DNA of 33,539 nt from Planctomycetes bacterium GWF2_42_9 (lineage in GTDB: Bacteria > Planctomycetota > Phycisphaerae > Sedimentisphaerales > UBA12454), in assembly GCA_001825675.1 (NCBI GenBank), contig MHYA01000047.1, positions 1 through 33,539 on the forward strand, written 5' to 3'. Numbering within the stretch: position 1 is the first letter of the stretch; every line of letters begins with the position of its first letter. Below are positions 1 to 33,539 of the stretch, piece by piece. A program made the position numbers and the translations under genes. The notes under the pieces were generated by a model that searched no databases, had not been told where the DNA came from, and saw only the letters and a list, made by a program, of their open reading frames with translations.

Positions 1-1
1 C

Positions 2-1015
2 AAAGGGTATAAGTCTCTTCAGAATTCCACGTATCAGCCCGGAACCCTTGTAAATAAAAATAATTATTACTGGCGTGTTGATGAAATGGATTCTTTGGGC
101 GTTATTCACAAAGGCGATGTATGGGCTTTTACATACGATTCTCGCCACATAGTTGAGTTACTTCAAGATCCTGATTTTCAGCAAGGCGTTGAAGTATGGG
201 ATCCGGCTCACAGCGCCTGGGTTTTACAGGGAATAATTCAATGGGATACCACACAGCCTTATCCAGCTTGGGGTGTATCGCAATTTGGCAGTATGTACAC
301 ACTCTACGGTGCGGTTCCTCAGTTGCTGCCTTCTGGTTCATATAAGATTGGAAATGTGGCCAAGGCACTGATTATGGGGCCGATCTATTCGACAGATGCT
401 GATATGGTGATTATGCTGGACACCAGGCCAGAATATGATTACCCGGGTTATCCTGCATACGATTGGCCCAGTTCTGATGTTTTCCAGACCATCACTGACA
501 GGTGTCCTCGATTGACGGACATGACTGCGCTTGAGTTTCATCTTGAAGCGAAGATGCTGTCTCAACAACGGTTTAATCCGGCCCCTGGCGCACCGACATA
601 TTTCAAGACCGGTTTTATTCTTCAGGATCAGAATGTAAGTTCGCCAGGCTATGGAGATTTACTGTTTTTCGGTATAAATATGTATAGAAGCGACAGGACA
701 ACATTCGAGACTGAAATTATAGGTGAGGATACCGGGCCAGGCGGATTAGGTAAAATGATTTACAGTTGGGGAATGGAGCACTTTACCGCTCCTGGCGTTA
801 CTCTTCATAGTGGCAATTGGGAGACGTTCAGCGCTGATTTACTTCCTCTGATGTATGAGGCGATCAATGAGGCATGGCGCAGAAATAAACTGACGAATTC
901 GCATAATTACTCGAATTTTAAAATAACGAATTTCGGTCCAGGCTGGGAGTCTTCGGAGAGGTATAAGGGTGAATTCCAGATACGCAATTTGAGCCTAAAG
1001 GCGATTCTTCCTTGA
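2..1015 (+). CDS. Secreted modular protein, C-terminal part (5' end outside window)
   Basis: The reading frame is open from base 2, so this is the 3' part of a longer gene; the ATG at 86 is internal. The first residues (KGYKSLQNSTYQPGTL, then YYWRVDEMD) are the second half of the planctomycete fibronectin-like module and are nearly identical to the corresponding part of the gene at 7900-9957. From about residue 48 onward comes a roughly 285-residue cargo domain that starts near 'VELLQDPDF' and ends 'FQIRNLSLKAILP'. The same domain is found in the genes at 2986, 5074 and 7900. I do not recognise it as a named family; aromatic and Gly/Pro-rich strands suggest a beta-sandwich. By paralogy the missing part should hold a signal peptide, repeat module and dockerin-like insertion. 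Probably extracellular. It is followed after 46 bases by the next paralogue, in the same direction. Confidence 0.85.
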   Translation, partial: KGYKSLQNSTYQPGTLVNKNNYYWRVDEMDSLGVIHKGDVWAFTYDSRHIVELLQDPDFQQGVEVWDPAHSAWVLQGIIQWDTTQPYPAWGVSQFGSMYTLYGAVPQLLPSGSYKIGNVAKALIMGPIYSTDADMVIMLDTRPEYDYPGYPAYDWPSSDVFQTITDRCPRLTDMTALEFHLEAKMLSQQRFNPAPGAPTYFKTGFILQDQNVSSPGYGDLLFFGINMYRSDRTTFETEIIGEDTGPGGLGKMIYSWGMEHFTAPGVTLHSGNWETFSADLLPLMYEAINEAWRRNKLTNSHNYSNFKITNFGPGWESSERYKGEFQIRNLSLKAILP

Positions 1016-1066
1016 TGTGATTATATAAGAGTTAACATTATTCAGTAGCAAAGGATTACCCGTGAA
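1010..1066 (+). repeat. Duplicated intergenic junction, copy 1
   Basis: The segment runs from the stop of gene 1 (CCT TGA, then TGTGAT) through a short AT-rich spacer to AAAGGA and a GTG start. It aligns over its whole length with 7849-7904. It holds the Shine-Dalgarno sequence (about 1050-1055) for the GTG start at 1062, which indicates that the junction was copied together with the genes. Confidence 0.7.
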
Positions 1067-2978
1067 AAGCGTAGTGGCTTTTATGTTGGTGTTAACAGTT
1101 AGCGGCAGTGCGTTTGCCTTAAGCCCGAATGCTTTTATGGGCACTATTGATAGTGATTGGGCTACCGGCGGCAACTGGACAAACGGCGCAGCCCCGACCA
1201 CAGAAGATGTAAGTATTAGAGCAGCAGCTGTTATTGCGCCAAGCACGGCAGCTTTCTCTAACATCCTTCGTGTTGGTAACGGAGTTTATGGGGCATCGGA
1301 GGTGGGGAGTATAGTAATAAATGGTTCACTGACTACCCGTTATGATATAAGAATCGCCGAACAGCCTGGCGTGAATGGTACAGTTACTGTAAATGCCGGT
1401 GCGATTCTTGATAATCGAACAAGCGCCGCGGTCGGTGAATTTGGTGTCGGCTATGGCGGCACCGGGACGCTGAATGTGTATGGCATTGTTTACACAAAAT
1501 CAATGGACATAACCAACTGGTACTCGCCGGGGACAAGCATTGGTACCGTAAATGTGTTTGCGGGCGGTGTTGTGGTTGATCAAGGCAGGTTAACGGTAGG
1601 AGGCTCAGAGTCATGGGGCGGCAACGGATCCCTGGTTATTTATCCGGGGGGTTCGTTTTCGTGCGGTGATAACTGGAATAGTAAACTGCAGAGTTGGATT
1701 GATCGTGGCGCTATCAGAACTATACCCGGGGCATTGCTTATTGTTACAAATAATTCAGGTAATCCTGGTAAAACTTTTACCGCTAAGGTTATTCCACAAA
1801 TTGCATCGGAACCATCTCCGGCTATCTCGGTAATGATTAATGATTCGATGCCTGTTCTTAGCTGGAAAGCAGGTATAAACGCTATTTCACACGACATATA
1901 TTTCGGTACTGATATAAATAAAATTGCAACTGCCCATCGTTTGGCTGGCGATTTCAATAATGACCGCACTGTGAATATTACGGACCTGTCAATTTTTTTA
2001 GAACAGTGGTTGGCGGCTCCTACTGCTGGTGTTCTCTCTGCAGATTTCGATGCCAGCGGCGATGTTGATTTTAATGATTTTGCGCGGCTTGCGGGCAACT
2101 GGCAGGCGTCTGCTGATTCGGAATCTAAGAGCAATCAGACGGATACCGGTTATATAGTTAGCCAGGAACTAACTCCAGGTGAGACGTATTACTGGCGAGT
2201 AGATGAGATTTCAAATTTTGGAGACGTCATTATCGGAGATATCTGGAGCTTTATTTATAATGGTATGAATCCGAAGATCGCATTAGATGCGTATTACATA
2301 GCTCCCAATGCGCACTCAGCTGTAACGCCAGCATCGGGGTTAATTCTTGATTGGTGGAGTGCACGACATCAAGCCATACTTAATCGTGTTGGGCAGGGTA
2401 ATGTTGATTTGATCTTTATCGGTGATTCGATTACACATGGCTGGGATGTCAGCGGTGTTGATGTCTGGCAGCAATACTATGCTGACCGCAACGCCGTAAA
2501 TATGGGATTTAATGGCGACCGTACTCAGCATGTGCTTTGGCGTCTGAACAATGGTGAGATCATGGGCATATCGCCGAAACTTGCTATCATCATGATAGGT
2601 ACAAACAATGCATACGGGTGGAATACCGCGATAGAAACCAGCGAGGGTATTATCGCAATATGCAAAGTGCTGCGTAATAAATTGCCGCAGACTAAAATCC
2701 TGATACTCGCGATTTTTCCGCGTTTTGACACGCAAACAGGCGCTCCTTCATCTGCGGCCATGCGTGAAATAAATGCCGAAGCGAGTAAGCGTGCTTCGGT
2801 TGTCGCCGATAACCAATGGATCTACTATATGGATATCAATGACCAATTCCTTGATGAGAATGGCGCATTGTTAGTAGATTTGATGCCCGATCTTTTGCAT
2901 CCTGGCGCTAGTGGCTACCATGTGGAGGCTGAAAAAATTGAGCCGATGGTGAAAAAGCTGATGGGTGAGAATAACTGA
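1062..2978 (+). CDS. Secreted repeat/dockerin-like protein with SGNH/GDSL hydrolase domain
   Basis: 638 residues from a GTG preceded by AAAGGA. Residues 1-19 form a signal peptide ending AFA. Residues about 24-240 are T5SS/PEP-CTERM-associated repeat sequence (GYGGTGTLNVYG-type units), probably a beta-helix. Residues about 250-290 and 350-398 are the two halves of a fibronectin-like domain (YFGTDINK ... YYWRVDE), and between them lies a dockerin-like EF-hand pair (DFNNDRTVNITDL from residue 297, DFDASGDVDFNDF near 330). Residues about 440-638 are an SGNH hydrolase: nucleophile Ser456 in GDSIT, the Gly of GFNGDR, Asn515 in GTNN, and Asp610/His613 in DLLHP. It probably removes acyl groups from an extracellular carbohydrate; the substrate is unknown. 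In the array this gene replaces the usual cargo domain with an esterase. No PEP-CTERM tail is visible. Confidence 0.88.
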   Translation: MKSVVAFMLVLTVSGSAFALSPNAFMGTIDSDWATGGNWTNGAAPTTEDVSIRAAAVIAPSTAAFSNILRVGNGVYGASEVGSIVINGSLTTRYDIRIAEQPGVNGTVTVNAGAILDNRTSAAVGEFGVGYGGTGTLNVYGIVYTKSMDITNWYSPGTSIGTVNVFAGGVVVDQGRLTVGGSESWGGNGSLVIYPGGSFSCGDNWNSKLQSWIDRGAIRTIPGALLIVTNNSGNPGKTFTAKVIPQIASEPSPAISVMINDSMPVLSWKAGINAISHDIYFGTDINKIATAHRLAGDFNNDRTVNITDLSIFLEQWLAAPTAGVLSADFDASGDVDFNDFARLAGNWQASADSESKSNQTDTGYIVSQELTPGETYYWRVDEISNFGDVIIGDIWSFIYNGMNPKIALDAYYIAPNAHSAVTPASGLILDWWSARHQAILNRVGQGNVDLIFIGDSITHGWDVSGVDVWQQYYADRNAVNMGFNGDRTQHVLWRLNNGEIMGISPKLAIIMIGTNNAYGWNTAIETSEGIIAICKVLRNKLPQTKILILAIFPRFDTQTGAPSSAAMREINAEASKRASVVADNQWIYYMDINDQFLDENGALLVDLMPDLLHPGASGYHVEAEKIEPMVKKLMGENN

Positions 2979-2985
2979 GGGAGAG

Positions 2986-5058
2986 ATGAAAAAAGAAGTA
3001 TTGTTTCTGGTGTCGATGTTTATTTTTGCCGGTGGAGCATATGGTGCCACATTTAACGGTACAATAAATAATAATTGGGCTACGGCTGGCAACTGGAATC
3101 CTGCTGTTGTTCCAGTTATTGGAGTTGATGCAGCACTTCAGGCGGGCGCTTTTGTTTTTTCAGGCACCACAGCTTATGCGAATATCCTTCGTGTCGGCTG
3201 GAGTTCTTTGCCACAAAAGACAGCGACTTTGATTATAGATGGTGGCGGCAGCTTATCTACCGGTCATGACATAAGGGTTGGCGAAGGAGCGGGCTCTACT
3301 GGCACGATCACTGTAAATGCCGGCGCAGTTCTTGATAATAGGACTAGCAGTTCCACTGGTGAGTTCGCTATTGGCTATGGCGGCACCGGCACACTGAATG
3401 TGTATGGCACTGTTTACACTGATTCAATGGATATAACCAACTGGGGATCACCTACCAGCAGTACTGGTACAGTAAATGTGTTTGCGGGCGGTGTTGTGGT
3501 GGATGCAGGGAGGCTAACGGTAGGCGGACCAGAGTCGTGGGGCGGCAATGGCTCTCTAGTTATTTATGCAGGTGGCTCGTTTTCGGCGGGCGATAATTGG
3601 AGTAGTAAGTTGCAAAGCTGGATCGCTCGTGGTGCTATCAGAGCCGAACCCGGCGCATTGCTTGTGGTAACAGATCACGGCAGTGATGCCGGAAAAACCT
3701 TTACCGCTGTTATGCCGACAACGGCATGGAATCCTTATCCTGCCGAGAATGAAGTTATTACCAGCACGACCCCCACACTTAGCTGGACAGGTGGTAACAC
3801 TGGCTCTTACGACATTTATTTCGGCACTGATATAAATAAACTTGTAAACGCCCGTTGTCTGACCGGCGATTTTAATGGCGATGGACAGGTAAATCTGACT
3901 GATCTGTCAACCTTTGCCCAGCAGTGGCTGACTGCTCCTGATGCTGGTGTTCTATCAGCAGATTTCGATGCTAGCGGTATCGTTGAAATTAATGATTTCG
4001 CACGGCTGGCCAGTAATTGGCAGACGATTGCTGGTGCGGAATATAAGGGCAATCAGGCTGGCAAAACATACGCAATTGCTTCATCGCTCACTGTCGGGCC
4101 GACCTACTATTGGAGAGTAGATATGATCGATACCGACAATCAGCTTCACATCGGCGAGGTCTGGCGCTTCAATTGCAGCACCCAGCATATGGTTGAATTG
4201 TTTAAGGACCCTTATTTCCAGCATGGCCTTCAAGTTTATAATCCCACGCCGGGGGCAACGGCCCCTGAAGGGATTTTAAAATGGAATGATGGTTGGCAGA
4301 AGCCCTCGTGGGGCTTTAGTCAGCTTGGTAGTATGCATGATATAAATGGTGTGGAAGCGGTACTGTTACCTTCATGTTCCTATAAATGGGAAAATACTTC
4401 AAAATATGTGATAATGGGGCCTGTGAATTCTACCGATTCCGATATTACTACTATGATCGATACAAGACAGGAACTGATGGCGGACCTCTGGTGGCCCGCG
4501 ATAGATTTTGGTCAGAACCTTTCCATTCAGTGCCCGTGGTTCAACGATATGTCGGCGTTGTGGTTTAATCTTGATGTGCGGATGCTCTCAGACCAGCATT
4601 GGAATGATCCGAGTACTCAGGGACAGACATTCTTTAAGATAGGGGGTATTTTTCAGGATTTGAACCCAACTTCTCCGGGCTATGGGGATATGCTGTGGAT
4701 ATCTCTTGGAGTCTACCGCAATGTTACTCCTAGCCGTCTCGATACGTATGATTTTACTATCAATGGTGATGTGGGGCCTGATGGCGGGCAGGGCAAATTT
4801 ATCTATCAAGCTGGTTCGACACACTTTACTGCCTCTAACGCGACATTGCAGGGTGGTGAATGGGTTAATTTTCATGGTGATTTAAAACCCTTGCTGCAGG
4901 ATGCATTGAATAAGGCCTGGCTCAATGGATACTTGGTTAATTCACACAGCGCCAGTAATTTTAAGCTTACGTCCTTTGGTCCCGGCTGGGAAAGTTCTTA
5001 CCGGTCAAGGGTCGAATTGCAGATCCGGAACCTGAGCTTTAGAGCTGTTGTGCCTTAA
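2986..5058 (+). CDS. Secreted repeat/dockerin-like protein with unknown C-terminal cargo domain
   Basis: 690 residues from ATG 2986. This start sits directly behind AGGGAGAG and gives a clean signal peptide (MKKEVLFLVSMFIFAGGAYG); the GTG at 2965 only adds a tail overlapping the previous gene. Layout: signal peptide; repeat module to about residue 240; fibronectin-like domain interrupted by an EF-hand pair (DFNGDGQVNLTDL from residue 295, then DFDASGIVEINDF); and the unknown cargo domain from about residue 403 to the end (starts 'VELFKDPYF', ends 'RNLSFRAVVP'). The first EF-hand loop has the classic D.N.D.....D spacing expected for calcium binding in type I dockerins. It lies 7 bases behind the upstream gene. 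Likely exported and attached to, or binding, extracellular polymer; enzymatic activity is neither shown nor excluded. Confidence 0.87.
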   Translation: MKKEVLFLVSMFIFAGGAYGATFNGTINNNWATAGNWNPAVVPVIGVDAALQAGAFVFSGTTAYANILRVGWSSLPQKTATLIIDGGGSLSTGHDIRVGEGAGSTGTITVNAGAVLDNRTSSSTGEFAIGYGGTGTLNVYGTVYTDSMDITNWGSPTSSTGTVNVFAGGVVVDAGRLTVGGPESWGGNGSLVIYAGGSFSAGDNWSSKLQSWIARGAIRAEPGALLVVTDHGSDAGKTFTAVMPTTAWNPYPAENEVITSTTPTLSWTGGNTGSYDIYFGTDINKLVNARCLTGDFNGDGQVNLTDLSTFAQQWLTAPDAGVLSADFDASGIVEINDFARLASNWQTIAGAEYKGNQAGKTYAIASSLTVGPTYYWRVDMIDTDNQLHIGEVWRFNCSTQHMVELFKDPYFQHGLQVYNPTPGATAPEGILKWNDGWQKPSWGFSQLGSMHDINGVEAVLLPSCSYKWENTSKYVIMGPVNSTDSDITTMIDTRQELMADLWWPAIDFGQNLSIQCPWFNDMSALWFNLDVRMLSDQHWNDPSTQGQTFFKIGGIFQDLNPTSPGYGDMLWISLGVYRNVTPSRLDTYDFTINGDVGPDGGQGKFIYQAGSTHFTASNATLQGGEWVNFHGDLKPLLQDALNKAWLNGYLVNSHSASNFKLTSFGPGWESSYRSRVELQIRNLSFRAVVP

Positions 5059-5073
5059 AGATAGTGTACAATA

Positions 5074-7854
5074 ATGAAAACAAAACTATCAGTTTTGGGT
5101 TTAGTGTTAGTATGTGCCGGCAGTGCATTTGGAATGTGGTTTAACGGAACCTTTAGCTCTGATTGGGGTACTACTGGCAACTGGAACCCCGCTCATGTGC
5201 CGACCATAGCGGATGAGGTTTATGGCTATTCGGTATCGAACCCAACGATTGCCTCTGGTACCAATGCGTTCGCGGCCTGGAATCCAATTGGTGGAGGGGT
5301 AACTCTCATCATCAATGGCAGTTATACCAGCGGTCAAAGGATGTCGATCGGTTACGGTTCCGGAACTGGTGTGGTTAATGTAAATACTGGTGGAGTTCTT
5401 AATCTTGCCGGAAACGACTTGTATGTTGGTGAGGGTGGCATAGGCGTTCTTAATGTCTCCGGCACTGTTAACGCTGGAGCAGTAGATATACTCGTGGCGA
5501 ATGCGGGCTCGGGCACAATAAATGTACTTCCCGGCGGTAGTGTCGTGAGTACAAGCAGGTTAACATTAGGTGACAGGGTGCCCGGAAGCCCCGGCACCGC
5601 AGCCCTTATCATTTCCGTAGGCGGTTCGTTTAGTTGTGCAGCTAACTGGGGTGATCTGGATGCCGCTGTTGCCGATGGCAGGATTCGTGCCACAGACGGA
5701 GCAGCACTTATAGTTGAAAATCACACAACTGATTCCGGTAAAACATTTACCGCTATTATACAAACAAGCACGTCGGATCCTTATCCAGCCGAAAACGAAG
5801 TAATTACCTGTACGACCCCAACGCTGAGTTGGAAAGGCGGCACCGTCGGCTCTTATGATGTGTATTTCGGCACTGATATAAATAAGATTGTAAACGCTCG
5901 CCGTCTGGCTGGTGATTTCAATAATGACCGCACGGTGAATCTGACTGACCTGTCAACCTTTTTCGAACAGTGGCTCACTGCACCTGCTGCCGGTATTTTC
6001 TCTGCAGATTTCGATGCCAGTGGCAATGTGGATATGAATGATTTTGCACGCCTCGCTGGTAATTGGCAGGCCGCCGCTGGCGTGGAATATAAAGGCAATC
6101 AGACGGCTAAAACATACTCAATTTCTTCACCGCTTACCGTCGGACTGACCTACTACTGGAGAGTAGATATGAGTGATGCCAACAAACATATTCGTATCGG
6201 TGAAGTCTGGCGTTTTAGCTGCGGCACAACGCACATGACCGAATTAATCAAAGACCCTTATTTCCAGCACGGCCTTAAGGTTTATTCGCAATTAATACCC
6301 GGCCCCAGTGCTTTTGAGGGTATTCTTAAATGGAATGACAGCTGGCAATTGCCGGATTGGCCGTTTATGCAGACTTTTGGCAGAGATGATTTGACTGGCG
6401 CTGTCGCGCAACTGCTGCCTTCCGGTTCGTACAAGTTTGAAAATGCATCCAGAAGTGTGGTTATAGGCCCTGTGAACTCAACTGACGCTGATTTCAGGAC
6501 AATGATCGATACACGGGGTGAAATAATTGACGGGAATCAATGGCCGAGCGTTGATATGAACCTAAATATTGCTTCGAGATGCCCGCAGCTGACAGAGATG
6601 TCGCAACTACGGTTCACTATGGATATTCGCCTGCTGCACAATGAGTATTTCGCCCCACAGAATAACGGTATTTGTACGCTTTTTAAGACGGCCCTTTGGG
6701 TACAGGATATGAATACCGCCTCGCCTGGATACGGTGATTTTTTCTGGCTTGTTTTTGCTGGTTACGATAGTAGAATCGGCTTTCCTACCGATGACAGGTA
6801 CGGTGCTATCAGCTGGCCAAGCCGCAATAAGCTGTTGTACGATATAGGTACAGAATATTCTACCGACCCCAATATCAATCCTGACCCCAGTAGCGACCTG
6901 TTTGCCGGCAAGTGGGTTCGCTTTAGCTGCGACCTGCTTCCAAAGATCTATCACGCTATGCAGACGGCATGGGAGGCTGGTTTGCTGCCGTATGCTGATC
7001 CAGCGAATTTCAAGATAACGAGCTTTGGCCCGGGCTGGGAAAGCAGTGAACGGGTCAAATGTGAATTCCAGCTTCGCAACTGGAGCCTAAAGGTAGTTGA
7101 CGGTACCAGCCAACCACCTGAACCCCAAACCGCAACCACGCTTCTGCACTTAACAAAAGGTTCTGACTGGGGTACCCTTGCCAACTGGGAATACCGTCCA
7201 CTCAGTGCGATGATGCCTGCTACGGCGCTACCGACCTTAATGAATAACGTTTATCTTTGGAATAGCGCAACGATTGCTTCCGACACCACAGTTCAAGCCG
7301 GGTGGGTTCCTGTCGGTTACAATGGTTGGCCTGCTACGACGTCAGTAGGTCTTACCATAAATGGTACCCTCACCCTCGGCGAAAGCACAGCAATCGGTGT
7401 GGGAAGTGGTGCTAATGGCACAATTACGGTCAATGCCGGCGCGACTCTTGATGCCCTGAGTAGCAGTATTAATCCCGATACGCATAATGTTGCCGGCCCA
7501 GGCGCTGTTACTGTTGGTGCAGGCGGTACTGGCGTGCTGAATGTCTTTGGCACTGTAATTTCCAAACGTATGGATATTCCCAACTGGTTTGCTGGCGCAG
7601 GTACCGTCAATGTGCTTGCTGGAGGTATTGTCCATATTACGGGTGCCTTAACCGTCGGCGGCTCAGAGTCGTGGGGCGGTGTTGGAAATCTGATCATTTC
7701 TCCAGGCGGTACAGTCATCTGTGGAGATAATTTTAGTGGCCAACTTCAGAGCTGGATCAATCGCGGTGCTATCCGTGCCGCACCAGGCGCAACGCTTGTG
7801 ACAACATGGCACACGGGCGTCGATCCCGGTGTTACATTTACCGCTCATCCTTGA
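5074..7854 (+). CDS. Secreted modular protein with two repeat modules flanking dockerin-like and cargo domains
   Basis: 926 residues, the longest of the array. Signal peptide MKTKLSVLGLVLVCAGSAFG; a first repeat module (to about 235) that has diverged from its neighbours; fibronectin-like domain with an inserted EF-hand pair (DFNNDRTVNLTDL from residue 281, then DFDASGNVDMNDF); and the unknown cargo domain from about 389 to 673 (FGPGWESSE near its end). After a short linker rich in Pro, Gln and Thr (GTSQPPEPQTATT) a second repeat module fills about 690-926. This second module resembles the N-terminal modules of the neighbouring genes and ends 'FTAHP', just where the PEP-CTERM paralogue at 18905 continues into its sorting signal. 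Probably extracellular. The chimeric architecture suggests recombination between array members. The Shine-Dalgarno sequence is weak, and the gene starts 15 bases after the previous stop, so translational coupling is plausible. Confidence 0.86.
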   Translation: MKTKLSVLGLVLVCAGSAFGMWFNGTFSSDWGTTGNWNPAHVPTIADEVYGYSVSNPTIASGTNAFAAWNPIGGGVTLIINGSYTSGQRMSIGYGSGTGVVNVNTGGVLNLAGNDLYVGEGGIGVLNVSGTVNAGAVDILVANAGSGTINVLPGGSVVSTSRLTLGDRVPGSPGTAALIISVGGSFSCAANWGDLDAAVADGRIRATDGAALIVENHTTDSGKTFTAIIQTSTSDPYPAENEVITCTTPTLSWKGGTVGSYDVYFGTDINKIVNARRLAGDFNNDRTVNLTDLSTFFEQWLTAPAAGIFSADFDASGNVDMNDFARLAGNWQAAAGVEYKGNQTAKTYSISSPLTVGLTYYWRVDMSDANKHIRIGEVWRFSCGTTHMTELIKDPYFQHGLKVYSQLIPGPSAFEGILKWNDSWQLPDWPFMQTFGRDDLTGAVAQLLPSGSYKFENASRSVVIGPVNSTDADFRTMIDTRGEIIDGNQWPSVDMNLNIASRCPQLTEMSQLRFTMDIRLLHNEYFAPQNNGICTLFKTALWVQDMNTASPGYGDFFWLVFAGYDSRIGFPTDDRYGAISWPSRNKLLYDIGTEYSTDPNINPDPSSDLFAGKWVRFSCDLLPKIYHAMQTAWEAGLLPYADPANFKITSFGPGWESSERVKCEFQLRNWSLKVVDGTSQPPEPQTATTLLHLTKGSDWGTLANWEYRPLSAMMPATALPTLMNNVYLWNSATIASDTTVQAGWVPVGYNGWPATTSVGLTINGTLTLGESTAIGVGSGANGTITVNAGATLDALSSSINPDTHNVAGPGAVTVGAGGTGVLNVFGTVISKRMDIPNWFAGAGTVNVLAGGIVHITGALTVGGSESWGGVGNLIISPGGTVICGDNFSGQLQSWINRGAIRAAPGATLVTTWHTGVDPGVTFTAHP

Positions 7855-7904
7855 TGTGATATGTGCAGGATAATATTATTGGGTAGAAAAGGATATACCG
7901 TGAA
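7849..7904 (+). repeat. Duplicated intergenic junction, copy 2
   Basis: Counterpart of 1010-1066: same stop context (CCT TGA TGTGAT), AT-rich spacer, AAAAGGA and GTG. The match decides the start of the next gene as the GTG at 7900 rather than the upstream ATG at 7861, which lies inside the duplicated spacer. Confidence 0.7.
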
Positions 7905-9957
7905 GAAAAGAGTAATGGTTTTTGCTTTAGTTTTATTGTTTGGCAGCAATGTATTCGCAACCTCAAGAGCATTCACGAATGCCATTAACACCGATTGGGC
8001 AACCGCGGGCAACTGGACCGGTGGGGTAGTACCATTCAGTGGCGATGATGTAGTGATTAGAGCTGCCGCTGTTATTTCAGCAAGTAATGCAGCCAAAGCG
8101 AATATTCTTCGTGTTGCTTGGAGTGCTTACGGGTCGATCGAGGTGGGGAGCATAGTGGTAAACGGCACTTTGACTACTTATTGGGATACAAGAATCGCTG
8201 AAGGAATTGGTGTAAATGGTACAATTACCGTAAATGCTGGCGCGACTTTTGATAACAGATCAAGCAGTTCAAGCGGTGAATTTGCTATCGGCATGGGCGG
8301 CACCGGCACGCTAAATGTGTACGGCACCGTTTATACAGATTCAATGGATATTACCAACTGGAGTTTGCCGGGTACGAGTACCGGTACAGTAAACGTATTT
8401 CCAGGCGGTGTTGTTGTGGATGCAGGCAGATTGACTGTCGGCGGCGCAGAGTCGTGGGGCGGCAATGGTTCTCTGGTCATTTATCCAGGTGGTTCTTTTT
8501 CGTGTGGCGACAATTGGAGTAATAAGCTGCAGAGCTGGATCGATCGCGGTGCTATCAGAGCTGCAGCCGGTTGCCGGCTTGTCGTAACTGCTCACACTGC
8601 GGATGTCGGTAAAACGTTTACCGCTGTTGAACTGCCAAAGAAAGCTTTAAGTCCGAACCCAACCGCTGGCAATACCATTAATTCCATAACTCCTACTCTT
8701 AGCTGGACAGCGGGCAGTGATGCGGTTTCTCATGAAATCTACTTTGGTACCAATTTATCTGCGGTAGCAAATGCAGCTCGAAGGACTGGTGATATAAATG
8801 GCGATGATCAAGTTAATTTTAAGGATATCTTAATAATGGCTGGTCAATGGCTGACGACTCCCGCAGTCTCCGGAGGTTCTGCGGATATTACCGGTGTTCC
8901 AAAAGTTGATTTAGCAGACTTTGTTGTAATGGCAATCGATTGGGGAAAAACAGGCGATGGTTTATTCAAAGGTTATCTTCAAAATGCCACCTATCAGCCT
9001 GGAACTCTTGTAAATAACACTACCTATTACTGGCGTGTTGATGAAATGGATTCCTTAGGTGTTGTTCACAAAGGCGATGTCTGGGCTTTTGCGTATGATT
9101 CTCGTGATGCAGTTGAGTTGCTTGTCGATCCTGATTTTCAGCGAGGATTCAATGTAGGTGATCCGACACCCGGAGCCTGGGTTGTTCAAGGAACTATGCA
9201 ATGGGATAGTACAAATGGGAATCCGGTCTGGTCACTTGGTCAGTGGAATACTTCTTACTCCATAGTTAATGCTGTTCCGGTACAACTGCCTTCAGGTTCG
9301 GTTGAATTTGCCAATGCGACCAAAAGGGTAGTAATGGGTCCAATCAACTCCTCGGATGCGGATCTGATCTTTATGGTTGATACTCGTTTAGAGACAACGG
9401 TGCCTGGAGTATCGTGGCCACATCTTCTGACAGAGCAGGATTTATCCAGCAGAACATATTTTCTCTCACAGTTGAGCGGATTGGATTTTCATGTCGAGGC
9501 CATTTTGAATTCTGCCAATCTTTATGATCCTGGTGCGGTAGGTCAGTTCTTAGTTTACATCATCATCCAGAATCGAAACACTGCATCAAGTGGTTACGGG
9601 AAATTCTACTGGTTTGGTATTGCTTTATATGACAATAGATATCCCAACCAATACCTGTCAACGACTATGTATTACCAGTATGATGCTGGTTCTGGTATGA
9701 TGCTGTGCCAGATGCCGCAGGCTGGGTTTGCCTCTGGGAAAATCCATGATGGCAACTGGGTCGTATTTGATGGCAATATACTGCCGAGAGTTATTGAGGC
9801 ATTCAATTATTTCAAATCTACTGGTGGTATTCCAGCTAACTCGAATATGAGTGATTTCTGTATTTCAGGAATAAACATGGGATGGGAAGTCCCTATAGCC
9901 CACTATCGCGGCGAAATTCAAGTTCGTAACTTAGGCCTGAAAGCGGTTCTTCCTTAG
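7900..9957 (+). CDS. Secreted repeat/dockerin-like protein with unknown C-terminal cargo domain
   Basis: 685 residues from GTG 7900, chosen because AAAAGGA lies at the right distance and the product then begins with a normal signal peptide (KKRVMVFALVLLFGSNVFA). Repeat module to about 240; fibronectin-like domain with an EF-hand pair (DINGDDQVNFKDI from residue 298). The second hand is degenerate: 'DITGVPKVDLADF' lacks one of the usual acidic ligands. The cargo domain runs from about 405 to the end ('VELLVDPDF' to 'RNLGLKAVLP'). Its fibronectin and linker segment is nearly the same as that of the truncated first gene in the window, more so than in the three genes between them. Predicted extracellular. 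It is the last gene of the array; convergent genes follow after 173 bases. Confidence 0.87.
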   Translation: MKKRVMVFALVLLFGSNVFATSRAFTNAINTDWATAGNWTGGVVPFSGDDVVIRAAAVISASNAAKANILRVAWSAYGSIEVGSIVVNGTLTTYWDTRIAEGIGVNGTITVNAGATFDNRSSSSSGEFAIGMGGTGTLNVYGTVYTDSMDITNWSLPGTSTGTVNVFPGGVVVDAGRLTVGGAESWGGNGSLVIYPGGSFSCGDNWSNKLQSWIDRGAIRAAAGCRLVVTAHTADVGKTFTAVELPKKALSPNPTAGNTINSITPTLSWTAGSDAVSHEIYFGTNLSAVANAARRTGDINGDDQVNFKDILIMAGQWLTTPAVSGGSADITGVPKVDLADFVVMAIDWGKTGDGLFKGYLQNATYQPGTLVNNTTYYWRVDEMDSLGVVHKGDVWAFAYDSRDAVELLVDPDFQRGFNVGDPTPGAWVVQGTMQWDSTNGNPVWSLGQWNTSYSIVNAVPVQLPSGSVEFANATKRVVMGPINSSDADLIFMVDTRLETTVPGVSWPHLLTEQDLSSRTYFLSQLSGLDFHVEAILNSANLYDPGAVGQFLVYIIIQNRNTASSGYGKFYWFGIALYDNRYPNQYLSTTMYYQYDAGSGMMLCQMPQAGFASGKIHDGNWVVFDGNILPRVIEAFNYFKSTGGIPANSNMSDFCISGINMGWEVPIAHYRGEIQVRNLGLKAVLP

Positions 9958-10130
9958 CGAATGGTTGCCAGCTAACCTATAGGCTATTTTGTAAGTGGCA
10001 AGTCTTTCGCCATGGCCGGGTAGTTGAAGCGATCAATGCGAGAGAATTTCTGCCATACACCGATGAACAGCATCCGGCTATAAATATGGCGAGTTCGATA
10101 ATTTCGAACCAGCTTTTATGAAGACGTCAC

Positions 10131-11690
10131 TCACTGTGCCGCATTGGTATGACCATTCCAGTCATCCGTTCTAAAAGGTGACGCAGGGAGACCTGCCATA
10201 TTGTAAATATTTCCGTTTGGAAAGGTATCCCATGCGTATCTCACGGCTGCAGGCTCGGCAACCAAAGGACTGGATACCACAATAGCTATGCCCTCTATAA
10301 TGGCATTTGCCCAAACAAATTTTTTATCTTTACCGGCAATTGCAAACCCGGTTGGTGTTTCACCTTTCGCAATTAGGCATGGAGCAGCGTGGTTGAAGAA
10401 GACTTTTATTTTTTGACCTTCTACCTGATACCCTGAATATAATGGGCCAGAATATTCAATCTTGTGGCCATAAGTGTTTGCCAATGCACACAGTGCAAGC
10501 CTGTGTCCCACATCCTTTTTGTTGGCGGGGTGAATATTATTTGCTTCGCCGAGGTCAATGGTCACCGCCATAGCGGTGTTTTTTAAACCGCAAGTCATCA
10601 ACTGGGCCTCTCTCAAATTTGCCCACCAGACATTATCTCGCGGTTCACCTTTGTATATTTCAACTTTTTGACCAGGATTATGATCTACAAAACTTGCGAG
10701 TTGAACAAAGTAAAACGGCATGTCAAACTGTTCGAAATCACATCTCCAATTATTTATCATTACTGGAAAGAGTTTTCTATACTGATAAGTAGAGTCGGCA
10801 TTTGATTCGCCCTGGTACCATATAACCCCCCTGATTTGGAAGGGCAGAATTGGAGCTATCATAGCATTATAGAGAGCGGCGGGTCTGTCCATATCTCTGG
10901 CTTTCCAAGGAACAGCCGGTTTTTCAGTATGGTTTTTCTCTGCTTGATTACAATCATTCAACCAGGAGTTATATATTCGGGCATATACGTCAATAACCGA
11001 ATGCAATTCATCATCGTTTTGGAGATATTCTATCCTGGTCCATGCTTGAGCTAAACTCCCGCCGTATGCACACATGATAAGGCCCGTGGGATAACCAGTT
11101 TTTTTATTAATTTCTTTTCCGAAATAATACCCAACTGCACTAAAGTGTTTTACGCTCTCGGGCGTGCAAATTGCCCATTGGCCGGAGATGTCTTTAAGAG
11201 GTTTTTCTGATGCATTTCGCGAAATAATGAATATGCGTATACTCTTATTATGTGAGTTTGCTATTTCTTCATCGCTACCCTGAACTTGCTGCAGTTTATC
11301 AAACCCTTGCATCGGCATTTCCATATTAGATTGGCCGGAACAAAGCCAGACTTCTCCGATTAAAACATTGTTAATAAAAAGTTCATTGTTGCCCTTAATC
11401 CTAATTTGATAGGGACCGCCAGCTTCTGGCGTTCTTACTCGCAGCAGCCATTTGCCTGACTTATCTGCAACAGTTTGATTGGCTGGCAACGAGTTGCTAT
11501 CAGCTTTCCAATCCACATGAATTGAGATCTTCTCTCCTGGCTCGGCGATTCCCCAAATTTTAACATGGCTTTGCTGCTGAAGAACCATGTTGCTGCCAAA
11601 GATACCGGCCAGTTTCACTTCGGCAAGCAACTGCGGGCATACAAAAAAAATTATCAAAACACAAAAACAGCAAATACCTTTAGTTTTCAT
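10131..11690 (-). CDS. Sialate O-acetylesterase-like (SASA/DUF303) carbohydrate esterase, secreted
   Basis: 519 residues with signal peptide (hydrophobic residues about 9-22, ending LLAEV). After an N-terminal beta-sandwich (about 24-110) comes the SASA-type SGNH catalytic domain: the GQSNME motif with nucleophile Ser121, 'WYQGESN' at about 291-297, and the catalytic His387 in 'NNIHPANKKDVGHRLA', all in the family's order and spacing. Such enzymes remove O-acetyl groups from sialic acid or, in environmental bacteria, from other acetylated glycans; the real substrate here is not readable. ATG at 11690 is preceded by GGAG. It is the third gene of a minus-strand operon, 27 bases behind the glycosidase-like gene, suggesting joint action on an acetylated polysaccharide. 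Confidence 0.9.
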   Translation of the reverse strand: MKTKGICCFCVLIIFFVCPQLLAEVKLAGIFGSNMVLQQQSHVKIWGIAEPGEKISIHVDWKADSNSLPANQTVADKSGKWLLRVRTPEAGGPYQIRIKGNNELFINNVLIGEVWLCSGQSNMEMPMQGFDKLQQVQGSDEEIANSHNKSIRIFIISRNASEKPLKDISGQWAICTPESVKHFSAVGYYFGKEINKKTGYPTGLIMCAYGGSLAQAWTRIEYLQNDDELHSVIDVYARIYNSWLNDCNQAEKNHTEKPAVPWKARDMDRPAALYNAMIAPILPFQIRGVIWYQGESNADSTYQYRKLFPVMINNWRCDFEQFDMPFYFVQLASFVDHNPGQKVEIYKGEPRDNVWWANLREAQLMTCGLKNTAMAVTIDLGEANNIHPANKKDVGHRLALCALANTYGHKIEYSGPLYSGYQVEGQKIKVFFNHAAPCLIAKGETPTGFAIAGKDKKFVWANAIIEGIAIVVSSPLVAEPAAVRYAWDTFPNGNIYNMAGLPASPFRTDDWNGHTNAAQ

Positions 11691-11717
11691 AATCTATCTC
11701 CAATAAAAAAAATAATA

Positions 11718-14624
11718 CTAGTTTGACGAAAAGTAAATCACTAATGTGTTTTTAGAACCGCCACGAACGCCGCTGTCATGCAGATCTGAGTATAAGCAGT
11801 TTAGTCCTTTGTTTCTTGGATAGCGATATGCCCTGATCTCAATAGGGCTGCCATTTATCCATGCTCTGATTGTCATTATTTTCGAGATGTCTATAACCGG
11901 AACGACCAAGAAAGCATGGTCGTCGAAGAATGGATCCATTCCATAGCCATAGGTTATAAATGGAAGATAAAACTCTGAGCTTAACCACCATTCTGATTTC
12001 TTACTTTTCGCAATTTCAGGCAATGAAGTTGAAATTTGACCGGGATTGGAATAATCAACATCTTGTGAAACAACCGATGACGAATTTTTAGATTTTAGAT
12101 GGATCAGTGTCGGTTGCTGCTCACTAAAGGCATTCTCAATATAACTGCCGCAGAAATTCGAAAGCGGTCCCAAAGAAGTCTGCTTGAAATTATTTGGCCA
12201 AAGCGGCATTTTAATGTTTTGGTCTCCTTCGAACAATGGGAAGTCATACTGCGGCGAATCTTTCCAGCCTAGAATATAATTTTTGTTAATGCCTTCAGAA
12301 TAGTTCGCATCTCTAACATACCATTTTCTGAGCTGGGTAGGCGCTAGTTCTCGCCGGAAAGTACATTGAAATACCAGATGGCTGGCTTTTGCACTGATGA
12401 GCTTTGTGTCTGTAGCATAAAACTGCCGCGGTGGCTGCTTCGGATAGTTGGCATCAACCGCTACAAAATTCGGCACTTTAATATTCGCTGGAAAATGAAT
12501 CTCGCAGAGTTCGGTTGTACCCTGAGGCATTGAGGTCTTGATTACATAATTGCCTTTTATCTTTTCCACCGTTCCAGGCAGGCCATACATTCTTGGAGCT
12601 GTAATTGTCAGTGGAGCCTTTACGATTTCAAGAACCAAGACTTGTTGAGCCGCAACTTCAACCCTCAGAGTTTCGCCGAGTTTAATAAATGGGCCATTCG
12701 GAGTTAGCCGGAGTCTTTCAACAGGATAAAGTTCTTTGATTTCACATAGGTCGGTCCCAGAAAGGCCCAGTTGCTCATTCAAAGGTATATCAACCAACTT
12801 ATTCCAGTATTGCGGGTTAACCACAAATATAAAACCTGAATCTGATTTGGTATGGCTGTAAACTTCAACGCCGCCCATCCCGGGATTGTCGCCGGTATGA
12901 TATGTCGTTGTCCAAAGGTTATAGTTCTGTTTTATGAATTTGATCCACTTACTGTAAAACGCGAACACCTCTTTCTGACGTTCAGGATTCAACTCGTCAA
13001 TCCAAGGTCTCACCTCGCCGAGGCAAATATTGGGACAAACAGCCCATGTGGATAATGCGCCATATTGATAATTCCGTATGTCTGGAACGATAGAATTTCG
13101 GCAACAAAAATATTGTGCATTGCAGAAAAAACGGTAAGGTAAAAAATAGGTGTAATGAAGATCGACCATTTGCTGTCTGCGGGAGTCATCAAGGAGGCGG
13201 GTCATATTCAATCCTTGCCAAGGCGAAGCTATGAAAGGATCAGTCAAGTAAAGGTTTGGCGCCCACCATGCCAATTTGGGCAGAAATTCTTTCCAGTTGC
13301 CCGAATTAGGCCAGATAAGCATCTCCGGAGAAACCTGATTGATTCTGTCCATCAGATTGATTAATCCCTTAATCTGATGATAAATGCTATATTCACCAGC
13401 AGGATGTCCATGATTTTCAGCAAAACAAAGTCCGATGTTTAGGAAATCCAAGCAGTGTATTTCGAAATTGAACTTTTTGGCCTCATTGACTACTGCTTCT
13501 TCATAGTATTTTACAAATTCCGGATTCCCAAAACAGAAACCGCCACTATTTTTTCCGTCCCTCCGGACCATTTGCCATTCGGGTTTGTTTAGAGAAATAT
13601 TACAAAAATTATAATGCGGGCAAAATAGTAAATTTGTGCCAGAATATCCACCAACTTTTACTCGCTTTGCTTTAGCAAAATCAACAAATTGACATATAAA
13701 ATTCGGATCCTGTTCTCCCGAACTCCAATCAAATACTCCAGGCCAAACTTGGTAATATTCCACACCCAGCTTACCGATGACTTCAATTTCACGTTTAAGC
13801 AGATCAGTGTTATAATTTAGTGTTGGGTGATCCTTCATAGTATAAAATATACTGCTCTGCTGCGGTTGAGTATAACGATTGTTAATGGAGGTGCTCAAGA
13901 CTAAGGGTCGGTTGAAACGAGGGGCAAATTGTTGTTGAACGTAAGAGTCGACAGCATCTACCATGCCGTCATCGTAGGTATAAGTGGCGTGTTTTTGCAA
14001 TTTTGCACTTCCAATGGTGAGGGAATGGCACTGATACAGTTGTCCAGCTCGAAGCGTAGTATAAGGTGGATAAAATATTCGAGTGATGCTACCATGGGAT
14101 CTAATAAAAGAAGCTGGGAAGTTCAGAGAGGCAAAAAAACCATTATCTTGGAAATAGTAAATTGCCGCGATATCCTGCAGCTCTGTTTTCGCAATAATGG
14201 GAGTAATCGAAGAACTCATATCAAACAAAAATATTTTATCTATCCCAATATCTTTCAACGGTGTAAGATAAAGAGTTTTGGTAGTCCTTGTAGGGGAATC
14301 CAGCTTGTAATTCAGTTCCCATTTAAACTCAGGAGTTTTGCCTTTAATAACAACTTGCTCTAGGTTTGAGGCGACCGATTCAATTTCTCCTTCATGCTTA
14401 AGATTCCGCTCGCCAGAAGTGACCATCCATGCGGCTCCCTCCAGTGCATCAATCTTGGAATTATTGAGAGATATTATCCTTTCGTAGATCCCATTCGGTT
14501 CGTAACGGATTTGCAGTTCTATGCCAGATCCGCGCAAAGTTGCTGTTCCAGCATAGACATTAAAATTAACGTTTATGAGAAACAAGAACAAGCATCTTTG
14601 GGATATTCCTTTTATTATGCCCAT
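11718..14624 (-). CDS. Large secreted glycoside-hydrolase-like protein (TIM barrel, clan GH-D-like)
   Basis: 968 residues from the ATG at 14624; the frame is open to 14690 but only the 14624 start (or 14642) gives a conventional signal peptide ending VYAG. The N-terminal 230 residues look like a beta-supersandwich. A TIM barrel follows (from 'NTDLLKREIEVIGKLGVEYYQVWPGVFDW' region, described by its ends NTDLL and VFDW), with 'HCLDFLNIG' on a central strand as a candidate nucleophile position (Asp near 393). C-terminal beta domains complete the protein. The layout is like clan GH-D enzymes (alpha-galactosidase-type), but I cannot assign a CAZy family, and the acid/base residue is not clear. Spacing to the upstream glycosidase is 93 bases and to the downstream esterase 27 bases. 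Role inferred: cleavage of an alpha-linked glycan outside the cytoplasm. Confidence 0.7.
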   Translation of the reverse strand: MGIIKGISQRCLFLFLINVNFNVYAGTATLRGSGIELQIRYEPNGIYERIISLNNSKIDALEGAAWMVTSGERNLKHEGEIESVASNLEQVVIKGKTPEFKWELNYKLDSPTRTTKTLYLTPLKDIGIDKIFLFDMSSSITPIIAKTELQDIAAIYYFQDNGFFASLNFPASFIRSHGSITRIFYPPYTTLRAGQLYQCHSLTIGSAKLQKHATYTYDDGMVDAVDSYVQQQFAPRFNRPLVLSTSINNRYTQPQQSSIFYTMKDHPTLNYNTDLLKREIEVIGKLGVEYYQVWPGVFDWSSGEQDPNFICQFVDFAKAKRVKVGGYSGTNLLFCPHYNFCNISLNKPEWQMVRRDGKNSGGFCFGNPEFVKYYEEAVVNEAKKFNFEIHCLDFLNIGLCFAENHGHPAGEYSIYHQIKGLINLMDRINQVSPEMLIWPNSGNWKEFLPKLAWWAPNLYLTDPFIASPWQGLNMTRLLDDSRRQQMVDLHYTYFLPYRFFCNAQYFCCRNSIVPDIRNYQYGALSTWAVCPNICLGEVRPWIDELNPERQKEVFAFYSKWIKFIKQNYNLWTTTYHTGDNPGMGGVEVYSHTKSDSGFIFVVNPQYWNKLVDIPLNEQLGLSGTDLCEIKELYPVERLRLTPNGPFIKLGETLRVEVAAQQVLVLEIVKAPLTITAPRMYGLPGTVEKIKGNYVIKTSMPQGTTELCEIHFPANIKVPNFVAVDANYPKQPPRQFYATDTKLISAKASHLVFQCTFRRELAPTQLRKWYVRDANYSEGINKNYILGWKDSPQYDFPLFEGDQNIKMPLWPNNFKQTSLGPLSNFCGSYIENAFSEQQPTLIHLKSKNSSSVVSQDVDYSNPGQISTSLPEIAKSKKSEWWLSSEFYLPFITYGYGMDPFFDDHAFLVVPVIDISKIMTIRAWINGSPIEIRAYRYPRNKGLNCLYSDLHDSGVRGGSKNTLVIYFSSN

Positions 14625-14717
14625 CAATAATCTTTCTGTCATTAGACGTAATTTGTGACAGATGAGAGATCTTAATAACGACAATGTCATTCAAATGTAT
14701 GCTAATCACGCGCGCAT

Positions 14718-17234
14718 TTAATCCTGTTCTTTCTGGGTCAAAACAACAGCAAAGCATCCCGATTTATCTTCGATATTTAGGTTTAGACCATTTTTGTCTG
14801 TTTTGACAATGCCGGTCGATTTGGGTTTCCATAAGCGATCAAAGACATCAATTTGAAATTCGCCATTCATTCCTTCCAGCCTCGTAGCAAGTCGATCGGA
14901 GAATGCATTTATGAGAGTAACTTTTTTGAATGGCTTACTTACGTGAACCAACCCGGGAACCGCTTCGAAGAAACCAAAGAAAGCCTGCTTATCGCTTTCT
15001 ATCCGAATAGCGGCGGAAGGGGGGGTTGGCAGCAGAGGAACCATATTGCCCATCATCAGATCTCGGTCATTGGCATTATAAAACTTAAGCCATGCACGAA
15101 TAATATCATTGTGCCGTTCTGGCGATTGTGCCAGTTTGACAGAAACCGCTGGGACACCAGCCAGTGTTATGCTTGCCATTTGTCTTGCCACATTCTCATT
15201 TGTTTCGCTGATCGTCCAGCTGGTGCAGCATGCATGCGTCAATACGCCATCTCCGAAAGTTTTCATATATACCACATCACGCCGATTCATGCTGTAGTCC
15301 TGCGGAACGTCCATGGGCCAAACATGTGTGCAGAATTGTTTGGCATTGAGATTGGCTGCGTCTCGACGCATGATAATGATCGCATCGGCATTTAATTCTT
15401 TGGTTTTTTGAAGTAAAGACTTCATGAGCATGGTGTAAGCCTCATGCATATCCGAGTTTATGATTCCCATTCCTTTGGAAGGCGGATCGACATTTTCAGG
15501 GATATTTTCAAGGAAATCGTACCACAGCCCGTCCATTTTGTAGTTAACCAGTAGTCTCGTCCATGACTTAAATAGATATTCTTGGGTTTTTCGGAGTCTT
15601 GGATCCAAATATGTGAGTGGTTTGCCATTCACTTTGACTAATGCGTCTGCCATTTGTGCATGTGCTTTGGAGCCTTCACCTATAACAAGCGGAGCGACAT
15701 GCAATACCACCTTGAGTCCCAAATCATGCATTTGGCTTATCATTGCGTTAGCGTCTGGAAATCGCTCCCTATTGAAATCATAATCTCCTTCATAGGTGAA
15801 GCTGTAGCGACCGCCTTCCGACTTCGGAAAATTCCATCCTCCATCAATCTCGACTGTTCGAAATCCCAGGGATACGGCTTGCTTTGCATCGGAAAGGATT
15901 TGGCCCTGATTTATATCAGCTGCATGAGCATACCATGTATGCCACATTGGGGTGAACGCTATTGAACTGACTGGGAAAGGTTTATAATCTCTGTTAACAT
16001 CGACAACTTGGGTATAATTTGCTAAAGCCTCATACCACAAAACATTCGGGTCAGCGTTGATGTAGATGCCGTCACTAAACGATGTTGTAGTGGAATTTGG
16101 CGACCAGCTTCGTTTAAAGCCTATTCGCACATAACTGTTGGCAATGCCCTGGGCCTCTCCACCATTTCCGATATCATACGTTGAACCATCAAAACGAGTA
16201 ACCGGAACTTGGTTTAGCATTCCGATGGTAAAAGTGTTATGTCCGGATGTATCCTGCGTCCAGATTACGGGAGTGGATTCTTCAGCTCTGGCCACACCAT
16301 CAAGTCCGAATGGCAGATCAATTTTATACGTTTGCTGCCGCATGTGCCCAGGGTGAAATATCTTATAAATGCTGGCATAGCTGGATTTGACCTCGATATT
16401 GTTTGTTGACATGCGGAAAGGTTTTCCATCAGGTCTATTAACCTTGTAATGCATAACACCGCACTTATCGGAGATTTTCTCAAAGCTCATCTCAAGGCGA
16501 TAGGGGCCAGCATTCCAAAACTGATTCGTTTCGGTATTATCAGGAGTCGGCCGCCACAGTGACAATGGTGCCGGATCAAGTCCCAGGTCCAATGTAAAAA
16601 AACGATTGAACGAAACCCAGTGAATGACTGGCGTGGCACCTTCATAGGGGGCCTTTTCGCCGTTTTGCACCATGGCATAGATCTCTACCTCCCCAAGCCC
16701 GGCGGGGCGCGACAGCATAGGATCGTAAGATGAGGTGATTACAATTCGCAAAGCCTTGGCCATTACAGGAGCAAATTGTGGCTGTGCGAATTCTCCAGGG
16801 TTTTGGCTTTTCAAAGTGCCATCAGCAATTTTCATCCACGACTGGCCATCGGAAGATACTTCAATGTCAAAATCCTTAGTGCGATATTGGTCCTTTATCC
16901 AGTCCGCTTGAAAGATTTTTAGGCAATGGAGTTTACGCGGCTTTTCAAATGTAAAAGTCACAATCTGGGGCAACTTGGCTCCGTCACTGCTGAACCAGCA
17001 GTTCTTGCCTTCGACATATTTTCTATCGACGAGATTTAAAGGAGAGTAGGTTTGGGAAAAGCTGCTTGTAGCTTCTATTTGAGTACCCCAATCAGGTAAA
17101 GCAACATTTACCAGTTTCCCGGAAAGCAGTTGGGGGCTTTTGCCCCGTCGCTGATTAAGGTTGTCTACACCATAAACACCAGTGTTAAAGAGGATGACTA
17201 ACGACACTAAGGTAACATAACGCAATGATTTCAT
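14718..17234 (-). CDS. Secreted glycosidase with F5/8-type C (discoidin) domain and GH36/GH31-like barrel
   Basis: 838 residues. Signal peptide 'MKSLRYVTLVSLVILFNTGVYG'-type is read as hydrophobic residues 8-22. Residues about 47-190 form a discoidin/F5/8 type C carbohydrate-binding domain (LVDRKY, WFSSDG, F.IEVSSDG.SW and a final EVEIYA). A beta domain follows, then a (beta/alpha)8 barrel from about 430: 'GFRTVEIDGGWNFP', 'GLKVVLHVAPL', and 'YKMDGLWYDFLEN'. The last contains the clan nucleophile, either Asp568 in the K-x-D context or Asp573 in the GH31-like W-x-D context. Asp642 in 'WPMDVPQD' is a candidate acid/base. An all-beta C-terminal domain ends the protein. Most likely an alpha-galactosidase-like or related alpha-glycosidase. 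It is the first gene of the three-gene minus-strand operon. Confidence 0.82.
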   Translation of the reverse strand: MKSLRYVTLVSLVILFNTGVYGVDNLNQRRGKSPQLLSGKLVNVALPDWGTQIEATSSFSQTYSPLNLVDRKYVEGKNCWFSSDGAKLPQIVTFTFEKPRKLHCLKIFQADWIKDQYRTKDFDIEVSSDGQSWMKIADGTLKSQNPGEFAQPQFAPVMAKALRIVITSSYDPMLSRPAGLGEVEIYAMVQNGEKAPYEGATPVIHWVSFNRFFTLDLGLDPAPLSLWRPTPDNTETNQFWNAGPYRLEMSFEKISDKCGVMHYKVNRPDGKPFRMSTNNIEVKSSYASIYKIFHPGHMRQQTYKIDLPFGLDGVARAEESTPVIWTQDTSGHNTFTIGMLNQVPVTRFDGSTYDIGNGGEAQGIANSYVRIGFKRSWSPNSTTTSFSDGIYINADPNVLWYEALANYTQVVDVNRDYKPFPVSSIAFTPMWHTWYAHAADINQGQILSDAKQAVSLGFRTVEIDGGWNFPKSEGGRYSFTYEGDYDFNRERFPDANAMISQMHDLGLKVVLHVAPLVIGEGSKAHAQMADALVKVNGKPLTYLDPRLRKTQEYLFKSWTRLLVNYKMDGLWYDFLENIPENVDPPSKGMGIINSDMHEAYTMLMKSLLQKTKELNADAIIIMRRDAANLNAKQFCTHVWPMDVPQDYSMNRRDVVYMKTFGDGVLTHACCTSWTISETNENVARQMASITLAGVPAVSVKLAQSPERHNDIIRAWLKFYNANDRDLMMGNMVPLLPTPPSAAIRIESDKQAFFGFFEAVPGLVHVSKPFKKVTLINAFSDRLATRLEGMNGEFQIDVFDRLWKPKSTGIVKTDKNGLNLNIEDKSGCFAVVLTQKEQD

Positions 17235-17715
17235 TGTCCACTCTTTTTAAATAAGTTCTATTTGTGCCGTTACGGCTTCAGGTTGCGATATTTAATTCAC
17301 CAAAATGTTTCAACATTGCTGTTCTATTCAGACCGCCTTTTTTGGCTATTGCCTGAACGTGGGCAGAAAACTAAATTAACGTGCTAATCTGTATTCTAAT
17401 AAACTGCTGAAATTAATAATGTTTGTCGAAATTTTTTTTTCAATACTGCTGATTGTATTGTTATTCACTTTTTAATCAAATCACAAATCATCATGTCTAG
17501 ATAAATTATTAATACCAACTTAGGTCAACTAGAAACATTTGCCGATATTCCTGGAAGATACTGATAGCCAAAACTAAACCCCAAATGGCATCTCTGGTTC
17601 CTAAAAGCAAGGACAAGCTCTTGAACTTGTCCTTGCTGCTTGACCAGCTGTAATCTCCACGGTTTAGGGTAGTTTGCATCAACCTCTGCTCTTGTGAATT
17701 GATTACGGCATCAGA
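17235..17715. other. Non-coding gap between two minus-strand transcription units
   Basis: 481 bases without a convincing gene. It holds the terminator at 17606-17637 and presumably the promoter for the downstream glycosidase operon. I found no convincing -35/-10 pair; an AT-rich stretch with a run of T at about 17433-17441 lies in it. An 11-base palindrome, GCCGT-T-ACGGC (17266-17276), sits about 30 bases upstream of the glycosidase start and could be an operator, but it has no second copy. Confidence 0.5.
17606..17637 (-). terminator. Rho-independent terminator-like hairpin
   Basis: A perfect 12-base inverted repeat, AGCAAGGACAAG (17606-17617) and CTTGTCCTTGCT (17626-17637), surrounds an 8-base loop. 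Read on the minus strand the stem is followed by TTTT. It lies about 79 bases past the stop of the 316-residue gene at 17716, the expected place for a terminator of that gene. The U-run is short, so termination may be partial. Confidence 0.6.
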
Positions 17716-18666
17716 TTAGTAATTACTCAATAGATGCACATCTCTTAATGAACAACTCATCCATCCATTAGTTCCTGATGGTACATAAATTTCGGGACCG
17801 AGATTGAACCCGTTAAGCCTATAATGCGAAGGAGTTGTAGAAAAATTTGTCCCATAGGTATTATTAAGATCTGTAGCCCAGTCAGTCACATCTTGTCCGT
17901 ACATTTTGTAAGCATAATACCGCAATCCTGACCACGTAGTTCCGGTAAAGGAATACGAACTGTCTCCTAATGTTAAATATCTTCGTCCGGAACCGAAATA
18001 GCTGACCACCATTGCAGTATTTGTTCCAGAATCCCAAGAAGCCCCTTCATACAAGGCCGATGAACCTCTGCTATCATAAGCAGCAACAACGATCCATACA
18101 CCATTTCCAGTACTTGTATCAGTTAGATGCATTATAAAATCAAAATAGCCACATGCACCGGAGCCCTGAAAATACTTAGCCGGAACCTGAATATAAGCGC
18201 TATACCGGAAATATCCTCCTTGCCCCCATGGGTAAAGTTGGTCTTGTGCAGTAAAGTTATACTGATAGTACATAGACCTTAAATCAAGATTTGGAGGTTG
18301 GCTGGCTGAGTAGCCATGCAGTTGGAATCCTGCATAATCATCCTTCATCTGCACAGCGCAACTGCCATACCAGGTATTATCTATTCCTCGCTGGTATTGC
18401 GTCAAAGGGGATGCAGGATAATATCCGGAAAAATCGCCGACAGCCCACGAGATAGATTCATCTACAGCATCATTCCCGCAATACCAAGTTATACAAATAG
18501 GCGTGTGTGTTGGTCCGCCATTAGCAGGATTAGCGTAAGCGTGGCCGCTGATATTTGAAACCGACACGGGCGAATACCAATTTGTCGTGCCCGCCTCTGC
18601 AGTAAAGCCGATAAAAAATACGGTTACCACGCAAATAGAAATCATTCGTACATCTAAATTCCGCAT
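17716..18666 (-). CDS. Secreted stand-alone relative of the array's unknown cargo domain
   Basis: 316 residues. ATG 18666 is preceded by AAAGGGA; signal peptide with hydrophobic residues about 8-22 (ISICVVTVFFIGFTAEAG). The rest is rich in Tyr, Ser, Gly and Trp and probably all-beta. It has no repeat module, dockerin-like part or PEP-CTERM tail. Several stretches parallel the C-terminal cargo domain of the array: 'VVAAYDSRG' matches 'VFAGYDSRIG' in the gene at 5074, and 'YRLNGFNLGPEIYVPSG ... SLRDVHLL' corresponds to 'FKITSFGPGWESS ... QLRNWSLK'. I do not recognise a named family. It is probably an extracellular carbohydrate-binding or carbohydrate-modifying domain. It is monocistronic: terminator-like hairpins lie both upstream (18851) and downstream (17606). 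Confidence 0.75.
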   Translation of the reverse strand: MRNLDVRMISICVVTVFFIGFTAEAGTTNWYSPVSVSNISGHAYANPANGGPTHTPICITWYCGNDAVDESISWAVGDFSGYYPASPLTQYQRGIDNTWYGSCAVQMKDDYAGFQLHGYSASQPPNLDLRSMYYQYNFTAQDQLYPWGQGGYFRYSAYIQVPAKYFQGSGACGYFDFIMHLTDTSTGNGVWIVVAAYDSRGSSALYEGASWDSGTNTAMVVSYFGSGRRYLTLGDSSYSFTGTTWSGLRYYAYKMYGQDVTDWATDLNNTYGTNFSTTPSHYRLNGFNLGPEIYVPSGTNGWMSCSLRDVHLLSNY

Positions 18667-18850
18667 TTATTTCCCTTTCTAAATTTGTAAATTAAATGAG
18701 GCCGCAGCATATGTAGTTTTTGACAAGGAAGTATTGCGGCAGATTAGTCAAATCTGTTCACGAAGCAGAGTTAGAAAAAATAAAGTAGAAGAAAAACTAA
18801 TTCCAAATTCAATTGATGCAAAAAGTAGATGAAGCGTAGAATTCAGCTGG

Positions 18851-18882
18851 AAAAAAGGGCCGGTTCAATAACCTGCCCTTTT
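18851..18882 (-). terminator. Rho-independent terminator of the PEP-CTERM gene
   Basis: AAAAGGGC (18853-18860) and GGTT (18862-18865) pair with AACC (18870-18873) and GCCCTTTT (18875-18882) around the loop CAAT, with one mismatched pair between the two stem halves. On the minus strand the stem ends in a run of six T (complement of 18851-18856). It lies 22 bases beyond the stop codon at 18905, a textbook position. Confidence 0.8.
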
Positions 18883-18904
18883 GTTTAAGTTACTTTTACT
18901 GAAA

Positions 18905-19693
18905 TTATTTACGTCGACGTAAAAGCATGCTGCCAACTCCAACAAGAAGCATAGTAGCAGGTTCTGGAACCGCGGTGAAAGTTTTGCCCGCATCCAAAGT
19001 GTGGTTTGTTACAACAAGGGTTGCACCGGTTGCGGCACGTATATATCCATTATCTATGAAGTTCTGCAGTTGGCCACTCCAGTTGTCGCCACAGCTAAAT
19101 GAACCACCTTCATAAATAACCAGCGATCCATTACCACCCCACGCGCCTACCGTTAACCTACCTGAATCCACCACAATACCGCCCGCAAACACATTTACTA
19201 TACCGGTACTGCTAGTTGGTGATCCCCAGTTGGTTATATCCATTGACTTTGTGTAAACAGTGCCGTACACATTCAGCGTGCCGGTGCCGCCATAGCCGAC
19301 AGCCAATTCGCCGACCGCGGCGCTTGTCCTATTATCAAGAATCGCACCGGCATTTACAGTAATTGTACCATTCACGCCAGTTCCTTCAGCGATTCTTATA
19401 TCATAAAGGGTAGTCAGCGAACCATCTATTACTATGCTTCCCACCTCCGTTGGTCCATAAGCGCTGTTACCAACGCGAAGAATATTAGCGGAAGCTGTGG
19501 TGCTTTGTGCAATAACAGCGGCGGCTCTAATGCTTACATCTTCCGTGATCGGCGCTACGCCACTTGTCCAGTTGCCGCCGGTAGCCCAATCATCATTAAT
19601 AGTGCCCGTAAAAGCATTTGGGTTTAATGCGAAGGCATTACCAGCCAATGTCAAAACACATACCACAATAACCAATTTACTTGCGTTAAACAT
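18905..19693 (-). CDS. PEP-CTERM protein with T5SS/PEP-CTERM-associated repeats
   Basis: 262 residues from ATG 19693. That start is chosen over the longer open frame to 19819 because it has a strong GGAGGAAGAG site and gives a clear signal peptide (ASKLVIVVCVLTLAGNAFA). Residues about 25-235 are the repeat module, with GYGGTGTLNVYG and NGSLVIYEGGSFSCGDNW motifs; it is nearly the same as the N-terminal module of the gene at 1062. The end is a PEP-CTERM signal: VPEP, a hydrophobic stretch (ATMLLVGVGSMLL) and RRRK, the target of an exosortase (EpsH-type), which would anchor or process the protein at the cell surface. No exosortase gene is in the window. It has its own promoter and terminator, pointing to regulation apart from the flanking operons. 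The exact function of the repeat domain is unknown. Confidence 0.92.
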   Translation of the reverse strand: MFNASKLVIVVCVLTLAGNAFALNPNAFTGTINDDWATGGNWTSGVAPITEDVSIRAAAVIAQSTTASANILRVGNSAYGPTEVGSIVIDGSLTTLYDIRIAEGTGVNGTITVNAGAILDNRTSAAVGELAVGYGGTGTLNVYGTVYTKSMDITNWGSPTSSTGIVNVFAGGIVVDSGRLTVGAWGGNGSLVIYEGGSFSCGDNWSGQLQNFIDNGYIRAATGATLVVTNHTLDAGKTFTAVPEPATMLLVGVGSMLLRRRK

Positions 19694-19788
19694 CGTTCTC
19701 TTCCTCCAAAGACAATTAGAATTTAAGAATTTCACACATTTTTTTACGCTAATACAAAATTGATGTCTGTTTGTCGTGCCCTCCTTTC

Positions 19789-19814
19789 GATAACTTTCTT
19801 GGAATCGAGTTATC
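19789..19814 (-). promoter_or_regulatory. Leader stem-loop with adjacent orphan Shine-Dalgarno sequence
   Basis: In the roughly 140-base leader of the PEP-CTERM gene, GATAACT (19789-19795) and AGTTATC (19808-19814) form a perfect 7-base stem with a 12-base loop. Immediately downstream on the minus strand is AAAGGAGG (19787-19780), a near-perfect ribosome-binding sequence with no start codon at a usable distance. The true start lies about 87 bases further on. It may be a ribosome standby or regulatory element; function is inferred only. Confidence 0.4.
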
Positions 19815-19839
19815 CTCAACTATCATAAATTACAATTTC

Positions 19840-19868
19840 AATATACCAATAAACGAATCATGAGTCAA
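19840..19868 (-). promoter_or_regulatory. Sigma-70-type promoter of the PEP-CTERM gene
   Basis: On the minus strand, TTGACT (-35, 19868-19863) is followed after exactly 17 bases by TATATT (-10, 19845-19840). Transcription would start near 19833, giving a leader of about 140 bases before the ATG at 19693. Confidence 0.65.
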
Positions 19869-20077
19869 TATAAAAATGTATTATCTGAACAAAATATTAT
19901 AAAGTATACATGATCACTAAATGAGAAGATATTCTTTTAACAGAGAAAAATCGTTGTAAAACAAAAGGTTTGCTCGAGAATAGTTCAATAAATGGTCATA
20001 AAAGAAGTTTAAAGATCCTGTTCAATACGGTGCAATGCATTGTAGTTAGATATTATAATAAAAAAGCTATTTGTAAA

Positions 20078-20106
20078 TTGACTTTAATGTATGCGTACAC
20101 TATAAT
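20078..20106 (+). promoter_or_regulatory. Sigma-70-type promoter of the XRE-led sugar operon
   Basis: TTGACT (20078-20083), a 17-base spacer, then a perfect TATAAT (20101-20106), placing the transcript start near 20113 and a leader of about 32 bases. The spacer contains the imperfect 12-base palindrome TGTATGCGTACA (20088-20099), a plausible operator for the regulator encoded directly downstream. Confidence 0.75.
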
Positions 20107-20144
20107 GAACACGTGAGCAGTTTTTCTTTAATTGCAGGTTATTT

Positions 20145-20702
20145 ATGGAAACAAACGAATTGGGAGTACGCATCCGGCACTGTAGAAAGAAAGCAGGCCT
20201 TGGTATAAGGGAGTTGGCCAGAATTGCAGAAATGTCTCCAGCGGCCATATCTGCTATCGAAAGACAAAAAAGCAGCCCAACACTGGCCACTTTGCAAAGG
20301 ATACTGAGTGCTCTGGATACTAACTTTATGGATTTTTTTTCCTCCGATCAGGAAGCAGGAAGTGCGCCTGTCTTTGCATCTGAAGCGATGCAGAAGATAA
20401 GTGATGGCAACAGGACGTATGTATTGGTATTTCAGCGAAAACATGACATCAAATTTGAGATAATTATGGAAACAATTTTCTCAACAAAGAAACAAATCGC
20501 ATGGGAAGTTCATGATTTCGATGTGGGAGGCGTCATGCTTTCCGGTAGGCGAGCTTGCCTCGAAGTTGAGGGACTTGGTGAATGGCTGTTAGCGCAAGAT
20601 GATTCTTTTTATATACCGGCTAATCAGAAGCATCGTTTGACAAATTTAGATGAATCACCAATCAGGCTAATCACGGTATATTATCCAGCAAGACAACAGT
20701 AA
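20145..20702 (+). CDS. XRE-family transcriptional regulator with C-terminal cupin domain
   Basis: 185 residues. Residues about 8-62 are a lambda-repressor-type helix-turn-helix: 'GLGIRELARIAEMSPAAIS' then 'IERQKSSPTLATLQRIL'. Residues about 110-180 form a small cupin, with 'GRRACLEVEGLGEWLL' and the second cupin motif 'YIPANQKHRLTNLDESPI', where Pro, His and Asn are typical. This HTH_3 plus cupin_2 layout is common in regulators that sense a small metabolite, often a sugar or amino acid. It lies directly behind a strong promoter with a palindromic spacer and starts a co-directional run of metabolic genes, so it probably controls its own operon. Cytoplasmic DNA-binding protein; effector unknown. 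Confidence 0.9.
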   Translation: METNELGVRIRHCRKKAGLGIRELARIAEMSPAAISAIERQKSSPTLATLQRILSALDTNFMDFFSSDQEAGSAPVFASEAMQKISDGNRTYVLVFQRKHDIKFEIIMETIFSTKKQIAWEVHDFDVGGVMLSGRRACLEVEGLGEWLLAQDDSFYIPANQKHRLTNLDESPIRLITVYYPARQQ

Positions 20703-20720
20703 TTAATGGACAGGATAAAA

Positions 20721-22118
20721 ATGTTAAATAAATTGACGTTTAAGGGCGGTTCGGTGGCGAATAATTTAATTCCATCTATTATAGGGCAAGAGAAAATGGC
20801 GGAAAAATTGGCAATTGATGGTGGTGCGAAGGCCGTAAATACTATTGGTCCATTTCCATCAAAAATTGGAAAAGAGGAGCTTTTGGAAGTTCTTGATCTC
20901 TGGCAAATGTCGCCGGAGAACACACTGAAAATAAGGTCGATTATTGAAAATGAAAATAATTTTAAAGGACCTCATCTTTTCAGGTATTACAATCCACGTC
21001 CTAGCAAAGTTGCGGCAGCAGAAAAAGCCATGAAAGACCTTATTGGTACGAAGTACTGTATGGCTACCAATTCCTGCACGTCTGCGCTGGTAGCGGCGTA
21101 TCGTTCACTCGGAATAGGTATGGGTGATGAGGTTATTGTGCCTGCTTATACCTTTTTCGCTACATCGGCAACTGTTGTAGCGTCAAATGCGATACCGGTT
21201 ATTGCCGATGTTGATGAAACTCTTTGTTTGGATCCAAAATCAGTAGAGAAAGCAATCACAAAGCGAACAAAAGCTATTGTTCCCGTTCATATGCGAGGAG
21301 CTCCTGCGCAGATGGATGCAATAATAGATGTTGCCAATAAATACGGTATTCCTGTTATAGAAGATGTTGCACAGGCGGCAGGTGGTTCGTTTAAGGGCAA
21401 ACCGCTCGGCAGCATCGGCCAAATCGGCTGTTTCAGCTTTGACTATTATAAGGTAATAGTGAGTGGTGAAGGCGGATTTTATACTACCAACAACGAAAGA
21501 CTTCACACAAGGGCGTTGAATTGGCATGACTGCGCAGCATGCTGGCGACCTGACCGATTTGGTCCTGAAAAAGAAAATGAAGACCTTTTCTGTGGTGAAA
21601 ATTATCGCATGAGCGAGCTTGAAGGTGCAGTTGCACTTGCTCAGATTCGAAAGGCTGGTGTTATTGTTTCCAAGCACAGAGCCGCCAAGAAAAAAATCAA
21701 AGACGCGATTCAAAGTTTTCCTGGTCTGAGCTTTAGACGACTTGCGGATGAGGCCGGTGATGTTGGCATATGTCTGGTTATTTTTTTACCAGACGCTGAA
21801 ATGACTAAGAAATTATTGCCTGCACTTAAGGCTGAAGGTGTTCCCTGCGGGGGTATTTATGATGCAAAAGTAAGAGACTGGCACACCTATAATTATTGGG
21901 AGCATATTCTTCAATATAAATCAGTTTCAAATGATAAGCTTCCATGGAGCGGCGTTCCCCAAAACGAACTCCCAAAATATAAAAAGGATATGTGCCCAAG
22001 GTCGCTTGAGTTGCTGTCGAAAGCGGTACTTATAGATATCGATTACAATCTAAGCGATGACGATTGCAACAAGATTTCGACCGCAATAAACAAGGTATTG
22101 AGTGTTTACCTCAAATAA
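20721..22118 (+). CDS. DegT/DnrJ/EryC1/StrS-family PLP-dependent aminotransferase
   Basis: 465 residues from ATG 20721, which has AGGA at the correct distance; an ATG at 20706 is possible but lacks one. Fold type I aminotransferase: 'ATNSCTSALVAAYRSLG' (cofactor phosphate pocket), 'VPAYTFFATSATV', 'PVIEDVAQAAGG' with the Asp that contacts the pyridine ring, and 'FSFDYYKVIVSGEGG' with the Schiff-base lysine Lys244. This family transfers an amino group from glutamate or glutamine to keto-sugars or keto-cyclitols. In a catabolic setting it could also work in the opposite direction on an amino sugar. About 18 bases separate it from the regulator, and 11 bases separate it from the next gene, indicating one transcript. 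The exact substrate cannot be read from sequence. Confidence 0.9.
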   Translation: MLNKLTFKGGSVANNLIPSIIGQEKMAEKLAIDGGAKAVNTIGPFPSKIGKEELLEVLDLWQMSPENTLKIRSIIENENNFKGPHLFRYYNPRPSKVAAAEKAMKDLIGTKYCMATNSCTSALVAAYRSLGIGMGDEVIVPAYTFFATSATVVASNAIPVIADVDETLCLDPKSVEKAITKRTKAIVPVHMRGAPAQMDAIIDVANKYGIPVIEDVAQAAGGSFKGKPLGSIGQIGCFSFDYYKVIVSGEGGFYTTNNERLHTRALNWHDCAACWRPDRFGPEKENEDLFCGENYRMSELEGAVALAQIRKAGVIVSKHRAAKKKIKDAIQSFPGLSFRRLADEAGDVGICLVIFLPDAEMTKKLLPALKAEGVPCGGIYDAKVRDWHTYNYWEHILQYKSVSNDKLPWSGVPQNELPKYKKDMCPRSLELLSKAVLIDIDYNLSDDDCNKISTAINKVLSVYLK

Positions 22119-22129
22119 AGGAATGCAGT

Positions 22130-22942
22130 ATGGCCAAAATAAGTGTTTGCGCAGAGTGCTTTTTTACGGATTTGCCCTTTGAACAAAGGATAAAAAAAAT
22201 AGGGGCTCTTGGATATAAATATATTGAATTTTGGCATCCTGAAGGCACATTTAATGGCAAAGAAGTCGATTTTTCGAAATTTAAAGATGCAAAAATATTA
22301 AAAAAAGCGGCCAAAGACAGTGGTGTTACAATAAATGATTTTGCATTTAGTGCTTGGGACGGTTCGATTGGTGGCAATCCTACAAATGAAAAAGACCATC
22401 ACAAATATTTTGAACAGATTCAAAAGATGCTAGATTTTGCGAATGCCATCGGCTGTAAAAAAGGGATTGTTCTTTCAGGCCTTACCCAAAAGGGCATATC
22501 AAAAGACAAGATGATTGGCAATTTGGGCAAAGCTTATGCCAAAGCTGTTGAAATGGCTAAAATAGCGAAAATTACACTTGTAGTTGAGCCGTTAAATAGC
22601 CTTGTTGACCATGCAGGATTTTTTTTTGACGGTACTGATGAAGCTGTAAAAATGATTAATGAGATTAACAGCCCGAACCTCAAACTTCTTTATGATGTCT
22701 ATCACATGCAAATTATGCAGGGTAACATTCTCGATTTTATCGAAAACAACATTGATATAATTGGGCATTTCCATTCAGCGGGCGTTCCCGGCAGGGCAGA
22801 GCCCTTTGATACGGAAGTCAACTATCCCGCGATCATAAAAAAAATAGATCAACTCGGTTACACCGGGTGTTTCGGCTTGGAATATTTTCCAAAATATGAC
22901 CATGTGAAATCACTGAAGAAAACACTTAAATATTTGAGCTAA
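22130..22942 (+). CDS. Hydroxypyruvate isomerase-like / sugar isomerase-epimerase TIM barrel
   Basis: 270 residues from ATG 22130, preceded by AAAGGA; the frame extends upstream to 22064 but that would overlap the aminotransferase and lacks a site. Residues show the Hyi/AP-endonuclease-2 TIM barrel with its metal-binding set: Glu153 in 'VVEPLNSL', Asp189 and His192 in 'LLYDVYHMQIMQGN', His213/His215 in 'GHFHSAGVPGRAEP', and Glu251 in 'GLEYFP'. The order and local context match hydroxypyruvate isomerase (for example 'PGR.EP' and 'LLYD.YH.QIM.G'), and the length is close to that family's about 260. In this operon, next to a XylA-type isomerase and a Gfo/Idh enzyme, it could act on hydroxypyruvate/tartronate semialdehyde or a keto sugar. 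Cytoplasmic, no signal peptide. Confidence 0.85.
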   Translation: MAKISVCAECFFTDLPFEQRIKKIGALGYKYIEFWHPEGTFNGKEVDFSKFKDAKILKKAAKDSGVTINDFAFSAWDGSIGGNPTNEKDHHKYFEQIQKMLDFANAIGCKKGIVLSGLTQKGISKDKMIGNLGKAYAKAVEMAKIAKITLVVEPLNSLVDHAGFFFDGTDEAVKMINEINSPNLKLLYDVYHMQIMQGNILDFIENNIDIIGHFHSAGVPGRAEPFDTEVNYPAIIKKIDQLGYTGCFGLEYFPKYDHVKSLKKTLKYLS

Positions 22943-22953
22943 GGAGCTAGCAG

Positions 22954-23988
22954 ATGGCAGGTGCATTTAAGTTTACATTTGGACCATGGAACATTCATGA
23001 GGGTGCAGATCCTTTTGGGCCTACTGTCAGGAATACGGTCGAACTTGGTAAAAAGCTTAAGGGTTACAAAAAACTCGGTTTTGATGGTGTTCAGTTTCAT
23101 GATGATGATGCTGTGCCGAAAATGAATGATTTATCGGCTGCGCAGATTGTGAATGAAGCTAAAGTATTAAAGAAAACTCTTGATGGTGAAGGTTTAATAG
23201 CTGAATTTGTAGCGCCCCGACTTTGGGAAGACAGCAGGACTATTGATGGCGGCTATACCAGCAATGATCCCCAGTGCAGGAATTATGCGATCGAAAGGAG
23301 CAAAAGGGCAATAGATATCGCAGATGCTCTTGGAACAAATCTTATTGTTCTCTGGCTTGCTCGTGAAGGAACATACATAAGAGAGGCTAAGGATAGCAAG
23401 ATTGCAATTGACAGGCTTGCTCAGGCACTTAACACGATGCTGGATTACAATTCATGCATTAAAATAGCAATCGAAGCTAAACCGAATGAGCCGATGGATC
23501 ATACTTATATTCCTACTATTGGTCATGCAATTGGTATTGGAATGCTGACCAGTGATGTTTCTCGTGTAGGCTGCGTTATTGAAAGCGCCCATGCGATACT
23601 AGCGGGCCTCGATCCATCCGATGAGATGGGCTATGCGCTAGCACATAAAAAACTTTGGTCGGTTCATCTAAATGACCAGAATGGCCTGAAGTTCGATCAA
23701 GACAAAACGTTTGGTTCAGTGGATTTACGCAGGGCATTCAATCAGGTCAGAATCCTTGATAAATATAATTATGGCCAAAATGGGGAATGGGTTGGGCTTG
23801 ACGTCAAAGCGATGCGGACGCAGAAAGACGAAGTTGCGGCAAAGCATTTGAGTAATAGTCGGATGATTTTTCTGCGGCTACTGGACCTTGTTCGGAGTCT
23901 GGACGATGCTAAAGCAGAGAGGCTGATTTCCGAGCGTGATTATGAGGAATTGGATCTTTTAATAATGAGTCATTTGTTAAGCAAGTGA
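22954..23988 (+). CDS. XylA-type xylose isomerase with complete active site
   Basis: 344 residues, ATG 22954 behind AAGGAG. Every catalytic landmark of class I xylose isomerase is present in order: 'VQFHDDDAVP' (His49 and Asp52, the ring-opening pair), 'WLAREG', 'IEAKPNEP' (Glu174 metal ligand, Lys176), 'IESAHAILAGLDP' (Glu210 and His213), 'HLNDQNG' (Asp241), 'FDQD' (Asp248 and Asp250), and Asp283 in 'GLDVKAM'. Spacings match the Actinoplanes/Streptomyces-type enzyme. The protein is about 45 residues shorter than the usual about 390, mainly at the C-terminus. Reaction expected: aldose-ketose isomerisation with two divalent metals; the natural sugar may not be xylose. It is 11 bases from the preceding isomerase-like gene. 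Cytoplasmic. Confidence 0.88.
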   Translation: MAGAFKFTFGPWNIHEGADPFGPTVRNTVELGKKLKGYKKLGFDGVQFHDDDAVPKMNDLSAAQIVNEAKVLKKTLDGEGLIAEFVAPRLWEDSRTIDGGYTSNDPQCRNYAIERSKRAIDIADALGTNLIVLWLAREGTYIREAKDSKIAIDRLAQALNTMLDYNSCIKIAIEAKPNEPMDHTYIPTIGHAIGIGMLTSDVSRVGCVIESAHAILAGLDPSDEMGYALAHKKLWSVHLNDQNGLKFDQDKTFGSVDLRRAFNQVRILDKYNYGQNGEWVGLDVKAMRTQKDEVAAKHLSNSRMIFLRLLDLVRSLDDAKAERLISERDYEELDLLIMSHLLSK

Positions 23989-24045
23989 ATCAGAGTATAA
24001 ATAGTTTATAAGTATCGCGACGCATCAGGAAGTGGTAAAGGTATT

Positions 24046-25194
24046 ATGAAGAAATTTAAGGCAGGGATAATTGGAACTGGTTATATTGGCCCGGCACATA
24101 TTGAAGCTCTTCGCAGACTGGGCAATGTCGAAGTGGTCGCAATAGCTGAAGCAACGAAAGAAATCGCTAAAAAGAAGGCACGTGAGCTTGGTGTTCCCAA
24201 ATCATACGGCACATATAAAGAACTCATCAATGATGAGGAGATTGATGTTGTTCACAACTGCACGCCCAACCACCTGCATTATGAGATCAATTGCGCCATT
24301 ATCGATGCCGGCAAACACGTTGTGAGTGAAAAACCACTGGCCACAACGGTGGCTGAGTCAGCGGATTTAGTTCGGCGAGTCCGAAGTAAAGGTGTTGTCC
24401 ATGCCGTTAATTTCAATTATCGTTATTACCCGCTTGTACAGCATGCGGCAATGATGGCACGAAATAACGAATGCGGCCGTATTTTTGCTGTCCAGGGGTG
24501 TTATATGCAGGATTGGCTGTTATATGATACAGATTGGAATTGGCGGCTTGAACCGCAATTCGCCGGTAAGAGCCGAGCCATGGCGGATATCGGGTCGCAT
24601 TGGTTCGATATGATTCAGTTTGTGCTCGGTCAGCGAATAAAGAGGGTATTTGCTGATTTGCTGACTGTACATGAATATCGCAAAAAGCCCGTCAAGCAGG
24701 TTGAGACATTTGCTGGCAAGACATTAAATGCTTCAGAGTGTATTCCGGTGAAGATCGATACGGAGGATTACGGCCAGATACTTATTGAATTTGCAAATGG
24801 TACAAAGGGAATGGTTTGTGTTTCACAGGTATCGGCAGGCCGTAAGAATCATATTGTTTTTGAATTGAATGGAACAGAAAAAAGTGTATGGTGGGATCAA
24901 GAGCGTCCCAATGAATTGATGCTTGGGTTACGTAATGAGTTGAACAGGCATATGTTGAAAGATTCCATATTATTACACAAAGAAATTGCAGATTATGCGC
25001 ATTATCCTGCTGGACACAACGAGGGATATCCCAGCTGTGTAAAGAATTTTTGCAGAAACGTATATAGATATATAGACGACCCAAGCGGAGGAGTTGACTT
25101 CTCGACCTTTGATGACGGACATAATGCGGTGGCGGTCATCGAAGCAATTATGCAAAGCGCACAAACGGGAAAATGGATTTCTGTTGAGGCATAG
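24046..25194 (+). CDS. Gfo/Idh/MocA-family NAD(P)-dependent oxidoreductase
   Basis: 382 residues. The N-terminal Rossmann fold has 'GIIGTGYIGPAH' (GxGxxG at residues 10-15), then 'NCTPNHLHYE' and 'VSEKPLATT' with Lys96, the family's catalytic EKP motif. The C-terminal alpha/beta domain has the usual long substrate-binding sheet ('MADIGSHWFDMIQF'). No signal peptide, so it is cytoplasmic. Members oxidise a sugar hydroxyl, commonly at C3 of glucosides or on inositol-type compounds. With the TIM-barrel isomerases beside it, a 3-keto-sugar route is a reasonable inference, not a demonstrated one. The start has AAAGG a few bases upstream; it lies 57 bases past the XylA-type gene and 11 bases before the DUF4380 gene. 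Confidence 0.92.
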   Translation: MKKFKAGIIGTGYIGPAHIEALRRLGNVEVVAIAEATKEIAKKKARELGVPKSYGTYKELINDEEIDVVHNCTPNHLHYEINCAIIDAGKHVVSEKPLATTVAESADLVRRVRSKGVVHAVNFNYRYYPLVQHAAMMARNNECGRIFAVQGCYMQDWLLYDTDWNWRLEPQFAGKSRAMADIGSHWFDMIQFVLGQRIKRVFADLLTVHEYRKKPVKQVETFAGKTLNASECIPVKIDTEDYGQILIEFANGTKGMVCVSQVSAGRKNHIVFELNGTEKSVWWDQERPNELMLGLRNELNRHMLKDSILLHKEIADYAHYPAGHNEGYPSCVKNFCRNVYRYIDDPSGGVDFSTFDDGHNAVAVIEAIMQSAQTGKWISVEA

Positions 25195-25205
25195 CCAGTA
25201 TCGTG

Positions 25206-26087
25206 ATGCAGATTGAGAAGATTAGTTACAATGATTGGAACACGGCTTATCGTTGTGTACGCAATTCAGTTGAGTTGATTGTGGTCACGGAGATTGGGCC
25301 GCGTGTACTCTGTTTTCGGCATATCGATGGCGAAAACATTTTGTTTGAAGATACAACCGGCTGGACGTCTGGCGATTTCAAACTTTATGGCGGTCATCGC
25401 TTTACAGTTGCTCCTGAAACGACCGATACATATGAGCCAGATAACGCGCCATGTGCTGTAATATCTGGCGAACAATCACTGCGGATTAGTAGCCCGGTCG
25501 GGCGTCATAAAATACAGCGGACTTTGGAAATCCGGCCATGTGCACAATGTGGTGGATTTGAATTGCGTCATATCTTGCGAAATGTCGGGGATGTGTTATG
25601 GCATGGGGCCGCTTGGGCGCTTACTGCGGTGCGGCCTGAGGGAGCCATTATAGTACCCTGGGGTTCAGGAACGGAACAGTGGCGTATCAATAAAATAAAT
25701 TACTGGGCAAGTATTGGTGATTTTGAACGTTGTGTCAATAGTTCACTTTGGCGCATGACACGAGATGCGGTCGTTGTTGAGCCAAATGGTGAAAAAAGCA
25801 AAATTGGGATTTACAGTGATCGGGGATTTATGGTGCTGTCTCTGAAAGAGAGTATCTTTGTTAAGCACTATGATTTTCCATTGCCGGAAAGCCTTTATCC
25901 TGATAATGGCTGTAATGTTGAAATCTATACTTGTCATGATTTTGCGGAATTGGAGACATTGGGCACGATGCAGACAGTGTATCCTGGTAAAGAAAGTGTG
26001 CATATCGAATGCTGGTGTATAAAAAATGAGGTATATAGTAAAGATTGTTTGAGTAAAACAGTGTTGCATAGTACACATCACGTATAA
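25206..26087 (+). CDS. DUF4380-family protein (galactose-mutarotase-like fold)
   Basis: 293 residues from ATG 25206 (a GTG at 25203 is directly in front and cannot be excluded). It shows the family's typical pattern: 'ELIVVTEIGPRVLCF' near the start, then 'LYGGHRFTVAPE', 'YEPDNAPC', 'ELRHILRNVGD', and 'WALTAVRPEGAIIVPWG'. DUF4380 proteins have a beta-supersandwich like aldose 1-epimerases and often sit in carbohydrate operons; their activity is not established. Here it could help ring-open or bind the sugar passed between the isomerase and the oxidoreductase. No signal peptide. It is followed after 28 bases by the symporter. Confidence 0.8.
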   Translation: MQIEKISYNDWNTAYRCVRNSVELIVVTEIGPRVLCFRHIDGENILFEDTTGWTSGDFKLYGGHRFTVAPETTDTYEPDNAPCAVISGEQSLRISSPVGRHKIQRTLEIRPCAQCGGFELRHILRNVGDVLWHGAAWALTAVRPEGAIIVPWGSGTEQWRINKINYWASIGDFERCVNSSLWRMTRDAVVVEPNGEKSKIGIYSDRGFMVLSLKESIFVKHYDFPLPESLYPDNGCNVEIYTCHDFAELETLGTMQTVYPGKESVHIECWCIKNEVYSKDCLSKTVLHSTHHV

Positions 26088-26115
26088 TATACTTAATAGT
26101 AGATGAGGAGAGCGA

Positions 26116-27711
26116 ATGAAGTTTGACCTTTCACTGATCGACACGTTAATCATTGTCGGCTCAGTACTAATAGTAGTTACGGTTGGATTACTGGCAACTC
26201 ATAAACAGGATAAAACTGCGCGCGGCTATTTTCTTGCTTCCGGTAAACTGAGATGGTGGATTATCGGCGCCGCGTTCGTTTCAACAAGCGTTTCCAGTGA
26301 GCAGATTGTCGGGACCGTTGGTGCTGCCTACACGAACGGAATGGGTATAGCAAACTGGGAATGGTGGGCGTTACCATGTTATACATTGCTGATAGTATTT
26401 TTCATTCCAATTTACTTGAAAAATCGTATAGCAACCGTTCCCGAACTGCTTACTCGACGGTTTGGCCAATTATGCGGTGATATTTACAGCTGGACGATGC
26501 TTTTCGCGTATGTTTTTATCTTCATGGTCCCGATTTTATACGGCGGAAGCCTGGCTTTTTCAGAACTGACGGGAGTAAATTTTTATATCATCCTGTGGGC
26601 GACAATTATTTTCATTGCTCTTTACACTGTCAAGGGCGGCTTAATTTCGGTTATGTACACTGATGCGGTGCAATGCATTATGTTATTGGGCGGTGGCATA
26701 TTGCTCTATTTCTTAGCATTAAAGAACATTCCCGGCGGGTGGAGTGCGATGCAGGCAGCGAATCCTGAGCGATTTCATCTCTACCATCCGCCTGAAGACC
26801 CAATCGCACCATTTTTAGGATTGCTTTCAGGGACAGTGGGATTATTCATTTTTTATCAGGCTACCAACCAAGTGATGATTCAGCGCGTTCTTGCCGCCCG
26901 CTCGATGTGGGACGGTATTATGGGTATTATTTTTGCCGGCTTTATTAATTTATTTCGTCCGTTGGTAACCTGTTTTCTTGGCCTGATTGTGTACCATTTC
27001 ATCCATGTTATGAAAATGGCCGAGCCTTTGGCAAATCCCGATACAACTTTTCCATTTGCACTGAAGGCATTTGCTGGGACATGGGGATTGAAGGGCATTA
27101 TATTGGCTGGTTTCCTGGCGGCAGTAATGTCTGCCACAAGTGCCTTGGCAAACTCAACTGCTACAATATTTTCATTAGACATCTATAAAAGAATTAAAAA
27201 AGATGCCACTGATAAGCAAATGGTCCGGACTGGTCGCATGGTTTCGTTTCTTGCTTTAACGATTGCTGGCCTGCTTGCGCCGGTTGTTTCGCATTTTGGC
27301 GGCATTTTCATGTATTTTCAGCGTGGAGTTACTTATCTATCTACGCCAATCATCTCAGTTATTATTATCGGCATTATATGGAAGAGGGCCAACTATGCCA
27401 GCGCGGTATTTGGCTTGATCGGCGGTATTATAATACAATTGCTCGTTGTGTTTATGGATCAGCTGTTTTCATCTCATCTCCACTGGTTCTATCTGGCGTT
27501 TATTGCTGAAATTATGATTATGATTGGCATGGTAATTGTTGCGTTGAGTACCGCGCCGCCCGAGGACAGTAAATGGCAGCCATTCTGGTGGCGGCCGTCC
27601 CTGCTGGCAAACTATGACGACGGGGTCAAACGCCCATGGTATCAAAGCCTTACGCTATGGTTTTCTCTTTATGCGGTGATCTGGTTGTTCCTGTATTGGT
27701 GGTTCTGGTGA
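26116..27711 (+). CDS. Sodium:solute symporter (SSS/SLC5 family), probable sugar transporter
   Basis: 531 residues with about 14 hydrophobic segments; an AGGAG site lies 7 bases before ATG 26116. N-terminal signature 'GYFLASGKLRWWIIGAAF' followed by 'STSVSSEQIVGTVG', typical of the sodium-binding TM1 region and the sugar-specific SLC5 branch, and 'ITVPELLTRRFG'-like sequence (here 'IATVPELLTRRFG') after TM3. The C-terminal end 'LFLYWWFW' is a membrane segment. It should import a sugar or oligosaccharide across the cytoplasmic membrane with sodium. Its place after the oxidoreductase and DUF4380 genes and before a secreted esterase and glycosidase supports uptake of their product. Full length for the family. 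Confidence 0.92.
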   Translation: MKFDLSLIDTLIIVGSVLIVVTVGLLATHKQDKTARGYFLASGKLRWWIIGAAFVSTSVSSEQIVGTVGAAYTNGMGIANWEWWALPCYTLLIVFFIPIYLKNRIATVPELLTRRFGQLCGDIYSWTMLFAYVFIFMVPILYGGSLAFSELTGVNFYIILWATIIFIALYTVKGGLISVMYTDAVQCIMLLGGGILLYFLALKNIPGGWSAMQAANPERFHLYHPPEDPIAPFLGLLSGTVGLFIFYQATNQVMIQRVLAARSMWDGIMGIIFAGFINLFRPLVTCFLGLIVYHFIHVMKMAEPLANPDTTFPFALKAFAGTWGLKGIILAGFLAAVMSATSALANSTATIFSLDIYKRIKKDATDKQMVRTGRMVSFLALTIAGLLAPVVSHFGGIFMYFQRGVTYLSTPIISVIIIGIIWKRANYASAVFGLIGGIIIQLLVVFMDQLFSSHLHWFYLAFIAEIMIMIGMVIVALSTAPPEDSKWQPFWWRPSLLANYDDGVKRPWYQSLTLWFSLYAVIWLFLYWWFW

Positions 27712-27815
27712 TTTGCTGAATCGGCCGCTGGCAAGCTGACAGGCCCAAAATAAATTTTGTGGAATCGACCGTCATTTTGGGAAAAGATTTTTAATTCTAC
27801 GGTTACAACTCAAGT

Positions 27816-28640
27816 ATGAATAGTTTTAAACTGTTATCTCTTGTCGTTCTGGTAAACCTGTTGTGGGTTTTTCAAATGATGGCATCGGAATTAAATAAAA
27901 GTCAGGATATTTCATTTAAAGCTGACTATGACCAATCCATAGAACGATACATCTTGCGATTGCCGATGAATTTTAAGAACTCTATGACTCACGACCTGCT
28001 GATTGCACTTCACGGGCATGGCTCGGACAGGATGCAATTCGCCGATAGTAATCGCCCGCAGTGCATAGCTACCAGAGATGTCGCAGCAGAACGGAACATG
28101 GTATTTGTGGCGCCTGATTACAGGGCTAAGACATCATGGATGGGCCCTGCCGCAGAGGCGGATGTTATACAAATTATTAAGGAGATCAAGACACGTTTTA
28201 AGATCGATAGAGTTTTTCTCTGTGGTGGTTCGATGGGAGGCTCATCTGCCCTGACCTTTGCAGTATTGCACCCTGACATGATTGCCGGTGTTGCGGCAAT
28301 GAATCCTATGGCAAATCATTTAGAATATGACGGCTTCCAAGATGTAATTGTAAAATCTTTTGGCGGGATGAAAACGGAAATTCCCAGCGAATACAAGAAA
28401 CGCAGTGCGGAATATTGGCCTGAAAGAATTAATTCGCCCGTTGGAATAAGCGTTGGCGGCAAAGATACGGTCGTACCGCCGCAAAGTGCAGTGCGTTTTG
28501 CAAACGTTTTAAAAAAGTTGGGTAAAGAGGTATGTCTGATTAACCGACCCGAAACAGGACATGATACGAATTATGAGGATACCAGACAGATACTTGAATT
28601 TGTAATAGATGCAGCAGGCAAGGCACCCTCAAAAAATTAA
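27816..28640 (+). CDS. Secreted alpha/beta-hydrolase esterase (prolyl-oligopeptidase/feruloyl-esterase-like)
   Basis: 274 residues with a signal peptide (hydrophobic residues 5-22, MMASE after it). An alpha/beta hydrolase triad is visible: Ser139 in 'CGGSMGGSSA', Asp217 in 'SVGGKDTVVPP', His249 in 'PETGHDTNYE'. The oxyanion-type 'LHGHGSD' lies at about 65-71. It is similar to secreted esterases that remove acetyl, feruloyl or other acyl groups from plant or algal polysaccharides; a peptidase role is possible but less likely given the neighbours. The 104-base gap before it has no clear promoter or terminator. The Shine-Dalgarno sequence is weak. It is 28 bases upstream of the large glycosidase, so co-expression is likely. 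Confidence 0.82.
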   Translation: MNSFKLLSLVVLVNLLWVFQMMASELNKSQDISFKADYDQSIERYILRLPMNFKNSMTHDLLIALHGHGSDRMQFADSNRPQCIATRDVAAERNMVFVAPDYRAKTSWMGPAAEADVIQIIKEIKTRFKIDRVFLCGGSMGGSSALTFAVLHPDMIAGVAAMNPMANHLEYDGFQDVIVKSFGGMKTEIPSEYKKRSAEYWPERINSPVGISVGGKDTVVPPQSAVRFANVLKKLGKEVCLINRPETGHDTNYEDTRQILEFVIDAAGKAPSKN

Positions 28641-28668
28641 CTAAGATACAATTAGGAAGGTATTTTCA

Positions 28669-31600
28669 ATGAAAAAAGTTGCTTGGGCGTTGATTTTAAA
28701 TTTTTTCTTCTGCTGTGGTTCTGGCCTGGCGGCACAGAAAAAAATAATTGTTTGCAATTCTCAATTGCAGCGGGTGCTAGCTTCAGTTGATGGTCGGTTG
28801 CGAACGGTGGAAGTGAAAAACAAGATAATTAACCGAATGCTTGCGACCGATGGTCCCGAGTTTGTGCTGACTTATGGAGAGGGAAAAGTATTAACGAGCG
28901 ATGATTTTTTGGTGACAGCATTAAAGTCAAGCACCAAAAGCTTAATCGCTACATTAGAAGCAAAAACGCAAGGCCTTCAGGCGGAAATCACATACAATGC
29001 CGCGTCTGATCAGCCATGGCTTTATAAACAGATTAAATTCATTAATATAGGGTCCACCCCTTTTTTACTCCGCACGGTTGAGTTGGAACATTTAAAAATA
29101 AAGAATGAAAAAATTACTTACGAAGTTGATCCAAATTTTCCAAAGCTAGCAGATTGGGGCCAGCCGGTCTATATGGAATCACTCTGGCTTGGCGTAGAGT
29201 TTGTCGCCACGCGTTCCAGCGTAACTGCGGATGGTTTCATATTTCTTCGTCATCACCCCGGCATTGAGCTTGCAACGGGCCAGAGCTATCTGACTAAAAA
29301 AGCGATTATGGGAGCCGCTGCCGCAGGCAAGGTGAAAAATGCTTTTATGGATTATGTAACTACTCTTCCGCCGCGTCAAAAGGCTCCACAAATGAGTCTT
29401 TATTGGAACGGGTTTCGTGCGATCACGCCCCCTGATAGATTGAGCAAGGGGTTGGCAATGATAAACTGTGCCCGAAAACTCAAGGAAGAAACAGGATTTA
29501 CTCTTGACGCCTGGACATATGATGCTGGTTTTAATACGTATCGTCCGGATGCTCTGTTCAAACTCAAAGCCAATGAAGAGGATTTGTGGGATAAGACCTA
29601 TGAAAAGCTCAAACCTCTTGGCATTCCGCTTGGATTCTGGTGCAGCTTTCCACCAAGCTACGACACGTATACACATGAATGGGGAAAAACGCAAGGCTAT
29701 GAACTTCAGGATGAGCATTGTTATTGTCTGGCAGGGCCGAATTATTTCGCCGCTATCAAAAAACGTCTTGAAAATATTGTCCGCACATATCAAATGGGTT
29801 CGATCAACTTTGATGGTATGTATTGGGGACGAGGATTTGGCTGTAATGAGGCCGGTCATGGTCATATGACGGGTACCGGCAGCGAAGTCGGCGTTTATTC
29901 TCTGGAGCGGGTTATCGAAAATGAGATGGAGATATTTCATAGTCTGCGACAGATTAATCCTGAAATTATTCTTGATTTGTTTGTTTGTAACGAATGGTCA
30001 AGCCCTTGGTGGCTGCTTGAGGTTGACGGAGTTCATACCGTAGAGTCAGATACCGTTATTGCTCATATACCATCTCCTTGGGCTCGCGACGAGCTAATTA
30101 CGGGCAGGGATCTTCAAGTTTTTAAAGAACACAGAGAATCTGAATACCAATTTCCGTTGTGGGCCGAGGATCTTTACGGTACACAGGTACGCAGAGATTA
30201 TCTTATCGATGGAGTTATATTCAACGGTGAATCAACTGCTGAACGATGGGAAGACGAATATGTAATGGCTTTGCCAGGCCGAGGTGCTATAGCAACCAGT
30301 GTATTGTGCTGTGATTTGGATACACTTGACAAAACAAAAAGCGGGCTAAAGTTCCTCGGAGAAGTAGCCAACTGGACCAGGGCCAACCAAACCATTTATC
30401 GAGATTTCCATCTTATCGGCGGCGAGCCCAGCAAACGTCAGACATATGGCTACAGCCATTGTGATGGTCAGGGACGTACCATAATTGCTCTGCGTAATCC
30501 TGATATAACCACTAAAACCTTTCCTTTGAAGGTTGGTGAATCCCTTGGATTCCAACCTTCTGATAAGAAAATTTATGTAAACATTGTTTATCCTTACCGC
30601 AAGACATTCAAGCCGGTTAAGTTTAATGAAACAGTTGATGTGCAGCTTCAGGATTATCAAGTTGTGTTACTGGAGGTTCGAACTAAATCACAGCAATTCA
30701 AAGGAATCGAACCTGGTACACGTTGGAGTGTAAACAACGCTGGTCAAGTGCAGATCTACGATGAATCGGCTCTTGACAGCAAGATAATCGGCAAACTCAT
30801 ACCTGAAAAACAAGGGGACAAGACTTGTCTCACCGGAAACATAACTATTCCGCAGGCTGCCTCGAATGGCCAGGCACAGGTTATGCTTGACCCTCGTCAA
30901 TCCGCTCGAATCAGTAAGCCTGTCGTTTTAGTCGATGGCCAAAAAGCCAAAATTCAGTACCATGAAAGATCGGGCAACATTCAACAGAATTGGGTACTAA
31001 TTGACTTAACGCCAGGTGATCATAAATTCGAGCTTGTTCTTAATGGCGGGACAGCACCTAAAATTTTTATTAGTGTCTGGCTGATAGTTAATTATGACCT
31101 CAAAGGTCACGAGACATCGAAAAAAGTTGCTGACTATAAAAACTTGTTCCCTGTTTTTGCCGCCAACCAGGATCGCAGAATGAAACCCTTGCTTGAAAAT
31201 TATGAGATGGAGATCAGTTTATCTCCTATTCCAGGCAGTCAAACTGTTTTTCTTTCTGATATGGCTGGCAGATGCATAGAGATGGGGGTTACCTGGGCTC
31301 AGTTCAGTTGGGACCGTGCTTGTTTGCCAGGTTACCCAGCCCTACGTATCGGCGACAAGGTCTATGAAAAGGGAGTGAGTTTCCATTCTCCGGGTTCTGC
31401 TAAATTTGATATTGATGGCAAGTTCCGTCGTTTTGTTGTGGATATGGGGATGCTTGACCTTTCTTACGAACCTAAGTCATCGCAAACTGCCGTTCGTAAA
31501 GCCATTTTTATTGTGGAAGCAGATGGCAAGGAACTTTATCATTCATCGGTACTAAAAAACGGTGACCAGCCTTGCCACATAGAGGTTGATGTTACCGGCA

Positions 31601-31689
31601 CAAAAATGCTTACGATTCGTGCGGACAAAACCGAGGATGGGTCTTGGAATTTTCCGGTTGTCTGGGCAGAAGCACGCCTGGAACGTTGA
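28669..31689 (+). CDS. Secreted glycoside hydrolase (clan GH-D-like) with C-terminal NPCBM domain
   Basis: 1006 residues with a signal peptide (VAWALILNFFFCCGSGLAA), ATG behind AGGAAGG. N-terminal beta-supersandwich about 30-220. Barrel from about 240: 'LYWNGFRAITPPDR', 'DAWTYDAGFNTY', 'IPLGFWCSFPPSY', then 'SINFDGMYWGRGF' with candidate nucleophile Asp382, and 'VHTVESDTV' with candidate acid/base Asp461. A small beta domain follows, and about residues 850-1006 form an NPCBM carbohydrate-binding domain ('YEKGVSFHSPGSAKFDI', 'VVDMGMLD', 'LTIRADKTEDG'). NPCBM domains usually accompany glycosidases acting on alpha-galactosides. It belongs to the same broad clan as the two minus-strand glycosidases but is not a recent duplicate of either. 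Likely extracellular, feeding the sodium symporters nearby. Confidence 0.82.
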   Translation: MKKVAWALILNFFFCCGSGLAAQKKIIVCNSQLQRVLASVDGRLRTVEVKNKIINRMLATDGPEFVLTYGEGKVLTSDDFLVTALKSSTKSLIATLEAKTQGLQAEITYNAASDQPWLYKQIKFINIGSTPFLLRTVELEHLKIKNEKITYEVDPNFPKLADWGQPVYMESLWLGVEFVATRSSVTADGFIFLRHHPGIELATGQSYLTKKAIMGAAAAGKVKNAFMDYVTTLPPRQKAPQMSLYWNGFRAITPPDRLSKGLAMINCARKLKEETGFTLDAWTYDAGFNTYRPDALFKLKANEEDLWDKTYEKLKPLGIPLGFWCSFPPSYDTYTHEWGKTQGYELQDEHCYCLAGPNYFAAIKKRLENIVRTYQMGSINFDGMYWGRGFGCNEAGHGHMTGTGSEVGVYSLERVIENEMEIFHSLRQINPEIILDLFVCNEWSSPWWLLEVDGVHTVESDTVIAHIPSPWARDELITGRDLQVFKEHRESEYQFPLWAEDLYGTQVRRDYLIDGVIFNGESTAERWEDEYVMALPGRGAIATSVLCCDLDTLDKTKSGLKFLGEVANWTRANQTIYRDFHLIGGEPSKRQTYGYSHCDGQGRTIIALRNPDITTKTFPLKVGESLGFQPSDKKIYVNIVYPYRKTFKPVKFNETVDVQLQDYQVVLLEVRTKSQQFKGIEPGTRWSVNNAGQVQIYDESALDSKIIGKLIPEKQGDKTCLTGNITIPQAASNGQAQVMLDPRQSARISKPVVLVDGQKAKIQYHERSGNIQQNWVLIDLTPGDHKFELVLNGGTAPKIFISVWLIVNYDLKGHETSKKVADYKNLFPVFAANQDRRMKPLLENYEMEISLSPIPGSQTVFLSDMAGRCIEMGVTWAQFSWDRACLPGYPALRIGDKVYEKGVSFHSPGSAKFDIDGKFRRFVVDMGMLDLSYEPKSSQTAVRKAIFIVEADGKELYHSSVLKNGDQPCHIEVDVTGTKMLTIRADKTEDGSWNFPVVWAEARLER

Positions 31690-31748
31690 GTCAACCTGAT
31701 ATCGTCTGTTATTTTTGATATAGAGATATAAGTATAACGGAAATTACA

Positions 31749-32510
31749 ATGGCGGATAAGAAAACGGCTTTATGTATTGTTGCTCATCCCGATGATGCTG
31801 AATTTCAGTGTGCTGGTACGTTGGCATTGTTAGCCCAAAAAGGATGGGATATTCATATCGCTACGATGACGCCGGGAGATGCTGGTTCGGTCAAGTTGAA
31901 TCGCGAAGAAATCAGTAGGGTTAGACGAGGTGAAGCTGCAAATGCGGCGGCTTTGTTGAAGGGCACCTATCATTGTCTTGAATGTGATGATGTGTTTATC
32001 ATGTATGATCGTGAAACATTGCTCAAAACAATTGCGCTTATTCGAAAGGTACGCCCTCTGATAGTGTTGGCGGCCAGTCCGTCAGATTATATGATTGATC
32101 ATGAAGTTGCTGGCCAGGCTGCTCAGACTGCCTGTTTGGCAGCGGGAATACCAAATATTAAAATCGTGGGTACCGATCCTTACAGCTATATACCGCATCT
32201 TTATTATTTAGATCCCATGCAGGGCACTGATATATTCGGTCGAGAAATTAATTCTGGTATTTTGGTGGATATCAGTTCGGTCATTGACATCAAGGAAAAG
32301 ATGTTGTGCTGTCATGCGAGTCAGCGTAATTGGCTGTTTGAAATATCAAAAGTGGATGAATATGTCTTGATGATGAAAGCATTTGCGAAGAAAAAAGGCG
32401 GCTTAGTCAATATGGAGTACGCAGAGGGCTTCCGTCAACACCTTGGTTTTAGTTATCCGCAATTTAATATTCTTCAATCAGAGCTGGGTGATTTGGTTTA
32501 TGTCACATAA
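31749..32510 (+). CDS. PIG-L/LmbE-family zinc deacetylase
   Basis: 253 residues without a signal peptide. Hallmark 'AHPDDAEF' (His13, Asp15, Asp16) opens the protein, and 'YMIDHEVAG' supplies the third zinc ligand His118; 'RRGEAANAAALL' also matches the family. PIG-L enzymes remove N-acetyl groups from GlcNAc-type sugars or conjugates. As a cytoplasmic protein it would act on an imported N-acetylated sugar, which fits the aminotransferase earlier in the operon. The substrate is an inference. It lies 59 bases after the glycosidase and 165 bases before a second symporter; no strong Shine-Dalgarno sequence is visible. Confidence 0.9.
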   Translation: MADKKTALCIVAHPDDAEFQCAGTLALLAQKGWDIHIATMTPGDAGSVKLNREEISRVRRGEAANAAALLKGTYHCLECDDVFIMYDRETLLKTIALIRKVRPLIVLAASPSDYMIDHEVAGQAAQTACLAAGIPNIKIVGTDPYSYIPHLYYLDPMQGTDIFGREINSGILVDISSVIDIKEKMLCCHASQRNWLFEISKVDEYVLMMKAFAKKKGGLVNMEYAEGFRQHLGFSYPQFNILQSELGDLVYVT

Positions 32511-32675
32511 TGCCGGAACAGATACTAAAAAATTTAGTGCGGCAGGGCAGGCAGCAGATACGTTTGCAGTACCGATCATAGTATTCTGCTTTGCGGTAAA
32601 GTTTACGATTCAGCATTGTCAATGATGAAATTAAAGTCAAATTAAACAATTAGAAGAGATGTTTAGGAGTTTAAA

Positions 32676-33539
32676 ATGCCGCATATTGATGTTGCGATAA
32701 TTTGTTTGTATTTTGTGTTTGTAACAGTGGTTGGCATTTATATTTCTCGAAGGATGGCATCCCATTCCGCCGAAGATTATTTTCTCGGCGGTCGCAGCCT
32801 GCCGTGGTATCTGCTGGCGATTTCTGGGGTAGCGGCATACGTCGATATTTCCGGCACAATGCTGCAATCCTCATTTTTCTATATGATAGGCGTAAAAGGC
32901 TACTGGGTTGCTTATCGCGGAGCAGTCGCTCTTTCGCTGGCGTTCCTGATGATCTTTATGGCCAAGTGGATGCGCCGCAGCGAGGTAATGACTATCGCGG
33001 AATGGATGCAATTCCGCTTCGGTAGAGGCCGGCAAGGTGAGATGGCACGATTGTTGTGTGCTGTATCGACGCTGGTGATGGCGATTGTTTTTGTGGGTTA
33101 CTTTTTCATCGGCACAGGTAAATTTCTCTCGCTGTATCTGCCGATGAGTCCGACGATGTGCGCGTTGCTCTTCTTTACCGTGGTAACGATATACACCTCT
33201 TTGGGAGGATTCAACAGTGTGGTCTATTTGGACCTCATTCAAAGCGGGTTTGTCCTCACTGCAATGGGGTATGTGGGATATAAGGCAATGACTATCGCAA
33301 CTCCTGTATATTATAGCGCGGTCAATGCGCCATCCGACTGGTTGACCTTATTTCCCACTACATGGGCGGTACATATGCCCGCCGGATACGAAAACATGCA
33401 ATTCCTGGGCGTGCTGGTTATTTTTTGGATGATTTCAATGGTACTTCAGGGATTTGCACAGCCTTACGATGCATGGACTAGCCAGCGTTATTTTGCCTCG
33501 AAGGACCAGCGTGAAGGCGCTATGGTGGCAGCAACGTGG
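32676..33539 (+). CDS. Sodium:solute symporter (SSS/SLC5 family), 3' end outside window
   Basis: Translating from ATG 32676, with AGGAG at 32665-32669, gives an uninterrupted frame of 288 codons that reaches the window edge. Early features are a first membrane segment (AIICLYFVFVTVVGIYIS), 'AEDYFLGGRSLPWYLLAIS', a TM1-type sodium-site region, 'MTIAEWMQFRFG', 'LGGFNSVVYLDLIQSG', and a further membrane helix 'GVLVIFWMISMVLQGFA'. These are typical of the first half of SSS transporters. It is clearly different from the symporter at 26116, so the operon carries two transporters that may take up different products. The 165-base gap before it has no gene and no clear terminator. Confidence 0.9.
   Translation, partial: MPHIDVAIICLYFVFVTVVGIYISRRMASHSAEDYFLGGRSLPWYLLAISGVAAYVDISGTMLQSSFFYMIGVKGYWVAYRGAVALSLAFLMIFMAKWMRRSEVMTIAEWMQFRFGRGRQGEMARLLCAVSTLVMAIVFVGYFFIGTGKFLSLYLPMSPTMCALLFFTVVTIYTSLGGFNSVVYLDLIQSGFVLTAMGYVGYKAMTIATPVYYSAVNAPSDWLTLFPTTWAVHMPAGYENMQFLGVLVIFWMISMVLQGFAQPYDAWTSQRYFASKDQREGAMVAATW

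Follow-up and report, generated by a model that had tools for sequence, protein, structure and literature searches.

Local Pairs of PEP-CTERM and Dockerin-Bearing Proteins Sharing One Module in Planctomycete Genomes

We report that the PEP-CTERM gene at position 18905 of a planctomycete contig is, by its sequence features, one case of a locus-specific pairing that recurs across related genomes from the same order, in which a short protein ending in PEP-CTERM shares a module with longer, dockerin-bearing proteins of the same locus. The window, i.e., the whole stretch of DNA analyzed, comprises 33,539 nucleotides of Planctomycetes bacterium GWF2_42_9 (contig MHYA01000047.1). Such a twin locus consists of a short gene, composed of a signal-like start, the module and a PEP-CTERM tail, and at least one longer neighbor with the same module, additional enzymatic or binding domains and a dockerin-type EF motif. 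A first-pass annotation of the window had remarked on a fifth copy of the module with a PEP-CTERM end, and what stands out beyond that remark is the repeated pairing of such a copy with dockerin-bearing copies. The pairs suggest that enzymes could be held at the cell surface in this manner, possibly without the usual docking partner.

Survey of Local Twins

The six surveyed genomes were picked for matching the profile of the shared module, hereafter the chassis, and the rates given here apply to such genomes. PEP-CTERM ORFs were defined by a rule of our own, which found 137; 134 were kept after shadow and short ORFs had been dropped. The unselected set consists of 83 regions (stretches of up to 20 kb) around the PEP-CTERM matches listed for the genome of the window (G000), G014, and G019. 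Fourteen further regions were kept out of the unselected counts: the window, contig C30 of the same genome, a region of G013, and 11 chassis-matched regions in G004, G012, and G014. One locus, L159, helped to suggest the twin idea and yet belongs to the unselected set, and the counts are also given without it.

In the unselected regions, a longer sibling with the same module was found for 27 of 123 PEP-CTERM genes, against 10 of 325 controls and 6 of 187 signal-like controls (without L159: 25/119 against 10/324 and 6/186); the other 96 of the 123 had no sibling in their own region. Over all regions, 37 of 134 PEP-CTERM ORFs had a longer sibling in the same region, compared with 14 of 364 control ORFs of 180–350 aa, and at 60% identity or more the counts were 13/134 and 1/364. 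When regions were drawn at random (2000 draws), the sibling count averaged 5.0 and reached 11 at most. Siblings in other regions were recorded for 54/364 controls and 13/134 PEP-CTERM genes.

In the unselected regions, a dockerin-type tail was present in 28 of 32 siblings with complete ends versus 30 of 291 other long genes and 29 of 206 signal-like long ORFs, and over all regions in 35/46 siblings, 34/330 other long ORFs and 0/134 PEP-CTERM proteins, the tail motif having been composed after tails had been seen. A profile built from 10 tails outside the survey, themselves chosen by a motif, recognized 32/46, 36/330, and 0/134, respectively, and a looser motif gave a weaker contrast (26/46, 30/330, and 3/134). 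Pfam Dockerin_1 at E 0.05 matched only 6 of the 19 siblings scanned, internally in 3 of the 6. Several siblings carry domains of lectin-like type, namely Laminin_G_3 or F5/8 type C, and at one locus at least (L233) the stretch common to the twins overlaps the lectin-like match; some loci have several PEP-CTERM copies.

In a module tree, which was built quickly and has long branches, 9 of 13 loci each formed one side of a branch; the other 4 were not single clades, and 3 of these had both tail types. The tree requires 17 changes of locus, against a mean of 33.8 after shuffling (as low in 0 of 200 shuffles), and at least 16 changes of tail type. Among pairs with at least 45% identity, dS was at least 1 or saturated in 22 of 30, a result on which we rejected fresh duplication as a complete explanation, and dN/dS was 0.11–0.30 in the 23 pairs with a finite value. 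Pairs of the window belong to the less diverged ones (dS 0.62–0.97), and recent homogenization is therefore possible there. Since purifying selection on each twin alone would keep the likeness, the likeness is no proof of contact between twins.

Gene Array and PEP-CTERM Twin in the Window

TABLE 1. Positions and contents of the annotated features of the window.
Feature	Position	Strand	Content
Cut gene, truncated by contig end	2..1015	+	Fn3 tail; GH12-like cargo (about 146-1012)
Gene 1	1062..2978	+	Signal peptide; chassis 1119-1787; Fn3 with inserted dockerin 1806-2261; SGNH/GDSL esterase domain about 2268-2975
Gene 2	2965..5058 (ATG at 2986)	+	Chassis 3046-3711; Fn3 with dockerin 3727-4179; GH12-like cargo 4189-5055
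Gene 3	5074..7854	+	Diverged chassis 5134-5757; Fn3 with dockerin 5773-6225; GH12-like cargo 6235-7098; second chassis 7135-7848
Gene 4	7861..9957	+	Chassis 7957-8628; Fn3 with dockerin (below the Pfam cut-off) 8647-9099; GH12-like cargo 9109-9954
Neighboring genes	10131..17234	-	SASA esterase; 990-aa protein without Pfam match at E 1e-5; F5/8C + GH31/melibiase-like
PEP-CTERM twin	18905..19693	-	Signal peptide; chassis 18971-19627; PEP-CTERM tail 18908-18973
XRE-type HTH + cupin regulator	20145..20702	+	Divergent from the PEP-CTERM twin

The array consists of four complete genes and, in addition, a fifth cargo gene broken off by the contig end (Table 1), and the genes are joined by direct repeats of 238–300 bases with 74–80% identity. 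The common layout that the first-pass annotation gave for genes 1–4 holds: each starts with a stretch that looks like a signal peptide by eye, followed by the chassis, a beta-repeat module of about 220 aa, and by an Fn3-like domain with an insert; the insert, described then as an EF-hand pair, is now assigned as a type I dockerin. The SGNH esterase ending was confirmed in gene 1 (Pfam SGNH/GDSL, 89.1 bits). The "unknown domain" said to end three genes, hereafter the cargo, is the last domain of genes 2 and 4; in gene 3, a second chassis copy comes after it.

Dockerin_1 (PF00404, cut-off 22.9) scored 24.1, 27.4, and 27.9 bits in genes 1, 2, and 3, and 17.9 bits, under the cut-off, in gene 4. 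The dockerin is inserted between the YFGT and YYWRVD strands of the Fn3-like domain, whose separation is 102–103 residues in genes 1–4 versus 36–48 in uninterrupted relatives (n = 15, from a pattern search of other loci). This position inside Fn3 is seen in the window and also in a single gene of contig C30; in most other loci the dockerin-type motif is C-terminal.

With regard to the chassis, the earlier reading needs revision: the repeat belongs to a known kind and is close to the described T5SS/PEP-CTERM-associated repeat TIGR04393 (NCBIfam). Scores below its cut-off of 23 were obtained for gene 1 (16.6 bits), gene 2 (17.3), and the PEP-CTERM gene (20.5), with no match in genes 3 and 4; gene 1 together with its neighbors reached 24.8 bits. 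TIGR04393 is a model of the repeat only and is silent on paired PEP-CTERM and dockerin ends. The chassis of the PEP-CTERM twin is 78% identical in amino acids to that of gene 1, and the N-terminal chassis of gene 3 shows only 38–45% identity to the other five copies. Different C-terminal parts (PEP-CTERM, half-dockerin, Fn3 plus others) follow the chassis in other genomes, as the annotation had expected, so that the opposite case of a chassis never bearing different C-terminal domains does not apply. We infer that the chassis may serve as a common surface "platform".

Genes were compared with identity profiles, the best single break per pair, and shuffles, which demonstrate uneven identity and not recombination as such. 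The cut gene and gene 4 share 80% DNA identity up to base 254 and 44% beyond, with the break inside the cargo. The best break of genes 2 and 4 (3718) is at or near a module border, that of genes 2 and 3 (4465) is inside the cargo, those of genes 1 and 2 (1386) and genes 1 and 4 (1722) are within the chassis, and those of genes 1 and 3 (1899) and genes 3 and 4 (5923) are in or near the Fn3-dockerin part; for the cut gene and gene 2, a clear break was not found (51/500 shuffles). Given this mosaic identity, cargo, chassis, and Fn3-dockerin parts of the window copies were probably swapped by recombination or gene conversion. The mosaic is most simply explained by module exchange, as proposed earlier; some breaks coincide with module borders, and others fall inside modules.

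The PEP-CTERM end of the gene at 18905, which lies 9–16 kb from the array on the opposite strand, was verified, with its PEP, hydrophobic stretch, and basic end, by PF07589 (25.4 bits; cut-off 20.7). A homolog of the divergent regulator (101 of 183 aligned residues identical) lies beside the chassis array of G013. The glycan-related surroundings described in the first pass were also found: a SASA esterase, a GH31/melibiase-like protein, an NPCBM protein, an SSF transporter, and a sugar oxidoreductase. A secreted orphan at 17716-18666 was considered, on a likeness seen by eye, as a remote relative of the cargo and rejected (hhalign probability 2.8). In a pattern search of the window for a sigma-54-like promoter common to the twins, the sole match (22541, minus strand) was not upstream of any twin.

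The genome has an estimated contamination of 7.05% and a completeness of 92%, and the GC content of the window (0.443) lies inside the range found for 28 further stretches of the same assembly (0.378–0.455), which fits, and does not prove, membership. Bin contamination was considered in this regard; a second array on another contig (C30) makes the finding independent of the window contig. The second array contains chassis + Fn3[dockerin] + beta-helix, chassis + SGNH + dockerin, and chassis + PEP-CTERM.

Predicted Fold of the Cargo Domain

The cargo matches no Pfam family, and its AF2 model (pLDDT 87.4) is predicted to resemble a jelly roll of the GH12/GH11 type. In a Foldseek search with this model, GH12 structures ranked first and some GH11 were also listed (E 3e-9, probability 1.00), but the TM-scores of the ten best were only 0.40–0.44 and the rmsd was 9–10. 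Glycoside hydrolase family 12 (clan GH-C) is the nearest predicted fold, with weak TM-scores; a sequence match to PF01670 was absent both in G000 at E 10 and among the 16 members of the cargo family, and the catalytic pair is only putative. The Glu of the GWE motif, the one invariant Glu, is conserved in 16 of 16 members. With respect to the two catalytic glutamates of GH12, it is a candidate for the acid/base and an Asp is a candidate for the nucleophile, an equivalence judged by eye against GH12 motifs; in gene 4, the YGD motif has Lys in place of its conserved Asp. The family is found in several phyla, and in 12 of 12 loci from the genome-collection scan the cargo is a stand-alone, apparently secreted protein. 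The cargo appears to represent a jelly-roll-like family outside Pfam.

GH12 also tops the Foldseek list for the full-length model. Two Fn3 structures (probability 1.00) and a carbohydrate-binding-module structure, 2c26 (E 2.5e-5, TM 0.14, rmsd 14.4), are in that list; insulin receptors and antigen I/II were rejected (model TM 0.08–0.12, rmsd over 20).

Sorting and Docking Components

The genome of the window has at least 88 PF07589 matches at E 0.05, 39 Dockerin_1 matches at E 0.01, and two matches to exosortase (EpsH, PF09721), which was present in all six genomes searched. Cohesin (PF00963) at E 0.01 was absent from 13 genomes of the family, including G000; since the latter is 92% complete, the absence is not final. 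Two of 40 genomes (G014 and G033) have cohesins, and the partners of the dockerins may therefore be lost, missed, or on another organism.

The tail at 18905 and the exosortase agree with PEP-CTERM/exosortase sorting (Haft et al., 2006, PMC1569441). The available part of that paper describes the tail as a module that has expanded within lineages and PEP-CTERM proteins with few other recognizable domains, and its described features do not include an adjoining gene with the same N-terminal module and a dockerin-type tail. Cellulosome-type complexes, including that of Limihaloglobus with a scaffoldin-like protein and 13 dockerin fusions (PMC11557425, available part), have dockerins on secreted glycan-related proteins, as here, and type I dockerins were found above the cut-off in genes 1–3; unlike in such systems, no cohesin was found in G000, and the dockerin of the window sits inside Fn3. 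The present system also resembles the "planctosome" proposed in freshwater Planctomycetes, a surface complex of dockerin proteins without a role in cellulose use (PMC6461901). The available text of that proposal involves cohesins and peptidases and does not describe a PEP-CTERM twin, and a cohesin anchoring protein was not found in G000.

Discussion

On sequence evidence, we give somewhat less than an even chance to the explanation in which the PEP-CTERM twin serves as the anchor of the module and the dockerin-bearing twin delivers its enzyme or binding domains to a ligand or assembly common to both. An exosortase would process the PEP-CTERM twin and leave it at the cell surface or matrix, and the shared module, a beta-repeat or lectin-like domain, would bind either itself or one glycan that is the same for both twins. 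Longer twins with an SGNH esterase, a GH12-like domain, a beta-helix domain, an FAD oxidoreductase, etc., would then gather at the anchored twin without a cohesin scaffold of the same genome. A related but rather unlikely account does without contact: the module binds a glycan, the PEP-CTERM twin holds the substrate, and released enzyme twins find the same glycan. The lectin-like domains of several siblings, with the overlap in at least one, the glycan-acting families of cargo and neighbors, and the purifying selection on twins are consistent with this; on the other hand, locus-specific grouping is expected equally under self-assembly and, to our knowledge, the T5SS-type repeat is not a known glycan-binding fold. 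That the twins are incidental products of domain shuffling and duplication within a locus, in which tandem copies, arising often in secreted-protein arrays, swap tails with no functional coupling, would accord with the mosaic identity, the tandem chassis copies, and the multiple PEP-CTERM copies of some loci. We regard it as improbable in view of the much rarer siblings of controls in the same regions, the dS and dN/dS values, and the frequency of dockerin tails on siblings.

An ordinary cohesin-dockerin assembly like the cellulosome or planctosome, with a cohesin protein that escaped notice because the genome is incomplete, has in its favor the 39 dockerin matches, the cohesins of two other genomes, and the published planctosome proposal (PMC6461901, available part), but cohesin is absent also from the other 12 family genomes searched and such an assembly does not predict the twin pattern, and we consider this account decidedly improbable. 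There is likewise a low probability that the GH12-like cargo works as an endoglycanase in arrays of plain secreted multidomain hydrolases, with the chassis merely as a linker: the leading position of GH12 in the Foldseek list and the invariant Glu argue for it, whereas the TM-scores and rmsd, the missing Pfam match, and a candidate second acid that is an Asp, replaced by Lys in gene 4, argue against it, and the PEP-CTERM twins are left unexplained.

For a genome in which at least 88 PEP-CTERM matches and 39 to dockerin stand against none to cohesin, the pairing gives a testable hypothesis for both tags. The pairing of the two tags is repeated, mostly old, and locus-specific, and it raises the questions of what each module binds and of whether the longer twin is retained by the anchored one. 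Anchoring by twins could extend to cohesin-free docking throughout the order, with a private self-recognizing module per locus on the exosortase-anchored PEP-CTERM twin and on the dockerin-bearing enzyme twins, although we think this doubtful. If it is true, each glycan program would assemble its own surface complex with a private connector, and a single modular surface system would have PEP-CTERM and the dockerin tail as its two alternative ends.

The array in the window

The array is of a known modular kind. Its cargo domain, GH12-like by predicted fold, lies outside Pfam, and its dockerin is internalised. The window is the entire contig C47 of draft assembly G000, which comprises 214 contigs totalling 4.86 Mb (completeness 92.09%, contamination 7.05%).

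Features of the window and of related contigs and loci
Feature	Contig or locus	Position	Strand	Composition
Cut gene	window	2-1015	+	ends in cargo
Gene 1	window	1062-2978	+	signal-like start, chassis, Fn3-like with dockerin, SGNH/GDSL at end
Gene 2	window	2965-5058	+	signal-like start, chassis, Fn3-like with dockerin, cargo at end
Gene 3	window	5074-7854	+	signal-like start, chassis, Fn3-like with dockerin, cargo, second chassis
Gene 4	window	7861-9957	+	signal-like start, chassis, Fn3-like with dockerin, cargo at end
990-aa protein	window	11718-14690	-	
Orphan, 316 aa	window	17716-18666	-	signal-bearing
PEP-CTERM gene	window	18905-19693	-	chassis, PEP-CTERM
HTH-cupin gene	window	20145-20702	+	
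HTH-cupin gene	L065 (G013)	6010-6567	-	
Array gene, 1153 aa	C30 (G000)			chassis, Fn3[dockerin], beta-helix
Array gene, 526 aa	C30 (G000)			chassis, SGNH, dockerin
Array gene, 259 aa	C30 (G000)			chassis, PEP-CTERM
L159	G019:C1	185000-204999		
Cohesin matches	G014:C1	1003495-1004697		
L207	G014:C1	1008000-1027999		
Sibling in L207	L207	2528-7057		

In each of genes 1-4 the chassis, a shared beta-repeat module, is about 220 aa long. The EF-hand pair that the first-pass annotation saw inserted in a fibronectin-like module is a dockerin that separates the YFGT strand of the Fn3-like domain from its YYWRVD strand; the span between them is 102-103 residues with the insert versus 36-48 in 15 uninterrupted relatives found by pattern, and a pattern search gave a fifth such case on contig C30 of the same genome. 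The annotation's view that three complete genes end in the cargo holds for genes 2 and 4 and fails for gene 3, while its SGNH ending and its repeat-module copy with a PEP-CTERM end were both recovered.

Pfam matches were obtained for nine of the 10 neighbouring proteins scanned (SASA, F5/8C with GH31/melibiase-like, HTH-cupin, DegT, AP_endonuc_2, GFO/IDH/MocA, SSF, NPCBM and PIG-L); the 990-aa protein beside glycan enzymes had none at E 1e-5. The orphan gave nothing in Pfam or NCBIfam at E 1; by eye its layout is similar to that of the cargo, but this found no support in hhalign. Both the window start and the end (30089) of contig C71 of another genome, G013, break off within an array gene, as is expected where similar copies break assemblies, and either genome may hold further array copies.

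Cargo domain

The cargo alignment had 16 members, four from the window and 12 from as many loci found by scanning a genome collection (43 stretches matching one of two peptide patterns). For the structure model made from it (mean pLDDT 87.4), a Foldseek search of solved structures placed family 12 cellulases first and also listed some xylanases of family 11. The E-values reached 3e-9 at probability 1.00, but the ten best had model TM-scores of only 0.40-0.44 and rmsd 9-10; family 12 was again at the top for the full-length gene 2 model (mean pLDDT 70.3, low in the dockerin part). The cargo gave nothing at a meaningful level against Pfam, PF01670 included, and its profile had a single chance-level match among PDB sequences (E 0.19). 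All 16 members share the Glu of the GWE motif. In the YGD motif, gene 4 has Lys in place of Asp and the two Clostridia rows have Glu or Gln; by motif comparison, we take the GWE Glu and the YGD Asp to be putative counterparts of the family 12 catalytic pair.

At all 12 outside loci the cargo occurs without chassis; its reading frame has 307-368 residues at 11 of them and 514 at one. The record titles name Sumerlaeota, Armatimonadetes, Verrucomicrobia, Sedimentisphaerales, Hydrogenedentota, Clostridiales or Clostridia, and one unassigned bacterium. Cargo matches occur in 6 of 392 genomes sampled from the phylum, G000 counted; in one of the six, G409, the cargo lies behind another region within a long frame.

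Mosaic identity and age of the modules

Protein identity among the chassis of genes 1, 2 and 4 and of the PEP-CTERM gene is 64-78%, and both gene 3 chassis share 38-50% with the remaining ones. In the Fn3-dockerin part, by contrast, genes 2 and 3 share 74% identity, and gene 4 shares only 38-41% with the others. At the DNA level, genes 2 and 3 have an identity of 0.75-0.84 across Fn3-dockerin, flanked by poorer chassis and cargo; identity drops from 0.69 to 0.49 between genes 2 and 4 (break at 3718/8638) and from 0.80 to 0.44 between gene 4 and the cut gene (break at 9214/254), each drop being reached in 0/500 shuffles. In other pairs the breaks lie within modules. The copies form a mosaic, most simply explained by recombination or conversion. 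Uneven constraint adds to this pattern, but synonymous identity shifts along with it in several pairs.

Among 30 module pairs at ≥45% identity, dS was at least 1 in 22 (seven of these saturated), the three window pairs having 0.62-0.97; dN/dS was 0.11-0.30 in the 23 with a finite value. In a quick tree of 53 chassis-like modules (18 PEP-CTERM, 32 other, three cut) with several long branches, nine of the 13 loci holding at least two modules are each set apart from the rest by a single branch (in one of the nine the modules are repeats of a single gene), and locus changes number 17 versus a shuffled mean of 33.8 (as low in 0/200 shuffles). Tail type changes at least 16 times on this tree, three loci bearing both tail types are non-clades in it, and the G013 module is nested in the window group. 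PEP-CTERM and other copies have thus originated, or been homogenised, for the most part separately at each locus, and purifying selection has since maintained most pairs.

Chassis in other genomes

With G000 counted, the chassis profile matched 15 of 98 genomes at E 0.001, 23 of 161 genomes of the order at E 1e-6 and, with up to seven candidates scored per genome, at least three of 392 sampled from the phylum at E 1e-8. Among matching genomes only G013, of a different family, has a close chassis (183/221 residues identical to gene 1, 189/218 to the PEP-CTERM gene), followed by an uninterrupted Fn3 and a C-terminal half-dockerin; its second chassis gene is truncated at a contig end. Elsewhere, the survey of following domains that the first-pass annotation had proposed gave PEP-CTERM, Fn3-like sequence with half-dockerin, and other domains. 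HTH-cupin genes near the chassis genes of G000 and G013 are identical at 101 of 183 aligned residues, and a regulator common to both loci is possible.

PEP-CTERM genes with longer siblings

Another array, with a chassis variant peculiar to it, lies on contig C30, and we therefore surveyed such regions more widely: 94 stretches surrounding either a PEP-CTERM gene or a chassis match (G000, G004, G012, G014, G019), which with the window, C30 and G013 made 97 regions. A sibling was a longer non-PEP ORF of the same region matching at least half of the module (BLASTP, E 1e-6) with ≥80 residues beyond it. Such siblings were found for 37 of 134 PEP-CTERM ORFs (a crude rule classed 124 as signal-like) versus 14 of 364 control ORFs between 180 and 350 aa long, or 8 of the 210 signal-like controls; at ≥60% identity the counts were 13/134 versus 1/364, and for siblings in other regions 13/134 versus 54/364. 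The 83 regions unselected for chassis gave 27/123 versus 10/325 (6/187 signal-like), namely 9/30 versus 5/121 in G000, 10/57 versus 5/127 in G014 and 8/36 versus 0/77 in G019; without locus L159 they gave 25/119 versus 10/324 (6/186 signal-like). For these 27 paired genes, from 26 unselected regions, the nearest sibling was on the same strand and no more than 300 bases away in 14, and no more than 2000 in 23, and the module was N-terminal in 26 of the 34 distinct siblings and internal only in eight. At L159, PEP-CTERM twins match, at 92% and 87% identity, modules in proteins of 1409 and 1624 aa that also carry FAD-oxidoreductase and F5/8C domains and have dockerin tails.

A dockerin-type tail motif, written after tails had been viewed, was sought in the last 95 residues and found in 35 of the 46 siblings whose 3' end is complete, versus 34 of 330 further ORFs at least 450 aa long, and in 0/134 PEP-CTERM proteins; in unselected regions the counts were 28/32 versus 30/291 (29/206 signal-like). 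A check profile of 10 tails from loci outside the survey, themselves picked by motif, matched 32/46 siblings, 36/330 other long ORFs and 0/134 PEP-CTERM proteins at E 0.05, and 28/46, 28/330 and 0/134 at E 0.001. Pfam Dockerin_1 at E 0.05 matched six of 19 siblings scanned, internally in three of the six. Siblings lacking a C-terminal tail include genes 1-4 and the C30 beta-helix gene, where the dockerin is internal.

Partners and significance

Full-text searches for PEP-CTERM together with dockerin, also restricted to Planctomycet, and for PEP-CTERM with Sedimentisphaer found nothing; since most subscription journals fall outside their scope, this is no proof that the twin pattern is unpublished. 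The match for exosortase with dockerin concerns methanotrophic archaea, and PMC12078418 names PEP-CTERM in its reference list only.

Exosortase was present in 6/6 genomes searched, twice in G000, where Dockerin_1 at E 0.01 has at least 39 matches (150 of 171 candidates scored). A cohesin search found none in 13 genomes of the family, including G000 (92.09% complete); cohesin matches occurred in 2 of 40 genomes, G014 and G033. In G014 they are some 6 kb away from the closest twin-locus sibling, in L207, and therefore a cohesin and a twin docking scheme may meet there. The main point of interest is the recurrence of PEP-CTERM/dockerin twins with locus-specific modules, for which we infer a role in docking.
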